Virus record (IMG/VR): IMGVR_UViG_3300045996_000607
Location: 22,292-86,291 of that record
Origin: a virus
Strand: one strand, 5' to 3'
DNA: 64,000 bases
The notes beneath the pieces are model-generated. The model saw only the letters and a list, made by a program, of their open reading frames with translations, was not told the origin of the DNA and made no database searches. This document shows, piece after piece, positions 1 through 64,000 of the stretch. A program made the position numbers and the translations under genes. Every line of letters begins with the position of its first letter. Within the stretch, counting starts at the first letter, position 1.

Positions 1-10
1 GGAGTGAAGG

Positions 11-685
11 TCATGCTGCCTTCCTTTCGGTATGCACGATCATGCCGGGGATGGTGACGGGACCGCGCTTGCCTTCGAGGGCCGCGAGTTCGTCAAAGAA
101 CCGCTGGCATTCGTCACGGCGCTGCGCCCACGCCCAGCGGGCGAATGCGGTATAGTCGGTGACTTCAGCGCGGTAGCTGGTGCGCAGTCCCGTAGCCGAG
201 CGGTCAATCTTGTTGGCGACAGCCGTGAGCTTTTTGGCGGTTGCAAGGTCCTGCTCCGCGGAAAATCTCTCCTGAAGATCATCGGAGGATTGCAGCGCGG
301 CCAGCGCCGCCTGCTGGCGGGCATCGGCTTCCTCACGAGCCACGCGCGCGGCCTCATCCTTCGCCTTCTGCCTGGCCGTGCGGTACGGTGTCAGCAGCCG
401 CTTGATCGTTTCGGCCGCCATATCGCAGCGATCCAGAAGCGGCTTGTATTTCGCCTGCACAGCCTTGGCGGCGTCATCATGCGGGCGCTTCTCCTCGACA
501 CGATCGGCATCCGCCGCCTTGCGGGCTTCCCGAACATCGTCCAGCAGCTTGTCGAGGGTGGCCTCCTGTTCGTCGTTCGACACCTCGCCTCCGGCAACGG
601 TGTCCGAAATGAGAGCGAACAGGTCCTCGATGTGGATGGCGTGCCCCTCCGCTTTCGGGGGGTGGTTGTGACCAATGCCGGTCAT
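11..685 (-). CDS. Phage early protein, coiled-coil rich, paralogue of 47628-48332
   Basis: 224 aa, mostly charged helix with an Ala/Glu/Lys-rich middle (about residues 50-160) likely to form a coiled coil. The N-terminus (GHNHPP, then a HIEDLFAL stretch) and C-terminus (IPGM near the end) match the 234-aa product at 47628-48332 in phage B, where the next gene is a Rad52/Erf-like annealing protein. By synteny it belongs to the recombination part of the leftward operon. The start overlaps the upstream stop by ATGA. An ATG at position 14 begins a further gene that leaves the window. Biochemical role unknown. Confidence 0.8.
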   Translation of the reverse strand: MTGIGHNHPPKAEGHAIHIEDLFALISDTVAGGEVSNDEQEATLDKLLDDVREARKAADADRVEEKRPHDDAAKAVQAKYKPLLDRCDMAAETIKRLLTPYRTARQKAKDEAARVAREEADARQQAALAALQSSDDLQERFSAEQDLATAKKLTAVANKIDRSATGLRTSYRAEVTDYTAFARWAWAQRRDECQRFFDELAALEGKRGPVTIPGMIVHTERKAA

Positions 686-873
686 GCGGTCCTCCAGTAT
701 CCAAGGCGGCGCTCAAGCATCTCGATCGCGCGTTCCGTCGTTTTGCCGGCGCCGAGCTGGACCGGGTGAAGCCGGCTCAACTGGCACTCGGCTTCGAACC
801 AGCCATCGGGCAGCTGCCGAGTGGTGATCGCGCCGAACGCAGGCGCCGTGTCGAAGCGTGCCGGCGCGTTCAC
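682..873 (-). CDS. Hypothetical 63-aa phage protein
   Basis: Small soluble protein, no motif recognised. ATGA overlaps with both neighbours (870-873 and 682-685) place it firmly in the leftward early operon and support the ATG at 873. Confidence 0.7.
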   Translation of the reverse strand: MNAPARFDTAPAFGAITTRQLPDGWFEAECQLSRLHPVQLGAGKTTERAIEMLERRLGYWRTA

Positions 874-1052
874 GACGCAGGCCTTTCGATTGCGGTGTCG
901 ACCCGCGCCCGAAACGCAGCCAGGTCGCGCTCCATTTCCTCGATGCAGCGGCGCTGCCAGTCATCGAACACGAAGCCGGGACCGTCGCTGGCATAGGTGC
1001 CAAGCGTGCGCGCAGTGTCGCGGGCGTGGGCGATTGCGGGGTCGACAGGCAT
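870..1052 (-). CDS. Hypothetical 60-aa phage protein
   Basis: 60 aa, helical and rich in Arg/Asp. Longer in-frame starts exist upstream, but the ATG at 1052 fits the compact operon (the upstream stop is at 1052) and leaves the neighbouring genes intact. It ends in an ATGA overlap with the next gene. Function unknown. Confidence 0.65.
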   Translation of the reverse strand: MPVDPAIAHARDTARTLGTYASDGPGFVFDDWQRRCIEEMERDLAAFRARVDTAIERPAS

Positions 1053-1168
1053 TAGAAGCCTCCAATCCAGCGAAGGATGAGATAGACGGGAACCGCTACG
1101 ACAATGCCGAGACCAGCAAGCTCTCCAGCGCTCCATTGCGGTGCGGCGTTTGCGCGAGCGGCGGTCAC
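1052..1168 (-). CDS. Small single-pass membrane protein (38 aa)
   Basis: GTG start at 1168, overlapping the upstream stop as GTGA. After about 18 polar residues comes one hydrophobic segment (IVVAVPVYLILRW) and a short tail. A longer in-frame reading is only a shadow of the upstream gene. Probably an inner-membrane peptide expressed early; role unknown. Confidence 0.55.
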   Translation of the reverse strand: MTAARANAAPQWSAGELAGLGIVVAVPVYLILRWIGGF

Positions 1169-1416
1169 GAGACGCGCTCCTGCTGAGCCGGATACACACC
1201 CGTCTCGAGCCAGATGCGGGCAGCACGTTCGGCACGGTCCTTCTGCGAATACCGGCTCTCGGAACCCTCTGCCGGCGCGTATCCGCCGACACCCTGCCCC
1301 CAGATGCGCAGACGCCAGTTGAGCGGGGTCTTGAGCCATGACTGCGCATGGTCGACCACTGCGAACCGGGTTGGCTTGGCTTCAGCCTGTACGATGGGCT
1401 GCTCAAGCATCGTCAC
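1165..1416 (-). CDS. Hypothetical 83-aa phage protein
   Basis: Basic and Trp-rich, with no recognised domain. It overlaps its upstream neighbour by 14 nt and its downstream neighbour by GTGA, so it is translated as part of the leftward early operon. Confidence 0.65.
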   Translation of the reverse strand: MTMLEQPIVQAEAKPTRFAVVDHAQSWLKTPLNWRLRIWGQGVGGYAPAEGSESRYSQKDRAERAARIWLETGVYPAQQERVS

Positions 1417-1792
1417 CTCCCGCGTTGGATGCGGGGGTGCGGGCGCTTCGGAGGTAAGCGGCGTGGCTACGATAGGTGTTTGCCGTGCGCTCGTAATGCT
1501 CCTGCAGGCCGCGCAACGCCCTCGCCAATGTCACGTCGCCGTTCTCATGAAGGAACCGTGCGCGGGTGCCGTATCCAGCGCTCTTTGCCTTATACCAAGG
1601 CTGATCGCGCACCATGGATCGCTCAACACACAAGGTTGAGAGGCGATTGAACCCGCTCGATTGAATGCCAGTAGCGAAGAGCTTCACGGCATCTTTCGAT
1701 GCGCGATGCACGGTCCAGTTATAACCCGGCATGATCTTGACCAGTTCGGCCCGGAAATCGTCCGCGGTGAACGGCTTGTCCTGCTTAGCCAT
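1403..1792 (-). CDS. Hypothetical 129-aa phage protein
   Basis: The frame is open further upstream, but the ATG at 1792 (MAKQDKPF) overlaps the end of the upstream gene by 8 nt and is preferred. A mixed alpha/beta core with WTVHRASKDAVKLF-like periodicity is followed by a Ser/Arg tail. Family not recognised. Confidence 0.65.
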   Translation of the reverse strand: MAKQDKPFTADDFRAELVKIMPGYNWTVHRASKDAVKLFATGIQSSGFNRLSTLCVERSMVRDQPWYKAKSAGYGTRARFLHENGDVTLARALRGLQEHYERTANTYRSHAAYLRSARTPASNAGGDDA

Positions 1793-2450
1793 GGTCCACC
1801 CCCTGCCCGGCGTCGGGCGTGAAGGCGGCGAGGATGGCGTCGGCAAGTTCAAAGCACTGCTGCTCGACGCGCTCAGGCACACATTCGAGGATGCGCTTTT
1901 CCCATTCGGCTTGCGTCCACGAGGCATTTGGAGGCCCACGGTGATCTAGACCGCTGCAAGTACCGAGGCCGTGCAGCGCGGCTATACGAGCAATCGCCTC
2001 CCGCCTGTCCGACGCGCTGGACGGTTGCGGGGCTGCGAGGGCTGCGCTGTTGCTTTCGCCCCAAGTATCAGCCTTGCCCTGCGTCGCGATGCGGACGACG
2101 CCATTGGTCGGCACGTCAGCAGGACGCCAGATGCATCCGCAACCATGGCACAGGTGCGAACGATGCGGCGGGTTCGACCCATCAGGCGTGCGCTCGTCGG
2201 GCTCGTCAATATGTTGGAGCCCACACTTCGGGCAGAACAGCAGCATATCGACCGGCGGAACCTCACTCCGGGGCGCGGCGGCGAAGGCGAGGGCGTCAGC
2301 GGCTTGCTTCACGATCGCCACCGCATCCTCGATCACATGCGGCTCGCTCTCGCATTGGAGGACGGCAACGACGTGCTCCCGCAACACCATGGGAAGGCGC
2401 TCAGGCTCTACATGCGCACGCTCGCGCGCATCGCTGTTATTGGTCGGCAT
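1785..2450 (-). CDS. Phage zinc-ribbon protein, 221 aa
   Basis: The centre has a CPKCG pair at about residues 73-77, a conserved PPHRSHLCHGCG second half-site at about 95-106, and an IWRPADV stretch. Together these look like a zinc ribbon found in many phage hypothetical proteins. The flanks are low in complexity. The start overlaps the upstream methyltransferase stop (2437-2450). DNA or RNA binding is likely for such a ribbon but not shown. Confidence 0.75.
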   Translation of the reverse strand: MPTNNSDARERAHVEPERLPMVLREHVVAVLQCESEPHVIEDAVAIVKQAADALAFAAAPRSEVPPVDMLLFCPKCGLQHIDEPDERTPDGSNPPHRSHLCHGCGCIWRPADVPTNGVVRIATQGKADTWGESNSAALAAPQPSSASDRREAIARIAALHGLGTCSGLDHRGPPNASWTQAEWEKRILECVPERVEQQCFELADAILAAFTPDAGQGVDHG

Positions 2451-2919
2451 GGTCAGCGTCCTTCATGAAGACGATCCAGTGCGTCTTGGCCGCGCTTCCC
2501 GACCGGTGTCCGAACAACGGCTTCTCGGGCGTCATCGAAAGCACGGTCTTCACCGACACCCGATGCTCGTTCCATTTGAAGATCAGCGTTCCACCGGGGC
2601 GCAGGACGCGGAAGCATTCGGCAAATCCGGCCGTGATCTGCTCGCGCCAGCCGGGTTCTAGCCGCCCGTACTTCTGCGCCATTGCGCTATTCACACCATT
2701 GAAGGTGTGCGGCGGATCGAACACGACGAGAGAGAATGCGTCGTCTTCGAACGGCAGGTCAGTGAAGTCGCCGAGCACGTCGGGATTGACCACCACTTCG
2801 CGTCCGCGTGGATCGGTGCAGACCTCCCGCCGCTTGTCGAGAAAGAGTGCGCGCGCATCCTCCTTGTCGAACCAGAACATGCGCGAACCGCAGCAGGCGT
2901 CTAGAACACGCGCGCTCAT
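2437..2919 (-). CDS. Class I SAM-dependent DNA methyltransferase (DPPH type)
   Basis: 160 aa. Motif I is the VLDACCG stretch near the N-terminus; the catalytic motif IV is FDPPH at about residues 67-71; a VLRPGG turn follows near 107. This is the minimal Rossmann methyltransferase layout of phage enzymes with amino-methyl (N4/N6) DPPx motifs. It is shorter than restriction-modification enzymes and has no visible target-recognition domain, so specificity cannot be read. It is one of three methyltransferases in phage A and probably protects phage DNA from host restriction. Confidence 0.75.
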   Translation of the reverse strand: MSARVLDACCGSRMFWFDKEDARALFLDKRREVCTDPRGREVVVNPDVLGDFTDLPFEDDAFSLVVFDPPHTFNGVNSAMAQKYGRLEPGWREQITAGFAECFRVLRPGGTLIFKWNEHRVSVKTVLSMTPEKPLFGHRSGSAAKTHWIVFMKDADHADQ

Positions 2920-3446
2920 CGCTCCCCCTCCCCGTTAGCGGCGGACAGGGCGGCGAGGGCCTGGGAAGCTATCTCCGCCTCTTCGCTGACCTCTTCAAAG
3001 TCGACGTATCCGCCCTCAAGATCGTACATGTCGCCGACGCGCTCGGTGCGCTTGCGTGTGCCGACCTCAACGATCCGCTCCAAGGCCTCCACAAGCTGCG
3101 CGTTATCCGGCACAGACGATGCCGGGGCTGCGAGGGCGTGTTGCGCCTCAAGCACCAACTCGGCCAGCCGATCGTGATTGATCGAAAGCGTGTTGCGCCG
3201 GTTCTTGCCGCCATCGGTCAAGGCAATGACGAAATCCTGCAACAGCCGACGCTCGACCCCCGCCGCCTGCTCTTTGGCGTGGGCGAGGCGGTGGCGGGCG
3301 AAGGCTTGAACCTCATCCTGATTATCGCACCGACCGGCCAAGATTGACGCGCACCAACCAGCAGCCAGTGAACCGTTCTGCGCGTACACCAGCTTTTCAG
3401 CGGCTTCGCGGTCGGCTTGGATTACGGATGCTAGTTCGCGTGTCAT
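2916..3446 (-). CDS. Hypothetical 176-aa phage protein
   Basis: The start is set at ATG 3446 because it overlaps the upstream stop as ATGA. A longer reading from 3482 adds 12 residues inside the upstream gene. The protein is acidic and helical, with an Ala/Glu-rich C-terminus. It weakly recalls 49884-50234 of phage B (an AQAFV/SHR-like helix) but is not clearly homologous. Confidence 0.7.
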   Translation of the reverse strand: MTRELASVIQADREAAEKLVYAQNGSLAAGWCASILAGRCDNQDEVQAFARHRLAHAKEQAAGVERRLLQDFVIALTDGGKNRRNTLSINHDRLAELVLEAQHALAAPASSVPDNAQLVEALERIVEVGTRKRTERVGDMYDLEGGYVDFEEVSEEAEIASQALAALSAANGEGER

Positions 3447-3754
3447 GCGCCGCGCTCTGACGCTCTGAGGATCGCCCGCCATTGATGCGTGCAGGTGCCG
3501 CCAGCCGTGCAGTTGACGAGAACTGCGGCAGGGGTGTCAGCGCCGAACGCTGGTGGAACGGGCTTTCTTGTGTGGTGCAGAACGTGGTGCCTGCATCGCG
3601 GGCAAGTTCGCGCGATCATGGTATCTCGCTCGCCCGCCGGGGTCGCGGTCTGCGGATCGGGGGTGTGAGCGGTGGGCGATGGGTAGCCGTGCTCCATCCA
3701 AAGGCGGCAATCTTCGTCACCGCAAATGCAGGGCGATGTTTGCTCCCCCATCAC
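3443..3754 (-). CDS. Small zinc-binding phage protein, 103 aa
   Basis: Two Cys clusters are visible: a CICGDEDC group at the N-terminus and CPRCRHH (about 51-57) paired with a later C-(x6)-CTHQW. The second resembles a zinc ribbon for nucleic-acid binding. ATGA overlaps at both ends keep it in the operon. Confidence 0.7.
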   Translation of the reverse strand: MMGEQTSPCICGDEDCRLWMEHGYPSPTAHTPDPQTATPAGERDTMIARTCPRCRHHVLHHTRKPVPPAFGADTPAAVLVNCTAGGTCTHQWRAILRASERGA

Positions 3755-4278
3755 TCGGCCTCCGATTGCTGGAGGGCGGCGCGGGCTGCGTCCCGATAAG
3801 TCACCACCGGATCGCGGCGACGACGCAGGCGGAACAGGCGCGCGATGGCCCTAAGCCAGAAGCCACCAGCGTCCTCATCGACCGACTGGCCCTTGCGTAG
3901 CTCATCCTGAAAGGCGTTGATCTCGGGCCATCCCATGCGGTCAATCGCGTCGGCGATTACCCGCTGCTCGAAGGTCATCGACTTGTGCCGACGCTCACCT
4001 TCGAACCGCTCGCGTTCGCAGCATTCGACCTGGAATACACTGCTGTCGAATGAGGGGTTGTCGGTCCAGATGCCAGATGGGCGATCACCGATGCCAGCCG
4101 GCCACATGACCCGATCCTCATGCTCAGCCTCGTAGGCGTCGCAGATTTCGGCAATCAGACTGACAAGGCGCTGCTGGTGCTCGCTCGATAGCTGGACGGG
4201 CTCGGGGAATATGACCTCGATCAGCGAGACGCCCTGAGGCCCACCCGCTTGCTGGCTCAATGCGGGGGTGGCGCTCAT
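3751..4278 (-). CDS. Hypothetical 175-aa phage protein
   Basis: Acidic N-terminal half with a conserved-looking WPAGIGDRPSG turn, then a basic C-terminal patch (RLFRLRRRRDP). No family recognised. ATGA overlap with 4275-4493. Confidence 0.7.
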   Translation of the reverse strand: MSATPALSQQAGGPQGVSLIEVIFPEPVQLSSEHQQRLVSLIAEICDAYEAEHEDRVMWPAGIGDRPSGIWTDNPSFDSSVFQVECCERERFEGERRHKSMTFEQRVIADAIDRMGWPEINAFQDELRKGQSVDEDAGGFWLRAIARLFRLRRRRDPVVTYRDAARAALQQSEAE

Positions 4279-4493
4279 TGCGACACCACGCGGTAGGCGA
4301 TGATGTCGTGATCGGGTTTGAAGCCGTTCGGAGCGCGACCCTGCGACAGGTGCTGCCAGTGATAGACATGCGCCTCATTGTTCAGGCCGATGTGTTCGAC
4401 GCCATCGCGGAAGCGGACATCGACACGCGCATCCAGAGCAACCGGGCATTCCCCGCCCGCCCACTCGATCCACTCGTTTTCGGAATTCGACAT
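4275..4493 (-). CDS. Small phage protein, 72 aa
   Basis: Starts MSNSENEWIEWAGGECPV. The W-x-GG-CPV start and the later VEHIG...W pattern resemble a family of small phage proteins of unknown role that keep one beta-sheet domain. A 36-nt gap separates it from the HNH gene. Confidence 0.7.
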   Translation of the reverse strand: MSNSENEWIEWAGGECPVALDARVDVRFRDGVEHIGLNNEAHVYHWQHLSQGRAPNGFKPDHDIIAYRVVSQ

Positions 4494-4529
4494 GTTTGCC
4501 TCCGCAGCGGGTGTCGCTGTTGATTTGAG

Positions 4530-5066
4530 TTAGTTGCTTGATCGAGAGCGGCGGGCTTGGACCCGCTCGTTGTGGCAAGTGATGCAGCGGCGGCGCCCAT
4601 GGTCGCTTTTCCAGCGCGGCTGACCCTCGTAAGCGTGGCCGCGGCTGCAGAGGTCCGGGCTCGCCCCGTGGCCGGTCCCGCGCGGCGAGCGATACGCTGG
4701 CATCAGGTCGCGAAGAGCAACCCGCAGCAAGGCGAGCGCAGTCGCATGAAGGCGGCTGGCATCGATGTTCTGCGAGCGACCCTTCGCAACCCGATCGGCA
4801 GTGTTGCCGGCGTGCGTTCCGAGCCAAAGGTGATCAGGATTGACGCATGCCGGATTGTCGCAGGAGTGGCAGACAATCATGCCCTCGGGCACGGGAGAGC
4901 CGTTTGAGAGCTCCCAAGCCACTCGGTGAGCGAGCGTGCTTTTCCGGCGCCTCTCGATGACGCCGTAGCCCCACGCGTTCACGCGGCCGACCCAGACATG
5001 GCACTCGATGCCAGTGTCGCGGCAAACGTGGAGTTGGAAGTCTTCGGGGGTTACCGACTGTAACAC
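4530..5066 (-). CDS. HNH endonuclease, first gene of leftward operon A
   Basis: An HNH_3-type nuclease core is clear: [10 protein letters not shown], then [19 protein letters not shown] with the catalytic His and zinc Cys pairs, and an N-x2-D after it. A C-terminal CSRGH/CITCHNE pair adds a second zinc site. The frame is open up to ATG 5102, but that ATG overlaps the -10 box of the promoter. GTG 5066 has a GGGAGG ribosome site 7 nt upstream and is the likely start (178 aa). As the first gene after the repressor-controlled promoter it should be silent in the lysogen. Free-standing HNH genes can be homing elements or packaging nucleases; the role here is open. Confidence 0.8.
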
Positions 5067-5100
5067 GATATGCCTCCCGCCGGTCATCGGCGTTGAAGGC

Positions 5101-5152
5101 ATATTGCGACTATCGCAACTTTAGGTCAAGCGGGAAATTGCGATTGTCGCAA
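5101..5152 (-). promoter_or_regulatory. Leftward early promoter of phage A with two repressor operators
   Basis: On the minus strand, TTGACC (5124-5129) and CAATAT (5101-5106) are 17 nt apart, a good sigma-70 pair. The spacer holds a perfect palindrome, TTGCGA-N3-TCGCAA (5104-5118). A second perfect copy lies just upstream at 5138-5152. The first site overlaps the -10 box, so repressor binding would block RNA polymerase. The site lies at the 3' end of the repressor gene. Confidence 0.8.
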
Positions 5153-5157
5153 TTATT

Positions 5158-5724
5158 TTAGAGGTCGGTCACTTTTTTGCGGACTCGACCGATTACCTCG
5201 ATGGGTTCTTCGCCAAGGTAGATCGCCTTATGCTCGTCGCTGGTCGAGCAGGGCTCAAGGCGCGCGGGCGCTTCCATGTACCGCTTGAAGGTGGTTTCCC
5301 CCTCGCTGTTGCGGATCACATAGAGCTTGCCTGCGACCAGGTGCCGATCGCGCGGCTCAACGATGATGTCCTCGCCCTCGCGCGCAATCAGATCCATGGA
5401 GTTGCCCGACACGCGAACGACAAAAGCGTCCTCGCTTAGACCGGCGTCCGGGCTGGGCATCCAGCCAATCACGCTTTCGAAGCCTTCGCGCCATGCGCCC
5501 GCAGCGACCAATCCGACGATCGGAAGCCGCCGCGAAGGCGGCAGTGCCGCAGGGTCGGTGACGCCCAGAAACCGGCGCAACAGATCCGTCTCCGCGGCCG
5601 TAAGCTTGCGGGTTCCCTTGAGCACCTTGGAGAACTTGTCAGGCGTGAGGCCAAGCACCTCCGCAGCATCCTTCTGCTTGGTGCCTCGCTCTTTGAGGAG
5701 CGCCCTAATGCCTTCGCCGTCCAT
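5158..5724 (-). CDS. S24/LexA-like CI repressor of phage A
   Basis: 188 aa. The N-terminal helix-turn-helix (about 7-52, KQKDAAEVLGLT...FSKVLKG) is followed by a peptidase S24 domain with the Ala75-Gly76 cleavage site (GLVAAGAW), Ser109 (SGNSMD) and Lys147 (TTFKRY). This is the standard layout of repressors that cleave themselves when RecA is activated, so DNA damage should induce the phage. Start ATG 5724 is chosen by family length; upstream in-frame codons run through the operators. It is flanked on both sides by operators of one consensus. Confidence 0.9.
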   Translation of the reverse strand: MDGEGIRALLKERGTKQKDAAEVLGLTPDKFSKVLKGTRKLTAAETDLLRRFLGVTDPAALPPSRRLPIVGLVAAGAWREGFESVIGWMPSPDAGLSEDAFVVRVSGNSMDLIAREGEDIIVEPRDRHLVAGKLYVIRNSEGETTFKRYMEAPARLEPCSTSDEHKAIYLGEEPIEVIGRVRKKVTDL

Positions 5725-5743
5725 AGCGGCATCAAAATCAAAC

Positions 5744-5810
5744 TCGCGATCATAGCAATTGCCGATATCGCAAGTTTTTCCTTGCATTGAAATTGCGATT
5801 GTCGCAACTT
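5744..5810. promoter_or_regulatory. CI/Cro divergent promoter region of phage A, three operators
   Basis: A perfect TTGCGA-N3-TCGCAA operator lies at 5793-5807. Two degenerate copies are at 5759-5773 and 5744-5758. For cro (+), TTGCAT (5782-5787) and CAACTT (5805-5810) are 17 nt apart with the best operator inside. For the repressor (-), a good TATGAT -10 (5749-5754) has a weak -35, as expected for a maintenance promoter that needs activation. Predicted cro transcription starts within a few nt of its ATG. Confidence 0.75.
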
Positions 5811-5817
5811 GCGGGGT

Positions 5818-6045
5818 ATGGAAACCCGCGCCGCTGATCTGATCGACGCCCTTGGGGGCACGTCCGCCGTAGCTCGAATGACGGAGGCACCAACCTCCAC
5901 CGTCCATAGCTGGCGGAAGAACGGGATACCGCAATCCCGGCTCGCGCATCTGAGGCTGGTAGCTCAAGTTGCGAAACCCGAGCTGGATTTTGACGCACTC
6001 GCGGTTGGCGTTCTGCCAACTGATATTGAAGCGAGAGCGGCATGA
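5818..6045 (+). CDS. Cro-like HTH regulator of phage A
   Basis: 75 aa from ATG 5818. Helix-turn-helix at about residues 6-38 (ADLIDALGGTSAVARMTEAPTSTV pattern, then HSWRKNGIP), typical of Cro/YdaS-type lytic regulators. It is divergent from the repressor and first in the rightward early operon. No ribosome site is visible before the ATG and the predicted transcript start is almost at it, so translation may be leaderless. Confidence 0.85.
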   Translation: METRAADLIDALGGTSAVARMTEAPTSTVHSWRKNGIPQSRLAHLRLVAQVAKPELDFDALAVGVLPTDIEARAA

Positions 6046-6299
6046 TCCGCATTCGAGTGAGCGCCTTTCATCTCGACCGCACTCCCAAATGTGGGCACGG
6101 GCGCGTGTACTGCGCGGCTTGCGGGTTTAACCCTTTTGAGCAGAGCCGGGGCAATATTGAGCGCTCGACAATAACCCATGTCAATGGGCCAGCGACAACA
6201 AATGATGGTTGTTCAGTAGTTTCCCTTACCGACCTGAGAGACTGCAACTCAAACAGCGCTGTCATCTGCGACGAGCATTCAAAGGCGGTGCTGTCGTGA
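6042..6299 (+). CDS. Hypothetical 85-aa protein
   Basis: Joined to cro by ATGA and to the next gene by GTGA, which is the main support. CxH and CAAC clusters near residues 17-27 could bind metal. Base composition is less GC-rich than the neighbours, hinting at separate acquisition. No family recognised. Confidence 0.5.
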   Translation: MIRIRVSAFHLDRTPKCGHGRVYCAACGFNPFEQSRGNIERSTITHVNGPATTNDGCSVVSLTDLRDCNSNSAVICDEHSKAVLS

Positions 6300-6451
6300 C
6301 GTACCCCGGCCAGCGCCCCACCCCCTACGTCGCCCCCCGTCATCGCCGCCGCCGCGTGCCGTGGCTCGCGATCATCTGGCTGTCTGCGTTGGTTGCATGG
6401 CCGGTCGTGGAGATCGCGGTGGACTGGTTCTCGCGCGGTGGTGCGCTGTGA
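6296..6451 (+). CDS. Small single-pass membrane protein (51 aa)
   Basis: GTG start in a GTGA overlap. A basic patch (RHRRRRVP) is followed by one membrane segment (about residues 20-38) and a short outer tail ending near the next GTGA overlap. It occupies the same operon slot as the 70-aa membrane protein at 51599-51811 in phage B. Confidence 0.65.
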   Translation: MTYPGQRPTPYVAPRHRRRRVPWLAIIWLSALVAWPVVEIAVDWFSRGGAL

Positions 6452-7062
6452 GCGCTTGGGAAGCCCCCGGCGCCACTGACGAGTGGTATACGCCCAAGGC
6501 CGTCTTCGACGCGCTCGGGTGCGACTTCGACATGGATGTCGCTGCGCCCATGTGCATCCCCAGCTACATCGGCGATCGACTGCGCTGCACGACGCCGAGC
6601 GGTGGTCGCCGCTGGCTGTGGAAAGACAGCCTCGGAACCGAGTGGTCGGGCTTCGTCTGGATGAACCCACCCTTCGGCGGTCGCAACGGTCTGGTCCCGT
6701 GGCTCGACAAGTTCTTCCAGCACGCCAACGGCATCGCGCTCGTTCCGGACCGCACCAGTGCGCTGTGGTTCTGGGATGCATGGCTCAAGGCCGATGCTGT
6801 CCTGTTCACCCGCAAGATCCGCTTCCTCCGCCCCGACGGCACGGAAGGCAGACAGCCCAGCTGCGGCACCGCATTGCTCGCTGTCGGTCCTCAGGGTGTC
6901 CGCGCTCTCAACCGTGCCGCCGATTCCGGTTTCGGCATCCTCGCAACACCCTGCCCGCCAATGCGCCACGACACCACCGACCACCGCCTCCACACGGGCG
7001 GCAACTTCCTCGGGGCTGATCAGGGCGGCGGGTTCATTCATCTTGGGAGTGCTTGTAAGTGA
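6448..7062 (+). CDS. Phage DNA N-6-adenine methyltransferase (Dam family)
   Basis: 204 aa from GTG 6448 (GTGA overlap). Hallmarks of phage N6A methyltransferases: a DEWYTP start (about 11-16), the FDMDVAA segment, and the catalytic NPPFGG motif at about 73-78. It transfers methyl from SAM to adenine in DNA. The last about 25 residues (LHTGG...GADQGGGFIH) also occur in the 49-aa product at 51808-51957 in phage B, which lacks the enzyme domain. A long opposite-strand reading through this tail is treated as a shadow. Confidence 0.85.
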   Translation: MSAWEAPGATDEWYTPKAVFDALGCDFDMDVAAPMCIPSYIGDRLRCTTPSGGRRWLWKDSLGTEWSGFVWMNPPFGGRNGLVPWLDKFFQHANGIALVPDRTSALWFWDAWLKADAVLFTRKIRFLRPDGTEGRQPSCGTALLAVGPQGVRALNRAADSGFGILATPCPPMRHDTTDHRLHTGGNFLGADQGGGFIHLGSACK

Positions 7063-7535
7063 GCAACTGCAGCAATGATGTCCAAAGCTCGCCCGTCGTG
7101 TCGGACGAACGTTTGCGGGACATTCTCCGCAAGGATCTCCACCGCGCGTTCAACGTGGACCACACGTTCACGCGCAAATCGTTGGCCGAAGATAGCGGCG
7201 TAAACATCTACCAGATCGACCAGATCATGTCGCGCGACGCTGGGAAAAAGCGTCGGGTCGCCATTGAGGACGCGTTCTCGCTGGCCCTCTCTCTGGGAGA
7301 TCGCACGATCGGGAAACTGATCGCGGCGCTAGGTTATGTCGGCCAGCCCGCAGACGAAGTCGTTCACAGCCAGCCGATGCAAATCGTGGCGAACGGCATG
7401 AAGCACTTCGCTATCATCGCCAACGCTGCCGCTGACAACCGCATCGACCACACGGAAGAGCGCATCACCACGGAAGCAGCGGATGCGCTGATTGCGGAGA
7501 TCCTGCCGCTGTCGAGCGCGGGGAAGTCGGCATGA
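7059..7535 (+). CDS. Putative HTH regulatory protein, 158 aa
   Basis: N-terminal helical region with an HTH-like stretch (about 37-60, TRKSLAEDSGVNIYQIDQIM) and a helical C-terminus rich in Ala. GTGA overlap with the upstream methyltransferase. In the same position phage B has 51957-52427, similar in size and layout. A CII-like or copy-control role is possible but unproven. Confidence 0.6.
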   Translation: MSNCSNDVQSSPVVSDERLRDILRKDLHRAFNVDHTFTRKSLAEDSGVNIYQIDQIMSRDAGKKRRVAIEDAFSLALSLGDRTIGKLIAALGYVGQPADEVVHSQPMQIVANGMKHFAIIANAAADNRIDHTEERITTEAADALIAEILPLSSAGKSA

Positions 7536-8227
7536 GCGGCGTTGTCCTCTCACTGTTCCCGGGAATAGGCCTGTTGGATCAAGCCTTCGAGGAAGAGGGC
7601 TTTTGCGTCGTTCGCGGTCCCGATCTGCTGTGGGGCGGCGATATATGCGCCTTCCATCCCCCTGCGGGGGTCTTCGCCGGCATTATCGGCGGACCTCCCT
7701 GCCAAAGCTGGTCGGGGCTCGGGAACGTCAATCGTGCCCGGTGGGGCGACCAATGCATGATGCCCGACCGCATCCCGGAGTTCGCCCGGTGTGTGAATGA
7801 GGCCCAGCCTTACTGGTATCTCATGGAGAACGTCGCGGCTGCACCGGCTCCGGACACCCCGGGCTATTCGTCGGTGCAGCGTCTTTGCAACAACCGGTGG
7901 TGTGGCGGCGAGCAAAACCGCGAGAGGAAGTTCACCTTCGGCGCTCGCGTAGCCGTGGACGCCTTCCACATCGACGGAGAGGCCCTGCTCCCGGGGAATT
8001 ACAAGCCGGCCGTCATCAGCAGCGGGCAAGCCGGGAAAGGCGGCCACCGTGCCTCGATCGCCGACATGGCGAGGGACCAAGGATTAGACGCAGGCCGGTT
8101 CGTCAACAGCCCGTTCACGACCACAGAGCTTCGCCGCGCGATAGCGAACGGGGTGCCGATTCCGATGGGCCGCGCCGTTGCCCGAGCCGTCAATCGCTCA
8201 TTGGCTCAGCATAGGGCCGCAGCATGA
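7532..8227 (+). CDS. C5-cytosine DNA methyltransferase
   Basis: 231 aa. Motif I is LFPGIGLLD (about 8-16), the catalytic Cys is in GGPPCQSWSG (Cys57), and motif VI is MENV (about 98-101). Residues near 110-135 replace a long target-recognition domain, so this is a short phage form. It makes 5-methylcytosine with SAM. With the N6A enzyme two genes upstream and the DPPH enzyme at 2437, phage A carries three DNA methyltransferases. Confidence 0.85.
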   Translation: MSGVVLSLFPGIGLLDQAFEEEGFCVVRGPDLLWGGDICAFHPPAGVFAGIIGGPPCQSWSGLGNVNRARWGDQCMMPDRIPEFARCVNEAQPYWYLMENVAAAPAPDTPGYSSVQRLCNNRWCGGEQNRERKFTFGARVAVDAFHIDGEALLPGNYKPAVISSGQAGKGGHRASIADMARDQGLDAGRFVNSPFTTTELRRAIANGVPIPMGRAVARAVNRSLAQHRAAA

Positions 8228-8388
8228 CCGCCTCACCAGACTGGCGGGTCTACCACGCCCACATGCTCCACTGCGCCCGTCAGGCGAAGAAGCCCGTAGT
8301 CAAGGCGATGTGGCTGAACGGTGCCGCTCGAGCACGTCGCGAGATGCAGAAGGCCAAGACGCCGGTGCAGGGGAGCTTGTTCGCATGA
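8224..8388 (+). CDS. Hypothetical 54-aa protein
   Basis: Begins MTASPDWRVYHAHMLH and ends PVQGSLFA. Both ends are ATGA overlaps (8224-8227 and 8385-8388). Basic and helical. Function unknown. Confidence 0.6.
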   Translation: MTASPDWRVYHAHMLHCARQAKKPVVKAMWLNGAARARREMQKAKTPVQGSLFA

Positions 8389-8591
8389 GCCCCGTCGCAG
8401 CACCCGGCATCTACGCGCGCACGGCGGAGCGCTTTCCGTACCTCTCGCACCGCACGGTTGACGAGACCGGATACAGCTCCGGCGACCTGTTCTGCACCCC
8501 TGATCACGTCAGCACCGTCCCTATCCTGATCGGCTTCGGGGCGCCTGACTGCTGGGAATTCCGCTTCATCATTCCGGGAGATGGCCGATGA
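8385..8591 (+). CDS. Hypothetical 68-aa protein with a linker-type N-terminus
   Basis: The first 15 residues (MSPVAAPGIYARTAE) and the DNA behind them recur at 52594 in phage B, where they join a different C-terminus. The rest (CWEFRFIIPG end) is a small beta-rich segment without a known family. Confidence 0.6.
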   Translation: MSPVAAPGIYARTAERFPYLSHRTVDETGYSSGDLFCTPDHVSTVPILIGFGAPDCWEFRFIIPGDGR

Positions 8592-8758
8592 GCCCTGACC
8601 TTGGCCGCCGTGAACGGATGGTGGCGATGTACCGCCGCGGTCTCGGCACGGAAGAAATCGCCGAGCAATTCAGTGTCCGGACGCCAGCCGTTCGACAGGC
8701 TCTGATCCGCGCCGGCGTCTACCAAACACCCTGCATCGCACAACGGAGGAAGGGATGA
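8588..8758 (+). CDS. Small HTH protein, 56 aa
   Basis: A homeodomain-like helix-turn-helix fills most of the protein (RMVAMYRRGLGTEEIAEQF, then RTPAVRQALIRAG), as in resolvase-type or GcrA-like DNA-binding domains. It ends CIAQRRKG, an end shared with the 45-aa product at 52594-52731. ATGA overlaps at both ends. Confidence 0.65.
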   Translation: MSPDLGRRERMVAMYRRGLGTEEIAEQFSVRTPAVRQALIRAGVYQTPCIAQRRKG

Positions 8759-9318
8759 CGCGCACCTGTCTCGATTGCTCGGGCACGATCAGTACGCGCA
8801 ACCAGTCTGGGCGCTGCAGACGGTGCGTGATGCTGCACATGCAAGCCGATGCCGCCGTAGCTGCGCGTCGCCTTGCGAAGCTCAAATCCCCGGAAACGCG
8901 CGCGAAGAAGTCGGCTGCGGCCAGGCGAGCTGTGGCTGAAGGCAGGAACAATCCCGCTTGGGTAGAGAAGAAGCGGGCGTCCGGGGTCGGGCTCCAAAAG
9001 CTTCTCCACGGTTCCCCTGAGGCTAGGGCGCGGTGGCTGTCTGCGCGCGCGCGCCGGCTAGACTGGTGCCCCGCAGACCGGATGGAAGAGTATCGCGCCC
9101 TGCGCAAGAAGATCGGGGCGGGCGAGGCAAAGCGCCTGATCCTCGCCGACGTTGCCGCGAAGATCGCCGCGACCGAAGCCCGCCGCGTAGATGCGCTAAC
9201 ACCGCTTCAACGTCAGCTTGAGCGCCTACATGCAGGCGCGGCCCTTATCGAGAGGCCAAGCTTCCGCCGTGCTGACCACGCTTTCACACTAGGCGGTATC
9301 GCCTCGGGGTTGCTGTGA
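8755..9318 (+). CDS. Zinc-finger phage protein, 187 aa
   Basis: An N-terminal C-x2-C...C-x2-C finger (about residues 5-24) is followed by a basic, Ala/Arg-rich helical region. This resembles small DNA-associated phage proteins with a NUMOD/HNH-like repeat area (SPETRAKKSAAARRAVAEG), but no nuclease core is present. Function unknown. Confidence 0.65.
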   Translation: MTRTCLDCSGTISTRNQSGRCRRCVMLHMQADAAVAARRLAKLKSPETRAKKSAAARRAVAEGRNNPAWVEKKRASGVGLQKLLHGSPEARARWLSARARRLDWCPADRMEEYRALRKKIGAGEAKRLILADVAAKIAATEARRVDALTPLQRQLERLHAGAALIERPSFRRADHAFTLGGIASGLL

Positions 9319-9452
9319 TGGCTACGCTCGAGCTCACCACCGATCATATCGCGGCGTACATCGACGCACGCCTCGCGGCGCGCAAGCTGCTTCGTGAGGA
9401 CCGCCAGCGTGCAGCTCGCAAGGGCGTCGAGACGCGGAGGGCGCACGCATGA
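9318..9452 (+). CDS. Small helical protein, 44 aa
   Basis: MATLELTTDHIAAYIDARLA... is a clear homologue of the 46-aa product at 53009-53149 (MTPLELTIDMAAAYIDARLA). In both phages it sits directly before the resolvase-slot gene. TGATG overlap upstream, ATGA overlap with rusA. Confidence 0.7.
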   Translation: MATLELTTDHIAAYIDARLAARKLLREDRQRAARKGVETRRAHA

Positions 9453-9901
9453 ACGCGCCGTGGCCCTTGCTCGAGGCGGGCATCATCACGCTCACCGTAC
9501 CCGGTGTGCCGGTCGCCAAGGGTCGCCCGAAGCTGACGACACGTGGCAAGTTCGCCCGTGCCTACACGCCGGCCAAGACGCGCCGCTACGAGGATCTGAT
9601 CAAGATCGCCGCAGCGGATGTGATGCAGGACTGTCCGCCGATCGAAGGCGCGCTGCTGCTCACCGTCACCGCCTATGTCCCCATGCCCAAGTCGCTGTCC
9701 AAGAAGGCACGTCTGGAGGCTCTGGAGGGCATCAGGAAGCCGGTCACCCGCCCCGATGCCGACAACTACGCCAAGGCCGCGCTGGATGGCTGCAACGGCG
9801 TCCTGTTCCGCGATGACAGCCAGGTCACCGACCTGATCGTCCGCAAGCGGTATTCCGAGCGTCCGCGGCTCGTCATCACACTGGAGCTCGATGCGCAATG
9901 A
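9449..9901 (+). CDS. rusA: RusA-family Holliday junction resolvase
   Basis: 150 aa, full family length. A basic KGRPK strand near residues 24-28, then RPDADNYAKAALDGCN (about 101-116) and FRDDSQV (about 120-126) provide the three or four acidic metal ligands (Asp103, Asp105, Asp122/123). It cuts four-way junctions during phage recombination and replication. Phage B fills the slot with an unrelated DUF1064 protein. Confidence 0.9.
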   Translation: MNAPWPLLEAGIITLTVPGVPVAKGRPKLTTRGKFARAYTPAKTRRYEDLIKIAAADVMQDCPPIEGALLLTVTAYVPMPKSLSKKARLEALEGIRKPVTRPDADNYAKAALDGCNGVLFRDDSQVTDLIVRKRYSERPRLVITLELDAQ

Positions 9902-10572
9902 GCCGCTGGTTTCGCCATTATGCCGGGCTCGCCCGCGACGACAAGCTGGTCCGTGTTTCGATCAAATCGAAGCAATCCGTCGAGCGCGTCGTGTGGGTCT
10001 GGATCGCAATTTTGGAGAGCGCAGCCGAGATTGATGACGGTGGGCGCTTCGAGGTCGAAAAAGAGGAAATCGCCCGCTTCCTTCGATGCCCTGCCAGCAA
10101 GGTTGCCGCCGTTATTTCCGGTTTGGAGGACATCGGACGCCTCTCGGAGGGGAAAGTGGCAAAATGGGCGTCACGCCAGTTCCAAAGTGACCGTTCCGCA
10201 GCACGCACCAAGGCGTATCGCGAACGTCACCGTGACGGCGATGTGACGTCACAAGAACGTCGCAGTGACGCACCAGATAACAGAGACAGAGTACAGAGTT
10301 CCGAAGATAAATCTTCGGGCACGGTCGTGCCGCTTGTCGATCCTGAAAAGGTGATGTTCGACACTGGCCTTCGCTATCTCGCCGGCTGCGGCATTCCCGA
10401 AAGCAAGGCGCGTCCACAGCTCGGCAAATGGCGGCGGGATCATGGCGCCGGCGCGGTCATCGAGGCCCTCGGCGCAGCGCAGCGGCAGGGCGTGGTCGAC
10501 CCCATGGGCTGGATCGAAGGGCGGTGGCGGACCGAGAGGCAGAGCGCGCGGCAGCCGGTGGTCCCCCTATGA
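9898..10572 (+). CDS. Replication initiator (O-like) of phage A
   Basis: 224 aa. The N-terminal half (WFRHYAGLARDDKLVRVS) has the look of a winged-helix replisome-organiser domain. A polar linker follows at about 95-140. The C-terminal domain (VDPEKVMFDTGLRYL...WIEGRW) is homologous to the C-terminus of the phage B initiator at 55141-55845. The linker DNA is packed with GTCAC/GTGAC repeats and a long hairpin, so the origin is probably inside the gene as in lambdoid phages. Confidence 0.75.
   Translation: MSRWFRHYAGLARDDKLVRVSIKSKQSVERVVWVWIAILESAAEIDDGGRFEVEKEEIARFLRCPASKVAAVISGLEDIGRLSEGKVAKWASRQFQSDRSAARTKAYRERHRDGDVTSQERRSDAPDNRDRVQSSEDKSSGTVVPLVDPEKVMFDTGLRYLAGCGIPESKARPQLGKWRRDHGAGAVIEALGAAQRQGVVDPMGWIEGRWRTERQSARQPVVPL
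10170..10318. other. Candidate replication origin of phage A
   Basis: Inside the initiator gene, GTCAC or GTGAC occurs seven times in 100 bp (10170, 10187, 10226, 10232, 10243, 10248, 10265), several as back-to-back inverted pairs. A less GC-rich patch follows, then a perfect inverted repeat with 8-bp arms and a 2-nt loop (10301-10308 / 10311-10318). Confidence 0.5.
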
Positions 10573-11084
10573 TCCACTGGAACCCGACGCGAGAGGGCAA
10601 GCAAACGTGCCCCGAATGCAGCGACAAGCGGAAACACAAGAAAGACAGGTGCTTGAGTGTCACACGAACCGACGAGGGATATGTCTGGTACTGCCACCAC
10701 TGCCAGTTCGCAGGCGGCACCGGCAATGCATCCGAAGCACGCGGCATGGATCGAAGCCCGCGGGATTTCCGCCGGGCTGGCAGCAAAGCTTGGGCTGGAG
10801 ACAGTCGACCGATCCGGCGCGAAGTGGTTGGCGGTTCCCTACGTGGAGCACGGCCGGACGGTGAACCACAAGTATCGGCTCACCTCCGAGAAGCGCCACA
10901 TGATGGACCCGGACGCGCCGCTGGTGCTCTGGAACCTCGACGGGCTGGAACGGGCAGCCGAGACTGGTCAACCATGGGTTCTCTGCGAGGGCGAGTGGGA
11001 TGCGATGGTGGCGCTCGATCTGGGCTGGGACGCCAGCTCGGTTCCCAACGGGGCGCCCTCCACGGAGAGCGACGACCCGGCTAA
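10569..11084 (+). CDS. Primase zinc-binding domain, frame-split from the helicase
   Basis: From ATG 10569 (ATGA overlap with the initiator) about 50 residues match the zinc domain of T7 gp4-type primases: CPEC, RKHKKDRCLSV, YVWYCHHCQFAGG. After about residue 55 the reading (171 aa in total) becomes the wrong frame of the downstream toprim-helicase and has no family features. Joining the two needs a +1 shift near 10700-10760. Either the gene is frameshifted, or zinc and toprim parts are made as separate or frameshift-linked products. Confidence 0.6.
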   Translation: MIHWNPTREGKQTCPECSDKRKHKKDRCLSVTRTDEGYVWYCHHCQFAGGTGNASEARGMDRSPRDFRRAGSKAWAGDSRPIRREVVGGSLRGARPDGEPQVSAHLREAPHDGPGRAAGALEPRRAGTGSRDWSTMGSLRGRVGCDGGARSGLGRQLGSQRGALHGERRPG

Positions 11085-12162
11085 TGCCAAGCGCTACGAG
11101 TTTCTGTGGCGGGCTCGCGACCAGATAAACCGGGTATCGCGGATCGTTCTCGCGGTCGATGACGACGCAGCCGGCAAGGCACTGCGCGCGGACCTGATTG
11201 CGCTGCTCGGCGCCGATCGCTGCAGCTTCGTGGAGTACCCGTTCCCTGCCAAGGATCTGAACGAAGTCCTGCTCGAGCATGGCGCCGATGCGGTTCACAA
11301 GGCGCTGCGCGAAGCCAAGCCGGTCCCGGTCGAAGGCCTTTATCGGCTCAGCGACTTCCCCGACATGCCCGAGGTTCGCGGTATCCCGCTCGGCATCGAC
11401 GCGCTGGATGGCAAGATCGAGATCGTGGCCGGCACCCTCACGGTGTTCACCGGCTATGCCAACATGGGCAAGACGACCGTGACGAACACGATTGTAGCCC
11501 ATGCCATCATGCGCGGGTTCAACGTGTGCCTTGGCAGCTTCGAAACGCTTCCCAAGCCGATCCTTCGCGACCAGCTCGCACAGGCGCTCATCGGCTGCTC
11601 GCGCTACGAGTTCGCCGGGCATCCTCAACGCAAGGCGGCATACGAGACGCTGGAGAGGCAGATCCGCATCATCAGCAATTCGCTGAACGAGGATCTGGAG
11701 ATCGACATCAACGGCCTGCTTGAGCTCGCTCGCACTGCCGCAGTTCGCGACGGGTGCAAGCTGTTCATCTTCGACCCCTGGAACGAGGTCGAGCACAAGC
11801 GCCGCGGCGATGAGACTGTTACCGAGTATGTCGGCCGCGCCATTCGCGCAGTGAAGCGCTTTGCCCGGATGCACAACGTCGCGGTCTGGATCGTGGCGCA
11901 CCCGACCAAGCCGCAGAAGGGCGTCAACCAGATGCCCAGCCTGTACGACGTCTCGGACTCCGCGAATTGGTCGAACAAGGCCGATTACGGGCTGGTCTAT
12001 CACCGCAAGGACAAGACCAGGAACGAGGCCCAGCTTGCCGTCGTGAAGGTCCGCATGGGCCTCCCGGGCGAGTGCTGCTGCGAGACGGTGTTTCTGGATC
12101 AGCGCACGGGCCGGATTGCCGGTTCGCACCCCCTCCCCGACAGCATGAAGGAACAGGCATGA
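10726..12162 (+). CDS. Toprim primase-helicase, T7 gp4 / Twinkle type
   Basis: 478 aa from ATG 10726; a GTG at 10657 is an alternative start. The toprim domain has CEGEWDA and LAVDDDAAG, supplying the acidic metal residues. The RecA-like helicase domain has Walker A GYANMGKTT at about 243-251 and Walker B LFIFDP, followed by a DnaB-type C-terminus with ADYGLVYHR. It would unwind DNA and, with the zinc domain, prime synthesis. The zinc domain is upstream in another frame. The C-terminal LPDSMKEQA recurs at the end of 56297-56497 in phage B, where the helicase is DnaB instead. Confidence 0.85.
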   Translation: MHPKHAAWIEARGISAGLAAKLGLETVDRSGAKWLAVPYVEHGRTVNHKYRLTSEKRHMMDPDAPLVLWNLDGLERAAETGQPWVLCEGEWDAMVALDLGWDASSVPNGAPSTESDDPANAKRYEFLWRARDQINRVSRIVLAVDDDAAGKALRADLIALLGADRCSFVEYPFPAKDLNEVLLEHGADAVHKALREAKPVPVEGLYRLSDFPDMPEVRGIPLGIDALDGKIEIVAGTLTVFTGYANMGKTTVTNTIVAHAIMRGFNVCLGSFETLPKPILRDQLAQALIGCSRYEFAGHPQRKAAYETLERQIRIISNSLNEDLEIDINGLLELARTAAVRDGCKLFIFDPWNEVEHKRRGDETVTEYVGRAIRAVKRFARMHNVAVWIVAHPTKPQKGVNQMPSLYDVSDSANWSNKADYGLVYHRKDKTRNEAQLAVVKVRMGLPGECCCETVFLDQRTGRIAGSHPLPDSMKEQA

Positions 12163-12497
12163 GCGAACTAGCTTCAGCCGAGTGGCCGTTTAGCGGTCTG
12201 ACAAACGCGGAGATCGAGCGCCTCGACATGCTTTCGGAGGAGGCCGCGGAAATCATCGTGGCGGTGTCCAAGATCAAACGGCACGGTCCGTACAGCTACA
12301 ACCCGGACAAGCCCGACGATGGCGACAACGCGGCCCAGCTGAACAGCGAGATATCAGACTTGTTCGGGGTGTTGCTCGGAATGGCAGAGGCCGGGGACCC
12401 ATTTCATGTCGGCAGCATCGCCCAGCATCGCGCAGCTTGGACGAAAAAACTTCGGTACTCACACCATCAGGAGAACGCCCGTGCCCATGTATCGTAA
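12159..12497 (+). CDS. MazG-like NTP pyrophosphohydrolase-related protein
   Basis: 112 aa. LSEEAAEIIVAVSKIKRHG and NSEISDLFGVLLGMAEAG match the two helices with EEXXE and ExxD-type metal ligands of all-alpha NTP pyrophosphatases in phages. The family hydrolyses nucleoside triphosphates and can affect the (p)ppGpp or dNTP pool. ATGA overlap with the helicase. Confidence 0.65.
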   Translation: MSELASAEWPFSGLTNAEIERLDMLSEEAAEIIVAVSKIKRHGPYSYNPDKPDDGDNAAQLNSEISDLFGVLLGMAEAGDPFHVGSIAQHRAAWTKKLRYSHHQENARAHVS

Positions 12498-12744
12498 AAC
12501 CGCGCTCGTTGAAGCTGAGCAGTTCTTGCCGAGCGAAGGCAAAATCCCCGCTGGTGTTATCTCTGACGGCCTCGGCGACCCACTCAAGGACAACCGCTTT
12601 TCGTTCGTGCTCCAAACGCTGGAAGGTCAACACACCCTCCGCAACGGGGATTACATCTGCACCGGGCCCGCTGGCGAAAAGTGGAACGTCGAGCGCAGCA
12701 TCTTCGAGGCGACCTATGAGCTAGCTGCGGACACCCCCGCATGA
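12481..12744 (+). CDS. PGDYG-like phage protein, 87 aa
   Basis: The GTG at 12481 has AGGAGA 6 nt upstream and is preferred to ATG 12487. The core LRNGDYICTGPAGEKWNVERSIF resembles the PGDYG domain of small phage proteins of unknown role. A 14-codon ATG frame follows at 12741-12782 and may be a remnant of the membrane protein that phage B has at 56745. Confidence 0.6.
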   Translation: MPMYRKTALVEAEQFLPSEGKIPAGVISDGLGDPLKDNRFSFVLQTLEGQHTLRNGDYICTGPAGEKWNVERSIFEATYELAADTPA

Positions 12745-12778
12745 CCGCCATCATCGCAGCAATCGTGGCGAGAGTAGC

Positions 12779-12973
12779 ATGAGCATCCTCTGCCGCTTCG
12801 GCATCCATCGCTACGGCGAGCCCACCTACGACGGCCCGTACAACCTTGGCGACGGCTTCGAGCGGACATTCGGAAACATGCTCATGATCGAGAAGTGCAC
12901 GCGCTGCCCGAAGAAGCGGACCACGCGGTTCTATCTGCCGGTGCTGGCTTCATGGAACAGGAGGAAGGGGTGA
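12779..12973 (+). CDS. Hypothetical 64-aa protein with shared C-terminal linker
   Basis: Starts MSILCRFGIHRYGEP. A C-x2-C pair (KCTRCPKKR) suggests metal binding. The last residues LASWNRRKG are identical to the end of the unrelated membrane protein at 56745-56924 in phage B, so the 3' end is a recombination linker. Confidence 0.6.
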   Translation: MSILCRFGIHRYGEPTYDGPYNLGDGFERTFGNMLMIEKCTRCPKKRTTRFYLPVLASWNRRKG

Positions 12974-13218
12974 GCGAGATGGAGTGGTTCTTCGACTGCC
13001 CGCAATGTGGGCACATCGGCACCATGGCAGACATGCGCGAGCACCCTACTCGCCCAGTCGCAATGGACCTTGGCTTCTGCCCGAAATGCGGAGGCGAGAT
13101 CGAGGAGTTGATCTCTGAGGATCAGGTTCGCGCGCTGATGATCGAGTATGGCGACGATCCTGATGCCGAGATGGCCGCGATCAAAGCCAACCCCCGCAAA
13201 CCACCGGCGCAGGAGTGA
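12970..13218 (+). CDS. Two-site zinc-ribbon protein, 82 aa
   Basis: GTG start in a GTGA overlap. CPQCGH (about 9-14) and CPKCGG (about 38-43) form one zinc ribbon; an acidic tail ends RKPPAQE, the same end as 56921-57139 in phage B. Confidence 0.65.
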   Translation: MSEMEWFFDCPQCGHIGTMADMREHPTRPVAMDLGFCPKCGGEIEELISEDQVRALMIEYGDDPDAEMAAIKANPRKPPAQE

Positions 13219-13221
13219 GTG

Positions 13222-13362
13222 ATGGCGCGTAAACTAGGCGGCTCTAGGCCGGTCACGCTCCGAAATGCCTCAAAACTGCCCAACGCAGGCCACTGGACGC
13301 GATTTGAGGGTGAAGTGGGACAATCCCTCACAATCAGCGCGAACACGCCACACGGGCTTTAA
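13222..13362 (+). CDS. Hypothetical 46-aa protein, uninterrupted form
   Basis: MARKLGGSRP... to ...ANTPHGL. In phage B the same first ten codons and the same 3' end are present at 57143 and near 57849, but the middle is replaced by an HNH nuclease gene. It starts 3 nt after the upstream stop. Confidence 0.5.
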   Translation: MARKLGGSRPVTLRNASKLPNAGHWTRFEGEVGQSLTISANTPHGL

Positions 13363-13379
13363 AATCGAAAGGACGGGAT

Positions 13380-13925
13380 ATGGGTCGCCACGCAAAGCGC
13401 AAGCCGATGAAAGCCAAGGGTCCGCCCGTTGTCATGGTGACGGGTATCGACGCGACTCCGGAACGCCTCGCCAAGGACCCGGACAACGACATCGTGCCGG
13501 CCGGCATCGAGAAGCTTGGCGAGCGGCAGGGCAAGGCGCGGCAGTTCCGCGCCACGCACCTCGATCGCCTGCACAAGTCGGGCAACCTGAGCTACCTGCA
13601 GTGGTACGCCGGCAACGTGTACCGCGAGACGCATGCCCGCTGCCATTTCGCGCTGTCGGTGGTCGCCAGCTACGGCGAGCGCTCCGGGGCAGCCGAACAC
13701 CCGGGCAACTTCGGCTTCGGGTTGCCACGGCAGGAAGCGCAGGTCAGGGCACGCGACCAGATGCGGCTGATGCGCAGCGAGTTTCCCCGTGAGCTGCAGG
13801 GGTTCATGGACCGTCTGCTGATCCATGACAGCATGCCGCGCTATGCCGGACGGGCCGCAATGCGGAACATGGCCGAGATCCGCAAAGGGCTGGATGCACT
13901 CGCGTTGTATCTGCGCTTGACGTGA
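13380..13925 (+). CDS. Conserved last early gene, candidate late regulator
   Basis: 181 aa, preceded by AAAGGACGGGAT. Nearly identical to 57893-58438 of phage B. Basic N-terminus (MGRHAKRKPMKAKG), then a helical body (LHKSGNLSYLQWYAGNVYRE..., RARDQMRLMRSEFP) ending with an HTH-like stretch (GRAAMRNMAEIRKGLDALAL). It is last in the early operon and directly before a conserved non-coding late junction, the place where Q-type late regulators are found. No family name can be given with confidence. Confidence 0.7.
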   Translation: MGRHAKRKPMKAKGPPVVMVTGIDATPERLAKDPDNDIVPAGIEKLGERQGKARQFRATHLDRLHKSGNLSYLQWYAGNVYRETHARCHFALSVVASYGERSGAAEHPGNFGFGLPRQEAQVRARDQMRLMRSEFPRELQGFMDRLLIHDSMPRYAGRAAMRNMAEIRKGLDALALYLRLT

Positions 13926-14110
13926 CCGGAAAATTCGGGCATGGAATCCCACAAGTTGGCGAATTGCGCCAATAAGGGCTCGCTTCGGCGGGCCTTTTTC
14001 GTTTCAGCGCGCGTCCCCTGCGCTGACCCCGCCCGACCCCGATCCGCAGACGCACTGATGCACCAGCTGCGCGAAGGCCGTCGGGCGGGACATATTCGAG
14101 GAGCATTGGC
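13926..14110 (+). promoter_or_regulatory. Conserved early-late junction of phage A
   Basis: 185 bp without a convincing gene, strongly conserved with 58439-58620 in phage B. It contains a 6+5+6 inverted repeat (TTGGCG-N5-CGCCAA, 13956-13972), the terminator below, and a shared segment at about 14040-14095. A 20-codon ATG frame at 14058 exists but ends differently in the two phages. Likely a late promoter or antitermination site. Confidence 0.5.
13976..13998 (+). terminator. Rho-independent terminator after early operon A
   Basis: GGCTCGC-TTCG-GCGGGCC stem (one G.U pair) followed by five T. The same hairpin occurs in phage B at 58489-58511. Confidence 0.8.
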
Positions 14111-14275
14111 ATGGTTAGCCTTCTGATCACGCTGCTGGTCGCAATCCTCATCGTGGCCGTGCTGTTCTACGCCGTCGACTTGCTCGGCATGGACGGGCGC
14201 CTGTCGAACCTGCTGAAGCTTGTCGTGATCGTGCTCGCACTGGTCGTCGTGCTTCAGCGGAGCGGTGTGGTCTGA
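14111..14275 (+). CDS. Two-helix small membrane protein (54 aa)
   Basis: ATG 14111 with GGAG 8 nt before it. Two hydrophobic segments (about 3-22 and 33-49) separated by a short DLLGMDGRLSNLLK hairpin. The layout matches the small Thivi_2564-like membrane protein family. It is absent from the same place in phage B. A holin-like role is possible but unsupported. Confidence 0.65.
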   Translation: MVSLLITLLVAILIVAVLFYAVDLLGMDGRLSNLLKLVVIVLALVVVLQRSGVV

Positions 14276-14278
14276 GCC

Positions 14279-14590
14279 ATGCCTGTCTTCGATGCGGACA
14301 ACCAGCCTGAGAACAAGGGAAATGCCGGCAAAGGCCGCCCCAAGGGCTCGGTCAACAAGGCCACCAAGGCGATCAAGGAGATGATCCTTCAGGCGCTGGA
14401 CGAGGCGCACCCTGATGGTGGCGTCGCGTACCTGAAGAAGCAGGCCAACGAGCAGCCGGTCGCGTTTATGGGTTTGCTCGCCAAGGTGATGCCGACGCAG
14501 GTTGAGGGCGCGGGAGAAAACGGCGAACACCTCATCCATACGATCGTGCGCGAAGTTGTCCGGCCGAACGCTCAGCATACCGACAGCTGA
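14279..14590 (+). CDS. Putative small terminase / packaging protein of phage A
   Basis: 103 aa with an AT-hook-like GRPKGSVN near residues 19-26, then a helical domain (KAIKEMILQALDEAHP...YLKKQANEQP). A long run of DNA is identical to 58740-58840 in phage B. It overlaps the large terminase gene by about 35 nt. Proteins of this type lie before PBSX-type terminases and probably act as the DNA-recognising small subunit; this is inferred from position. Confidence 0.65.
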   Translation: MPVFDADNQPENKGNAGKGRPKGSVNKATKAIKEMILQALDEAHPDGGVAYLKKQANEQPVAFMGLLAKVMPTQVEGAGENGEHLIHTIVREVVRPNAQHTDS

Positions 14591-15860
14591 GGTCTTCGAA
14601 CCGCTTCTCGCCGATGCGCGGGACAAGGCGGCATACGGGGGCCGCGGCTCAGGGAAGTCGCATTTCTTCGGCGGGCTAATGGTTGAGGACTGCCTTGCCG
14701 AGCCCGGACAGGCAGCGGGCGAGGGCCTGAGGTGTGTTTGTATCCGCGAGGTGCAGAAGGATCTGGCGCAGTCGAGCAAGGCGCTGATCGAGCAGAAATT
14801 GAGCGACTTCAGGCTGACCCAAGCGGATGGGTTCAAGGTGTTCCGGGACGTGATCACCACCCCGGGTGATGGCATTATCATCTTCAAGGGCATGCAGGAC
14901 TACACCGCTGACAGCATCAAGTCGCTGGAAGGGTTCAAGCGGGCATGGTGGGAAGAGGCCCAAGGCGCCACGCAGCATTCGATCAACCTGCTTCGCCCGA
15001 CCATTCGTGCGCCTGGCTCCCAGCGGTGGTGGAGCTGGAACCCGCGACGGCCGATTGATCCCGTCGACCAGATGTTTCGCGGTGCGGAGAAACCAACCGG
15101 CGCCGTCGTGGTGCAGGCGAACTGGCGGGACAATCCGTGGTTCACCTCGGAGCTTGAGCAGGAGCGCGTTGATGGTCTCCGGATGCAGCCCGACCAGTAC
15201 GGGCACATCTGGGACGGCGAGTACGTGACGGTTGTGGAAGGCGCATACTTCGCCAAGGAACTGAATGCAGCGAAGGCCGCAGGCCGGATTGCCAACGTCG
15301 CGCCGGACCCGCTGATGACCTACCGCGCGTTTTGGGACATCGGCGGCACGGGCGCACGGGCCGATTCCTGCTCGATCTGGATAGCCCAGTATGTGGGCCG
15401 CGAGATCCGCGTGCTGGATTATTACGAAGCGCAGGGACAGCCACTTGCTACCCACGTTCAGTGGTTGCGCGAGGAAGGCTATGGTAAGGCCCTTTGTGTG
15501 TTGCCGCACGATGGTGAGACTAACGATCGGGTCCACGATGTCAGCTTCGAAAGCGCATTGAAGGCTGCCGGGTTTGATGTCGTCGTAATACCCAATCAGG
15601 GCAAGGGCGCGGCCAAGATGCGGGTTGAATCGGCACGCAGGCTATTCCCGTCGATCTGGTTCAACAGGGCAACCACCGAGGGCGGCCGACAGGCGCTTGG
15701 CTGGTATCACGAGAAGAAGGACGAGGCGCGCAACATCGGCCTCGGCCCGGAGCACGACTGGTCCAGCCACGGGGCTGATGCCTTCGGCCTGATGTGCGTC
15801 GCCTATGAGGCGCCGAAGCAGGCACAGACAATCAATTACGAGAAGAGGGGCATCGCATGA
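14556..15860 (+). CDS. terL: Large terminase subunit of phage A
   Basis: PBSX/Terminase_3-type ATPase-nuclease, about 434 aa. Walker A is GGRGSGKS, Walker B lies in RAWWEEAQ, and the nuclease part has FWDIGG and HDWSSHGADAFG with the acidic metal ligands. No ATG fits; TTG 14556 gives the family length and overlaps the small-subunit gene, but the start is uncertain. It cuts and pumps DNA into the prohead. The phage B enzyme (58920-60191) is homologous. Confidence 0.9.
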   Translation: MSGRTLSIPTAEVFEPLLADARDKAAYGGRGSGKSHFFGGLMVEDCLAEPGQAAGEGLRCVCIREVQKDLAQSSKALIEQKLSDFRLTQADGFKVFRDVITTPGDGIIIFKGMQDYTADSIKSLEGFKRAWWEEAQGATQHSINLLRPTIRAPGSQRWWSWNPRRPIDPVDQMFRGAEKPTGAVVVQANWRDNPWFTSELEQERVDGLRMQPDQYGHIWDGEYVTVVEGAYFAKELNAAKAAGRIANVAPDPLMTYRAFWDIGGTGARADSCSIWIAQYVGREIRVLDYYEAQGQPLATHVQWLREEGYGKALCVLPHDGETNDRVHDVSFESALKAAGFDVVVIPNQGKGAAKMRVESARRLFPSIWFNRATTEGGRQALGWYHEKKDEARNIGLGPEHDWSSHGADAFGLMCVAYEAPKQAQTINYEKRGIA

Positions 15861-17941
15861 GGGAGGACGCCCCCGATCTGCTCGCATACCTGCAGTCCGA
15901 GGCCGAGCGCGCCAAGGATACATCGCTGGACGATCAGCGGGCCGTCGCCCTCGATTATTACAACGGCGAGCTATTCGGTGATGAGCTTGAGGGGCGCTCG
16001 CAGCTGGTGACGCGCGATGTTGCCGAAGTGGTCGACCAGCAGGTTATCGAAGTCCTGCGCACGATGGTGTCCGGCGATCATGTCGTTGAGTTCGACGGCG
16101 AAGGCGAAGATGGCGAGGACTTCGGCCAGCACGCGACAGAGGCGGTCCAATACCAGTTCATGCGCAAGCAGAACGGCTATCGGGTGCTTCACGACAGCCT
16201 GAAGGCAGGCCTGCTCGAGAAGACCGGGATCGTAAAGAGCTGGGTGCAGCGCAAGTTCAAGATCGAGACGGGCGAAGTGCCGATCGACATGCTGCTCGAG
16301 GTGCAGGCCAACCCGGAGTTTGGGGAGGTGCTGGCCGCCGAACCAATCGATGAGCTGGACGAGTTCGAAGGGCTGTGGAAGGTCCGTGTCCGCGTTGAGC
16401 AGCCGCCGCAGTTTCGCGATATGGCCGTTCCGAACGAGGAGTTCCGGATTGCGCCGGATGCGCGGTCACTCGATGATGCTGCCTACATTGCCCATGTGAC
16501 GGAAAAGAGCCTGTCCGAACTGATCGAGATGGGCTTCCCGATTGACAAGGTGAATGAGCTGTGGGGCGACAACCCCTCCTCTACCACTCTTGCAAACGCT
16601 CGCGATGCCGGCGCTACGAGCCGTGAGGTAGCGCGGCCCGGCAACCAGCGCCGCCTGTGGCTCTATGAAGAATATGTCCGCTACGATGCCAATGGCGACG
16701 GCTACGATGAGTTGCTGTGCGTGCATCGCATCGGCACGACGATCCTTTCGGTCGAGGAAGTAGAGGAGCAGCCATTCTCGGGATGGACCCCCTTCCCGAT
16801 GCAGCACCGGTTCATTGGCCAGTCATCTGCCGACAAGACCATGGACATCCAGCGCACGCGATCGGTGATGTTGCGCCAGGCGATGGACAATCTGTACCTG
16901 TCCAACTCGCCGCGGGTAGCTGTCGATGAAGTGGGCATGACGGCGGATACGATAAGCGACCTCCTGACCGTCCGTCCCGGCGCGCTGGTGCGCTACAAGG
17001 GTGGTCAGGCGCCCGTACCCTTTGCGGTTCCGTTCGTTGCCGGCCACGCCTTTGAGGCCATGGAGATGATGACCGCCGAGCGCGAGTCCCGCACGGGCGT
17101 CACGCGGCACAATCAGGGGCTGAACCCCGACACGCTGAACAAGACGGCTTCGGGCATGGCGATGCTGCAGCAGGCCGGCGATCAGGTGGGCGAATATGTC
17201 GCTCGCAACTTCGCGGAAGATCTGGTCGCCCCGATGTTCGCCAAGCGCTACCGGCTGATGCGCAAGTTCGGGCAACCGTTCAGCATGAAGATCGACGGTA
17301 CGCGGGTGGAGATCGACCCGCGCACATGGCCCGAAGAGATCGACATGCTGATCAACGTTGGGCTCGGCACCGGCCGCAAGGATCAGCGCCTCGCCTACCG
17401 TGTCCAGCTGCTCGACTTCCAGAAGGAGGCCTATGCTGCCGGCTCACCGCTGGTGAATGAGGACAAGATCTTCAACAATGTCCGCGGCATGATCAAGGAT
17501 GCGTCGCTGGGCAGCCCCTCCGACTATCTGGTCGACCCAGAAACGCTGAAGGACCCTGAAACCGGCGAGATGCCGCAGCGTCCTGACCCGCAGGCGGCAC
17601 AGGCGGAGGCGCAGGCAGCGATTGAGGCCCAGAAGCTGGCAGGCGAGCAAGCCGAACAGGAGCGGCAGGCGCAGATCAAGATGCGGTCGGTCGAGATTGA
17701 CGGCGAGATCCGCACCATTGGTGCGCAGGCGGACGCGGAGACCAAGCGGGCATCGGCCGAACTGGACGCACAGCTGCGCCGCGACAAGGCGGCGGAAGAG
17801 GCGCGGCTTGCTCAGGACAAGATGATATTCGAGATGGGAATGGCCGAGGAGCGGTTCGAGTTCGAGAAGACCTTGAAGCAGGCACCGCAAGAGGGTTCGG
17901 GCGTTAACGGCTTCAGGCCGGGCGGAGATCTCGCGCAATGA
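15857..17941 (+). CDS. Portal protein of phage A (P22-like family)
   Basis: 694 aa. Conserved segments include the N-terminal ALDYYNGELFGDEL, SRDV-type TRDVAEVVDQQV, IGQSSADKTMDIQRTRSVML, TGVTRHNQGLNPDTLNKT and a long Gln/Glu/Ala-rich C-terminal helix (about 575-680). It forms the DNA-entry ring at a capsid vertex. Related to, but far from, the 625-aa phage B portal at 61058-62935. ATGA overlaps with both neighbours. Confidence 0.9.
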   Translation: MREDAPDLLAYLQSEAERAKDTSLDDQRAVALDYYNGELFGDELEGRSQLVTRDVAEVVDQQVIEVLRTMVSGDHVVEFDGEGEDGEDFGQHATEAVQYQFMRKQNGYRVLHDSLKAGLLEKTGIVKSWVQRKFKIETGEVPIDMLLEVQANPEFGEVLAAEPIDELDEFEGLWKVRVRVEQPPQFRDMAVPNEEFRIAPDARSLDDAAYIAHVTEKSLSELIEMGFPIDKVNELWGDNPSSTTLANARDAGATSREVARPGNQRRLWLYEEYVRYDANGDGYDELLCVHRIGTTILSVEEVEEQPFSGWTPFPMQHRFIGQSSADKTMDIQRTRSVMLRQAMDNLYLSNSPRVAVDEVGMTADTISDLLTVRPGALVRYKGGQAPVPFAVPFVAGHAFEAMEMMTAERESRTGVTRHNQGLNPDTLNKTASGMAMLQQAGDQVGEYVARNFAEDLVAPMFAKRYRLMRKFGQPFSMKIDGTRVEIDPRTWPEEIDMLINVGLGTGRKDQRLAYRVQLLDFQKEAYAAGSPLVNEDKIFNNVRGMIKDASLGSPSDYLVDPETLKDPETGEMPQRPDPQAAQAEAQAAIEAQKLAGEQAEQERQAQIKMRSVEIDGEIRTIGAQADAETKRASAELDAQLRRDKAAEEARLAQDKMIFEMGMAEERFEFEKTLKQAPQEGSGVNGFRPGGDLAQ

Positions 17942-18246
17942 CCGACGCTGTTGCATCTGAGCGCATCGATCGCGGTCAGCGGGCCACATCGGCGCTGCGT
18001 GAGTTCCTCGATCCGGCGTTCGATGTGGTGATTACCGACTATATGTCCCGCCTGACGCAGATTGCCGCCGAGACGCCGTGGGATACGGGTAAAATCATCA
18101 AGCTGGCGTCGGCCGCGAAGATCGCCGAGCAGGTGCGGGTGCAGATCAAGTCGCTCGTTGCTGACGGTGAGGTAGCGCTGGATGGTGTGCAGCGCGCCCG
18201 GCAGATCGAGGGCATGTCGACCGAGCGGAGGAAGTGGCTCGGGTGA
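17938..18246 (+). CDS. Hypothetical structural-operon protein, 102 aa
   Basis: Helical; resembles small phage proteins placed after portal (ALREFLDPAFDVVITDYMSRL...AKIAEQVRVQIKSLVADG). Probably a head-assembly accessory. It also has some likeness in pattern to 23454-23702. Confidence 0.6.
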   Translation: MTDAVASERIDRGQRATSALREFLDPAFDVVITDYMSRLTQIAAETPWDTGKIIKLASAAKIAEQVRVQIKSLVADGEVALDGVQRARQIEGMSTERRKWLG

Positions 18247-18437
18247 CCATCCGCGAGGACATCTCCGACGCGGGGCTGATGCTGTTCGATGGCCAGCCGA
18301 CTGATGGGCAATCAGGCAAGAGCTTGATCCTCACGGACGGCAAGCACTTCGAGATTGTCGAGTTCGATCCTGACAGGGAAAATGAGGAAGCGGTGCTGGC
18401 CGACATGCTGGCGCGGTTCCGGCAACAGCTGAACTAG
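18243..18437 (+). CDS. Hypothetical 64-aa protein
   Basis: GTG 18243 overlaps the upstream stop as GTGA. Acidic, small alpha/beta protein with no known family. Followed by a terminator. Confidence 0.6.
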   Translation: MTIREDISDAGLMLFDGQPTDGQSGKSLILTDGKHFEIVEFDPDRENEEAVLADMLARFRQQLN

Positions 18438-18462
18438 ATTCCCGCACCAGCGGGTGACGCAA

Positions 18463-18485
18463 GGGCTGCTTCTGCGGCCCTTTTT
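18463..18485 (+). terminator. Terminator inside the late operon, before the scaffold gene
   Basis: GGGCTGC-TTCT-GCGGCCC stem with one G.U pair, followed by TTTTT. It lies between the 64-aa gene and the scaffold GTG at 18502, so it must be read through or escaped in late infection. Confidence 0.75.
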
Positions 18486-18501
18486 CTTTGGAGCAACACA
18501 G

Positions 18502-19443
18502 GTGACCCAGCTTGCAGAAGCAGTCGCCGACGCTCCCGTTCTCGATGATGCGAACGGTGCGACGGCTGATCAGACGAACGCGCCCCTCGATCCCGCATCG
18601 ATGTATCCCGAGGATGCGAAGGAACCAGATGCCGGTGATGAGCCGGAGCAGTCGGACGATGAGCCCGTCGATGACGACCAGACCGACGAAGTGGACGAAC
18701 CGGAAGCGGCCATTGATCCACCCGTTAGCTGGGACAAGGAAGCCAAGGCGAAGTTCGCCCAGCTACCTCCTGACATGCAGGCCTTTCTCGCGGAGCAGGA
18801 CGCCCACCGCAATCGGCAGGTCACCGATGTCACCACCCGCGCAGCGGAGGCCCAGAGGCAGGCGCAAGCCGAACTTCAGGCCAATGTCGCGGAGAGTCAG
18901 CAGTACTACGCCCAGCAAGTTGAGTTGGTCGCACAGCAGTTCCTGCCGCCTGAGCCGAACCCGGCCCAGTTTCAGGACATGCAAAGCTACCTGTACGCCA
19001 AGGACCAGTATGGGCAGGCGCTCGCCCAGCATCAGCAACTGATGCAGCACGCCAGCCAGATCCGTTCACAGGCGGAGCAGCAGCTTCAGCAGCAGCAAAT
19101 CCAGATGCTCCAGCAGGATGCAAAGCGCGTCTCGATCGAGCTGCCAGAGCTGAACGACCAGACCCAATACCAGCAGCTGGTACAGGACCTGACGCCGATC
19201 GCCAAAGAGCTTGGCTACGACGACGAACGCATTGCCCAGGCATGGCCTTCCGACATCCTCGCGATGAAGCGGGTGAAGGGCTGGAAGGACAAGGCCAGCA
19301 AGTGGGACTCGCTCCAGGCTCGCAAGATGGAAGGCGTTCGCTCGGCGAAAGCCCTTCCGAAAGTGTCCGCGCCCGGCGCCGCGGGGACAGCAGCGAGAGC
19401 CGCACCAGTCCCCATCGCCAGGCAGCTTTACCCGAACGACTAA
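18502..19443 (+). CDS. Scaffolding protein 1 of phage A
   Basis: 313 aa from GTG 18502 (TTGGAG upstream); an ATG-open frame upstream runs through the terminator. A strongly acidic N-terminus is followed by a Gln/Ala-rich coiled coil (about 115-230) and a basic C-terminus, the usual layout of internal scaffolds whose basic tail binds the capsid protein. It directly precedes capsid protein 1. Confidence 0.8.
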   Translation: MTQLAEAVADAPVLDDANGATADQTNAPLDPASMYPEDAKEPDAGDEPEQSDDEPVDDDQTDEVDEPEAAIDPPVSWDKEAKAKFAQLPPDMQAFLAEQDAHRNRQVTDVTTRAAEAQRQAQAELQANVAESQQYYAQQVELVAQQFLPPEPNPAQFQDMQSYLYAKDQYGQALAQHQQLMQHASQIRSQAEQQLQQQQIQMLQQDAKRVSIELPELNDQTQYQQLVQDLTPIAKELGYDDERIAQAWPSDILAMKRVKGWKDKASKWDSLQARKMEGVRSAKALPKVSAPGAAGTAARAAPVPIARQLYPND

Positions 19444-19455
19444 CAGGAGGCCGCA

Positions 19456-20487
19456 ATGGCGACCATTGGCAATTCCTTTCTGGGAATCATCGACCACTAC
19501 AAGCGGGTAGACCGCAACGGCAACATCATGCCGATCATCGAGGCGCTGCATCAGCTCAATCCGCTCATGCAGGACGCCCACGTCATCGAGGCGAATAACG
19601 GCTCGAGCCACCGTTCCACGATCCGCACGGGGCTTGGTTCCGTTGCGTGGGGCAAGCTCTATCAGGGCATCCTGCAGAGCAAGTCGACCACCCAGCAGGT
19701 GGAAGACACGACCGGCTTTGTCGAGCGCTTGTCGACCATCGACACCCGCTTCCTGAAGCTGGTGAAGGACCCCGCCGGCGAGCGCATGGCGGAAGCCAAC
19801 GCGGCGCTGGAAGCCATCTCGCAGGATGTGCAGTCCAACTTCTTCTACGCGGACTCGAACATCACGCCTGAGCGCTTCAAGGGCCTGGCTGCACGCTACA
19901 ACGCGATTGCGGCGGGCGGTGCAGCCGCTGCCCAGATCGTGGACGGCGGCGGTGTCGGCTCTGACAACACGTCCGTCTGGCTCGTGGGCTGGGGCGCTCC
20001 CGGCACGTCGCTGATCTACCCCGAGGGTACGACCGGCGGCATCCAGCGCGAAGACAAGGGCGAGCAGCGCACGCTCGATGACAACGGCATGCCGTACTTC
20101 GTGAAGGAGGAATATTTCTCCCAGCACGTCGGCGTGAAAGTCGGCGACTGGCGCTACAACGTCCGCATCGCCAACATCGACGTGTCCAACATGCTCGCCG
20201 GCACGGTCGACGTGTATGCGTTGCTGCGGCAGGCCTATTACAAGGCCCATGAGCGCCGCAACACGCGGATGCAGAACGGTGGCATGGTGCAGGGCGTCAA
20301 GCCCGTCATCTACGCAAACCGCGACTTCTTGCAGGCGCTCGATGCGCAGGCGACTAACGACGGGGCGAGCGACAACTTCGTTCGCATGACCCCGGACGAG
20401 ATCGCCGGCAAGGAAATCCCGACCTACCGCGGCATCCCGATCCGCGAGACGGACGCCCTGATCAACGCGGAAGCCCGCGTGGTCTGA
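19456..20487 (+). CDS. Major capsid protein 1 (BPP-1 / Gp7 type)
   Basis: 343 aa behind a strong AGGAGG site. Family features: HRSTIRTGLGSVAWGKL near residue 55, the VEDTTGFVE segment, SNFFYADSNITPERFKGLAARYN in the middle, and a C-terminal YRGIPIRETDALI strand. These match the Gp7-like HK97-fold capsid proteins of Bordetella BPP-1-type podoviruses. Scaffold 1 is upstream and the Bbp16-type cement downstream, a complete head module. Confidence 0.85.
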   Translation: MATIGNSFLGIIDHYKRVDRNGNIMPIIEALHQLNPLMQDAHVIEANNGSSHRSTIRTGLGSVAWGKLYQGILQSKSTTQQVEDTTGFVERLSTIDTRFLKLVKDPAGERMAEANAALEAISQDVQSNFFYADSNITPERFKGLAARYNAIAAGGAAAAQIVDGGGVGSDNTSVWLVGWGAPGTSLIYPEGTTGGIQREDKGEQRTLDDNGMPYFVKEEYFSQHVGVKVGDWRYNVRIANIDVSNMLAGTVDVYALLRQAYYKAHERRNTRMQNGGMVQGVKPVIYANRDFLQALDAQATNDGASDNFVRMTPDEIAGKEIPTYRGIPIRETDALINAEARVV

Positions 20488-20511
20488 TCCGGAAAACAGG
20501 AGAATATCGAC

Positions 20512-20943
20512 ATGATTATGGATCGCACGGGCCTGTTTTCCGAGAACCAGGCCGTCACCGCAACCGCCGTATCCACCAATATCATCGATCTTGGTGCGAC
20601 CGGCACTCCCTACGGCTCGTCGTCGGCTCTCGCCCGCGACATCGGCAAGGGTGAAGACGTTCCGCTTTACTGCGGCGTCACCGCTTCGTTCAACAACCTG
20701 ACTTCGCTGACCATCTCGATCGAGACGGACGACAACGCCGGGTTCGCGAGCGCCACCACCGTCTGGACCTCGCCGGCATACACGCTGGCCCAGCTGGCAA
20801 CGGGCGCGCGCTACCTGCTCCCGGATCATCTGCCGGTGGGCGTGAACGAGCGCTACGTCCGGCTTCGGTACACCGTCGCCGGCACCGCCCCCACCTTGGG
20901 CACCATCACGGCCGGCGTCGTGATGTCGCGCCAGTCCAACTAA
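20512..20943 (+). CDS. Bbp16-family capsid cement protein
   Basis: 143 aa, AGGAG site before the ATG. The start (MIMDRTGLFSENQAVTATAV, then STNIIDLG) is the family signature; the rest is beta-rich (YVRLRYTVAGTAP). Trimers of this family bind the outside of Gp7-type capsids and stiffen them, fitting its place right after capsid protein 1. Confidence 0.8.
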   Translation: MIMDRTGLFSENQAVTATAVSTNIIDLGATGTPYGSSSALARDIGKGEDVPLYCGVTASFNNLTSLTISIETDDNAGFASATTVWTSPAYTLAQLATGARYLLPDHLPVGVNERYVRLRYTVAGTAPTLGTITAGVVMSRQSN

Positions 20944-20955
20944 GGAGTGAATGAC

Positions 20956-21258
20956 ATGGCAAAGCAGCCAAAGACCTATGTCGCTCCGCACGCGGTCTAC
21001 ACCGGGGGCAAGATGTATGCTCCCGGGGAGCCGTTTGTGACTGCCGATACCCCGGGCGAGCAGTGGGAGACGGTCACCAAGGGCGAGGCAGCCGCAGCGG
21101 AGGCCGCGCAGAAGGGCCCGCCCAACGACGTGCCGCTCGACTCCCTCTCGGGTGCTGCTCTTCAGGCCTATGCGGCCACGAAGAACATTAATCCGAAGGG
21201 TCTCAGCGACAAGGAACTTCGCACGGCGATTGCCGCAGCGGACGAACCCGCCCTCTGA
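20956..21258 (+). CDS. Small protein with HeH/SAP-like C-terminus, 100 aa
   Basis: ATG 20956 has AGGAG 8 nt upstream. A beta-rich N-terminus (TYVAPHAVYTGGKMYAPGEP) and a C-terminal helix-extended loop-helix (SGAALQAYAATKNINPKGLSD region) as seen in many small head proteins after capsid genes. Role not known. Confidence 0.6.
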   Translation: MAKQPKTYVAPHAVYTGGKMYAPGEPFVTADTPGEQWETVTKGEAAAAEAAQKGPPNDVPLDSLSGAALQAYAATKNINPKGLSDKELRTAIAAADEPAL

Positions 21259-21267
21259 GGCAATACC

Positions 21268-21297
21268 GGGGCGACCCGTCAGGGCCGCCCCACCTTT
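21268..21297 (+). terminator. Terminator after head module 1
   Basis: GGGGCG...CGCCCC hairpin with inner ACCC/GGGC pairing and a TTTT run. It closes the scaffold-capsid-cement group. Confidence 0.6.
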
Positions 21298-21325
21298 TCC
21301 CGAGCAGCCGAGAGGATCGCGCCTG

Positions 21326-23374
21326 ATGAATGTGCCCGATCTGCGCGCTGCTGTGTCTGTAAATGGCGGAACCCCCACCCGCTATGATATCGTCGGGCTG
21401 TTTCGTCAGCTGGTCACAGCCTATGGTGGGACACCGACGAAATGGTCCATCCGTGAACTTCTGCGGGAGGCGGTGACCGCAGCCGGCGGCACGCCGACGC
21501 AGTGGTCACAGGTTGGGCTCATGCGCGAGCTGGCGGCGGCCTTGGGGGTTGATCCGGGCGAGTATGCCGGGCGCACTCTTTCAGAGATTATCGCAGAGAC
21601 TGCGAAGGGCGGCACCCCCACGCCTACGCCCACTCCCGGCGTGGCTGCTCCGAACTATGCGACGGTCGCCAGCGCCCCGAACGTCGAAGTCTTCCCGCAC
21701 CTGACGACGTTCACCGAGAGCGGCGGGCGCGTGACCGGGTTCACCGATCAGAAGGGCCTGCCCTTCACCTCGCCCGACACAAACGGCCCCGTACTGATGA
21801 CGGATCTGCTGGGCCGCAAGTTCCTGCGCTTCACGGTGTTCACCGGCATTCAGGGAGCATGGTTGCGCAACGCCACGCTTGCGGCGCTGGACACCTATTG
21901 CGCGACATGGATGCTCGTTGGGCGCGTCCACCTTGCCTACAAGCAGGCATTCGTCAGTCACGGCAACAACGGCGCGACGCCGGCCACGAACGGATCTGCA
22001 CAGCTCGGCTGCTCGGGCGGGACCAACGTCATCCCGGGCGCCCCGATGGTCTCGGGCATGACGCCGCTGATCAACACCGCTGTCGCCAACGCTGCCAAAC
22101 TGGAGACCGGCTGCCAGCTTCAGGTCATCGGCAACGCGATCATGGCGAGCGACGGTGTGGGCGGGGCGACCACCTCGGGCACGCTGCACCACTGGCTCAA
22201 CAACGAGGTCGCAAGCCTCGCGATCAGCGGGCAACGCAATGTCGGCCGCACTGGCTTTGAAGTCGGGCGGCGGGCGAATGGCTCGGGCTCGACGTTCGAG
22301 TACGCGTATCTGGACCTCTACTACCTCGCTGGCTGGACGACGGGGCAGTTCACCAATGCGAACGTGCTGGCGCAGTCGACACTGATCGCAGGCATTCTGA
22401 CCAGCAACTGGGCGATCCCGGCGATCACCGATAGCACTATCCTCGGAGGCGATAGCCGCACCGAGCAGAACCAGACCAATGGCGTGTCCATGGCGATGAT
22501 GCTGACCGAGCCGGGTGGCGCAAATGCCCTCGCCACCAGTCACCGCGTGATCAATCTCGGCTATTCGGGCAAGGGATGGCAGACGCAGTACAACGCCACC
22601 GTCCGTCCGACCTCGCCCTATGGCTTCCTGCTGGGCGGCGGCAAGGATCGCGCGGTGTTCGGCGTCGGCCCCGGCGTGAACGACATGACTGCGGCGTCCG
22701 GCTGGCCCAAAACCAACGCAACTGCCGATCCCGGTGCCCTCACGGCTAACGATACCGTGGCGAGAGCGAACGAAGTATACGATACGGCGGGCACTCTGGA
22801 CTCGGTTTTCACCGGCTCGATCAGCGCCGCGGTCCTCACCGTCACTGCCGTGACCAGCGGCGCTATCCGCGTGGGCATGTCGCTCGATGTCAACGGAGGC
22901 ACCCTGTTCATCAACTCGCTTGGCACGGGAACGGGCGGAACTGGAACCTACAACCTGAACACTTCCGCCACGGTGGCATCGCAGACGATCACCGCGCGCC
23001 AGGGTGATGCACGTCGCACCGTGACCAACCTGCTTACGCTCGGCTGGAAGGTAGCGGTTTCGGCAGAGATCAAGAACAACGGCGCGAACGACGCCGGGAG
23101 CCCCTCACCCCTCGACACGCTGCGCGGCAAGCTCCTTGCCATGGCGGCTGATGTTCAGGCCGGCCCGGGTCAGACCTATGACGGCAAGTTCCGCGCGTTC
23201 GACAATCGCGAAATCGTGGTCGGCGGGCTGAAGATCTTCGGCACCGATGCTGTATTCAGCACCGGCTATTACACCGATGGCGTGCATCCGAACGACACGG
23301 GGCGTCCGTTCCTCGTGAGCGGCGGAACCACCCCGCAGCACGGCATCAAGGCCAACATCGAGGCGCTCGTCTGA
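21326..23374 (+). CDS. Virion SGNH/GDSL hydrolase with repeat N-terminus
   Basis: 682 aa from ATG 21326. Residues about 10-80 are three tandem 21-residue repeats (GGTPT...LLRELxxAxGG type). A Thr-Pro linker (about 96-104) leads to a lectin-like beta domain and an SGNH hydrolase with Ser377 (GGDSR), Asn452 (GVND) and Asp651/His654 (DGVHPN). A beta-rich insert (about 490-560) splits block III from block V. Likely a head- or tail-attached esterase acting on a surface glycan. The middle is almost identical to 62935-64000, but there it follows the portal gene directly. Confidence 0.8.
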   Translation: MNVPDLRAAVSVNGGTPTRYDIVGLFRQLVTAYGGTPTKWSIRELLREAVTAAGGTPTQWSQVGLMRELAAALGVDPGEYAGRTLSEIIAETAKGGTPTPTPTPGVAAPNYATVASAPNVEVFPHLTTFTESGGRVTGFTDQKGLPFTSPDTNGPVLMTDLLGRKFLRFTVFTGIQGAWLRNATLAALDTYCATWMLVGRVHLAYKQAFVSHGNNGATPATNGSAQLGCSGGTNVIPGAPMVSGMTPLINTAVANAAKLETGCQLQVIGNAIMASDGVGGATTSGTLHHWLNNEVASLAISGQRNVGRTGFEVGRRANGSGSTFEYAYLDLYYLAGWTTGQFTNANVLAQSTLIAGILTSNWAIPAITDSTILGGDSRTEQNQTNGVSMAMMLTEPGGANALATSHRVINLGYSGKGWQTQYNATVRPTSPYGFLLGGGKDRAVFGVGPGVNDMTAASGWPKTNATADPGALTANDTVARANEVYDTAGTLDSVFTGSISAAVLTVTAVTSGAIRVGMSLDVNGGTLFINSLGTGTGGTGTYNLNTSATVASQTITARQGDARRTVTNLLTLGWKVAVSAEIKNNGANDAGSPSPLDTLRGKLLAMAADVQAGPGQTYDGKFRAFDNREIVVGGLKIFGTDAVFSTGYYTDGVHPNDTGRPFLVSGGTTPQHGIKANIEALV

Positions 23375-23457
23375 TGCACTTCTATCGCTCTCCGCCCTTC
23401 ATCATCACTGAGCTCTCGCTGGTGCTGTGGGCGGGGATATTGGGACTGATGACATGA
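23374..23457 (+). CDS. Tiny membrane peptide (27 aa)
   Basis: ATG in a TGATG overlap with the hydrolase stop and ATGA overlap with the next gene. One hydrophobic stretch (ELSLVLWAGILGLM). Supported only by these overlaps. Confidence 0.4.
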   Translation: MHFYRSPPFIITELSLVLWAGILGLMT

Positions 23458-23702
23458 GCGACACCGAAGCCCGCGCAGCCGCAGCCCGTCAGCTGCTGGA
23501 CAATCCCCTGCTGGCCGAGGCGTTCGCCAACGTGCGGGCCGCAGCGATCGAGGCATGGACCGAAACGAGCGTCATCGACGCCCAGAAGCGCGAGATCGCA
23601 TGGCTGACGGTGAAGGTGGTCGACCGGATCGTCGGTGAACTCGAGAGCGTCATCGTAAACGGCAAGATCGCCGCCCGTCGGGTGCAGGCGCCAGTTCGAT
23701 AG
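23454..23702 (+). CDS. Hypothetical 82-aa structural-operon protein
   Basis: Helical (ARQLLDNPLLAEAFANVRAAAIEAWTET, then REIAWLTVKVVDRIVGEL). This pattern is common in small phage proteins beside head genes. ATGA overlap upstream, 178-bp spacer downstream. Confidence 0.6.
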   Translation: MSDTEARAAAARQLLDNPLLAEAFANVRAAAIEAWTETSVIDAQKREIAWLTVKVVDRIVGELESVIVNGKIAARRVQAPVR

Positions 23703-23880
23703 GTGTTGGCCTCTCACCAACTTGGACGTTTCCTTACTGCTCGTGGGCGTAACGTGCGGCTGACGCCGCCGGCCCGTTTCCACTCAAGCGCAGCCTGACC
23801 GCTAGGATGCAACGTCTAAGCAGACACCTCGCGAACTGAGCGCTGAGACTACCACTCTCACCCCTGAGAAGGAACCCAAA
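23703..23880 (+). other. Spacer between capsid module 1 plus hydrolase and capsid module 2
   Basis: 178 bp with no gene. A weak hairpin (GTTGG/CCAAC) sits just after the upstream stop and AAGGA lies before the next ATG. No clear promoter. It is the largest gap in the head region and may mark a module joint. Confidence 0.4.
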
Positions 23881-24897
23881 ATGACAGATACGGCGACCCC
23901 GGAAACGGGACCCGTTGACGCGCCCGCGTCGGCTGAAAGCATTGCTGCCGAACTGATGTCGGGAAACACGGAAGCCCCTGCGAACGAGCTGGAAAGCGTC
24001 ACGCAGGAACTGGTCAATGAGGCCGAAGGGAAAGGCGAAGCCGACGAGGCACCCGCTACCGAGGACGATGCGACCGAACCCGTCGAAGAGGCTGAGAACC
24101 CCGAGGAAAGCTCCCCCGAACAACAGCAGATGGTGACCGTCAAGGTCAACGGCGAGGACCGCGAGGTCCCGCTGGCCGAAGCTCTGGCGGGCTATAGCCG
24201 ACTGGAGGATTACAAAGCGAAAACGGCGGAAGTGGCCGAGCAGCGCCGACAGATCGAGGCCAAGGCTTCGACCATCGAGGCGGACATCAAGGCCCATTAC
24301 GCGAGCCAACTTGAAGAAGCGACCAACCTGTTTGCCCAGTTCGACCCCGTGCTGGCGGAAGCCCGTACGATCAACTGGGAGGCCCTGAAAGCCGCCGACC
24401 CCGCTGCCTTCGTCGCTGCCCAGGATGCCGTCAACGCACGGCTGACTGCCATCCAGCAGATGCAACAGCAGGTCGAGAGCAACCGGACCGCCGCACAACA
24501 GCGACAACAGCAAGAGGCCGAGCAGGAGCGCGCACAGCGCTTCGACAAGGCCGCCGATGCAATCGTGAAGGAAATGCCCGAGCTGGCCGATGAGGCGAAG
24601 TTTCAGGCGTTTGCGACCGACGCTGTCTCTGCACTGCGGGAAAGCGGGTTCAACGATGCCGAAATCGCGGAATCTCTGGACGATCGCGTCCTGAAGCTCG
24701 CGAACGAGGCCCGTCAGTGGCGCGCCCATGTGGCCGCCCAAAAATCGCTCCCTGAAAAGCGTGTCGTTCCCAAGTCCGCGGTGAAGCCGCTGACCACGGA
24801 CGGCTCCGGCTCGCGCGCAAACCCTCCCCGGTTTCCCGGCAACGCTTCGCGCGATCGCAAGGTGGACTGGGTCACCTCCCAACTCCTTGAAGGATAG
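23881..24897 (+). CDS. Scaffolding protein 2 of phage A
   Basis: 338 aa, AAGGA site. Very acidic first about 90 residues, a VTVKVNGEDREVPLAEAL motif, a Gln/Ala-rich coiled coil (about 110-225) and a basic C-terminal tail (NASRDRKVDWVTSQLLEG). It has the scaffold layout but no sequence match to scaffold 1, and is placed 5 nt before capsid protein 2, as expected for a dedicated scaffold. Confidence 0.75.
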   Translation: MTDTATPETGPVDAPASAESIAAELMSGNTEAPANELESVTQELVNEAEGKGEADEAPATEDDATEPVEEAENPEESSPEQQQMVTVKVNGEDREVPLAEALAGYSRLEDYKAKTAEVAEQRRQIEAKASTIEADIKAHYASQLEEATNLFAQFDPVLAEARTINWEALKAADPAAFVAAQDAVNARLTAIQQMQQQVESNRTAAQQRQQQEAEQERAQRFDKAADAIVKEMPELADEAKFQAFATDAVSALRESGFNDAEIAESLDDRVLKLANEARQWRAHVAAQKSLPEKRVVPKSAVKPLTTDGSGSRANPPRFPGNASRDRKVDWVTSQLLEG

Positions 24898-24902
24898 TAC
24901 CC

Positions 24903-25859
24903 ATGGCTGTTCCCACGAACACGTTCCTGACGTTCTCCGCCGTCGGCAATCGCGAAGATCTGCTCGACAAGATCACCAACATCTCGCCGGTCGACGTGCC
25001 GTTCACCACCATGGCGGACAGCGCGACGACCAATGGCGTGCTGCACGAGTGGCAGACCGACGCACTCGCTGCCGCCGCCGGTAACGCCCAGCTTCAGGGC
25101 GACGACGTGACGTTCGCGGCGGCAACCCCGACCGCGCGTGTCAGCAACCGCACGCAGATTGCCCGCAAGGAAGTCATCGTGTCGGGCACGCAGGAAGCCG
25201 TCGACAAGGCGGGTCGCAACAGCGAAATCGTCTACCAGATGAGCAAGAAGCGTGACGAGCTGAAGCGCGACAAGGAGTTCATCCTCCTGTCGAACCAGGC
25301 GCCCGTCACCGGCAACTCGTCCACCGCGCCGCAGCTTCGCCCGCTGTGCGGCTGGATCACGACCAACGACTATCGCGGCGCCGGCGGTGCGGACGGCACC
25401 TCGTCGGCCGCAGCAACGGACGGCACCCAGCGGGCACTCACGCTCGCCATGGTGACGACCGCCCAGCAGGCGGCATGGACGCAGGGCGGCAAGCCCACGT
25501 TCCTGCTTTGCGGCCCGGTGCAGCGCGGCAATCTGACCACCGTCATGGGCGGCGCGGCGACCAAGTTCTACGCCGTGGAAGACAAGAAGATGACGGCGAC
25601 GATTCAGGCGTTCGAAGGCGACTTTGGGCTGGTCAAGATCGTCACCGATCGCTTTGTCCGCGGCGGCCAGACCGGCGCCGATCGTGAGATCTTCCTGCTT
25701 GACCCCGATATGTGGGCAGTCGCCTACCTGAAGGGCCGCAAGATGGTCACGCTGGACCTCGCCAAGACCGGCGATTCCGAGAAGGGCGCGGTTCTCACCG
25801 AGTTCACGCTCGAGAGCCGTCAGGAAGCTGCTTCGGCGGCGGTGTTCGACCTCACCTGA
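24903..25859 (+). CDS. Major capsid protein 2 (SU10 / DUF5309 type)
   Basis: 318 aa. The N-terminus (NTFLTFSAVGNREDLLDKITNIS), the HEWQTDALAAAAGNA strand, RVSNRTQIARKEVIVSGTQEAVDKAG and the YAVEDKKMTATIQAFEGDFG/VTDRFV end are the pattern of DUF5309 (SU10-like) HK97-fold capsid proteins. It is complete, has a ribosome site (AAGGA) and its own terminator. It shares no visible sequence with capsid protein 1, so phage A encodes two full capsid sets. Confidence 0.85.
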   Translation: MAVPTNTFLTFSAVGNREDLLDKITNISPVDVPFTTMADSATTNGVLHEWQTDALAAAAGNAQLQGDDVTFAAATPTARVSNRTQIARKEVIVSGTQEAVDKAGRNSEIVYQMSKKRDELKRDKEFILLSNQAPVTGNSSTAPQLRPLCGWITTNDYRGAGGADGTSSAAATDGTQRALTLAMVTTAQQAAWTQGGKPTFLLCGPVQRGNLTTVMGGAATKFYAVEDKKMTATIQAFEGDFGLVKIVTDRFVRGGQTGADREIFLLDPDMWAVAYLKGRKMVTLDLAKTGDSEKGAVLTEFTLESRQEAASAAVFDLT

Positions 25860-25881
25860 TAGGCCGCACTTCAACGACAAC

Positions 25882-25914
25882 GGGGCGGGGGAGCAATTCT
25901 CCGCCCCCTTTCTT
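25882..25914 (+). terminator. Terminator after capsid protein 2
   Basis: GGGGCGG...CCGCCCC stem with a GAGCAATTC loop region and a CTTTCTTT tail. Terminators after the capsid gene are common and raise capsid mRNA over tail mRNA. Confidence 0.75.
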
Positions 25915-25926
25915 TGGGAGACGCCG

Positions 25927-26265
25927 ATGCGCCGGATGATCGGACAGCATTGGGAAAACGACGTGCGCGTCACGTGGTGGGGCGATCCCGTCACGCACGA
26001 AGTCACGATCGAGCGCTGGCAGGACAATGAGCTTGCCCTCCGCAAGGTCGCCGACATCAATTCCGAAGGTGCGCCAAGTGTCGACGGGCTGGGTCACGCC
26101 GTGATCGAGCTGCCCGTCACCGTCGCTCAGGAATATTGCGCCAAGCGCGGCATTCCTTGGGAAAAGTTCATGTACGGCAACCAGTACGATGCGGAGTACA
26201 AGCGGCTTGCTTCGGAATACAGCCGGCTGACCTATTCCAATCACCGCGCCGTGAAGGCGTCCTGA
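25927..26265 (+). CDS. Hypothetical 112-aa structural protein
   Basis: Aromatic-rich (GQHWENDVRVTWWGDP...IERWQDNELALRKV). Position between the capsid and adaptor genes suggests a head-tail joining or capsid-vertex role. Family not recognised. Confidence 0.6.
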   Translation: MRRMIGQHWENDVRVTWWGDPVTHEVTIERWQDNELALRKVADINSEGAPSVDGLGHAVIELPVTVAQEYCAKRGIPWEKFMYGNQYDAEYKRLASEYSRLTYSNHRAVKAS

Positions 26266-26843
26266 TGGCTTATGCGGACCTCCTCGAAGACGTTGAGGAC
26301 ACCCTTGACCGCGACGATGTAGCCACTCGCCTGCCCCGCTGGCTCAAGCTCGTGGAATCGCGCCTCAACCGCCTGCTCGATGATCCTGATATGGAGGTCT
26401 CGACCACGCTGACGGGCGACGGGGCGAGCCTCCCCGCCGATTTCGGCGCGATGGTCTCGATCGGCACGGCGGACGGCAATCGGATTCTGCCGATGGGTTC
26501 TTCCGAATATGCGGCGATCCTGCCAGCCTCGGGCATCTCGCGCTATTACACGATCCGCGAGGGCAAGGTCTATTACACGCCGGGATCGGCAAATGTGACG
26601 CTGGTTTATCGTCGGTCGATCCCGCCGCTGACGGAAGCCGATGACAGCAACTGGCTGCTCGAGCGCGCGCCGGATCTCTATCTTTACGGTGTCCTTTTGC
26701 AGGCGGAAGCATGGGACGCGAACAACGAGCAGGCCGTTGGCTGGAAGTCTCTGTTCGATGAGGCGATTGACGAGCTTCGCGGGGATGGTGCCCGTCGCAA
26801 ATGGGGAGTGGGGCCGATCTCGCCCCGCCTGCGTCGCGCATGA
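26265..26843 (+). CDS. Adaptor / tail connector protein (SU10-type)
   Basis: 192 aa. Start MAYADLLEDVEDTLDRDD...LPRWLKLVESRLNRLL, and the LYLYGVLLQAEAWDANNEQAVGWKSLFDEAI helix are features of phage adaptor proteins that ring the portal and join it to the tail. TGATG overlap upstream and ATGA overlap downstream. Confidence 0.75.
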   Translation: MAYADLLEDVEDTLDRDDVATRLPRWLKLVESRLNRLLDDPDMEVSTTLTGDGASLPADFGAMVSIGTADGNRILPMGSSEYAAILPASGISRYYTIREGKVYYTPGSANVTLVYRRSIPPLTEADDSNWLLERAPDLYLYGVLLQAEAWDANNEQAVGWKSLFDEAIDELRGDGARRKWGVGPISPRLRRA

Positions 26844-28264
26844 AGCTGGCCTACGGGGATTTCCTGCCGGACCTCCCTGACCACGCCTCCCCGGGGATTT
26901 CCGAGGCGATCAACGTCTATCCGAGCTCGGCGGGCTATCGTCCGGTTGGGGACTTCCTTGCGCATACCGACGCCCTGCCCGGCACCTGCCGCGGCGCCGC
27001 GGCGTTCGTAGCGCCAAGCGGGCGTGTCGTGTTCCTGGCAGGCACAGAGACGAAGCTCTACCGGCAGGACGGTGTTGAGTGGGTCGAGATCGGCACAGGC
27101 TACGCGACCCCGGAGGGCGGGCGCTGGCGCTTCGTCCAGTTCGGCGAACTGGCGGTTGTCAGCAATGCCTTTGATGTCCCGATCAAGGTCAATCTGGAGA
27201 CCGACGCCGTCGCAGTCCTTGGCGGAACCCCGCCCAAGATGCAGGCGATGGCGGTGGTGTCGAACTTCCTCGTGGGCACGCAGATCAACGGACTGGTCAA
27301 CGAGGTGGCGTGGTCCGGTGAGAACGATGCCGAGTGGTGGACCTTCGCTACTCGCAAGTCGGACTACAACGATTTCCCAGATGGCGGAGAGATTACCGGC
27401 ATTCTGGGTGGAGAGGTTGGGCTGATCCTTCAGCGCAACGCCGTTCGCCGGATGGCCTATATCGGCGGCAACGTCCTGTTCCGCTTCGACAAGATCAGCA
27501 GCAACGTCGGCTGCGCAACCATCCATTCGGTCGCGCAGCATGGCGAACTTGGCTTCTGGTACTCAGATACGGGCTTCAAGATGTGGGACGGCTCGCAAAT
27601 CCGCTCCATCGGTTTCGAGCGGGTCGATACGGCTTTCAACCAGCTGTACGGCATCGTGGACTTCAACGCGATGTCGACGGCCGTGGATGGGCAGCGCAGT
27701 ACGGTCGTCTGGTCCACCGGGCAGCGGATGTGGATCTACAACTGGCTGCTCGACAAGTGGTCAGTGGTCGATTTCGCCGCGGAAATCGTGACATCGCGGC
27801 TTACTCGCGCGCCCTCGCTGGACGAGCAGGACCCGGCAGTAGGCGAGGATGACGACAACGTCGATTTTGTGGGCCTAGACCCCTTTGATGCAGCGCGCTT
27901 CGGTGCCGGCGATCCGCGGTTCTATGTGTTCGAGAGCGGCCTGCTCGGCACGTTTGCCGGGGATAACATGGCGGCCAAACTTACAGGACGATCGATAGAG
28001 TTGATCGCGGGCCGTAGCGCCCGCATCCGGCGTGTCCGCCCGATGACCGATGCAGTGGGCGGGATTACGCTCCGTATCGACACGCGGCAGAGGCTGGGGG
28101 ACGCGCCGCGACGTGCGGACTTCACCACCCTGCAGGCGAGCGGAGAGATGCCGGTTCGTGCTCGCGGTCGATTTGCAAAGACCCGGATTACGATCGCAGC
28201 CGGCGAGGTGTGGACATACGTCCAAGGCATCGACGCGACGGTTGAAGCGGCCGGAAGCCGATGA
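26840..28264 (+). CDS. Tail nozzle / tube protein
   Basis: 474 aa, beta-rich throughout with WSGENDAEWW, LILQRNAVRRMAYIGGN and WSTGQRMWIYNWLLDKWSVVD; the repeated strand pattern suggests a beta-propeller. This fits the nozzle proteins of podoviruses, which close the tail tube below the adaptor. ATGA overlaps at both ends. Confidence 0.75.
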   Translation: MKLAYGDFLPDLPDHASPGISEAINVYPSSAGYRPVGDFLAHTDALPGTCRGAAAFVAPSGRVVFLAGTETKLYRQDGVEWVEIGTGYATPEGGRWRFVQFGELAVVSNAFDVPIKVNLETDAVAVLGGTPPKMQAMAVVSNFLVGTQINGLVNEVAWSGENDAEWWTFATRKSDYNDFPDGGEITGILGGEVGLILQRNAVRRMAYIGGNVLFRFDKISSNVGCATIHSVAQHGELGFWYSDTGFKMWDGSQIRSIGFERVDTAFNQLYGIVDFNAMSTAVDGQRSTVVWSTGQRMWIYNWLLDKWSVVDFAAEIVTSRLTRAPSLDEQDPAVGEDDDNVDFVGLDPFDAARFGAGDPRFYVFESGLLGTFAGDNMAAKLTGRSIELIAGRSARIRRVRPMTDAVGGITLRIDTRQRLGDAPRRADFTTLQASGEMPVRARGRFAKTRITIAAGEVWTYVQGIDATVEAAGSR

Positions 28265-28722
28265 GCGAGGTTTTCGCCTACATCTGCACCCGGCAGACGG
28301 CGGACCCCTATGTTCCGGGTATGTCGCGCGATCTAGCGACGCTTTCACGCGACGTGTCGGACGGGTTTCAGGCGCTGGTCGGTGGCTATCTGAGGATCGG
28401 GCAAATCAGCTTCTTCCCGATCCAGAAGGCCATCCCTTTCCATCTGCTCTGTGACGGACACGAGGAGCCGCAAGAGCGATTCCCGGAGCTATATGCCTAT
28501 CTCGGGAGCAGTCAGGGCACGCCGGCTGACCCGCTCAACTTTGTCCTGCCGAACTACATCGGCACCCTCGCCCCGGCCGCCACTGCTGATCCGGAAGTTA
28601 TCGCAGGCGGGACTGTCACGTCCACTACCCCGTCGCCTGGAACCGGCAATTCGGGCGGCTCGATCAATCCTCCGGTGGATAGCGGCGGACGCGTGCCTCG
28701 GTTGCGGGCACTGGAAGAATGA
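28261..28722 (+). CDS. Tail collar-domain fibre protein
   Basis: 153 aa. HLLCDGHEEPQERFPELYAYLGSSQG is the collar-domain pattern (CDG...yp.Ly..iG) of phage short tail fibres. A Gly/Thr/Pro-rich tail follows. Probably a small host-contact or fibre-base component. Confidence 0.7.
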   Translation: MSEVFAYICTRQTADPYVPGMSRDLATLSRDVSDGFQALVGGYLRIGQISFFPIQKAIPFHLLCDGHEEPQERFPELYAYLGSSQGTPADPLNFVLPNYIGTLAPAATADPEVIAGGTVTSTTPSPGTGNSGGSINPPVDSGGRVPRLRALEE

Positions 28723-29111
28723 CCTTCGGCTACGTGGCACCTCCTTACGGTGCCTTGTGGCCCTCGATAGTGGCGTTGCTGGGCAAAGCCGTGGAGCGAG
28801 GTGGTAACGACTGGACCGAGATCGAGGCGACCCTCGAGAATGGCCGTTCGCAGCTCTGGCTCACGGTTGAGGACAAGCCCGTCGCTGCGATGGTGACGCG
28901 GATCGACGGTGACACGCTGGAGGTCTGGCTTGCCGGCGGTGCTGTTCTCGCAGGCTCAGTGCCATTCCTTGAGACGGCGATCGAGGCTTCGAAAGCGGCA
29001 GGAACGACGAACGGCAGGATCATCGGCCGCAAAGGCTGGGCCCGCGTGTTGCGCGGCTATGGCTGGCGGACAGACGGCGAGCATTTGGTGAAGGATTGGG
29101 CGGATGGGTAA
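28719..29111 (+). CDS. Hypothetical 130-aa phage protein
   Basis: The middle and end (VAAMVTRIDGDTLEVWLAGG, then IIGRKGWARVLRGYGW) look like an alpha/beta N-acetyltransferase-related fold known in phage tail operons, but the family cannot be named with certainty. 4- and 8-nt overlaps on either side. Confidence 0.6.
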   Translation: MTFGYVAPPYGALWPSIVALLGKAVERGGNDWTEIEATLENGRSQLWLTVEDKPVAAMVTRIDGDTLEVWLAGGAVLAGSVPFLETAIEASKAAGTTNGRIIGRKGWARVLRGYGWRTDGEHLVKDWADG

Positions 29112-29757
29112 AACCAAGACGGTTCAGAAGAATGATCCATGGGCGCCGGCACAGCCGTACATTCTCAAGAACCTGCAGCAGCAGGACGATGTTTTCACGT
29201 CCTCGCAGCCGGATCTGATGAACTATGCGAACCAGCAGCGCGATACCTACGGGCGGGTCGCGCCGGGTGCCGAGAAGGGCATCACGGGCGCGCAGGATCT
29301 CGTGAACCGCAACCTGTCGGGCGCCAATATGCAGGGCAACCCGTACCTTGACGCCATCCTGACCAAAACCCGCGAGAATGTGGCCGGCTCCGTGAATGAC
29401 CAGTTCGGCCCGGCTGGGCGGTATGGATCGGGCCAGCACGCCGCCATTCTCGCCCGCGAGCTGGCATCGGCCGAAAATCAGGCTCGGTATCAGGATTACG
29501 GCGTTGAGCGCGGCTATCAGCAGGACGCCATCGGACAGGCGCAGAGCCTCATGGGCGGCTCGCAATCGCTGCTCAACAATGCCGCGGAATTGCCGTGGAT
29601 CGGCGTGCAGGCGGCGAACGGCGCGGTTCGGCAGGCGTCGGGCGGGTACGGAACCAGCACCACGACGCAGAGTGGAGGCATCGGGCAGATGCTCGCAGGC
29701 ATCGCGGGTGCCGGCTTGTCCGGATGGGCAGGCGGCGGCTTTAAGGGGATCAAGTAA
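29104..29757 (+). CDS. Virion-associated (ejection-type) protein, 217 aa
   Basis: Polar N-terminus with a FTSSQPDLMNYANQQ region, then an AGRYGSGQHAAILARELA segment and a Gly-rich C-terminus (GIGQMLAGIAGAGLSGWAGGGF). Such proteins are packaged in podovirus virions and enter the cell with DNA. Its two downstream neighbours look like partners. Confidence 0.65.
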   Translation: MGKTKTVQKNDPWAPAQPYILKNLQQQDDVFTSSQPDLMNYANQQRDTYGRVAPGAEKGITGAQDLVNRNLSGANMQGNPYLDAILTKTRENVAGSVNDQFGPAGRYGSGQHAAILARELASAENQARYQDYGVERGYQQDAIGQAQSLMGGSQSLLNNAAELPWIGVQAANGAVRQASGGYGTSTTTQSGGIGQMLAGIAGAGLSGWAGGGFKGIK

Positions 29758-30329
29758 TGGCAGTTGGCCTCACTCCTGGGCGTCTCGGCCTCGGGTTGCA
29801 AAACCTGCTTGCGGTCGACCAGCAACCAACCCCGCCGGCGCAGTCGAAGCCTTCCTTCTTCCAGGAGGGGGGTATGGGCCGACATCTCGCCGGAGCCATT
29901 GGAGACGCGCTCCTCAATTATGGCGGAATGCAGCCGGTCTACGCGCCAATGCAACAGCAGCAACGTCAGCAGGCGCAGGAAGAAGCGCAGTGGTCGCGCC
30001 GGCAGCAGGCGGAGGACGATCAGTGGGTGCGGCGCGAGCAGTTCAAGCTGGCGAACCCCGACCCTTCGCCGATGATGCGCGATGTGCAGGCGTGGCAGGC
30101 GATGGGCCCCGATCAACGCGCCGCATATGAGCAGATCCGCAAGGCGCAGATGGGAGACCCCGACGTCACTGTCTCGCTGCCGAACGGCCAGTTCTATGCC
30201 GGCCCCCGTTCGGGCCTGAGCGCGGCGCTGACGGGCGGCATGGCGCCGTCCGAAACGCCCACCGCACCTGTCGGCAAGCTCCGTCCGATCGGAGGTGCGA
30301 CGCCCCGTGCGTCGGGCAACTTTCGCTAG
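29757..30329 (+). CDS. Virion-internal protein, 190 aa
   Basis: Starts MAVGLTPGRLGLGLQNLL; a Gln-rich coiled coil spans about 60-105 (MQQQQRQQAQEEAQWSRRQQ). Placed between two ejection-type proteins. No enzyme motif. Confidence 0.6.
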   Translation: MAVGLTPGRLGLGLQNLLAVDQQPTPPAQSKPSFFQEGGMGRHLAGAIGDALLNYGGMQPVYAPMQQQQRQQAQEEAQWSRRQQAEDDQWVRREQFKLANPDPSPMMRDVQAWQAMGPDQRAAYEQIRKAQMGDPDVTVSLPNGQFYAGPRSGLSAALTGGMAPSETPTAPVGKLRPIGGATPRASGNFR

Positions 30330-30336
30330 CCCTCCC

Positions 30337-30600
30337 ATGCGCCTGAAAAGCGGTGTGATGACGAGCGGTCGCCGGACGCCGGAAGGAAATCGTCTTGTCG
30401 GTGGCGTGCCGGGCTCTTGGCACCCTGACGGCAATGCGATCGACTATGACGGGCCGAACCTTCCCGCCCTCCTTCAGGAGGTGCAGGCGACGTTCCCCGG
30501 CGCCAAGGCTTTCATCCACAAGAACCACGTCCACACGCAAGATCGGCGCATCCGCGCGCCCTACTTCGGTCAGCGCGGCACCACCGGATTGAAGAGGTAA
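30337..30600 (+). CDS. Mini peptidase M15-like protein, 87 aa
   Basis: SGRRTPEGNRLVGGVPGSWHPDGNAIDYDG contains the H-x2-G-x-A-x-D zinc motif, and HKNHVHTQ near the end gives the second His. This is the M15/VanY core without its flanks. It may cleave peptidoglycan peptides during DNA entry. ATG 30337; upstream reading is inside the previous gene. Confidence 0.7.
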   Translation: MRLKSGVMTSGRRTPEGNRLVGGVPGSWHPDGNAIDYDGPNLPALLQEVQATFPGAKAFIHKNHVHTQDRRIRAPYFGQRGTTGLKR

Positions 30601-30603
30601 AGA

Positions 30604-33336
30604 ATGGCTCAGCAGCAAGCGCAGGACGATGCCGGCAACATCTGGGAAGTCGACGCGCAGGGAAACCCGGTGCGCCTTGTCCGGCCTGCGCCTTCGATGC
30701 AGCGTGGCCGGGTTTTCAGTCTCGCCCCCTCTCCGAAAGAGCAGAGGCAGGAATCGCGTCAGGACGTTCAGGACAGCCGCGCTGCCGCAGCCGATGCGCG
30801 GGCAGCCGCTGCGGCTGAACGCGAAGCGCGCGAATGGGCCGCCACCCACAACCCGGACGGCTCCCCCAAACCAACCGCGAACAGCAACGGCAGCGCTGAA
30901 CTGACGGCGGCAACTCGAGCGAACGCTATCAATGCGTTCACGGCAACTCGCCAGCTCGATAACCTTATCTCGGACATCGAGGACCGCTATCGGCGCGGTC
31001 CGGGTTCTACGAGGGGACTTAAAGGCGCACTTGACTGGCTCCCCACTCCGGGCAACCGCGCCTTTGACGCTGCGGGCAATGCGGTCCGAGGCGCGGCCAT
31101 CACAGCATTGGGCTTCACTTCAGGGCAGACCAACTCGCCCAAGGAAGTCGAGATGAATATCGGGCCCTATATCCCGGCGGCGGGAGATTACGATGAGGTG
31201 ATCACGGACAAGATCGCGCGGCTTAAGGAGCTTCGTGATCGTGCCCGGGTGCAGGCCGTTACGGTGCTGGGGGGCGTTCCTTCCGCTGATGGTCGAATCA
31301 ACCCGCTCTCCCAGATCCCGCGAGAGGAACGTGATCGCCTGTTCCCGCCCGGCACGATGCAGCCGACTGGTTTTGACGGCGGTACGCCATCTGGCCCGCC
31401 GCCTGCGAGCCCTTCGGCTGGCGGCCCTACGCTCGGCGGCGATGGCCCTACGCTCGGCGGCCCGGGCAGGCGCCTTGCTCCCGACGAAATGCTGCAGTTC
31501 AACGGCGATGGCGCCCCCGTCACCGGCAAGCGCCTTGCTCCCGATCAGGAGGCGCAAATTGTCAGTGCCATCCGCAGTGGCGACGAGGGGCAGGCATTGG
31601 CCCTGCTCGGCCGCTTTAGCGGAGCTGCGCCGGGTGAAGGTGAGGTGGCATCCATTCGCGCGGCAATTTCGCAGGTTCGCAAGGACCCACGGACGCCGAT
31701 CGGTCTGAACTACGGCAAGGTCGACGCCTTCGCGCAAACGCAGGCCGATCGCGAACGGTTCGGCAATGCACTTGCTCCGGCGATGGAGGAGCGCTCAACG
31801 GCTGGCGGGCTCGACGTGTCTGCCCGCGCCGGCATCAATGGCCTTACCGCCGGGCTAGCGGACTATGCGGCGGCCGCAGGTGGCATGCTGGGAGGTGGTA
31901 GCTACACCGAAAACCTGCAGCGTCAAAAGGCGCTCTCGGAAGCCGACGCGCGACTGAACCCCGGCAACACGATGATCAGCAACATCGTGGGAGGAGCAGC
32001 GGGCGCAGCTTTGACCGAAGGGGCCGCGTCGGCCCTGCTTCCGGCGCGAGCGGCTGCATGGGCGCCGCGGGTGGGCGACGCGTTCTATGGCACCGTCGCA
32101 GGGGCCACAGGAACGGCTCCGGGCAATGAGGCAACCGGGGCTGCGACAGGCGGGCTCGGCGGCGTTCTGGGCGGCATTCTCGGGCGTAACGTCGTCCGAG
32201 GGGCTGGCAACGTCGCCCGCGGTGCGCGTGACGCCAGCGCCGATATGCTGCGCGATCGCGGTGTGCCCCTCACGGTCGGGCAACTCGTCGGGCAAGGAGG
32301 TCGTGTCGGGCAGGCGGTGAAGGGCGTCGAGGACCGCCTGACCGGCGTTCCGATCCTCGGGGACATGATCAATGCTCGCCGTCGGGAAGGGCTGGAGGAG
32401 TTCAACCGCGCGGCCTTCACGGAAGGTTTGGGTCCAATCGGTGCGGTCGGGCCACGGGACATCGCCGAGCAAGGCATCGAGCAGGGTCAGCAATCGGTAT
32501 CGGACGCGTACTCGAGCGCGCTGAACGGGGTGAACGTCGCCCCTGACGCGCAGTTCTCAACGGATTTCGGTGCGGCCCGGAGCGCGGGGCAGGCCATCCC
32601 TCGTATGGGGGAAGATTTCGACTATGTCGTGCGTGATCGCATCGACCCGTTCTTGCAGCAGGGGTCTTTCAACGGCCCGGCCATTCAGGACGCTCTCCAG
32701 GGTCTACGGGCGGCGAGGTTCAGCAATGACTCCATGGGCGATGCGGCAAAGGGGGCCACTGGGCAGGTAGAGGATGCCCTGACGGGCCTTGTCTCCCGGC
32801 AGGCGCCAGATGTTATGCCGCAACTGGACGCCGCCAATGGCGCCTATCGCAACCTGTCGGTGCTCGCTGATGCAGTCGGGAGAGGCGCGAACGCTGGCGG
32901 CGTGTTCACCCCGGCGCAACTCGGCATGGCCGCTCGATCCAACGCGACGAAATACACCGGCAAAATGAACGCAGCCACGACGCGGCGCCCATTTTTCGAT
33001 CTGCAGCGTGCCGGGCAGGACGTGTTGCCGTCTGCGGTCCCTGACAGCGGGACAGCGGGTCGCCTTGCCACACTGGCCCTTCCGGGGATGCTCGGTGGTG
33101 CCGGGGCTGGCGCCGGCTATCTTACGGGAGACGCGGGCGGCGGCACTACAGCCGGCCTAGCACTTGGTTCGCTGCTGGCGGCTGGTGGCACCCGGAACGG
33201 TCAGCGCTTGCTAGCCGCCATTCTAGCGGATCGTCCAGACGCCCTTGTTGCCATCGGGGAACAGCTCAACCGTCGTGCCGGCATAGGCGGCGCTATCGGG
33301 GCGCCGCTGCTCGCCGGCGCTGGCGCCGGCCAATAG
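30604..33336 (+). CDS. Large DNA-ejection / internal virion protein, 910 aa
   Basis: Low-complexity Ala/Arg N-terminus, a Pro/Gly repeat area (GPTLGG copies near 275, and two RLAPD repeats), then several Gly-zipper hydrophobic stretches (AAGGMLGG, IVGGAAGAAL, LGGVLGGILG, GMLGGAGAGAGYLTG). This matches large podovirus ejection proteins that form a membrane channel. No catalytic domain is seen. Confidence 0.7.
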   Translation: MAQQQAQDDAGNIWEVDAQGNPVRLVRPAPSMQRGRVFSLAPSPKEQRQESRQDVQDSRAAAADARAAAAAEREAREWAATHNPDGSPKPTANSNGSAELTAATRANAINAFTATRQLDNLISDIEDRYRRGPGSTRGLKGALDWLPTPGNRAFDAAGNAVRGAAITALGFTSGQTNSPKEVEMNIGPYIPAAGDYDEVITDKIARLKELRDRARVQAVTVLGGVPSADGRINPLSQIPREERDRLFPPGTMQPTGFDGGTPSGPPPASPSAGGPTLGGDGPTLGGPGRRLAPDEMLQFNGDGAPVTGKRLAPDQEAQIVSAIRSGDEGQALALLGRFSGAAPGEGEVASIRAAISQVRKDPRTPIGLNYGKVDAFAQTQADRERFGNALAPAMEERSTAGGLDVSARAGINGLTAGLADYAAAAGGMLGGGSYTENLQRQKALSEADARLNPGNTMISNIVGGAAGAALTEGAASALLPARAAAWAPRVGDAFYGTVAGATGTAPGNEATGAATGGLGGVLGGILGRNVVRGAGNVARGARDASADMLRDRGVPLTVGQLVGQGGRVGQAVKGVEDRLTGVPILGDMINARRREGLEEFNRAAFTEGLGPIGAVGPRDIAEQGIEQGQQSVSDAYSSALNGVNVAPDAQFSTDFGAARSAGQAIPRMGEDFDYVVRDRIDPFLQQGSFNGPAIQDALQGLRAARFSNDSMGDAAKGATGQVEDALTGLVSRQAPDVMPQLDAANGAYRNLSVLADAVGRGANAGGVFTPAQLGMAARSNATKYTGKMNAATTRRPFFDLQRAGQDVLPSAVPDSGTAGRLATLALPGMLGGAGAGAGYLTGDAGGGTTAGLALGSLLAAGGTRNGQRLLAAILADRPDALVAIGEQLNRRAGIGGAIGAPLLAGAGAGQ

Positions 33337-33471
33337 CTTACGTTCCGAGCGGCGATGCCACAATTCGAGGACTAGCCCCTTCAGCGCGCAAGCGACGGCT
33401 ATTTCGATGAACGTCATATAGCCCGCGACCATACGCCCTTCCCCAGACTTTCGCAAATTGGAGCCACGCTA

Positions 33472-35220
33472 ATGAGTTTTAGCGATTATTCCGGCACGCC
33501 TGCGTCCAACACGACGCTCGGCGACAGCATCTTCATCGGCCCCAACATGGAGCGCGGCAAGGTGCGCCCTGCCCTCCAGCAGCTCGCCGCGGACGGGCGT
33601 GAGTTGTACGACGAGATGATCGCGCGCGGGTTCGGCGACTTGCCGGAGTTCATCGCGGCGGGAGCCGGGGCCACTGCGCGGCCAGTGAATGACAAGCTGC
33701 GGGAAACGCTGTCAGTCAAGGACTTCGAGGCTGTAGGTGACGGAGCGGCCGATGACAGCGCGCCCCTCCTTGCGACAGCGGTCGCGGCGCGCATAGCCTT
33801 GACTGACGGCATCCGCGCCTTGGCCGGCGAGGTGAAGCTCCCCCCCGGCCGCTATCGGATCACCGGCCCTCTGGATCTGGCAGCCGTGGGAGGCGTGAGC
33901 GGCCTGACCATCTCGGGCAGCGGCGGCACCGAGATCGTTTTCGATGGCCCAACTGCGACGCTAAAATGCACCTCGTCGCGCACCATCACCTTCCGCAACA
34001 TCGTGTTCCGCTCAACGGAAGCGACCGATGTAAGCCCCGGCGATCCTTACGGCATTGACCTCGGCCAATCTGCCTTCACGATCGCACAGAGCGGCAATCC
34101 GCTGCGATCGTGGCGTTTCGAGCGGTGCCATTTCTACTTCTTCGACAAATGCTTCACCGTCACCGGCGCGACGATGTGCAGCGAGTTCTATTTCGACGGC
34201 TGCATCTTCGGAAACTGCTATTACCTGATGGACAATAGCAACGATCAGGCGGTGAACTGGAACTTCGTCAACTGCGATTGGGAAAACCCAGAACTCGACA
34301 CGGTGAAGGCCAAAAGCAGCTCCACGATCTTCAAGCTGCAAAAAGGCATTTCCTGCAAATGGACGGGCGGCTCGGTCATAAGCTACGGCACGCTGGTCTA
34401 TTTTAACCTGACCGCCACGTCTTCCTTCGTGGCGAACAGCCATGCCATCACGTTCGACGGCATCCGCATCGAGCGCATGGACGACGGCGGCACCTGCACG
34501 CCGCTCTACGATCGCGTTTCGAGCGGTTATATCAGCCCCGGCAACGCGCCCACGGTCGCGCTCCTGAACGCTGCGATGATCTCGCGCGGCACGATCCCAT
34601 CGACGGTCACGCACTTCAAGGTGTGGGACAACGTCAACTTCCTGGTCGACAATTGCGACATCGAGACCGGCAAGATCGTGGGCGTCTATGGATCGCTCTC
34701 GGGTGCCAACACTGGCGAGTTCACGCTGCGCAATTCTACAGCCCTGCTCTACGAAGATGACGCCACCGGCAAGATCAGCGACCACATCAAGCACAGCATC
34801 ACGATCGAGCCGCAGACGCGCGGGGGTACATTGGGCCTGACGTTTCATCAGCGCTCTGATTCGTTGAGCGTGCCTTACTCGCTGGCGCCCAACGAGATTC
34901 GGTTTCGAGGTCCGACAGGTAGCCTACCGGAAGGCGGCACCACCGTGAACGTCCCCCCTCTGCCGAAGTATACCGTGCTGGAACGGCTGGTCGTTCGAAG
35001 ATTCTCGGCCGCTACGTATGGCCTCACAGTTCAGCTTCGCGACCAAGCAGACACGACGACTTATGCTGAGGTTGTCTTGGCGGCTGGTACGGATCGCTTC
35101 GCGGAGGCGCAGATCAATCTTGAGCTAGGCTTTCAGCTCCTGACTACAACCCCGTTGATGCTCAAGGTCATCGGCACGCCTGAATCCGTCAAAGGCTTGG
35201 TCGGGCTAGGGTATTCGTGA
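33472..35220 (+). CDS. Tailspike with right-handed beta-helix
   Basis: 582 aa, TTGGAG site. The N-terminal about 75 residues form a virion-binding head. KDFEAVGDGAADDSAPL is the pectate-lyase-type start of tailspike beta-helices; repeated TITFRN/FERCHF/FDGCIF turns follow to about residue 400. Likely binds and cuts surface polysaccharide. The next gene, on the other strand, is an acyltransferase that would change the same receptor. It overlaps that gene by 88 nt. Confidence 0.8.
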   Translation: MSFSDYSGTPASNTTLGDSIFIGPNMERGKVRPALQQLAADGRELYDEMIARGFGDLPEFIAAGAGATARPVNDKLRETLSVKDFEAVGDGAADDSAPLLATAVAARIALTDGIRALAGEVKLPPGRYRITGPLDLAAVGGVSGLTISGSGGTEIVFDGPTATLKCTSSRTITFRNIVFRSTEATDVSPGDPYGIDLGQSAFTIAQSGNPLRSWRFERCHFYFFDKCFTVTGATMCSEFYFDGCIFGNCYYLMDNSNDQAVNWNFVNCDWENPELDTVKAKSSSTIFKLQKGISCKWTGGSVISYGTLVYFNLTATSSFVANSHAITFDGIRIERMDDGGTCTPLYDRVSSGYISPGNAPTVALLNAAMISRGTIPSTVTHFKVWDNVNFLVDNCDIETGKIVGVYGSLSGANTGEFTLRNSTALLYEDDATGKISDHIKHSITIEPQTRGGTLGLTFHQRSDSLSVPYSLAPNEIRFRGPTGSLPEGGTTVNVPPLPKYTVLERLVVRRFSAATYGLTVQLRDQADTTTYAEVVLAAGTDRFAEAQINLELGFQLLTTTPLMLKVIGTPESVKGLVGLGYS

Positions 35221-35999
35221 TGCACGAGCCTCGAAACCCGCACCCGCTCAAGCCGCGGACCTACCAAGGCCGCAAAGCCGAACGCGATCGCCGCCGCCAT
35301 CAACATCGGCACGCCCGCGCCGTAGCAGAACAGCAGGATCGGAAAGTGCGTGAGGTACAAAGTGTAGGAGAAGCTCCCCGATATCGCGAGCAGCCCGCCC
35401 GCTTGCCTGCTGGGGCGTTCGGCGCCTCGCCACCCCGCCACGAAGCCAGCTACGAACGCCAGCCCCTTGATCGCGAACCAAGGCTGCAGGATGGTCAGCA
35501 CCACCAGCAACAGCACCGCTATGGCCCGCTGCCGATACACCGCCAGCGCGGCAATCGCGTAGTACCACACCTCGTAGGACAGCGACCAAAGCGGACCGTT
35601 GCTATCGAGCGTCGGGCCAGCAAAGCCGTTCAGGAACAGCAGGGTCGGCAGCAGGCCGTCCATACTGAAAGCCGCCCGGGCGGTTCCGTTCAGCGCGTGG
35701 GAGCTGGTTGTGAACACGAGCGGCGCCAGTGCCCACAAGACGGCGCACAAGGCGACGCTGAACAGGAACGGCGGAAGCAACCGATCGGCGCGTCGGATCG
35801 CGAATTGCCGCCAGTCGTGCGCCTTCAGCGATTTGGCGATCACGAAGCCGCTGATTGCGAAGAACCCGAGCACCGCAGCGTAGGCGAGCCATCCATATGC
35901 CGGGTGTGCAGCCGGGTCGTAGATCTGCGCGAGATGCCCCACCGCTACTACCAAGGCCAGCCCGCCGCGAGACGCGTCCAGATATCGAAGCGGGTTCAC
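35133..35999 (-). CDS. Acyltransferase 3 (OafA-like) lysogenic conversion gene
   Basis: 288 aa from GTG 35999, about ten membrane helices. Family marks: the YLDASRGGLALVVAVGH start, the FFAISGFVIAKSL stretch, FAIRRADRLLPPFL and PLWSLSYEVWYY. Such enzymes acetylate O-antigen or other surface glycans and block further phage adsorption. It is the only reverse-strand gene among the late genes, so it is probably expressed in the lysogen as a moron. A 318-aa plus-strand reading over it is a shadow. Confidence 0.8.
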   Translation of the reverse strand: MNPLRYLDASRGGLALVVAVGHLAQIYDPAAHPAYGWLAYAAVLGFFAISGFVIAKSLKAHDWRQFAIRRADRLLPPFLFSVALCAVLWALAPLVFTTSSHALNGTARAAFSMDGLLPTLLFLNGFAGPTLDSNGPLWSLSYEVWYYAIAALAVYRQRAIAVLLLVVLTILQPWFAIKGLAFVAGFVAGWRGAERPSRQAGGLLAISGSFSYTLYLTHFPILLFCYGAGVPMLMAAAIAFGFAALVGPRLERVRVSRLVHHEYPSPTKPLTDSGVPMTLSINGVVVRS

Positions 36000-36074
36000 G
36001 GATTACTTGTCCACCTCCCCACGCCGCCCGTCAAGGCCCGCCAAATACCGCCCACGACCAAGAGGAGAACGCAG

Positions 36075-36173
36075 ATGCCAGGTGAAGAGAACGAGAGCGA
36101 GCAGCACACGAAGAAGCCGCCGCAGCCTACGCCCACCCCGACACCCACGCCTACTCCGACGTTGAGCTGGTAG
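36075..36173 (+). CDS. 32-aa Pro-Thr repeat peptide
   Basis: ATG 36075 has AGGAG 8 nt upstream. A charged start (MPGEENESEQHTKKPPQ) is followed by five or six Pro-Thr repeats and LSW. The next gene's GTG follows the stop directly. The repeat resembles the Pro-Thr linker of the SGNH proteins. It may be a true peptide or a relic of a linker. Confidence 0.5.
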   Translation: MPGEENESEQHTKKPPQPTPTPTPTPTPTLSW

Positions 36174-36611
36174 GTGCTACCCGGCGACATCTATGTGATG
36201 CTGCTCGTGCTGACGGCGGTATTCGTCGCGCCGTTCAGCCGGCTGGCGTTCGTCGTCGTCGTTGCGTGGACGATCGGCCACTTCGCATTTATCGCCGGGG
36301 CTCACGAACATTGGGTCAATCTGCTGCAGCATCTCGGTGCAGCGGCGTTCGGCATGCGATATGCCCGACAGACCGCCTACGCATTCGCGTGGGCTTTGTT
36401 CGCACCGCTGGTGACGATCGACCTGATCGTGCTCTTCGCCGGGTATGATCCGGATCATGGCTGGTGGCTGGTCCTCGGGCTGGCGACCTTGCAGCTATTC
36501 GCCATGCCGTTCGGGATCGACCGCGGCCGGGCCCGCGCTCTCTTCAAGGCGTGGAAAGAGAATGTCTGCTGGCAACGCACATTCGGGGAGCCGGGCTTTG
36601 TGGCTATCTAG
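36174..36611 (+). CDS. Four-helix membrane protein, lysis region
   Basis: 145 aa from GTG 36174, adjacent to the upstream stop. Four hydrophobic segments (about 7-25, 26-45, 67-90, 97-118) and a cytoplasmic basic tail. Position before a coiled-coil membrane protein and endolysin suggests a lysis or membrane function. Confidence 0.6.
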   Translation: MLPGDIYVMLLVLTAVFVAPFSRLAFVVVVAWTIGHFAFIAGAHEHWVNLLQHLGAAAFGMRYARQTAYAFAWALFAPLVTIDLIVLFAGYDPDHGWWLVLGLATLQLFAMPFGIDRGRARALFKAWKENVCWQRTFGEPGFVAI

Positions 36612-36993
36612 CTTCGTGGCGCAGACCGCGGTCCCGGTCACCGTCAACAACCTGACTCCGACGTTCTATGTCATGTGCGTTGCGGTCGTTGGCCTGTTCG
36701 GCATCCTCGTGCGCCAGTGGGTGCCCTACAAGAAGCTGCTGGTTGAAGAAGACGCGAGCCTGCGGGCGGATCTTCTCAAGCGCATCTCCGAGCTTGAGGC
36801 CGAGCTTAGCGAGGAGCGCCGGCGCTGCGACGAGAAGATGTCCAAACTTCAGGCGCAGTTCGACGGTCTACAACGCATGGTGATCCAGTGGCAGGTTTCG
36901 TCTGGTCGCGCATTCGAGCTCGGCGGGTCCAGCGAGGCCGCCAAAACAATACCGCGCGTGGAAGAGCATCTTGCGAAACGAGGTCAGGAATGA
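36562..36993 (+). CDS. Spanin-like membrane coiled-coil protein
   Basis: 143 aa from ATG 36562 (GGAAAGAG upstream); the start overlaps the previous gene by 50 nt. One membrane segment (about 33-52, FYVMCVAVVGLFGILV) and a long coiled coil (about 60-105, LLKRISELEAELSEERRRCDE). This is the layout of an inner-membrane spanin next to the endolysin. Outer-membrane partner not found. Confidence 0.55.
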   Translation: MSAGNAHSGSRALWLSSFVAQTAVPVTVNNLTPTFYVMCVAVVGLFGILVRQWVPYKKLLVEEDASLRADLLKRISELEAELSEERRRCDEKMSKLQAQFDGLQRMVIQWQVSSGRAFELGGSSEAAKTIPRVEEHLAKRGQE

Positions 36994-37571
36994 ACCGCAA
37001 ACCCATCTTCGACGCAGTTCGCGCACAAGGTGTCGACTTCAACCGTCCCGGCGCCGTGGAGATCCTCGACAATGCCCTGTCGTTACTCGGGATGCCGAGG
37101 GAGGATGCGTTAGCGCCCTCCTCCGTCGCCGTGGCACTGATCCAGCGTTTCGAAGGTTGCCGGCTGCAGGCATATCCGGACCCCGGCACGGGCCGGGATC
37201 CATGGACGATCGGCTGGGGCAGCACGACCGACGAGCTTGGACAGGCGATCAAGCCGGGCACCATCTGGACGCAGGAGCGCGCTGATAGCCGCCTGAAGGA
37301 TCAGGTGCGCGACTTCGGCAACAAGGTCGCCGCGGTGCTGGACGGCGTGCCGACGACGCAGCACCAGTTCGATGCCATGGTGAGCCTGGCATACAACATC
37401 GGCATTCGGGCGTTCGCCGATTCCACGCTGGTCAAGCGCCACAAGGAGGGCGCCTATGCGGGTGCAGCGCTCGAGTTCCTTCGCTGGAACAAGGCCGGCG
37501 GAAAGGTGCTTGCGGGCCTTACGAAGCGTCGGGACGCGGAAAGCTGGCTGTACAAGGGGTTGACGGCATGA
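36990..37571 (+). CDS. GH24 endolysin (T4-type lysozyme)
   Basis: 193 aa. A short helical N-terminus precedes the muramidase core with the Glu55-Asp64-Thr73 triad (RFEGCRLQAYPD...WTIGWGST). Full GH24 body to the end. It hydrolyses peptidoglycan. No signal peptide is seen, so it needs a holin. ATGA overlaps with both neighbours. Confidence 0.9.
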   Translation: MNRKPIFDAVRAQGVDFNRPGAVEILDNALSLLGMPREDALAPSSVAVALIQRFEGCRLQAYPDPGTGRDPWTIGWGSTTDELGQAIKPGTIWTQERADSRLKDQVRDFGNKVAAVLDGVPTTQHQFDAMVSLAYNIGIRAFADSTLVKRHKEGAYAGAALEFLRWNKAGGKVLAGLTKRRDAESWLYKGLTA

Positions 37572-37828
37572 ACACCGGCATTCCCCACCTGCGCATCGTG
37601 GTAGCCGCCTGCGTCGCAGCGATCGTCGGTTACGCGATCTTCAGCGCCTATGTCGTGATCGTACTCCGGGACGCCACGATGACGGGCGACACGATCGGCA
37701 CGTGGAAGAGCTTCGCGGTGCTCGCTTTTGGATTTTGGCTGGGATCGAGTTCGGCCGGCAAGACCCGCACCGATGCGCCCACCGGCAAGCCTAACGATCC
37801 TGTGAGCGTCGAGGAAGTGAAGCCCTGA
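37568..37828 (+). CDS. Putative holin, two membrane segments
   Basis: 86 aa. Hydrophobic helices at about 9-32 and 45-60 (SFAVLAFGFWLGSSSAGKT), polar C-terminus. Proteins with this WLGSS ending are common beside phage endolysins. Last clear late gene. Confidence 0.65.
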   Translation: MNTGIPHLRIVVAACVAAIVGYAIFSAYVVIVLRDATMTGDTIGTWKSFAVLAFGFWLGSSSAGKTRTDAPTGKPNDPVSVEEVKP

Positions 37829-37917
37829 CCGCTCGCCACAGCCATAGCACCGGCCCCGCGACGATAGCCATGCACCCCGGCTCGGGAGAGTGCTGATCCT
37901 TGCGTGATTCGCTCATC

Positions 37918-37964
37918 CCGCGATCGTAGGCAGGTTTTGGGCGGGTTGGGTAGCGTATCGCGGG
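37918..37964. repeat. Inverted repeat after the late operon
   Basis: Perfect 8-bp arms CCCGCGAT (37918-37925) and ATCGCGGG (37957-37964) around a 31-nt GT-rich loop, in the 178-bp gap between the holin-like gene and the 42-aa gene. No T run, so a terminator call is not made. Purpose unknown. Confidence 0.35.
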
Positions 37965-38006
37965 GCCGATGCTTGATAACCCTCACCAACCTGCTAGCAT
38001 TCTCCC

Positions 38007-38135
38007 ATGGATCTACGCGAGATTATAGCCGCCGCAATTGCTCTACTGCTGTTTGCAGGCGCGGGTTTCGGCGTCTGGTCTTTCCGCCGCATGGTTTATC
38101 ATCGGCGTCATGGGCGGTATCCGAAGAAGGGGTAG
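38007..38135 (+). CDS. Small single-pass membrane protein (42 aa)
   Basis: MDLREIIAAAIALLLFAGAGFGVW then a basic tail (RRMVYHRRHGRYPKKG). Membrane anchor with a positive cytoplasmic end. It is the last plus-strand gene before the leftward block. Confidence 0.5.
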   Translation: MDLREIIAAAIALLLFAGAGFGVWSFRRMVYHRRHGRYPKKG

Positions 38136-38139
38136 CAAC

Positions 38140-38364
38140 CTAATTCCTGATAGCGCTGCTGGACGTGTCCCTGCGCGGGATCACATCGACGGGCCGCTCT
38201 CCGCACTTGCATCGCAGCCGGGCCTTGAGCTCGTCCAGCGTCAGGTCGCCCAACCGCTCGAGCAGTTCCTTCGCGCTCATCACCCGGATACGCTTGCAGC
38301 CGGGCTTGTGGCAGCCGACGTGGACGTTCAGGCCGTCTGATACGAGCGTCGAAAGCTTCCTCAC
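38140..38364 (-). CDS. Small metal-binding protein, 74 aa
   Basis: GTG start in a GTGA overlap. C-HKPGC and RCKCGERP provide four Cys for a zinc finger. Basic and probably nucleic-acid binding. Last gene of the leftward block, meeting the plus-strand gene tail to tail. Confidence 0.6.
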   Translation of the reverse strand: MRKLSTLVSDGLNVHVGCHKPGCKRIRVMSAKELLERLGDLTLDELKARLRCKCGERPVDVIPRRDTSSSAIRN

Positions 38365-38447
38365 CCCAACGCCATCCAGCAGGCGGCAAACACCAGCATG
38401 CCGAAGAAGCCGCGGAGGGTGCGGCGGTCGGTTAGCAGGCGGGTCAC
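38361..38447 (-). CDS. Membrane peptide (28 aa)
   Basis: GTG start and stop both in GTGA overlaps. Basic N-terminus (VTRLLTDRRTLRG) and one membrane helix (FFGMLVFAACWMALG). Confidence 0.45.
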   Translation of the reverse strand: MTRLLTDRRTLRGFFGMLVFAACWMALG

Positions 38448-38596
38448 CGTTTCAGCCGAGCCTTGATCCGTTCCGTGCGAGCATCAGCGAAAATCGCGTC
38501 GATCTTGGCCGTGACCCGCGCAACAGCATCGGCGGCATAATCACGCCGCGGCCGGAAGTGGTAGTTGATCTCGGCGGGCTCCTGATCCCAAGGCAT
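38444..38596 (-). CDS. Hypothetical 50-aa protein
   Basis: MPWDQEPAEINYHFRPRRDY..., helical basic C-terminus. GAGGATTGAGG precedes the ATG; GTGA overlap with the next gene. Confidence 0.5.
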   Translation of the reverse strand: MPWDQEPAEINYHFRPRRDYAADAVARVTAKIDAIFADARTERIKARLKR

Positions 38597-38609
38597 CCTC
38601 AATCTCCTG

Positions 38610-38885
38610 TCACAAGGTGCGGTCGGGGTTCAGGGCGGCGGTTATTGCCGAGCAGATTTCCTGTATGAGCGGAGGTCTTTTTCCTTCTGCCAAACCGTAC
38701 TCGGACCAATCCTGCCCGGGGGGCGCGGCCACGACGCAAACAACAAAGCTATCCTTAGTCGGGCCGTAACCTTCCGGGAGCCACGTAATATGCCATGGAT
38801 CCCGACAGCCAGCATCTAGCCCACTCGACGGGATTCGATATTCGCCGCCATATCCTACAGCACACCGACCTTTCCGCTCCACCAT
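38610..38885 (-). CDS. Hypothetical 91-aa protein
   Basis: ATG 38885 lies 1 nt after the upstream stop and is preferred to an internal start inside that gene. Beta-rich (HITWLPEGYGPTKDSFVVCVV). Family unknown. Confidence 0.55.
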   Translation of the reverse strand: MVERKGRCAVGYGGEYRIPSSGLDAGCRDPWHITWLPEGYGPTKDSFVVCVVAAPPGQDWSEYGLAEGKRPPLIQEICSAITAALNPDRTL

Positions 38886-38886
38886 C

Positions 38887-39003
38887 TCACTTGCCACCGA
38901 ACATCTCCTTCGCAATCTTGCGGCGCTCGCTCAGCGCTCCAGCCATGTGACCAGATAGAAAAGCAAGGATGATAAACAGGTCGCCGATGACCATATCACT
39001 CAC
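38887..39003 (-). CDS. Small membrane protein (38 aa)
   Basis: GTG 39003, one nt after the upstream stop. Hydrophobic helix (IGDLFIILAFLSGHMAGAL) then a charged tail. Compact placement is the main support. Confidence 0.5.
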   Translation of the reverse strand: MSDMVIGDLFIILAFLSGHMAGALSERRKIAKEMFGGK

Positions 39004-39004
39004 A

Positions 39005-39232
39005 TCATTCTCCCTTACCGGAGGGGGTTAGCTTGGCGTACAGGGCGCAGGCTTTGTACACTTCCGCAGGGTAGGTTAGAGGGTTCCTCGGAGTCGCCAA
39101 GAGCCCAGCCAAAGCCGCCTGAGCCTCCTCGATCAGTGCGGCGGCTTCCTGAATGATCGCGTACGTCGTGGCAGGCGCTTGATACATTGCCTCCTCATCG
39201 ATCTCGCGCAACCGCTCCACAATATCCATCAT
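39005..39232 (-). CDS. Hypothetical 75-aa phage protein
   Basis: MMDIVERLREIDEEAMYQAPATTYAIIQEAAALIEEAQ is a common helical start in small phage early proteins. ATGA overlap upstream. Confidence 0.65.
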   Translation of the reverse strand: MMDIVERLREIDEEAMYQAPATTYAIIQEAAALIEEAQAALAGLLATPRNPLTYPAEVYKACALYAKLTPSGKGE

Positions 39233-39582
39233 CTCTCCCCTTGGGCGCGTTGAAGGTGGGCTGCCCCTACCCGTTTCCGATAAGCGAGGGGCAAGCTCGA
39301 CCAGTCGAAGTCATCGACAAACTCTCCGCAATGATGCTGGCGCGGGGTGAACGGGTGCCCTGCACCAACCGGAGCGCTTATACCGCTCATCCCCAACATG
39401 CTGGCGCGCTGATCTCCCGACATCGGTGCGGCCTTTCGGCATTCACCCACTATCGATGTGACCGAATGCCAATGGTCGCAGCCTGCGCAGCAAGGACCGT
39501 GCTGCCAATAAAAGATGTCAAGCACGGCCTGCCTCTCGGCCACTCCCGCTATCTCAGCCTCTTGGGGGGTTGGCGGGGTCAT
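39229..39582 (-). CDS. Cys/His-rich phage protein, 117 aa
   Basis: CCAGCDHWH and a later GECRKAAP...HHCGEF give four to six possible zinc ligands. The start at 39582 overlaps the upstream stop as ATGA. Confidence 0.6.
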   Translation of the reverse strand: MTPPTPQEAEIAGVAERQAVLDIFYWQHGPCCAGCDHWHSVTSIVGECRKAAPMSGDQRASMLGMSGISAPVGAGHPFTPRQHHCGEFVDDFDWSSLPLAYRKRVGAAHLQRAQGER

Positions 39583-40214
39583 TGCGGCCGTTCCTTGGCG
39601 ATGCCTTCGGCCCCGGCTGTCGCGGCTGCGCCGTCGAGCTGCTGCGCATCTCGCCCCTTCGGGCTTCCATCCGTATCGTGGAGCGCACGGCAAGCCGCGA
39701 AGTACGCCCACGCGGTTGGCGGGAGCCATGTGTTGCCGTCCTCGTCGGTGAAAGCCTCAACCCGCAACAGGTCTTGGACACTCGCATATGCGACCCCGAC
39801 CGACTTGCCATCTTGGTTGTAGATGCCCCGCGCCACCGCCTCTGGCGTGCTGATGATGCGGTCGATAAGCACCCACTGCTCCAAGGTCAGCCGAGCGTCT
39901 ATCTGACACCGGAACCCACTATCGGCCTTGAGCGTGACCTTCACCGTCGACGTGTCGAACGGCAGCCAGCCCCCTTGACCGGGGCACCACTTGCTTTGGT
40001 GCCACTCGGTTTCATCGATCTGTCCGCAAGCCACGCATCGAGGCGTTCCATCGCGCACCTTCTTGCTGAGCGGGTGAAAGCGAAGGACCTCCTTGCCGCC
40101 GATGTCGATCGTATCCTCCCGCGAGGGATTGAAGCCGCTTGCGGCCGAGACCGCAGGGCTCGGTTCACGAAAGCCCGTACCCGTCAGGGGCGCGCCTAAA
40201 TCTCCATCATTCAC
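39579..40214 (-). CDS. Hypothetical 211-aa protein carrying an in-frame repeat
   Basis: Residues about 7-30 are encoded by the repeat at 40121-40196 (GFREPSP motif). The rest has a CVACG...WCPG zinc-like pair and a hydrophilic body. The real gene may once have started after the repeat. Function unknown. Confidence 0.6.
   Translation of the reverse strand: MNDGDLGAPLTGTGFREPSPAVSAASGFNPSREDTIDIGGKEVLRFHPLSKKVRDGTPRCVACGQIDETEWHQSKWCPGQGGWLPFDTSTVKVTLKADSGFRCQIDARLTLEQWVLIDRIISTPEAVARGIYNQDGKSVGVAYASVQDLLRVEAFTDEDGNTWLPPTAWAYFAACRALHDTDGSPKGRDAQQLDGAAATAGAEGIAKERPQ
40121..40196. repeat. Palindrome-rich repeat, copy 1
   Basis: About 75 bp matching 48702-48774 at most positions. It contains nested inverted repeats (CCGAG/CTCGG and GGGCT/AGCCC). 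Both copies lie at the N-terminal end of a minus-strand gene and are read in the same frame. Confidence 0.65.
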
Positions 40215-40468
40215 GCGGTATCTCCTTGATTCATCCCTGCTATTTCAGCGTTGAGGGAGGGGGTGTAGGCGACGCGATCCCAATCCGACGTAGGGTTGGT
40301 GCAGAACTCCCCGTGCTTCCATCCGTAGCCGCGCATGTGATACATTCCGCCGTCACGACACAGGTAGGGGCCGTTATCCCAATCACGCGGGGCGTTCGGA
40401 TAGTCGGGATGATCGGGGCCGTATGCCTTCATCCCGACAGGAATCGTCAATGCAAGAAGATCGCTCAT
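40211..40468 (-). CDS. Hypothetical 85-aa protein
   Basis: MSDLLALTIPVGMKAYGPDHPDYP..., Trp/Tyr-rich, with PRDWDNGPYLCRDG in the middle. Start at 40468 in a TGATG overlap. A phage hypothetical of similar type (PADWDGGPVL) is part of 44792-45601. Confidence 0.6.
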   Translation of the reverse strand: MSDLLALTIPVGMKAYGPDHPDYPNAPRDWDNGPYLCRDGGMYHMRGYGWKHGEFCTNPTSDWDRVAYTPSLNAEIAGMNQGDTA

Positions 40469-40683
40469 CAGAAGCCTCCCGTCTTGGCGTGCTGAAAGCA
40501 GAACAGGTTGCCCAGCCCATGACCGTCGCGACGCTTGCAGCGGTAAAGATGCAGAGCCATCGACCCGCGCCCCGCGTACCCGGCGCATCGCCCCGGAGAC
40601 CAAGCCAACGGCTCGTGATCCTCTATGAAGCACTCGTATCGGCGCGCCTTGACGCGATCGATTTCAACAGCATCCTCGCTCAT
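40468..40683 (-). CDS. Hypothetical 71-aa protein
   Basis: MSEDAVEIDRVKARRYECFIEDHEPLAWSPGRC..., ends with a C/H-containing tail. No known family. Separated by 37 nt from the gene upstream. Confidence 0.55.
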   Translation of the reverse strand: MSEDAVEIDRVKARRYECFIEDHEPLAWSPGRCAGYAGRGSMALHLYRCKRRDGHGLGNLFCFQHAKTGGF

Positions 40684-40720
40684 GCTACACCTCCCAGGCG
40701 CGCTATCTCGGATTCGGGGG

Positions 40721-40963
40721 TCATTTGGCATTCTCGTGTTGAGCCGGCCACCGCTCCGGGTGCTCGAGCGCGTCGCGAAGGTCCGCCGCCATCTGCGGGT
40801 TCTCGTGCTGAATACTGGCGGCATAAGTCTCGATGGCGCGCCAAGCGTGAATGTCGCCGGCAAAGTCGAGCACGATGTAGCGGGCCTCGGGTCGGCAGGG
40901 TTTTCCGTCCGTGCGGGTGACGTTGAAGCGAGCCTCGAACCCGCCGTTGGTTTCGCGTGTCAT
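40721..40963 (-). CDS. Hypothetical 80-aa phage protein
   Basis: Starts MTRETNGGFEARFNVTRTDGKPCRPEARYIVLDFAGD, a small beta domain, with a helical C-terminus (HAWRAIETYAASIQ). ATGA overlap with the TGT-like gene. Confidence 0.6.
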   Translation of the reverse strand: MTRETNGGFEARFNVTRTDGKPCRPEARYIVLDFAGDIHAWRAIETYAASIQHENPQMAADLRDALEHPERWPAQHENAK

Positions 40964-41676
40964 GCTGCCATAGCCTCCAGTCTGTCGGCGTAGTTTCGGC
41001 GCCCGCGCCACGCGGCATGGGCTTCAACGAACAGGTCCGCCTGCCTGTCCTGCCAGTCGTATCGGTGACCGTTCTGCGCGAGGCTGGTGCTGTCACAGCT
41101 CACAAACGGATAGTCGCTCCCGACCAGCACGCCGCGCAGCATGTGCAGCGGGTGCCAGCGGTTGCCCATCAGGGCCGCAACTTCGTCCATTTTCCAGCGG
41201 TATGCATCGCAGCCGACCGGCTCGAGTTTGGGGTCGCCAATCCAACCAAGGCAAACCCTGTCGTAGCGCTCGCAGAGACGGCCTAGACGATCAATGGGGC
41301 CGTCCATATGCCAGACCGGCGCACCCCGTGACGTGCCGTGCGGCCACTCGTTCAGCAGCCCATCGTTGAGCTGGGACGGAGCGGCGGGTTTGTCGGGGAT
41401 GATGGCCCAGCGACCGGGTTGCCAGAGCCGTTGATCGAGCCACGCGTAATATGCTGACCAATCCTGCCGCCCCGCATCCATAGGATCGGCACCAGCCCGA
41501 ACGGCCTGCATCCAGTAGGAGAACGCGCCGTTGTCGTACATCAGGAACGCGCAAAGCTGCTCCGCCAGCGTCGTCTGATCGGGCCGGAAGAAGCTGACGC
41601 ACGCGGCCCGCTGGCGCATAACCTGCTCGAACGCCGCGTTTGGCGTCATGGGAGTGCCGTGGTAGCAGAGCGCCAT
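40960..41676 (-). CDS. TGT/DpdA-like TIM-barrel enzyme (candidate DNA deazaguanine transglycosylase)
   Basis: 238 aa from ATG 41676. FMYDNGAFSYW-type LMYDNGAFSYWMQ, GRWAIIPDKP, APVWHMDGPIDRL, YDRVCLGWIGDP, WHPLHMLRGVL and FVSCDSTSLAQNG occur in the order of strands in a TIM barrel, with acidic residues at strand ends as in tRNA-guanine transglycosylases. Phage DpdA proteins put 7-deazaguanines into DNA. Pairing with the QueD-like gene just upstream (TGATG overlap) supports this. Family assignment is by pattern only; it could also be an uncharacterised relative. Confidence 0.5.
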   Translation of the reverse strand: MALCYHGTPMTPNAAFEQVMRQRAACVSFFRPDQTTLAEQLCAFLMYDNGAFSYWMQAVRAGADPMDAGRQDWSAYYAWLDQRLWQPGRWAIIPDKPAAPSQLNDGLLNEWPHGTSRGAPVWHMDGPIDRLGRLCERYDRVCLGWIGDPKLEPVGCDAYRWKMDEVAALMGNRWHPLHMLRGVLVGSDYPFVSCDSTSLAQNGHRYDWQDRQADLFVEAHAAWRGRRNYADRLEAMAA

Positions 41677-41984
41677 CACCGCAGCGCCTCCGGGACGGGC
41701 CACTCTGCGCCCATGCGCTCACGGTCGCGCTTGACGACAACGCGGACGCAATTGACCAGCGAGCCCACTGCGCGGGCGATGTCCTCGTTCCACTCAATCT
41801 CAGGCGGGAGCTGCTTGCCTTCCCAGTTGGCACACATGGCGTCGAGCATCGCCAGATAGCAGCGCGCGTCGGTGTGCCGCCGAACCCGGAACGCCGCCTC
41901 TACCTCCCACCTATGGACGTGAGGCTCAGCCTCCGCGCACAGATGCGACGCGGTGAACGAGCTCCAGACGGTAATGAGGGCCAT
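41676..41984 (-). CDS. QueD-like 6-carboxy-tetrahydropterin synthase
   Basis: 102 aa from ATG 41984, where family similarity begins. FTASHL and HVHRWEVEAAF supply the three zinc His residues; Cys in HLCAEAEP is placed like the catalytic Cys; LPPEIEWNEDIAR and VVVKRDRERMGAEW match the C-terminal half of the short phage QueD type. QueD makes carboxy-tetrahydropterin on the way to preQ0. No folE, queE or queC is in the window, so the host or a part outside must supply them. An in-frame extension to 42119 looks non-coding. Confidence 0.6.
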   Translation of the reverse strand: MALITVWSSFTASHLCAEAEPHVHRWEVEAAFRVRRHTDARCYLAMLDAMCANWEGKQLPPEIEWNEDIARAVGSLVNCVRVVVKRDRERMGAEWPVPEALR

Positions 41985-42122
41985 CTCCGCCGTTTCGTGT
42001 TTTCCACTCGCGCCCAGAACACCAGCCTTTTCAATGGCCGGTTTTCCAAGAACGCAAGGTGACTCTGGCGGATTTTCGTGCATGACACCTATCGCAATTT
42101 TAAGTGGATATCGACGCATATA
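41985..42122. other. Gap between QueD-like gene and integrase, candidate attachment region
   Basis: 138 bp of lower GC than the flanks, directly downstream of the integrase stop. Phage attachment sites usually lie beside int, so the phage A/phage B joint is most likely here. No tRNA fragment or obvious direct repeat can be seen inside the window. Confidence 0.4.
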
Positions 42123-43184
42123 CTAGGCAGACTTTGGGGTGTTTTCCAAGCGTTTTCGATTGCCGCTCTTTGTTCCCTCCCATTTCAGGACCGCCGCAGA
42201 GCCGAGACGCTTGTTGTTCCGGCGCCGTGCGTAGTGCTCGACCATCCCGAGCGATTGCCCTGTGATCGATGAAACCTCGCCCGTTGAGCAGCCGGCCTCG
42301 AGCAGGGCATTCACAGCATTCTTGCGGAGGCCGTGGGGCACCACCTCGTAGCTGAGTGTGCGGGCAAACCGTTGCAGGTGCTTGCGCAGCGTGTCGACCT
42401 TCATTGGCCGGCCATTGCGACCATAGAGGATCGTCAGGGCCTCGCGCGGGGTTGCTTCCAGCAGCGCCTTCAGGTCGCTGTGTAGCTGGATATCCAGCTC
42501 CTTGCCGGTCTTCTGCTGCTTCACATAAACGAAGCCGTCGCGGATATCGGACCATCGCATCTTGCACACGTCGCCGATCCGCTGGCCGGTATAGTAGAGC
42601 AGGCCCACCGCGAGCCCGACGTTTGCATCAGCAAGCGCGGCCTCAATCAGATCCTCGGGCCATGGCTCGTGCTCCTCCTCCGACTTCTCGCCGAAGTCGA
42701 TGCCATCGGTAGGGTCGATCTTGATCCATTCCCGCTTGATCGCGAACCTCATCAGGTTCTGCATCACGGCGAGCACCATCTTTGCGGCGCCCGGTGTTGC
42801 TGACATCTTGTCGAGGAGCGCCACGATGTCGGAGCGCTCAACTTCAGCAAGCGGTGCATCCCCCATCTCGGCCTCGATCCGCCTGATGTAGATCAGGTAG
42901 GTGTGCTGCGTGCCGTTGCTGCGGCGGGTGAACTTCTCGCTCTTCTGGTACGCGCGGCTCAGGTCGGCAACCGTAGTGTCGCTCTTGAGCGCAGCCCGCG
43001 ACGTGCGAGCGGCCAGCAGCGAAGCATACACACCGCCATAGCTCGGGTCCGACTTCTTGGGCAGGCGCTTGTAGACACGCTTGCCGGCGACCGTCTGACC
43101 GGTGTCGAAATACTCGTAGTCATTGCCCCGCGCGCGGACCTTCTTGATGAAGTCGGGATATGAGGCGACCAGTTTACGCGGCAT
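42123..43184 (-). CDS. int: Tyrosine integrase of phage B
   Basis: 353 aa. N-terminal SAM-like core-binding domain (about 70-155); catalytic domain with Arg202 (TGQRIGD), Lys225 (QQKTGK), His284 and Arg287 (HGLRK), Gln310 in the place often held by His/Trp, and Tyr318 (VEHYARR). It integrates and excises phage DNA. The start overlaps the excisionase-like gene by 11 nt. It is the only integrase in the window; phage A's should lie to the left. Confidence 0.9.
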   Translation of the reverse strand: MPRKLVASYPDFIKKVRARGNDYEYFDTGQTVAGKRVYKRLPKKSDPSYGGVYASLLAARTSRAALKSDTTVADLSRAYQKSEKFTRRSNGTQHTYLIYIRRIEAEMGDAPLAEVERSDIVALLDKMSATPGAAKMVLAVMQNLMRFAIKREWIKIDPTDGIDFGEKSEEEHEPWPEDLIEAALADANVGLAVGLLYYTGQRIGDVCKMRWSDIRDGFVYVKQQKTGKELDIQLHSDLKALLEATPREALTILYGRNGRPMKVDTLRKHLQRFARTLSYEVVPHGLRKNAVNALLEAGCSTGEVSSITGQSLGMVEHYARRRNNKRLGSAAVLKWEGTKSGNRKRLENTPKSA

Positions 43185-43407
43185 TGTAGAGCTTCGATTT
43201 GCTGCGCCAGTTCGGCGTGGTGTCGTTGGTCAGGCGGTTCAGGTGCTCATCGATCGCCACGCGGCTCCAATGCTCACTGTTGCCCAGCTTGACCGGTCCC
43301 GGCAGCCGGGCTGCGGCAACCTCGCGCTCGAACTCCGCCGCGGTCAAGTCGCAGTACAGGGCAGCCGTTGCCCGGCGCATCATTCGAGGCCAGCCTGGTG
43401 CCGTCAC
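43174..43407 (-). CDS. Excisionase-like winged-helix protein
   Basis: 77 aa. YCDLTAAEFEREVAAARLPGPVKLGNSEHWSRVAIDEHL is an AlpA/Xis-type motif, where a helix-turn-helix is followed by a W-x3-x-D-wing. Directly before int, as is usual for xis. ATGA overlap upstream. Confidence 0.75.
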   Translation of the reverse strand: MTAPGWPRMMRRATAALYCDLTAAEFEREVAAARLPGPVKLGNSEHWSRVAIDEHLNRLTNDTTPNWRSKSKLYNAA

Positions 43408-43799
43408 GGCGTTCCCTCCCCCACCCCCGCGCTGCCGGTCTTGCCGGGGCTGAGGGCCTGCAGGATCTCCCGGCTTTCGGTGCAGAACCAGTCGTAGGCG
43501 CCCTGCCAGTCGGCGCGCTCTATATCCTCGTCGTCCATCTCGGATGTCGGGCGCTGTTTGGCCATTATGCGCAGCCGCTCGATCGCGTCAGAATCCGTCT
43601 CCGGATCGAGCGTCGATGCGACCGGGCGGGTGTTGAGGCGATGGCGGGCGATCTTCTGCATCTTCTCCCAATGGTCGAACTCGCCATTAAGGATGCGCTG
43701 AAACCCGCCCTCATTCGGCACCACGTCGAAGCCCATCAGGAAAATGAAAAGCTCCCGATCAGCCCGCACCACCTCTGCCGGCGCGCTTGTTTCAGTCAT
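43404..43799 (-). CDS. Hypothetical 131-aa protein
   Basis: Contains a FLMGFDVVPNEGGFQRILNGEF segment and many acidic residues. No family recognised. Overlaps neighbours by 4 and 8 nt. Confidence 0.6.
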   Translation of the reverse strand: MTETSAPAEVVRADRELFIFLMGFDVVPNEGGFQRILNGEFDHWEKMQKIARHRLNTRPVASTLDPETDSDAIERLRIMAKQRPTSEMDDEDIERADWQGAYDWFCTESREILQALSPGKTGSAGVGEGTP

Positions 43800-43974
43800 G
43801 GGACGTAATCCTGAAGGCGGGTTTCTCGCGCGGGTCCGTCTCTTCCCACATCTGGCCGATCATGCTGCAGCTAAGCGCGTGAATCATATCAGCGGTGAGG
43901 CGGCATCCCGTCCCCCGGTTATGGGCTCGGCGCATCCGATTGAGTGCGTCTTGGGCGGCAGCGAGAACACTCAT
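43792..43974 (-). CDS. Hypothetical 60-aa protein
   Basis: ATG 43974 (MSVLAAAQDALNRM) lies just after the upstream stop. Helical. An in-frame extension would run into the upstream gene. Confidence 0.55.
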   Translation of the reverse strand: MSVLAAAQDALNRMRRAHNRGTGCRLTADMIHALSCSMIGQMWEETDPREKPAFRITSHD

Positions 43975-43975
43975 A

Positions 43976-44512
43976 TCACCCCTCCTCCCTCTGTTCGTTG
44001 CTGGCATCGTCCCGCCCTCCGTCGTTGGGGGTGAGGGCTGCTCGGGCTTTTGCGCGCAACCGGATGATCTCTTTACCCGCTTGGATCATCATTCGGGCGG
44101 CGTTGACATCTCCCTGCCTCTCAAGGGCTCGCGCCATCACGCCAAGGTCTTTCGTCCGGACAAAGCCATCCTCCCCCGTCTCGCCGCTATGGGAGGGGAT
44201 CAAGGCAAGGATGGCGTCGGCGGCGGAAAGTTGATCCAGCCAATGCGCCGCCGCCATATCGGACCCGCGCGCGAATGTCGGCCCGCTGACCTTGGCCGCA
44301 ATAATTTCCGCCACCCGTTCCCGCGAAGGAACCGCCGGCATTGCGGCTGCGGGTTCGGTGAAGGCGAGCATGGCGCGGATTATCGCGTCGTTGTCTTGCA
44401 TTGTCAGGTTGACGCGCCCATTCGCCACGTCTTCTCGCTTCTGCTGCTCGCGCGCTTGACGCAGCACCTCTCGCGCACACTCGGCCAGCGCCTCGGATCG
44501 GGAGTTGGTCAT
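43976..44512 (-). CDS. Hypothetical 178-aa phage protein
   Basis: Starts MTNSRSEALAECAREVLRQ in an ATGA overlap; the centre has HWLDQLSAADAILALI, a helix often found in phage early proteins of variable length. Function unknown. Confidence 0.6.
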   Translation of the reverse strand: MTNSRSEALAECAREVLRQAREQQKREDVANGRVNLTMQDNDAIIRAMLAFTEPAAAMPAVPSRERVAEIIAAKVSGPTFARGSDMAAAHWLDQLSAADAILALIPSHSGETGEDGFVRTKDLGVMARALERQGDVNAARMMIQAGKEIIRLRAKARAALTPNDGGRDDASNEQREEG

Positions 44513-44607
44513 AGGGAGGTGTCCTTGGTGGCGAGGGCAAGTGCAGCGCGCACAGCGGCTTCCTGAATGCGGGCAAGCGCGATCTCGTAGGCTTTGATCT
44601 GCTTCAT
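44509..44607 (-). CDS. Hypothetical 32-aa peptide
   Basis: MKQIKAYEIALARIQEAAVR..., one amphipathic helix. ATGA overlaps on both sides are the support. Confidence 0.45.
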   Translation of the reverse strand: MKQIKAYEIALARIQEAAVRAALALATKDTSL

Positions 44608-44795
44608 CGCGGCTTCCTTCCCGTGCCGCTGCACTCGCTGGGCGACCGACATTCCTGCGCGCGCTCACAATGCGTCGAGGGGCAGCGCTTCCAGTTGTCC
44701 AGAATGTCTGTGCGGCACCAATCCTCGTGATAGGTAAGGTGCCCGCATTCCTTGCACGGACCCTTTGGCCCTTCGAACAGGCTGAGGATGCTCAC
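44604..44795 (-). CDS. Cys-rich zinc protein, 63 aa
   Basis: GTG 44795 in a GTGA overlap. Eight Cys and two His (CKECGHLTYHEDWC, CPSTHCERAQEC), likely two zinc sites. No catalytic motif. Confidence 0.6.
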   Translation of the reverse strand: MSILSLFEGPKGPCKECGHLTYHEDWCRTDILDNWKRCPSTHCERAQECRSPSECSGTGRKPR

Positions 44796-45601
44796 GCCCC
44801 CTCCTCCGCTTCGGGCTGCGGGGTCGCGGCGGCTACCATCGCTCGCCAGATGTCGGCCAGCATGCCCGCATCCAAGTCGGGAATCGGTTCTTCGCCGATC
44901 CACGTTCCGTCCCACGCTGCGATGCACATCGCCTCGGTCGGCTCCCTCGGCACCACCACCAAATCCCCACCCGGCTGCACTGCCGGGGCGGAGAGAAGGG
45001 CGTCTGGCGAACGATAGTTTTTCAGCCACACCAAATGCTGGCGGGCGGCGATGCGGAGGAAGAGCGAAAGGCTAACCCCGCGTCGGTTCGCTGCCTTTGT
45101 GATCTCCTTCCATTCCGGCGTCGGCACCAGCGTTTGGATGTTCTTGCCGGGATCGCCTTCGCGAAATTCGGCAAGCATCTGATCTGCATCCGCGAGAAGA
45201 GCCGACTCCATCGCGTTGACCTCGCTGGCTGCGCAAAGGTATCCCGCGCGGAACACATGCCATTGCTGCTGCTGGCTCGGGGAAAGATTGTCGTAGTGCG
45301 CTCCTGCCCATTCGTCGGCAGAACTATCGGCCAAAGCCTCCCGCAAATCCTGCCCGGAGGATGCTGCTGGCGGGGTCTTCGGGGTGTAGGCGACAACCTT
45401 GTAATCGCCAGCGAAGTCTAGCCAGCGCTCATCTCCGGCGCGGTCTGGTAAGGCGAAGGTACGCCAGCCGCTCACACTCTCCATGAGCACCGGCCCACCA
45501 TCCCAGTCAGCAGGCGCACTATCGCCGCCGTGGCATTCCTTCATGCCCTCAGGGATAACCTCCCCCGAGGATGCGATGGGGGGCGTTTGGGGAGCGGTCA
45601 C
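44792..45601 (-). CDS. Mosaic hypothetical phage protein, 269 aa
   Basis: GTG start. Three segments in order: a beta part with DWDGGPVLMESV (about 33-75), a helical part (about 90-185), and a C-terminal PTEAMCIAAWDGTWIGEEPI...IWRAMVAA module common in phage proteins. Probably assembled from reused phage domains; function unknown. Confidence 0.6.
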   Translation of the reverse strand: MTAPQTPPIASSGEVIPEGMKECHGGDSAPADWDGGPVLMESVSGWRTFALPDRAGDERWLDFAGDYKVVAYTPKTPPAASSGQDLREALADSSADEWAGAHYDNLSPSQQQQWHVFRAGYLCAASEVNAMESALLADADQMLAEFREGDPGKNIQTLVPTPEWKEITKAANRRGVSLSLFLRIAARQHLVWLKNYRSPDALLSAPAVQPGGDLVVVPREPTEAMCIAAWDGTWIGEEPIPDLDAGMLADIWRAMVAAATPQPEAEEGA

Positions 45602-45765
45602 TTGGAAGCCCTCCGGCGCATAGCCACGACGCGACTTGCTTCCGGCACGCGCTCGGCATCGCGATCGGTACGATGCAGCACCAGATCTCCCGGCTGCTTT
45701 TCAGTGCGCTCGACCGTGACGCGGCGGTATCCGCGAGCGGCGAGGAAATCGTGGTAAGACATCAT
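45598..45765 (-). CDS. Hypothetical 55-aa basic protein
   Basis: MMSYHDFLAARGYRRVTVERT... with AAAGGA before the ATG and a strong hairpin just upstream. GTGA overlap downstream. Confidence 0.5.
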   Translation of the reverse strand: MMSYHDFLAARGYRRVTVERTEKQPGDLVLHRTDRDAERVPEASRVVAMRRRASK

Positions 45766-45776
45766 CTGTCCTTTCT

Positions 45777-45807
45777 GCCCGGTGGGTAAGAGGGGAGCCC
45801 ACCGGGC
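45777..45807 (-). other. Ten-bp hairpin before the 45598-45765 gene
   Basis: Perfect 10-bp stem (45777-45786 / 45798-45807) with an 11-nt loop, followed on the minus strand by the ribosome site AAAGGA. No T run, so it may protect or process the operon mRNA or tune translation. Confidence 0.45.
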
Positions 45808-45828
45808 GTTGCGCCCATCGGGGCGATC

Positions 45829-46176
45829 TCAGTGCGTGGGAGCCCCCACAGAGGCGGCAGGCGCGGGCTTGCGGGGCTTGCCACCGGGGATGAGGTTGGC
45901 GACGTTGCGGCGGTACTTGAGGGCGTCCTCGCGGTAGCCGTCGCGCTCATCCTGCGCAGTGATGCGCTCGATGGCACTGGCGTTCGCATCGGACAACGCC
46001 GCGCGAAGGTAACGAAGCACCATCTCTGCGGTGGTCTCGTCGTGCCGAGGCTCCGGATGCAATCCTAGCACCTTCAGGCCGTCAGTCAGCTCGCCAACCA
46101 TCTCACGCAACGCTGCGGCGCCGTTTGCCTTTGCTTCGGCCACCATCTGATCACGCGTGCTCTTGAGTACCAACAT
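45829..46176 (-). CDS. Hypothetical 115-aa protein
   Basis: ATG 46176 has AGGAG 8 nt upstream; longer readings are inside the next gene. Helical (STRDQMVAEAKANGAAALREMVGEL) with a Pro/Ala tail. Family unknown. Confidence 0.6.
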   Translation of the reverse strand: MLVLKSTRDQMVAEAKANGAAALREMVGELTDGLKVLGLHPEPRHDETTAEMVLRYLRAALSDANASAIERITAQDERDGYREDALKYRRNVANLIPGGKPRKPAPAASVGAPTH

Positions 46177-46190
46177 GGTCGTTCTCCTCT

Positions 46191-46634
46191 CTATGCTGCT
46201 TGGTCTTGGGCTTCGCGTGTAAGCGTCGTGACATCGCAACCGATGCGAGCGCTCAGCTTGTCGAAAGCCCATTGGATGAAGTCGGCCCGCTCGTTCTCGG
46301 GCATCGTCTCGAACGAGATGCTGTCGTAATCGTAGTCGATGATCTCGCCGGTCTTCCGGGAGACGATCGGCGTTGCTAGACCGGCCTCGCGCTTGAGCCA
46401 GCGGTGAAGGGCCTTGGTCGACACCTTGCCCTCGAAGGCGTCCGAGAGCTGTTCCACGGCGAGCCGCAGGACCACCCAGTAGAGAGCGAGGCGCCGGGTG
46501 TTTCCCGTGGTGCGCTTGATCTCGATCCGGACCATCATGCCCTTGTTGGCGGCGATGGCTTCCGCTGCGGCGGAGGTGACCGGACGCAGGGCGCCGAGTG
46601 CTTCGCGGCAAAGCAGGGGCTCTTTGTCAGCCAC
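46191..46634 (-). CDS. Hypothetical 147-aa recombination-operon protein
   Basis: GTG 46634 overlaps the Ref-like gene by 8 nt. MVRIEIKRTTGNTRRLALYWVVLR and SISFETMPENERADFIQWAFDKLSARIG faintly recall DUF1367/NinB-type phage proteins. The match is not strong enough to name it. Confidence 0.55.
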   Translation of the reverse strand: MADKEPLLCREALGALRPVTSAAAEAIAANKGMMVRIEIKRTTGNTRRLALYWVVLRLAVEQLSDAFEGKVSTKALHRWLKREAGLATPIVSRKTGEIIDYDYDSISFETMPENERADFIQWAFDKLSARIGCDVTTLTREAQDQAA

Positions 46635-46974
46635 GCTCGATCTCCTGCGATTTCGCCCACAGCCAGTCCGCGGTGACAAGCAGATCGATGCCGTAGGTTG
46701 CCTTGAACCCGGCATGGCCCAGCGCCTCGACGCTCTCGCGACTTCCGAACTGGATCATGTGGTGTTTCGGACAGAGGGGGGTCACGCGCTCATGGGTGCG
46801 GGTCAGCCGCTGGTAGCCGTCGCTGGTGACGTGATGCACCGTGGACGGCTCACCGCAGACGAGGCAGCCCATAGCGGCCACCCTGTGGAGGTGCCGGCGC
46901 TCGATCGCGGTGGCGGCCTTGCGGGGCTTCACCTTCATCGGTGAGCGCTTGAGAGGCGTGGTGCGCGCGAGCAT
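46627..46974 (-). CDS. Ref / DUF968-like HNH nuclease
   Basis: 115 aa. CLVCGEPSTVHHVTSDG, RVTPLCPKHHMIQFGSRESV and the final FKATYGIDL follow the zinc-HNH pattern of the P1 Ref and DUF968 families, which are RecA-dependent or recombination-linked nucleases. It is next to the annealing protein gene. Confidence 0.7.
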   Translation of the reverse strand: MLARTTPLKRSPMKVKPRKAATAIERRHLHRVAAMGCLVCGEPSTVHHVTSDGYQRLTRTHERVTPLCPKHHMIQFGSRESVEALGHAGFKATYGIDLLVTADWLWAKSQEIERG

Positions 46975-47631
46975 CTATCCGCTCCCCAGATTGGCGACTT
47001 GCTGAAGACCCAGCTTGCGCGCCTGCCATTCGTCGCCGAGCAGCCCGCCGTATCCACTGGCGTTGGCGGCGGCGGTGTTCGCCTTCGCCCAATCGTTGAG
47101 ATCCTTGACGGTTTGGCATGCCCGGATGCTGTCAATCAGGCGCTCGACTTCCGGAGGTAGAGGCGCCGCGGCCTTTTCCTGCTGGGCGAACTCCTGCTTG
47201 GTTTCAGTGACGTACTTGTCGTCCTCGAACATCCCCATGTGGATGTCACCGCCGACGCCAATGAACTTGAAGGCGTTGTTCACGGCATCGGTGAATGCCT
47301 TCTTGAAAGCCTCATCGTCGCAGAACGAGCCGCTGGAACGCTTCGCCTGAACCTTGTCGCCGCCGACGCCGTAGAGGATGTTCGCCTTGTCGCCGTGCCA
47401 CGCGGACACCGTGCAATAGACGAGGATTTCGCCATCTGCCGGCACGACCTGGAACTGAGGCTCGTTGACGCCCCAGCCGACGCCAGCAGGGCCGAAGCGA
47501 TCCGTGAGCTGACGGATGATCCAGATGGGCTTGATCGCGGTGCCCTTGAAGCCACCTGACCGGTTGAACGGCTTGGTGTGCTTCGGGTCCGTCTTCGAAA
47601 GCGTGTTCCATAGTTCCAGATTGTCGCTCAT
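46975..47631 (-). CDS. Rad52/Erf-like single-strand annealing protein
   Basis: 218 aa. FKGTAIKPIWIIRQLTDRFGPAGVGWG, then ILVYCTVSAW and DEAFKKAFTDAVNNAFKFIGVGGDIHMGMFEDD are the core of phage Rad52-fold annealing proteins. A Gln/Glu linker leads to a short C-terminal acidic-basic tail. It should coat and pair complementary strands during phage recombination. The gene after it (leftward) is a Ref-like nuclease. Confidence 0.7.
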   Translation of the reverse strand: MSDNLELWNTLSKTDPKHTKPFNRSGGFKGTAIKPIWIIRQLTDRFGPAGVGWGVNEPQFQVVPADGEILVYCTVSAWHGDKANILYGVGGDKVQAKRSSGSFCDDEAFKKAFTDAVNNAFKFIGVGGDIHMGMFEDDKYVTETKQEFAQQEKAAAPLPPEVERLIDSIRACQTVKDLNDWAKANTAAANASGYGGLLGDEWQARKLGLQQVANLGSG

Positions 47632-48332
47632 GCCGCCCTCCGATCTTCGGTGATGGTGAAGCCTGGAATGACGCGGGCGCCGAGCCGCACGTCCTTAGCC
47701 GCCTGCTCAAGCAACCACGCCTTGAGCGCCTCGGGCTGATGCTCGCGGTAGTGGCGGAGCGCGGCGGCGGAGTCGGTTAGCGTCGGCTCCCAATAGGAGC
47801 GCAGTCCTATCGACCGGCCACCGGTAGCGACCAGCGGCTTGGCCTTGTCAGCCTTCGATGCAGCGGTCTCGGCGTCCTTGGCGCGCTTCAGTGCCGCCTC
47901 GGCTTCCTCAGCATCCTCAAGGCGCTCAGAGCCCTGTGCGGCGTCCAGCTTGGCCTGTGCTGCCACTCGCTCTGCTTCGGCGTTGCGCGCGGCTTCCTGT
48001 GCTGCGGCACGCTGATCAGCCTCAAGCTTGAGCTGCCACGCGCCTATCGCATTCTTGGCGATCTTCTCGGCACGCTCGCACTTCTCGATCAGCGGCTTCC
48101 ATGCAGCCTGAACCGCTGCCTTGCCCTCATCGAACGGCTTGGCTTCCACCTTACGCTGGTCGTCGGCACCGGTGCGGGCCTCGCGGAACGCCAGCAGCAG
48201 CTTGCCGAGAGCTTCGGCCTGTCCCTGCGTCTCGATGGGCTTGCCGTCGAGGAAGTCGGCGGCGGTCGCATACAGGTCATCGATATGCATTCCGTGCGCC
48301 TCGACGGGTGGCGGATTGTTGGAGAGCGTCAC
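47628..48332 (-). CDS. Coiled-coil phage protein, paralogue of 11-685
   Basis: 234 aa with a long Ala/Glu/Lys coiled coil (about 60-170). The start (PPPVEAHGMHIDDLYA) and end (VIPGFTITEDRRAA) match the phage A protein. Placed directly before the annealing protein gene with ATGA overlap, so it is probably an accessory recombination protein. Confidence 0.75.
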   Translation of the reverse strand: MTLSNNPPPVEAHGMHIDDLYATAADFLDGKPIETQGQAEALGKLLLAFREARTGADDQRKVEAKPFDEGKAAVQAAWKPLIEKCERAEKIAKNAIGAWQLKLEADQRAAAQEAARNAEAERVAAQAKLDAAQGSERLEDAEEAEAALKRAKDAETAASKADKAKPLVATGGRSIGLRSYWEPTLTDSAAALRHYREHQPEALKAWLLEQAAKDVRLGARVIPGFTITEDRRAA

Positions 48333-48532
48333 GCTGCGATCCTCTCGTTGCGGAGTGCCGCCAGACGGGCGCGCACGGTGTTCAGGGCGGTGGCGATCCC
48401 CGGCAGGCGGGTTGCGCTCGCAGCGGTGCGGCAGCGGTCGTGCAGGTCCAGCAGCGTGGCGTAGCGCCGCGTCAGGTGAAGCTCAGCGGCGGACTTGCCG
48501 GGGCGATCGATGAAGGGGCGGAGCGCGCTCAT
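48329..48532 (-). CDS. Hypothetical 67-aa protein
   Basis: Basic helical protein (MSALRPFIDRPGKSAAELHLTRR...). ATGA overlaps with both neighbours. Confidence 0.6.
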   Translation of the reverse strand: MSALRPFIDRPGKSAAELHLTRRYATLLDLHDRCRTAASATRLPGIATALNTVRARLAALRNERIAA

Positions 48533-48783
48533 GATGCGGCTCTCGCCTGATCGCGAACGTTATCCTTCAGCGCATTGAAGCGGTCGCGCGCGAGATCGTA
48601 TTCCGGCCCGCCGTGGAGCCCGTGCTCCAACATCGCGCCGAAAGCCTCGTCCATCGCTTCCAGGTGGTCGATGGCGTTAGCGAAGGTCCGCGAGCGCCAC
48701 TGCGAGGGATTGAAGCCCGTCAGGGCCGAGACCGAAGGGCTCGGTTCACGAAAGCCCGTCCCGAAGGGCGCACCATTACCCAC
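48529..48783 (-). CDS. Hypothetical 84-aa protein carrying an in-frame repeat
   Basis: GTG 48783 overlaps the Lar-like gene by 8 nt. Residues about 3-27 come from the repeat at 48702-48774. The remaining HLEAMDEAFGAMLEHGLHGGPEYDLARDRFNALKD looks like the real domain. Confidence 0.55.
   Translation of the reverse strand: MGNGAPFGTGFREPSPSVSALTGFNPSQWRSRTFANAIDHLEAMDEAFGAMLEHGLHGGPEYDLARDRFNALKDNVRDQARAAS
48702..48774. repeat. Palindrome-rich repeat, copy 2
   Basis: Partner of 40121-40196; shared core includes GCGAGGGATTGAAGC and CTCGGTTCACGAAAGCCCGT. Read in frame as GTGFREPSPSVSALTGFNPS. Confidence 0.65.
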
Positions 48784-49168
48784 GGCTCTCCTCCCCTGCC
48801 TGCGAGAGGGGTTGGAGGGCGGCTCGGGCCGCTTTCTCCGCCTCTTCCGCGGCGGCAAACGTCCAGTCCAGACAGCCTTCGCGATCGTCCGCCCGATAGC
48901 TGTCAGCATCGTCAGGGTCGTTGGCAGCACGGATTTGCGCGAGTTGATCGGCGCACAGAGTCAATGCCGCCCGAAGCTCAGCCTGTCCGGCAATGCGGTG
49001 GCGATTGTTCCATGCCTTCTCTGCGCGCGCGACACTGGCAAAAACCGGCGTAGTGCAATCGCATTCGGTGCATACGATGCACTTCCATCCGCGCTGTCCG
49101 GCTTCGAAGCCAAGCTCTCCACGGCCTCCACAAAACGGGCACGGCAGCAGCTCGGTTGAACCACCCAT
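48776..49168 (-). CDS. Lar-family restriction alleviation protein
   Basis: 130 aa. MGGSTELLPCPFCGGRGELGFEAG, then CIVCTECDCTTPVF, ARAEKAWNNR is the Lar/CxxC zinc-ribbon signature. Lar proteins reduce type I restriction of entering DNA. A C-terminal helical extension (about 65-130) is not part of the core. ATG 49168 has GGAGG 8 nt upstream. Confidence 0.75.
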   Translation of the reverse strand: MGGSTELLPCPFCGGRGELGFEAGQRGWKCIVCTECDCTTPVFASVARAEKAWNNRHRIAGQAELRAALTLCADQLAQIRAANDPDDADSYRADDREGCLDWTFAAAEEAEKAARAALQPLSQAGEESRG

Positions 49169-49169
49169 C

Positions 49170-49406
49170 TCAAATACCTCCATTAGCCTGCGACCCGAAG
49201 GTGCGGCCTTGCTGTGCGGGGCGCTGGGCGTAAGACGTTGCTGCGCGGCTCTCAGGGAACAGCGACGACAACCGGTTTTGAATGACGTGGCCCGCTTCGC
49301 GCAGGCTAATTCCGGATTGCTCGCGGATAAGTTTTGCTGCGCCGATCCAATCCAGATCACTCGCCAGCTCCAGAAGTGCCGGCCAATCGTCGTGTTCGAA
49401 CTTCAT
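49170..49406 (-). CDS. Hypothetical 78-aa protein
   Basis: ATG 49406 in an ATGA overlap; ATG 49421 is an alternative. WIGAAKLIREQSGISLREAGHVIQNRL resembles an HTH-like helix pair. Function unknown. Confidence 0.6.
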   Translation of the reverse strand: MKFEHDDWPALLELASDLDWIGAAKLIREQSGISLREAGHVIQNRLSSLFPESRAATSYAQRPAQQGRTFGSQANGGI

Positions 49407-49585
49407 CTCGTGAAATCCCATGTCGTCACCCGCCGCTCATCACGATCCTCGCCTTCGGGATCGGGGAACGGGGTGAATTTGCTGGCGCGTCTGGCCTGCT
49501 CGGCACGAAGGCGCGCGACGATCCGCTCGAAGCTCTCAAGGCGATCGAGGCCCGTTGCCGCGATCGGGTTGGTGCGGGCGTTCAC
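49403..49585 (-). CDS. Hypothetical 60-aa protein
   Basis: GTG 49585 in a GTGA overlap. Helical (ESFERIVARLRAEQARRASK) with an acidic loop. Confidence 0.55.
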   Translation of the reverse strand: MNARTNPIAATGLDRLESFERIVARLRAEQARRASKFTPFPDPEGEDRDERRVTTWDFTR

Positions 49586-49887
49586 TTGCCGAGAGCCTTG
49601 CGGACGAGGCCCTGCGCAGTCGCACAACCGTTGGAAGCGCTGCTCTCGATGTATTCGAACATCTCGGGAGCGAGGGCGATCAGGCGGGCGTTAGCTTCAA
49701 GCTCTGCGAGCGGCCAATCAAGGATCACCTCCAAACCGAATATAGGCTGTGGCGTCGGGCTTGTGCTGATGTAACCGAGCGGAAAATCAATGCCGTCAGT
49801 CCCATCGAAGTCGCTGCCGAACATCGCGTGCGGTTCAAACTGCCAAGGCCCCGGCGTCCAACCGCCCTCGATCTCTCCCCCGCTCAT
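49582..49887 (-). CDS. Common phage protein, 101 aa
   Basis: GGWTPGPWQFEPH at the start and ELEANARLIALAPEMFEYIE at the end are the widely seen phage pattern (TPGPW...NARLIAxAPEM). Function unknown despite wide spread. Confidence 0.7.
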   Translation of the reverse strand: MSGGEIEGGWTPGPWQFEPHAMFGSDFDGTDGIDFPLGYISTSPTPQPIFGLEVILDWPLAELEANARLIALAPEMFEYIESSASNGCATAQGLVRKALGK

Positions 49888-50234
49888 GACGATTTGCCTG
49901 CGCGGGAGAGGGCGCTTATGTACTCAGCGGTGCGCCGATAGGAGCTGGCAATGTGGTGCCCCATGTCGGTGCGATCCCATTGCGCAGCGGCACTCTCACA
50001 AAGCCTAGCCGCCTGCTCGACAATCTCAGCCTGCGCCGCGATACGGTGCGAGACGAAGGCTTGGACCAGCGAATGATTGTCCGCTGCGCCTTGCCGCATC
50101 TCAAAGCTGAATGTGGCATCGTCAGTCGGGTACTTTGCCGTATAATTCGCAGCCGCATCACGATCCACCTGCTCCACTTGCAGCACATCCGCCACCTCCA
50201 GCCCCGCTGAGCCGGCAGTGTCCGGGGGGGTCAA
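49884..50234 (-). CDS. Hypothetical 116-aa protein
   Basis: Helical, Ala/Arg-rich (SLVQAFVSHRIAAQAEIVEQAARLCESAA). ATGA and GTGA overlaps. No family name. Confidence 0.6.
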   Translation of the reverse strand: MTPPDTAGSAGLEVADVLQVEQVDRDAAANYTAKYPTDDATFSFEMRQGAADNHSLVQAFVSHRIAAQAEIVEQAARLCESAAAQWDRTDMGHHIASSYRRTAEYISALSRAGKSS

Positions 50235-50431
50235 GATTGCACCTGTGCGGCCAGAATCTCACGGGCTTGGTAAGCGGCAATGCTGGCGCGATAGTGCGCA
50301 GCGGCCTCAAGCGGCGTCAGCGTCTTCGTAACTCGGTCGGCCCCGGTCGGCTTGCCATCCGCGCCGAAATCTCGCTCGCTGAACGTTTCGCCGTCGAAGT
50401 AGCGGACGGTGGTTGGTTGGGCGACCATCAC
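50231..50431 (-). CDS. Hypothetical 66-aa protein
   Basis: Double start GTGATG; GTG overlaps the upstream stop. Contains PTTVRYFDGETFSERDF and a helical C-terminus. Confidence 0.55.
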   Translation of the reverse strand: MMVAQPTTVRYFDGETFSERDFGADGKPTGADRVTKTLTPLEAAAHYRASIAAYQAREILAAQVQS

Positions 50432-50592
50432 GCAGCCACCAGATCGGCGGCGCTGTAAAACGAGCCAGTGTAGCCGCGAACCGCGCAGAGCAGGTAATGC
50501 AGCCCGCCTTCGATCCGACCGACAGTCAGGACACGATGCGGCGCCAGCTTGATCCGGACTTCGTCGCCGATCTGGAAAGTCTGGGTAGCCAC
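50428..50592 (-). CDS. Small beta-barrel protein (54 aa), first gene of leftward operon B
   Basis: GTG 50592 with GGAG 8 nt upstream. IGDEVRIKLAPHRVLTVGRIEGGLHYLLCAV has the strand pattern of a KOW/SH3-like domain (DEV...V..I..). First gene after the operators, the position of HNH in phage A. Confidence 0.6.
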   Translation of the reverse strand: MATQTFQIGDEVRIKLAPHRVLTVGRIEGGLHYLLCAVRGYTGSFYSAADLVAA

Positions 50593-50629
50593 GTTCTCAT
50601 CTCCAGCGCCGGTATGGCGTGGAGATCAT

Positions 50630-50671
50630 GTACCGCTTATCGGTACATCAGGTCAATACCGAAAATCGGTA
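50630..50671 (-). promoter_or_regulatory. Leftward early promoter of phage B with two operators
   Basis: Minus-strand TTGACC (50651-50656) as in phage A. Operators GTACCGC-N3-TCGGTAC-type (50630-50646) and TACCGA-N3-TCGGTA (50657-50671) lie on each side of it; the first covers the weak -10 (GTACAT or TACATG). Same layout as phage A but a different operator sequence. Confidence 0.7.
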
Positions 50672-50681
50672 CACGCGAAAT

Positions 50682-51263
50682 TTATACGCGAGACCCCTTC
50701 CAGACCACCCTTCCAAGGATGATCGGATCGCAGTCGCTGGCGAGAAAGCCAACGTTATCAGGGTTGGCAGAGACTGGCTCGAAGCGTGCCGGCGACTTCT
50801 GGTAGCGCTTCACGGTCACCTCGTGGTCGCCGTTCTGCAGGAGATAGCTTTTACCCGGGCGCAGCTCCTTGTCGTCAGGGTCGACAACAACCCAGCCGCC
50901 ATCCTCTATCAGCAGGTCCATGCTGTCACCCTTCACCTCGACGGCGAAACTGCGGGGGCCAGCAACGCTAGAGGGAACCATCATCTTTCCGATGGGCATC
51001 TCAACAGCTTCGCGCCAATACCCAGCCGATGTCAAGCCGATGACGGGTACTGTTCGCACAGTATCATGCTCTATAGGTATTAACCCTAGGTACTCATAGA
51101 TGCGCGCCGCCTCATCAATTTGAACGCGCCTCTCACCCTTGAATATCTTGTTCGCCGCTGAACGGTGAGGAAGCCCGACAGCGTTGGCAAAGTGCTCAAC
51201 GGAGATGCCGCGCTCCTTAAGCGTGCGCCGCACCAGCTCGGGATCAAATCGGGTCTCGCTCAT
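50682..51263 (-). CDS. S24/LexA-like CI repressor of phage B
   Basis: 193 aa from ATG 51263. HTH at about 8-50 (TLKERGISVEHFANAVGLPHRSAANKI), S24 peptidase with Ala80-Gly81 (GLTSAGYW), Ser114 (KGDSMD) and Lys152 (TVKRYQ). An autocleavable repressor, so SOS-inducible. Only the peptidase half resembles the phage A repressor; the DNA-binding half differs, in line with the different operators. Confidence 0.9.
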   Translation of the reverse strand: MSETRFDPELVRRTLKERGISVEHFANAVGLPHRSAANKIFKGERRVQIDEAARIYEYLGLIPIEHDTVRTVPVIGLTSAGYWREAVEMPIGKMMVPSSVAGPRSFAVEVKGDSMDLLIEDGGWVVVDPDDKELRPGKSYLLQNGDHEVTVKRYQKSPARFEPVSANPDNVGFLASDCDPIILGRVVWKGSRV

Positions 51264-51305
51264 GGACCGATTATGCCGCACCGCATCAAACGGCGCCCCT
51301 ACTAA

Positions 51306-51351
51306 GATCGGTACAGACCCACTTGCGTTATGTACCGATAGTCGGTACACG
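51306..51351 (+). promoter_or_regulatory. cro promoter and operator of phage B
   Basis: TTGCGT (51323-51328), 17-nt spacer, TACACG (51346-51351). A perfect GTACCGA-N3-TCGGTAC palindrome (51332-51348) covers spacer and -10; a half site TCGGTAC is at 51308-51314. Predicted transcription starts close to the cro ATG at 51360. Confidence 0.7.
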
Positions 51352-51359
51352 TCGTCCTC

Positions 51360-51599
51360 ATGAGCGTAGTCCATGATATCATCGACGCCTTCGGCAACCA
51401 AGTCGCGATGGCAAATGCCACCGGCATTTCGCAGCAGACGATCAGCGAATGGGCTAACCGCGAGCCGCCCGAGATTCCCCCATGGCGCCGCTCGACCATC
51501 GCAACGGTCGCGAATGCCAAGCGGATCGTGCTCTCGCCCGAGGTGCTGGCCTACCTGCATTCTACCGAACGCACCAAGCGCGCGAAGCAGGCAGCCTGA
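51360..51599 (+). CDS. Cro-like HTH regulator of phage B
   Basis: 79 aa. IIDAFGNQVAMANATGISQQTISEWANR is a clear Cro/YdaS helix-turn-helix (about 7-35). No ribosome site before the ATG, as in phage A. First rightward gene. Confidence 0.85.
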   Translation: MSVVHDIIDAFGNQVAMANATGISQQTISEWANREPPEIPPWRRSTIATVANAKRIVLSPEVLAYLHSTERTKRAKQAA

Positions 51600-51811
51600 T
51601 GCTCCCCATCACCCCCCAAGACCGCGCCGAGTGGATTGAACACGCCCACGCCCGGGACATGGACCAGACGCAGGTACGTCACCGCCGCACCATTGCCGGC
51701 CGGATAGTACTGGCTGCTGCGCTGGCGCTGTTTTGCGCAGCTGTGATCGGGGTCTCCGTTGCAGCCGTCGAGATCGCTTCCGACTGGCTGCACAGCGGGA
51801 GGCCGATGTGA
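51599..51811 (+). CDS. Small single-pass membrane protein (70 aa)
   Basis: A polar N-terminus of about 35 residues, then one hydrophobic segment (IVLAAALALFCAAVIGVSV). Same slot as 6296-6451 in phage A. TGATG and GTGA overlaps. Confidence 0.65.
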   Translation: MLPITPQDRAEWIEHAHARDMDQTQVRHRRTIAGRIVLAAALALFCAAVIGVSVAAVEIASDWLHSGRPM

Positions 51812-51957
51812 TCCTCTGGGCCGCAATCTCCAGCGCCTTCCAGCGCTTCGCGCCCCTTCCCCGCCAGCAATCCAACAACCGCCTCCACACGGGCGGCGAT
51901 CTCATCGGGGCTGATCAGGGCGGCGGGTTCATTCATCTTGATCGGGAGCACTACTGA
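51808..51957 (+). pseudogene. Remnant of N6-adenine methyltransferase, C-terminal tail only
   Basis: 49-aa frame from GTG 51808. The last about 25 residues (NRLHTGGDLIGADQGGGFIH) match the C-terminal tail of the phage A methyltransferase (6448-7062), but the catalytic NPPF domain is gone. Overlaps keep it open. It may now be just a linker. Confidence 0.5.
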
Positions 51958-52427
51958 TGTCCGACCAGACAATCGTCCGGCGCTATCGCGTTCCTTCCGC
52001 TTCAAGTCTGCTCGATGCGCTTGCCGACAACCTCACCGCCATCAAGGATGAGGACGGCCACACGGACGCAGAAATCGGCGCCATCCTGCACAAGGGCGAG
52101 GATCAGGCCCGCAAGTATCGCGCCGGCATAGCGGAGATGGGCGTCGTCGCATTCCTCCGCGGCTGCGCGACTTGGAACGGGCGGTTCGCCAACGATGCGC
52201 TGGCGCTGATCGGCATGAAGCTGACCCCGCTGGCGGCTCGCCCGCAATCCGATCGCAAATTTGGCGTGATCCTGTCCCGCCTGAAGCTGGCGGTCGATGA
52301 GGCGCTCGAGAACGACGATCAGATCGATGACGCCGAGCTGGACGCTATGCGCTCGCTTCTGGATGAGGCTGGGCAGGCGATAGACGCGCGCCGGGTTGCT
52401 CCGACGCTGAAGGCAGTGCGGTCGTGA
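51957..52427 (+). CDS. Putative regulatory protein, 156 aa
   Basis: Helical with an HTH-like part (TDAEIGAILHKGEDQARKYRAG). Same place and size as 7059-7535 in phage A. C-terminal acidic helix (DQIDDAELDAMRSLLDEAG). Confidence 0.6.
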   Translation: MSDQTIVRRYRVPSASSLLDALADNLTAIKDEDGHTDAEIGAILHKGEDQARKYRAGIAEMGVVAFLRGCATWNGRFANDALALIGMKLTPLAARPQSDRKFGVILSRLKLAVDEALENDDQIDDAELDAMRSLLDEAGQAIDARRVAPTLKAVRS

Positions 52428-52597
52428 GCGAGCCCCTCCTTCGCAACGATCCGGCGTTCCTCGCATGGTACGCACAGGTGCTCGAGCACGAAGCGTCCGT
52501 TCGCCCTGGGCAGAACGTCGCATGGATGCAAGCCGGCGCTGAACGTGCCCGCAAAGTAGCGGGTCGCAAGCCCGAAGCAGGCGAGGCAGCAGCATGA
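52424..52597 (+). CDS. Hypothetical 57-aa protein
   Basis: GTG start in GTGA overlap; VSEPLLRNDPAFLAWYAQVLEHE..., helical, basic C-terminus. In the slot that phage A uses for 8224-8388. Confidence 0.55.
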   Translation: MSEPLLRNDPAFLAWYAQVLEHEASVRPGQNVAWMQAGAERARKVAGRKPEAGEAAA

Positions 52598-52731
52598 GCC
52601 CCGTCGCAGCACCCGGCATCTACGCGCGCACGGCGGAGGGGAAGATCCTCTTCGCCATGCCGCTCAAGCCCGTTCCCGCTCCCGGCTGCACCCACTGGAA
52701 CACCTGCATCGCACAACGGAGGAAGGGATGA
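52594..52731 (+). CDS. Hybrid 45-aa protein made of two linker ends
   Basis: The first 15 residues equal the start of 8385-8591 and the last eight (CIAQRRKG) equal the end of 8588-8758. In phage A two genes lie between those ends; here about 20 unrelated residues do. ATGA overlaps preserve translation. Confidence 0.55.
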   Translation: MSPVAAPGIYARTAEGKILFAMPLKPVPAPGCTHWNTCIAQRRKG

Positions 52732-53012
52732 TCCACGTCGCCGAAATCCAGCACGCCGTTGCCAAGCACTACGGCCTGACCATGGCCGACCTGCGCGGGC
52801 CGGGCAGGAAGCGGGTGTTCATCGCCCCGCGGCATGTCGCCATGTACCTCGCCCGCCGGATGACGCCACAGAGCTTCCGGCAGATTGGCAACCGCTTCGG
52901 CGGGCGCGACCACACGACGATCCATTCCGCCTGCCAGAAGATCAAACGCCTCCGCGCGACCGATCCGCAGCTCAGCGAGGACATCAGCGCCATCGTGAGT
53001 ATGATCCCATGA
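52728..53012 (+). CDS. DnaA domain IV-like DNA-binding protein
   Basis: 94 aa. AVAKHYGLTMADLRGPGRKRVFIAPRHVAMYLARRMT and IGNRFGGRDHTTIHSACQKI reproduce the DnaA signature helix-turn-helix that reads DnaA boxes. There is no AAA+ ATPase domain. It could bind DnaA boxes in host or phage DNA and interfere with or recruit initiation. Confidence 0.8.
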   Translation: MIHVAEIQHAVAKHYGLTMADLRGPGRKRVFIAPRHVAMYLARRMTPQSFRQIGNRFGGRDHTTIHSACQKIKRLRATDPQLSEDISAIVSMIP

Positions 53013-53149
53013 CGCCGCTCGAGCTGACCATCGACATGGCCGCTGCGTACATCGACGCGCGCCTTGCCGCCCGCAAGATGCTCCGAGATGTCCGTCAAGA
53101 CGCGGCAAGGAAAGGCGCCGAAACGAAGCGGAGGGCACGCCCATGCTGA
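53009..53149 (+). CDS. Small helical protein, 46 aa
   Basis: MTPLELTIDMAAAYIDARLAARKML..., homologue of 9318-9452 with a different last few residues. Precedes the resolvase-slot gene in both phages. Confidence 0.7.
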   Translation: MTPLELTIDMAAAYIDARLAARKMLRDVRQDAARKGAETKRRARPC

Positions 53150-53490
53150 ACCGCACTCGCGCGCTTGGCCGGCTCAAGGTGGGCACCAAGAACAAGACCG
53201 AACTTGCCTACGAGGATCAGGTTCTGAAGCCTGAAATGCAGGCCGGTTTCGTGTCGTGGTATCGCTTCGAGGGCCTGAAGCTGCGCCTCGCTGACAACAC
53301 GTTCTACACTCCTGACTATGCCGTCATGCTGGTGAATGGTTTGATCCAGTGCCGCGAGGTCAAGGGCTTTTGGACCGACGACGCCCGAGTGAAGATCAAG
53401 GTCGCAGCGGACCAATACCCCTTCGAGTTCATCGCAGTCAGCCAGCTTCGCAAGAAGGATGGCGGCGGCTGGAAGGAGGAGCGGTTTTGA
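53143..53490 (+). CDS. DUF1064 protein, candidate resolvase-type nuclease
   Basis: 115 aa. NKTELAYEDQVLKPEMQ, YRFEGLKLRLADNTFYTPDYAV, REVKGFWTDDARVKIKVAADQYP fit DUF1064. The E...PDY...EVK spacing is that of a PD-(D/E)xK nuclease. It takes the slot of rusA in phage A, so a Holliday-junction role is plausible. A 25-codon TTG frame follows at 53487 and is not called. Confidence 0.75.
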   Translation: MLNRTRALGRLKVGTKNKTELAYEDQVLKPEMQAGFVSWYRFEGLKLRLADNTFYTPDYAVMLVNGLIQCREVKGFWTDDARVKIKVAADQYPFEFIAVSQLRKKDGGGWKEERF

Positions 53491-53567
53491 CCAGTTCTCC
53501 ACATGCTCAAACTCGACTTGTCGCATCGGTCTATCGCGGTTTCGCAAACGCGGGGATGAAATAACCC

Positions 53568-53759
53568 ATGGAGCACACCCGCATTTCTTCGCTTCCGACG
53601 CGTCTCAATGCAGAGGCCGCATGGGAAGAGTATCACGCGCTTGCGATGGCGGCGGATGCTGATCGGCGTCTATGGACCGATCGGGAGCACTGCGAGGCGA
53701 TGGCCCGTGCTCATGCCCGGTGGCAGAGCCTGTTCCTTGCCATGGATGCTGCGGCATGA
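53568..53759 (+). CDS. Hypothetical 63-aa protein
   Basis: MEHTRISSLPTRLNAEAAWEEYHALAM..., helical. ATGA overlap with dnaB. Confidence 0.6.
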   Translation: MEHTRISSLPTRLNAEAAWEEYHALAMAADADRRLWTDREHCEAMARAHARWQSLFLAMDAAA

Positions 53760-55144
53760 CGGCGCTGGCGTTCCCGGCCAGCCAAGGTCTCACCAACACC
53801 GATAGCGAGTTCGCCCTGCTCTCGGCGATCCTCTACGAGAGCAAGCGGGTGGAGACGGTGGTCGATACCCTCCGAGAAGAGCATTTCTCTGAACCGTTTT
53901 TCGGCCGCGTCTACGGCGTTGTTGCCCGCGAGTTCAGCAAGGGCAACCCGCTCAATCCGTTGACGCTGCGCCCGTTCATCGAGGCAGACGAATCCTACCA
54001 GATGCATGGGGCGATGCAGTTCATCGCCAACCTGACGAACTCCAATTCGCTGCTGGTCAACACCAAGGCGACGGCAGCCCAGATCAAGGAACTGGCACGA
54101 CGCCGGGAGCTGATCGCCGGGATGCGCGAAGCCCTCCACATGGCGGGCGATGTCAACGAGACGATCGAAAGCGTGGTCGATGCCGCAGAGGCAGCGATCG
54201 TGGACGCCGCGGACAAGTCGGACACAATCCGCCAGCCCAGCGCCGCGCAGGCCATGAGTTCGCTCCTGAAGGCAGCGGAGAGCCCCAAGCGCTCGATCAG
54301 GTCGACTATCATCCCGAGCATGGATGACCTGCTCGGCGGTATGCGGCCCAAGCAGCTGATCATCGGCGGCGGACGCCCCGGGATGGGCAAGACAGCCGCC
54401 GCCCTCTCGTACAGCCTAGGGGCGGCTCAGGCAGGCCATGGCGTGCTCTACGTCTCGCTGGAGATGGGCGCAGAGGAGCTTGCTGCGCGAATGGCAGCGG
54501 ATCTGGCGTTCAACGGCAATACCGGCGTGCTCTACGCCGACATCAACAGCGACAACCCCACGCGCCGCGCGCTCCAGGCTATGTACGACGCGCAGAAGAT
54601 GCTGGAGGATATGCCCTTCCACATCATCGACGCTGGCGGATTGACCCTCGCCCAGCTCGAGCTTCGGGTGCGCAGGTTCAAGCGCCGTTTCGCAGCGAAG
54701 GGCGTTACTCTGGATCTGGTGGTCGTGGACTACCTCCAGCTGCTCCGCACCGATGACAAGCGCCAGTCCGCATATGAGGCTGTCTCGGAGATCAGTCGGC
54801 GCCTGAAGGGGATCGCCAAGGACTATGATGTCGCGGTGTTCGCACTCGCCCAGCTGAGCCGCGGTGTTGAGAGCCGCAGCGACAAGCGCCCCCAGCTTTC
54901 GGACCTGCGGGACAGCGGTCAGATTGAGCAGGACGCGGACGCCGTGCTCTTCTTCTACCGGCACGCCTATTACCTCCGGCAGGCGCTCCCGTCGAACGAG
55001 AATGACCCGATGTACGCCGCCACCATGGCGGAGATCGAGAACGTCGAGGATGCGATCGAGTTCGTCTGCGCGAAGCGCCGCAACGGGGTCACAGGCGCCT
55101 CTGTGGGCGAGTTCCACGGGAAGTATCAGGCGGTGCGTGGGTGA
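53756..55144 (+). CDS. dnaB: DnaB-type replicative helicase
   Basis: 462 aa from ATG 53756. N-terminal DnaB domain (about 8-110, SEFALLSAILYESKRVE), linker helix, RecA-like domain with Walker A GRPGMGKT (about 205-212), Walker B LVVVDYLQLL and QLSRGVESRSDKRPQLSDLRDSGQIEQDAD. Full family length. Hexameric 5'-3' unwinding; the initiator downstream should load it. Phage A has a T7-type primase-helicase instead. Confidence 0.9.
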   Translation: MTALAFPASQGLTNTDSEFALLSAILYESKRVETVVDTLREEHFSEPFFGRVYGVVAREFSKGNPLNPLTLRPFIEADESYQMHGAMQFIANLTNSNSLLVNTKATAAQIKELARRRELIAGMREALHMAGDVNETIESVVDAAEAAIVDAADKSDTIRQPSAAQAMSSLLKAAESPKRSIRSTIIPSMDDLLGGMRPKQLIIGGGRPGMGKTAAALSYSLGAAQAGHGVLYVSLEMGAEELAARMAADLAFNGNTGVLYADINSDNPTRRALQAMYDAQKMLEDMPFHIIDAGGLTLAQLELRVRRFKRRFAAKGVTLDLVVVDYLQLLRTDDKRQSAYEAVSEISRRLKGIAKDYDVAVFALAQLSRGVESRSDKRPQLSDLRDSGQIEQDADAVLFFYRHAYYLRQALPSNENDPMYAATMAEIENVEDAIEFVCAKRRNGVTGASVGEFHGKYQAVRG

Positions 55145-55845
55145 GTGGCTGGGTGTCCATGCACCGCGGCTGGCGCGATTGTGAAGCGTTCGAGGATCGA
55201 CGCGACCCGATGGCCGACGCGGACGCATGGTTCTGGATCATCGAACATACGGCGTGGAAGCCGCTTCGCCGCACTGCGGGTCAGGGCCAGTCTGTGATGC
55301 TGAAACGCGGCCAAATTCACATCTCCGATCGCTCACTGGCCACTGCTTTTCACTGGGATAAAAAGCGGGTTCGACGCTTCCTTGAGCGCCTTGAGCAGCA
55401 CGGGATGGTGCTTCAAAATCGGGACCAGTCAGGGACCATTTTAACTGTCTGTAATTACGACAAATATCAGCAGATTTCGGAACCGTCGGGACCAGCTAAG
55501 GACCAGTCAGGGACCACACAAGAACAAGGGAAACAAGATTCTGCTTCTAACGAAGCAGGCGTTCCGCCCGTCGACACCGTGAAAGCCATCTTCGAGCTTG
55601 GCGTCACGCTCTTGACCGCATCGGGACAAACCGAACGCGACTCCCGCTCCATCGTGGGCCGTTGGCGCAAGAACTACTCGGACAGCCGAGTTCTGGAAGC
55701 ACTGGTCGACTGCCAAAATCGGCGGATCAGCAACCCCGTGGAATGGATGCCCCGCCGCCTCTCCGCCTCTGGCGCACAGGCTCCGGGCAGCGACCTCGCC
55801 TCGCTGCTTGAGCAATCCTCCCGCTATCGAAAGCAAGCAGCATGA
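55141..55845 (+). CDS. Replication initiator (O-like) of phage B
   Basis: 234 aa from GTG 55141. N-terminal winged-helix domain ([37 protein letters not shown]), a polar Gln/Ser linker encoded over iterons, and a C-terminal domain shared with the phage A initiator ([15 protein letters not shown]...[10 protein letters not shown]). It should bind the iterons and load DnaB. Confidence 0.75.
55421..55516. other. Candidate iteron origin of phage B
   Basis: GGACCA(G) occurs at 55422, 55433, 55489, 55500 and 55511, that is with 11-bp spacing within two groups. Between the groups is an AT-rich stretch (about 55437-55478). This is the lambdoid origin layout, inside the initiator gene. Confidence 0.65.
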
Positions 55846-56300
55846 GTGGAAGCGTCAACAAGGTAATCATCGTTGGCAATCTCGGCCGAGATCCGGAGAG
55901 CCGATCGTTCCAGAACGGCGGCAAGGTGGTCGAGCTTCGCATCGCCACCTCGGAGAGCTGGAAGGACCGCAACTCGGGCGAGCGCAAGGAAAAGACCGAT
56001 TGGCACACGGTCAAGGTCTTCAACGAAGGCCTCGCCAACGTCGCCGAGAAGTATCTCCGCAAGGGCTCCAAGGTCTACATCGAGGGCGCGCTGCAGACCC
56101 GCAAATGGCAGGACCAGAGCGGGGCCGACCGGTATGCCACGGAGATCGTGCTTCAGGGCTTCAACAGCGTCCTGACAATGCTCGATGCGCCGAACGGGAA
56201 CGACCGCGGCGCCGATCGCGAGCAATCGCAGGGCGGGCAATCAGGCGGCAGCTTCGGCGGCGGTTTCCCCGATGATCTTGACGATTCGGTGCCGTTTTGA
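55842..56300 (+). CDS. ssb: Single-stranded DNA-binding protein
   Basis: 152 aa. Full OB fold ([46 protein letters not shown]) and a Gly/Gln-rich tail ending DDLDDSVPF, the acidic tip that recruits partner proteins. ATGA overlap with the initiator. Confidence 0.9.
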
Positions 56301-56497
56301 GGGCGGTTCTCGCCAAGATCGTCGCGGGTTCGATGATCGCCGGTGCGGCTCTGCTCGCGGACGCTGCACGCGATAGCGATCGAAACCCGGAGGGCGAAGA
56401 CGGCACGGCTTCGTCGCGGAGCGATGAGAGCGCGGGCCCGTCAGGGCATCGCACCGATACCGGAGCCCTCCCCGACAGCATGAAGGAACAGGCATGA
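56297..56497 (+). CDS. Hypothetical 66-aa protein, linker C-terminus
   Basis: TTG start at 56297. N-terminal hydrophobic helix ([20 protein letters not shown]) could be a signal or anchor. The last ten residues LPDSMKEQA-type match the end of the phage A helicase, so part of this frame is recombination debris. Confidence 0.45.
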
Positions 56498-56745
56498 GCG
56501 AGAGCCAAAACTGGCGAGAGATCGCCGAACGGATCAAGCCGCAACTTCTCGGCATGGACGTCACCGGCGACGAGTTGATGTGGGTGATGCGATACACCTG
56601 GTACTTCCAGAACATATCAGGCTGGGCGATGTCCGAGTGTGTCCGAATGGCCAACGCAGCCTACGAGGCTTGGGGCCAAGACCCGACCTGCACGCCTGAG
56701 GAGATCGCTTCAAGCGACGCGGCGTGTTTGCGCGAGGCCGGATAA
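56494..56745 (+). CDS. Hypothetical 83-aa protein
   Basis: WREIAERIKPQLLGMDVTGDELMWVMRYTWYFQN..., helical. In the slot of the MazG-like gene of phage A. ATGA overlap upstream. Confidence 0.6.
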   Translation: MSESQNWREIAERIKPQLLGMDVTGDELMWVMRYTWYFQNISGWAMSECVRMANAAYEAWGQDPTCTPEEIASSDAACLREAG

Positions 56746-56924
56746 TGACCGCCACCCTCATCATCCTCACCACCGGCATTCTCGCCGCGTCGGTCTTCGC
56801 CTGGAACATCGGCTTTGGCGCGGTTGCGGTGTTCGTGTGGGCATCGGTGACCGGAGCGTGGTGGAACAGCCCTGCAGAGCGTCGCAAGCGTCTGCTGGCT
56901 TCATGGAACAGGAGGAAGGGGTGA
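56745..56924 (+). CDS. Membrane protein, 59 aa, linker C-terminus
   Basis: Two hydrophobic segments (TATLIILTTGILAASVFAW and GFGAVAVFVWASVTGAW), ends LASWNRRKG as in 12779-12973. A shift to another family behind the same end. Confidence 0.6.
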   Translation: MTATLIILTTGILAASVFAWNIGFGAVAVFVWASVTGAWWNSPAERRKRLLASWNRRKG

Positions 56925-57139
56925 TGGGAGCGATCCAGACGATTTGCCAACGGTGCGGCTCAACGCACGTAAACGGGCGCTGTGATTGTAGCGGTGGGCA
57001 GACGGTCAATCTGGTCCAGTGCGCCTACTGCGGCGTGCACACGACCTCAGACCGCATCATCGCGGGGAAGTGCGCGCAGTGCCAAGCGCACGCCGGCGAT
57101 CAGTCCCTCTTCCCCCGCAAACCACCGGCGCAGGAGTGA
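56921..57139 (+). CDS. Zinc-ribbon protein, 72 aa
   Basis: GTGATG start. CQRCGST, RCDCSGG, CAYCGVH and CAQCQAH give two likely zinc sites. It ends RKPPAQE like the phage A gene 12970-13218, although the middle differs. Confidence 0.65.
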   Translation: MMGAIQTICQRCGSTHVNGRCDCSGGQTVNLVQCAYCGVHTTSDRIIAGKCAQCQAHAGDQSLFPRKPPAQE

Positions 57140-57142
57140 GTG

Positions 57143-57277
57143 ATGGCGCGTAAACTAGGCGGCTCTAGGCCGTGCTTTGCATTGCGAACAAATCGGGAAT
57201 TTGCTAGTATTTCTGCGGCCCGAACAGGTGTTGGTAGCACCTATCCGAGCCTGACCACAACGCGATTGGAGCGCGAT
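57143..57277 (+). pseudogene. Interrupted 46-aa gene, 5' piece
   Basis: The first ten codons (MARKLGGSRP) equal the start of 13222-13362, then the sequence becomes unrelated and remains open into the HNH gene. The 3' piece reappears at about 57849-57878. An HNH gene with its own ribosome site replaces the middle. Confidence 0.5.
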
Positions 57278-57844
57278 ATGGCTACTCGCCCCGTAGAGGC
57301 ATCTGCGGCGATTCTCAACATCGCCCGCATCAACCCACATTGCTGCTGCTACTGCGGCTCGCCGTTCGACGTAACTAGAGATCACGTCATCCCGACAAGC
57401 TATCTTCGCGTAAAGAGAAGGTCCGAGGGGGACTGGCTGGTCCCGGCCTGTCGCGAATGTAATTCGACGTTAGGGTCAGAGTTGATTTTCAACGTGCCTG
57501 ATCGCGCGGCTTGGGTAGCGGCTGCCTATCGGCAGAAATACGCGAAAATCGTCCGCATGGTTGAATGGGGCGAGGATGAGATTGAGCAGCTAGGGCCAAA
57601 TCTGCGCCAAGTTGTTCTCGGCTCTATGCGAGCGAGAGCTGAGATTGGCGAACGCCTCCGGCATTTAGAAATCGTTGCCAGTATGGCGGTCAACTATCTG
57701 GCTCGGCTGAGGCCGCACATCGATCCTGAAGACGAGGATATTCCGGAATTCATGGCCGATGATTTGCATCTCGCTCGCCAACGCCGTCGCGAGCTCATCG
57801 CACTGGCAAGGAAGCGGAAAAGCATCTCGGAAATGAACCAATAG
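57278..57844 (+). CDS. HNH endonuclease inserted in phage B
   Basis: 188 aa from ATG 57278 (TTGGAG 7 nt upstream). CCYCGSPFDVTRDHVIPTS and WLVPACRECNSTLG give the HNH core with two zinc Cys pairs. The rest is helical and basic with no NUMOD repeat. Less GC-rich than the neighbours. Free-standing homing or packaging nuclease are both possible; it lies two genes before the terminase. Confidence 0.8.
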   Translation: MATRPVEASAAILNIARINPHCCCYCGSPFDVTRDHVIPTSYLRVKRRSEGDWLVPACRECNSTLGSELIFNVPDRAAWVAAAYRQKYAKIVRMVEWGEDEIEQLGPNLRQVVLGSMRARAEIGERLRHLEIVASMAVNYLARLRPHIDPEDEDIPEFMADDLHLARQRRRELIALARKRKSISEMNQ

Positions 57845-57892
57845 GCGCAGCGCGAACACGCCACACGGGCTTTAAAATCGAAAGGACGGGAT

Positions 57893-58438
57893 ATGGGTCG
57901 CCACGCAAAACGCAAGCCGATGAAAGCCAAGGGTCCTCCGATCATCGTGGTTACCGGCATCGACGCCACGCCCGAACGGCTGGCAAAGGACCCGGACAAC
58001 GACATTGTCCCAGCCGGCATCGAGAAGCTTGGGGAGCGGCAGGGTCGTGCCAGGCAGTTCCGCGCAACCCACCTCGATCGCCTGCACAAGTCGGGGAACC
58101 TGAGCTACCTGCAGTGGTACGCCGGCAACGTCTACCGTGAGACGCATGCTCGCTGCCACTTCGCCTTGTCGGTGGTCGCAAGCTACGGCGAGCGCACCGG
58201 AGCGGCGGAGCATCCCGGCGCGTTCGGCTTCGGGTTGCCGCGGCAAGAAGCGCAGGTCAGGGCCCGCGACCAGATGCGGCTCATGCGCAGCGAGTTCCCC
58301 CGCGAGCTGCAGGGCTTCATGGACCGTCTGCTGATCCACGACAGCATGCCGCGCTATGCGGGGCGGGCTGCGATGCGGAACATGGCCGAGATCCGCAAAG
58401 GGCTGGATGCGCTCGCGCTGTATCTGCGCTTGACGTGA
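57893..58438 (+). CDS. Conserved last early gene of phage B, candidate late regulator
   Basis: 181 aa, differing at only a few residues from 13380-13925 (for example VVMV to IIVV near residue 17). Codon-level differences are mostly silent, so the protein is under strong selection. The following junction is also conserved. Confidence 0.7.
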   Translation: MGRHAKRKPMKAKGPPIIVVTGIDATPERLAKDPDNDIVPAGIEKLGERQGRARQFRATHLDRLHKSGNLSYLQWYAGNVYRETHARCHFALSVVASYGERTGAAEHPGAFGFGLPRQEAQVRARDQMRLMRSEFPRELQGFMDRLLIHDSMPRYAGRAAMRNMAEIRKGLDALALYLRLT

Positions 58439-58654
58439 CCGGAAAATTCGGGCATGGAATCCCACAAGTTGGCGAATTGCGCCAATAAGGGCTCGCTTCG
58501 GCGGGCCTTTCTTGTTTCTGGCGCCCTCCCTTCGCCAGACCCCGCCCGACCCCAATCCGCAGACGCACTGATGCACCAGCTGCGCGAAGGCCGTCGGGCG
58601 GGAATATTCACAGACTGAAAGCGGCGACCCGCATGCGGACCCGTGGAGAAAGTC
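58439..58654 (+). promoter_or_regulatory. Conserved early-late junction of phage B
   Basis: 216 bp. It keeps the TTGGCG-N5-CGCCAA repeat (58469-58485), the terminator and the block at about 58545-58602 found in phage A. A 15-codon ATG frame at 58571 is not supported. GGAG before ATG 58655 starts the late genes. Confidence 0.5.
58489..58511 (+). terminator. Terminator after early operon B
   Basis: Same GGCTCGC-TTCG-GCGGGCC stem as phage A, followed by TTTCTTG, a weaker T run. Confidence 0.7.
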
Positions 58655-58927
58655 ATGGAAGAACAGCCCACTGAAGAACCGAACCGCGGCAACGCCGGCA
58701 AGGGCCGCCCAAAAGGCTCGGTCAACAAGGCGACCAAGGCGATCAAGGAGATGATCCTTCAGGCGCTGGACGAGGCGCACCCTGATGGTGGCGTCGCGTA
58801 CCTGAAGAAGCAGGCCAACGAGCAGCCGGTCGCGTTTATGTCGCTGATCGCCAAGGTGATGCCGACGCAACTTACCGGAGAGGATGGCGGGGCAATTCAG
58901 GTGACCGCCATTCGCTGGGTTGACTGA
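58655..58927 (+). CDS. Putative small terminase / packaging protein of phage B
   Basis: 90 aa from ATG 58655. GNAGKGRPKGSVNKATKAIKEM with the AT-hook-like core and the same helical middle as phage A; the C-terminus differs. Overlaps the large terminase start by 8 nt. Confidence 0.65.
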   Translation: MEEQPTEEPNRGNAGKGRPKGSVNKATKAIKEMILQALDEAHPDGGVAYLKKQANEQPVAFMSLIAKVMPTQLTGEDGGAIQVTAIRWVD

Positions 58928-60191
58928 GCTTGTCATCCCGAGGGCCCGCGTGTTTTCGCCCCTCACCCGGCCGGCGCGCTACAAGGGCGCATATGGCGGT
59001 CGCGGATCGGGCAAGTCGCAGTTCTTCGCGGATCTCATGGTGGCGAGGGCTGTGGCGCAACCGGGCTTTCGGGCACTCTGCTGCCGCGAGGTCCAGAAAA
59101 GCCTCAAGGAATCGGCGAAGCGGCTGATCGAGCAGAAGATCATCCAGCAGGGCGTCGGCAAGCTGTTCGAGGTGCAGGAGTCGCAGATCAAGACCCCGGG
59201 TGGTGGCTTGGTCGCGTTCGCGGGCCTGCAGGATCACACGAGCGAGAGCATCAAGTCGTACGAGGGCTTCGACGTCGCGTGGGTCGAGGAGGCCCAGACC
59301 GTCAGCGACCGATCGCTGAACCTGCTGCGTCCTACCATCCGCGCGCCGGGCTCGGAATTGTGGTTCAGCTGGAACCCGCGACGCCGGGAAGACGCAGTCG
59401 ACAAGATGCTGCGAGGCTCGGAGCTACCAACTAACGCGATCGTGGTCCGGGCGAATTATGACGAGAACCGGTGGTTTCCCGCGGAGCTGGAGCAGGAGCG
59501 GCTGGACTGCCTCCGCCAACAACCGGACCAGTACGCGCACATCTGGGAAGGCGATTACGTCACCGTTGCAGCGGGCGCCTATTACGCGGCCGATCTCGCG
59601 AAGGCACGGGCGGATAGCAGGATCGGGTTCGTCGCTCCTGACCCGCTGATGACCTATCGGGCGTTCTGGGACATCGGCACACGGGACGCGACGGCCATCT
59701 GGATAGCCCAGTTCGTTGGCTCGGAAATCCGCGTGCTGGATCACTATGAGGCATCGGGTCAACCGCTGGCAGCGCACCTCAACTGGCTGCGCTCACGGGG
59801 CTACGCAGCGGCTCAATGCGTGTTGCCGCACGATGGCGCGAACGAGAACCACGTTACGGCCATCCGTTTCGAGGATCACATCAAGGCGGCGGGTTTCGAC
59901 ACGCTTGTCATCAAGAACCAGGGCAAGGGCGCCGCGCTCAAGCGTGTGGAGGCATCGCGACGGCTGTTCCCATCGGTCCGTGTGAATGAAGAGACGTGCC
60001 GCTCCGGTCTCGAGGCGCTTGGCTGGTACCACGAACGCCGGGACGAGCATCGGGGTATCGGGCTCGGGCCTGAACACGACTGGGCGTCGCATTCCGCGGA
60101 CGCATGGGGGCTGATGTGCGTGGCGCACGCCGAACTGGCGGCTTCCGACACATGGGCGCCGGTCACGCAACGCAAGATCCGGGTGGTCTAG
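58920..60191 (+). CDS. terL: Large terminase subunit of phage B
   Basis: 423 aa from TTG 58920. Walker A GGRGSGKS, Walker B VAWVEEAQ, nuclease motifs FWDIGTRDA and DWASHSADAWG. Homologous along its whole length to the phage A enzyme but well diverged. It powers DNA packaging. Confidence 0.9.
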   Translation: MTELVIPRARVFSPLTRPARYKGAYGGRGSGKSQFFADLMVARAVAQPGFRALCCREVQKSLKESAKRLIEQKIIQQGVGKLFEVQESQIKTPGGGLVAFAGLQDHTSESIKSYEGFDVAWVEEAQTVSDRSLNLLRPTIRAPGSELWFSWNPRRREDAVDKMLRGSELPTNAIVVRANYDENRWFPAELEQERLDCLRQQPDQYAHIWEGDYVTVAAGAYYAADLAKARADSRIGFVAPDPLMTYRAFWDIGTRDATAIWIAQFVGSEIRVLDHYEASGQPLAAHLNWLRSRGYAAAQCVLPHDGANENHVTAIRFEDHIKAAGFDTLVIKNQGKGAALKRVEASRRLFPSVRVNEETCRSGLEALGWYHERRDEHRGIGLGPEHDWASHSADAWGLMCVAHAELAASDTWAPVTQRKIRVV

Positions 60192-60240
60192 CCCGAAGTT
60201 CAATCCGGGTGGGCAATCAACGCGAACACAGGAGAACGAC

Positions 60241-60789
60241 ATGACCAAGGCAAAGACCGCCCCGGCCCGTCCGGCGGCGAAGGAAGACGTTATCGCAACG
60301 CAGGGCGACACCAAGCTTGTGCTGCAGGGTGCCGCGGAAAGCGACCGGCCCGTCCAGAAGGCCGGCGAGAAGGGTCCGGCATCCTCGCTCGAAACCGGCG
60401 TCGGCTCTGTCACTGGCGCGAGTGCAGGCGGCGAGCACGACTTCGAAGGCCGCCGCGGCGAAGGCGCCACCAAGCCCAAAGGCCAGCTCTACAGCGTGCA
60501 GAAGCACGACGACGAGAACGGCCTGCAGGTCGAATACGTCACTGCGGAGAGCGGCGACGAGGCGGCGCAGAAGGTCCTCGAGGCGGCCAAGTACAAGGGC
60601 ACGTCGATCCGCGGCGTCGATGTCGCCAGTGCGCCCGATCCCAACAGCCACGGCGGCGAGCGCGATGCGGCTATCATGATCGCCAATGCCGAGAACCCGG
60701 GCGATGCGGTCGATCCGCTCGGCACCGATGCCAACCGCGAGGCCAGCAAGGGTCTGGGCAAGGCCGACATCACTGAACTGGGCGAGTAA
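60241..60789 (+). CDS. Hypothetical 182-aa protein between terminase and portal
   Basis: AGGAGA site before the ATG. Polar, Glu/Lys/Gly-rich, with no membrane segment; GQLYSVQKHDDENGLQVEYVTAESGDEAAQKVLEAAKYKG may be a small folded domain. Absent from phage A. Confidence 0.6.
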   Translation: MTKAKTAPARPAAKEDVIATQGDTKLVLQGAAESDRPVQKAGEKGPASSLETGVGSVTGASAGGEHDFEGRRGEGATKPKGQLYSVQKHDDENGLQVEYVTAESGDEAAQKVLEAAKYKGTSIRGVDVASAPDPNSHGGERDAAIMIANAENPGDAVDPLGTDANREASKGLGKADITELGE

Positions 60790-60796
60790 GCCCACA

Positions 60797-60828
60797 CGGC
60801 GCGGCTTATCCCCTGGCCGCGCCGTTTT
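60797..60828 (+). terminator. Terminator between 182-aa gene and 68-aa gene
   Basis: Nine-bp stem CGGCGCGGC / GCCGCGCCG with a 10-nt loop and TTTT. Strong hairpin inside the late operon. Confidence 0.8.
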
Positions 60829-60851
60829 ACCCTCCAGCAATCGGAAATATC

Positions 60852-61058
60852 ATGGCTGAACAGCTATATCGGGTGACGCTGACCACGGCGGTTGGCACCA
60901 ACCTCGACGCCGACGTTATGGCGGAAACCGGCGACGGCGCGGCGCTCGCAGCGCTGGCAGAGCATCGCGGTGCGCGCGTCTCGCACGTCGAGCCCGCCCC
61001 CGCGCACCTCCAGCCGCACATCATCGCGGCCAAGGCAGCCGAGAAGAAGGCCGCCTGA
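60852..61058 (+). CDS. Hypothetical 68-aa protein
   Basis: MAEQLYRVTLTTAVGTNLDADVMAETGDGAALAAL..., small alpha/beta, Ala/Lys tail. TGATG-type overlap with the portal gene. Confidence 0.6.
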   Translation: MAEQLYRVTLTTAVGTNLDADVMAETGDGAALAALAEHRGARVSHVEPAPAHLQPHIIAAKAAEKKAA

Positions 61059-62935
61059 TGATCGAAGCTACCGCCTTTCGTGACCTCGTGGTCCGCAGGC
61101 GGGACGCGTGCGTCAAGTTCAAGGACGGGAAGCCGTCCCGCGATCGGCGCGAGGCGATGGACTTCTACAACGGCAAGAACCTCGATCTCTACGGCGACAG
61201 CGGGGACGGACTTTCCACCGTCGTCAGCCGCGACGTCATGGAATCGATCGAAAGCGTCATGCCTCCCCTGCTGCGCCCGTTCGTGGCTGGCGAGGAGGTG
61301 GTCTCGTTCGATCCCGTGCAGGCAGAGGACGAGGAAGGCACCAAGCAGGCTACCGAATACGTCAACCACGTCTTCAAGCGCGGCAACAACGTGCTCGACG
61401 TGGCGCAGACGGCGCTGAAGGATGGGCTCCTGTTCCGTCTTGGCGTGGCAAAGACCGTCATGGAAGAGGAAGAGGACGGCGGGCCCGAGCAGTTCAGTGA
61501 TCTGGATGAAGCACAGCTGATGGCGCTCAGGGCGTCCGCACAAGAGCAAGGCCGCGAGCTGGTGGGCGACATAGCCCAAGACCCCTCGACAGGCCTCTAC
61601 AGTGCCACGCTGGGGCCGAAGAAGCGCAAATGCTACCGCGTCCACATCATCGCGCCCGACGAGTTCCTGTATGAGGAGCGGCTGGCATCGCTGAACGCCT
61701 CCACGTTCCTCGGGCACTCCAAGGTTGTCGCATTGGGCGACCTGATCGCCATGGGCCTCGATGAGGAAAAATGCCGCGCGCTGAAATCGGGCAAGCCTAG
61801 CGAGGAGCAGGACGCCCGCTTCCCCGACGAAGACGACAACGGCGACGACTGGAAGACCGACGACCTCGCCCGGCCGGTCTGGGTCGATGAATGCTATATC
61901 CGGTGCGACTATCAGGGTGAAGGCGTCCTCGAATGGCGCAAGGTCATGCTCGGCGGGCAGGACAAGACGCTCATTCTTGATGAGGCCGCGGAAGATCACC
62001 CCTATTCGACGTGGACCCCAATCCCGATCCCGCACAAGCTGGTCGGGCTCTCCTATTTCGATCTGACCCGCGAGATCCAGATCAACAAGACCGCGATTCA
62101 GCGCGAGCTGAATAATGCGATGTACCTTGCCAATCGCCCGATGCGTGCGGTGCTGAAGGGCAAGGCGGACATCGACGCGCTGCTGAACCCGTCGGTGGGC
62201 GGGATCGTGCAGATTTCGGAAAAGGGAGCCGTCGAAAACATCCCGAGCGGCGGTGACGCAGCTTTCGGTCCCGGCCTCCAGATGATCGAATACATGGACG
62301 GGATGCGCGAAGCCCGTACCGGCGTCACCCGCTACAATCAGGGTATGGATTCCAACTCGCTGAACAAGACGGCGACTGGCATGAATATCATCTCGAGCAA
62401 CAGCCAGCAGCGCCAGGAGCTGGTTGCGCGGCAGTTTGGCGAGTTCCTGAAGGACATCTTCCTCAAGCTGCTGGGCCTCGTCTCGCAGCACGCCTCAGAG
62501 CAGGACGTGGCGAAGCTCCGCGGCCAGTTCGTACCATGGCCGACCGAATACGACGCGAACGTCTCGGTCGGGCTAGGAACGAATAACAAGGATCAGCTTG
62601 TCGGCCACCTGATGTCGCTGATGCAGCTTGATGAGCGCATTATCGGGCTTCAGCAGGGCCTGAACGGCCCGCTCCTTACCGCCGTCAACGTTTACGAGAA
62701 GCTGAAGCGCGTCACCGAAGCGATGGGGCTGAAGGGCGACAAATATTACACCAACCCCGAGGACATGGAAGCGCAGCCGCAGCAACAGCAGGAGCCACCG
62801 CAAGACCCGTTGGCAGAGCCGAAGCTGAAGGCGCAGACCGAGATCGAGAAGGAAAACATCCGGCAGCAGGGCAAGGTTGCCGTCGAGCAGATGCGGCAGC
62901 AAAGCTCGGTTGTGCCGTTTGAGGCTGTGGGCTGA
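61058..62935 (+). CDS. Portal protein of phage B
   Basis: 625 aa. AMDFYNGKNLDLYGDSGDGLSTVVSRDVMESIES, LVGLSYFDLTREIQINKTAIQREL and TGVTRYNQGMDSNSLNKTATGMNI are portal landmarks in the same order as in phage A, and a Gln-rich C-terminus ends the protein. A distinct subfamily of the same fold. Confidence 0.9.
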   Translation: MIEATAFRDLVVRRRDACVKFKDGKPSRDRREAMDFYNGKNLDLYGDSGDGLSTVVSRDVMESIESVMPPLLRPFVAGEEVVSFDPVQAEDEEGTKQATEYVNHVFKRGNNVLDVAQTALKDGLLFRLGVAKTVMEEEEDGGPEQFSDLDEAQLMALRASAQEQGRELVGDIAQDPSTGLYSATLGPKKRKCYRVHIIAPDEFLYEERLASLNASTFLGHSKVVALGDLIAMGLDEEKCRALKSGKPSEEQDARFPDEDDNGDDWKTDDLARPVWVDECYIRCDYQGEGVLEWRKVMLGGQDKTLILDEAAEDHPYSTWTPIPIPHKLVGLSYFDLTREIQINKTAIQRELNNAMYLANRPMRAVLKGKADIDALLNPSVGGIVQISEKGAVENIPSGGDAAFGPGLQMIEYMDGMREARTGVTRYNQGMDSNSLNKTATGMNIISSNSQQRQELVARQFGEFLKDIFLKLLGLVSQHASEQDVAKLRGQFVPWPTEYDANVSVGLGTNNKDQLVGHLMSLMQLDERIIGLQQGLNGPLLTAVNVYEKLKRVTEAMGLKGDKYYTNPEDMEAQPQQQQEPPQDPLAEPKLKAQTEIEKENIRQQGKVAVEQMRQQSSVVPFEAVG

Positions 62936-64000
62936 TGGGGCGGCTGTCGCTCGGCGTCCGCCTTGGCATGGGCCCGCATGGCAACGGCTCCAGCGGCGGC
63001 ACCCCCACGCCTACGCCTACGCCCACTCCCGGCGTTGCCGCGCCAGATTATGCGACTGTCGCGAGCGCCCCAAACGTCGAAGTATTCCCGCACCTGACGA
63101 CGTTCACCGAGAGCGGTGGGCGCGTGACCGGGTTCACCGATCAGAAGGGCCTGCCCTTCACCTCGCCCGACACAAACGGCCCCGTGCTGATGACGGATCT
63201 GCTGGGCCGCAAGTTCCTTCGCTTCACAGTGTTCACCGGCATTCAGGGCGCCTGGCTGCGCAACGCCACGCTTGCGGCGCTGGACACCTATTGCGCGACA
63301 TGGATGCTCGTCGGTCGTGTCCACCTTGCCTACAAGCAGGCATTCGTCAGTCACGGCAACAACGGCGCGACGCCGGCCACGAACGGATCTGCACAGCTCG
63401 GCTGCTCGGGCGGAACCAACGTCATCCCCGGAGCTCCGATGGTCTCAGGCATGACACCGCTGATCAACACCGCTGTCGCCAACGCTGCCAAACTGGAAAC
63501 CGGCTGCCAGCTTCAGGTCATCGGCAACGCTATCATGGCGAGTGATGGTGTGGGCGGGGCGACCACCTCGGGTACGCTGCATCACTGGCTGAACAACGAG
63601 GTCGCCAGCCTTGCGATCAGCGGGCAGCGCAATGTCGGCCGCACTGGCTTTGAAGTCGGGCGGCGGGCGAATGGCTCCGGATCCACGTTCGAGTACGCCT
63701 ATCTGGACCTCTACTACCTGGCCGGCTGGACGACCGGGCAGTTCACCAATGCGAACGTGCTGGCGCAGTCAACACTGATCGCAGGCATTCTGACCAGCAA
63801 CTGGGCTATTCCGGCGATCACCGATAGCACGATCCTGGGAGGTGACAGCCGCACCGAGCAGAACCAGACCAACGGCGTGTCCATGGCGATGATGCTGACC
63901 GAGCCGGGTGGCGCAAATGCCCTCGCCACCAGTCACCGCGTGATCAATCTCGGCTATTCGGGCAAGGGATGGCAGACGCAGTACAACGCCACCGTCCGTC
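62935..64000 (+). CDS. Virion SGNH hydrolase of phage B (cut by window end)
   Basis: ATG 62935 in a TGATG overlap with portal; 355 codons visible. A short distinct N-terminus (MGRLSLGVRLGMGPHGNGSS) replaces the three repeats of the phage A protein; then the Thr-Pro linker and a domain almost identical to 21326-23374, up to and past GGDSR. Asn and Asp/His blocks lie outside the window. Confidence 0.8.
   Translation, partial: MGRLSLGVRLGMGPHGNGSSGGTPTPTPTPTPGVAAPDYATVASAPNVEVFPHLTTFTESGGRVTGFTDQKGLPFTSPDTNGPVLMTDLLGRKFLRFTVFTGIQGAWLRNATLAALDTYCATWMLVGRVHLAYKQAFVSHGNNGATPATNGSAQLGCSGGTNVIPGAPMVSGMTPLINTAVANAAKLETGCQLQVIGNAIMASDGVGGATTSGTLHHWLNNEVASLAISGQRNVGRTGFEVGRRANGSGSTFEYAYLDLYYLAGWTTGQFTNANVLAQSTLIAGILTSNWAIPAITDSTILGGDSRTEQNQTNGVSMAMMLTEPGGANALATSHRVINLGYSGKGWQTQYNATVR

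Follow-up and report, generated by a model that had tools for sequence, protein, structure and literature searches.

A QueD-like gene paired with a dpdA-like gene beside a phage integrase: a candidate deazaguanine DNA-modification cargo with frameshifted relatives

Organization of the Locus

The window analyzed here is a stretch of 64,000 nucleotides (positions 22,292 to 86,291 of the IMG/VR virus record IMGVR_UViG_3300045996_000607), and it encodes a QueD-like protein and a DpdA-like protein whose genes are joined by the TGATG overlap described in the initial annotation; the coordinates confirm that one base is shared (Table 1). The description of a two-gene cassette holds in that the pair is real, but dpdA also overlaps a further open reading frame, and the run probably comprises three genes (QueD-like, dpdA, and the 80-aa ORF). 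A tyrosine integrase lies just upstream of the pair, and the three methyltransferases previously noted in the same phage DNA are all borne out by PHROGs profiles.

Table 1. Positions of the genes and overlaps discussed in the text (window coordinates).
Feature	Position	Strand	Basis or detail
QueD-like T-fold protein, 102 aa	41676..41984	-	ATG 41984, stop TGA 41678-41676
DpdA-like (TGT-like) transglycosylase, 238 aa	40960..41676	-	phrog_887, barrel model, invariant Asp; start ATG at 41676, directly at the QueD-like stop; ORF end 40960
TGATG, QueD-like stop and dpdA start, one base in common	41674..41678	-	sequence
Third ORF, 80 aa, ATGA overlap with the dpdA stop	40721..40963	-	ORF list, sequence, phrog_9572 7e-14
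Tyrosine integrase adjoining the pair	42123..43184	-	PF00589 1.7e-18, phrog_1 1.5e-40
DNA methyltransferase	2437..2919	-	phrog_954 2e-71
DNA methyltransferase	6361..7062	+	phrog_111 1.1e-21
DNA methyltransferase	7532..8227	+	phrog_116 2.1e-13

A terminal repeat of 127 bases (record bases 1-127 equal window 63874-64000) and further repeated stretches (window 21608-22607 with 62995-64000, and 13335-14097 with 57848-58609) occur in the 86.3-kb record. The record holds two related phage genomes and two terminases, which may reflect either the joining of two phages during assembly or a genuine double prophage. The region shared with the second phage has 94.9% DNA identity over 1482 bases, including the integrase (window 41987-43468 repeats L164:16239-17720), and stops at 41987, three bases ahead of the QueD-like start codon. 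Because the identity breaks at this point, the pair occupies a cargo slot that has the integrase on one side and the lysis genes on the other. In the second phage, a TnpB/Cas12f-like transposase with Cas12-type matches fills this slot between lysis genes and integrase (L164:13921-15141, i.e., record bases 13921-15141). The phage carrying the pair is temperate, and its hosts are probably Sphingomonas-like bacteria.

Profile searches of the record gave no match to the QueD family (PF01242) or to FolE (PF01227), and tblastn with QueC, QueE, and canonical QueD found nothing across the window and record bases 1-20000. These results agree with the earlier remark that folE, queE, and queC do not occur near the pair. 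The locus is therefore distinct from a full phage preQ0 pathway (folE-queD-queE-queC-dpdA), since none of folE, queE, and queC was found in the phage, whose record may itself be incomplete or composite.

The DpdA-Like Protein

In PHROGs, the 238-aa protein falls in the phage DpdA family phrog_887 (E=1.3e-34, residues 9-212); it is a relative of the DpdA of Salmonella phage 7-11, with 38% identity. It has no sequence match in Pfam, NCBIfam, or the PDB; the DpdA alignment profile gave only chance matches to PDB sequences, and a PADLOC search returned nothing useful for either protein of the pair. The AlphaFold model, built from 68 relatives, is a beta/alpha (TIM) barrel (pLDDT 89) for which the top structural match is Cap10 (Z 13.5), followed by archaeal, bacterial, and human tRNA-guanine transglycosylases (TGT; Z about 13, 213-220 residues aligned). 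Three aspartates, D48 (DNGAFS), D95 (PD), and D195 (DST), are invariant in the 68-sequence alignment, and the order of the motifs suggests that D48 and D195 are the counterparts of the catalytic aspartate pair in TGT. Assignment to the DpdA family is thus well supported by the profile match, the predicted barrel, and the TGT-type aspartates. The same three lines of evidence agree with the initial annotation, which had proposed a TIM-barrel transglycosylase and named the barrel and the catalytic aspartates among the features whose absence would speak against it; the model has the former, and aspartates of the TGT type are present. By analogy with phage DpdA, the enzyme would be expected to put a 7-deazaguanine into DNA.

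The QueD-Like Protein

Taken alone, the 102-aa protein has no profile match in Pfam (including PF01242), NCBIfam, or PDB sequences; six of eight close relatives match the Pfam PTPS family (PF01242; best 7.6e-7). The AlphaFold model of the protein (pLDDT 94.3) has E. coli QueD as its top PDB match (TM 0.76), and the previously noted FTASH and HVHRW motifs are both present, with zinc-binding histidines H14, H22, and H24 that are invariant in the family; E67 and E89 are nearly so. On the strength of the model and these residues, it is right to call the protein QueD-like in fold and ancestry.

The PTPS-I signature is defined as CxxxHGH (PMC5041015), and its cysteine is missing from all 31 members of the QueD-like family. 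The window copy has Glu in the Cys place, HVH for HGH (the Gly being lost), and, like L006, E-G at the site of the Asp-His dyad. It also differs from the folate-type (PTPS-III) signature ExxHGH, with Ala at that position. The signature Cys is seen in the ordinary QueDs of host genomes and at phage locus L048, and a Ser-type QueD group, without the Cys, occurs in some chromosomes and at phage locus L046. Because the Ser-type gene adjoins QueC in at least two genomes (G006 and G050), loss of the Cys alone need not be a bar to function in the pathway. With both the Cys and the Asp-His dyad gone, the chemistry of the window protein is the weakest link of the proposal made below, and it cannot be assumed that this copy produces the precursor by the usual QueD reaction. 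The earlier designation as a QueD-type precursor enzyme can therefore be kept for fold, ancestry, and zinc histidines, but not for the CxxxHGH signature and the dyad. A 2023 paper on four further deazaguanines reportedly includes an enzyme, DpdL, with a predicted activity that may bear on this protein.

Linkage of dpdA With Companion Genes

With the QueD-like family as the only query, 18 loci were recovered from viral contigs, 17 of which have an adjacent dpdA on the same strand. The pairing is far above chance, and side-by-side relatives of the two genes occur in dozens of other phages. At the sole locus lacking dpdA (L060), the neighbor of the QueD-like gene encodes a 204-aa protein (L060:3390-4001; phrog_15826) with DNGGF and APD motifs, perhaps from another transglycosylase subfamily.

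Among 113 distinct dpdA loci, a set enriched for the QueD-like gene because some loci were fetched with that gene itself, QueD-like is adjacent in 31, YhhQ in 18, and both in none. The remaining 64 have neither companion, which suggests that the helper is optional. QueD-like, dpdA, and QueE occur together at L141 and L149, L048 has QueE with a canonical QueD, and a QueD lies beside dpdA at L046. The genes that accompany dpdA thus belong to the pathway; this links the QueD-like family to the supply of deazaguanine, and it is chiefly for this reason that we favor such a role.

The YhhQ-type preQ0 transporter is a companion of dpdA in Rhizobiales and other phages (L022, L023, L039, L042, L045, L047, L131, L136, and others), never together with QueD-like. 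A strong QueC match is missing in three of seven YhhQ-type host genomes versus 0/23 others, a difference that, in a sample of few and related genomes, is suggestive of each phage bringing the companion that its host lacks.

A +1 Frameshift in Related dpdA Genes

Many relatives of dpdA are read in two frames (FRAMESHIFTED). Each of 31 distinct sequences has one shift per gene, invariably of +1 and consistent with TTT followed by C. Site 1, ATG TTT CGA just before D48, accounts for 19 of the 31 (L009, L010, L011, L014, L016, L017, L018, L031, L033, L070, L072, L101, L103-L105, L110, L111, L115, and L117); site 2, CCC or CCG, TTT, CNN just before D195, for 11 (L012, L021, L032, L102, L106, L107, L114, L116, L118, L120, and L121); and site 3, at about codon 74, for one (L034). 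The loci numbered L177-L196 are also listed among the +1-shift dpdA genes of sphingomonad-type phages. A DNA pattern search of viral contigs for the shift returned 20 contigs, all of them dpdA with the same shift; about nine are new, for a total of roughly 40 shifted dpdA genes. The unshifted pattern returned 11 contigs, all dpdA with the N-terminus and the motif in one frame. In a quick tree of modest support, the shifted state requires at least five changes, and four states require nine.

The coding signature is kept on both sides of the slip, after which the third-position difference is 0.55, versus 0.24-0.27 at positions 1 and 2. Sequencing error was considered as a source of the shifts and rejected, given the recurrence of the same shift in 20/20 pattern contigs, the presence of shifted genes in bacterial genome assemblies (L030, L031, L033, and L034), and the persistence of codon-position bias past the slip. 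At 10 site-1 loci, a stop codon lies two codons ahead of TTC in the +1 frame and no start codon intervenes, so that the part containing D48 could not be translated separately; a split gene with an internal start is thereby ruled out for these loci.

The shift site resembles that of influenza PA-X, UCC UUU CGU (PMC8310308). Sites 1 and 2 sit directly before one or the other of the two putative catalytic aspartates, and are likely programmed frameshift sites of the PA-X kind. We consider it highly probable, from the sequences compared, that the dpdA of related sphingomonad phages is made only via +1 programmed frameshifting and that the window gene is an unshifted member of the same family. The window gene is in frame at both places (ATG TAC GAC; CCG TTT GTG), and the frameshift is therefore a property of the family rather than of the window. 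A literature search found no report of such a frameshift in DpdA. The frameshifted relatives would form a rare set in which an obligatory shift has moved between sites beside two catalytic aspartates, and would allow a direct test of what frameshifting is for in a phage enzyme.

Likely Hosts and Their Queuosine Genes

Among bacterial genomes, Sphingomonas has the closest relatives of dpdA (68-73% identity), and the probable hosts of the window phage are therefore Sphingomonadaceae, a family in which related integrases also occur. Among 79 Sphingomonadaceae genomes, QueC is present in 77 and the QueD family (PF01242) in eight, and queE lies directly 3′ of queC in the genomes inspected. Such hosts should be able to finish the base, and the QueD step is the one that is not visible; if they make queuosine, they must own a substitute, and their pathway seems to use some unrecognized enzyme for this step. 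The suggestion that the pair leans on host genes is accordingly plausible, as QueC and QueE occur in the likely hosts and a recognizable QueD is mostly absent from them. The QueD-like gene was not found in 387 Sphingomonadaceae genomes, a weak result for which just 13 candidates were scored in each genome. In these hosts, it would be useful for a phage to bring its own QueD derivative.

Proposed Role of the Gene Pair

We propose that the QueD-like gene and dpdA form a small DNA-modification cargo that a temperate phage carries next to its integrase. The DpdA-like enzyme would swap some guanines of the phage DNA for a 7-deazaguanine base and thereby shield the DNA from restriction. Host QueE and QueC would complete the base, and the QueD-derived protein would assist in providing the precursor of the deazaguanine, probably by acting at the 6-carboxytetrahydropterin step or close to it; most likely hosts have no recognizable gene for this step. 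Family, fold, conserved residues, gene linkage, and host gene content are established, and from them we infer the action on DNA, the base inserted, and the step of the QueD-like protein. For the proposal as a whole, in which a deazaguanine is inserted into DNA and a QueD-derived protein helps with its supply, our estimate is roughly 55%.

It is conceivable, though doubtful, that the QueD-like protein is instead an enzyme of changed function, which carries out another reaction on a pterin or deazaguanine and provides DpdA with a different base. In 17 of 31 members, Glu or Asp stands where the Cys would be, and HGH and the Asp-His dyad co-vary in three subgroups (HVH/EG, HPH/QG, and HAH/PD) while the zinc histidines and E67 stay constant; on this view the zinc site and substrate-binding Glu residues are retained, and the family is tied to DpdA. 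Against this, the dyad is kept in 25 of 31 members, and plain QueD chemistry would fit where the gene sits with QueE (L141 and L149). We hold a similarly speculative view of the Cys-less protein as no QueD at all but a dedicated partner enzyme of DpdA, one that makes a deazaguanine outside the known set or adapts it for insertion and so would allow phages to reach a new DNA base with two genes.

A non-catalytic partner, binding the free base or the enzyme in the manner of an accessory subunit, would account for the strict adjacency and overlap with dpdA, and for a window copy that has lost its proton-relay residues and kept its binding residues. We think it improbable, as most members retain Asp-His and the gene is missing beside most dpdA genes, where a transporter or synthesis genes stand in. 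Action of the TGT-like enzyme on tRNA or protein is more improbable still. In its favor, Cap10, a TGT-family protein that binds deazaguanylated protein (PMC11996544), is the top structure, and a barrel shows no substrate; against it, the protein belongs to the phage DpdA family and deazaguanine occurs in the DNA of the phage encoding its relative.

If the proposed supply of DpdA by a QueD-derived helper is correct, deazaguanine DNA modification could be achieved with two or three short genes that draw on the queuosine synthesis of the host, and the companion gene (QueD-derived, YhhQ, or QueE) would differ between phages. The QueD-like family would also offer an experimentally accessible example of a T-fold enzyme that has lost its signature Cys and is still tied to deazaguanine work.

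Comparison With Known Systems

The window combines a small phage DpdA with a linked, Cys-less, QueD-derived partner, a variation on a kind of system already known. The pair itself is not unique to the window: Caulobacter phage DMCA has an overlapping QueD-like/DpdA-like pair near its integrase (XIJ71581.1-XIJ71580.1, annotated as 6-carboxytetrahydropterin synthase and hypothetical protein), although DpdA identity is 43% and the DMCA QueD-like protein keeps the Asp-His dyad. Relative to QueD (PTPS-I, COG0720; E. coli 4ntk/3qna), the window copy shares the T-fold, the zinc His triad, and the Glu positions, but it lacks the CxxxHGH Cys and the Asp-His dyad and is about 20 residues shorter. The YhhQ and dpdA pairs of Rhizobium phage RHph_N3_2 and Pseudanabaena phage Pam5 similarly combine dpdA with one adjacent precursor-supply gene, with the transporter in the place of QueD-like. 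Cap10 of type IV CBASS (9ntn), the closest structure, has a TGT-family barrel as well, but shares 8% identity and has its role in protein deazaguanylation in anti-phage defense. Salmonella phage 7-11, of the dpdA-only group (Hutinet et al., 2019; PMC6884629), encodes DpdA and no known preQ0 gene, and its DNA carries dADG at a low level (PMC6884629). The window phage resembles it in having a homologous TGT-like barrel and in being without folE, queE, and queC, and differs from it in the QueD-derived partner that accompanies the window gene.
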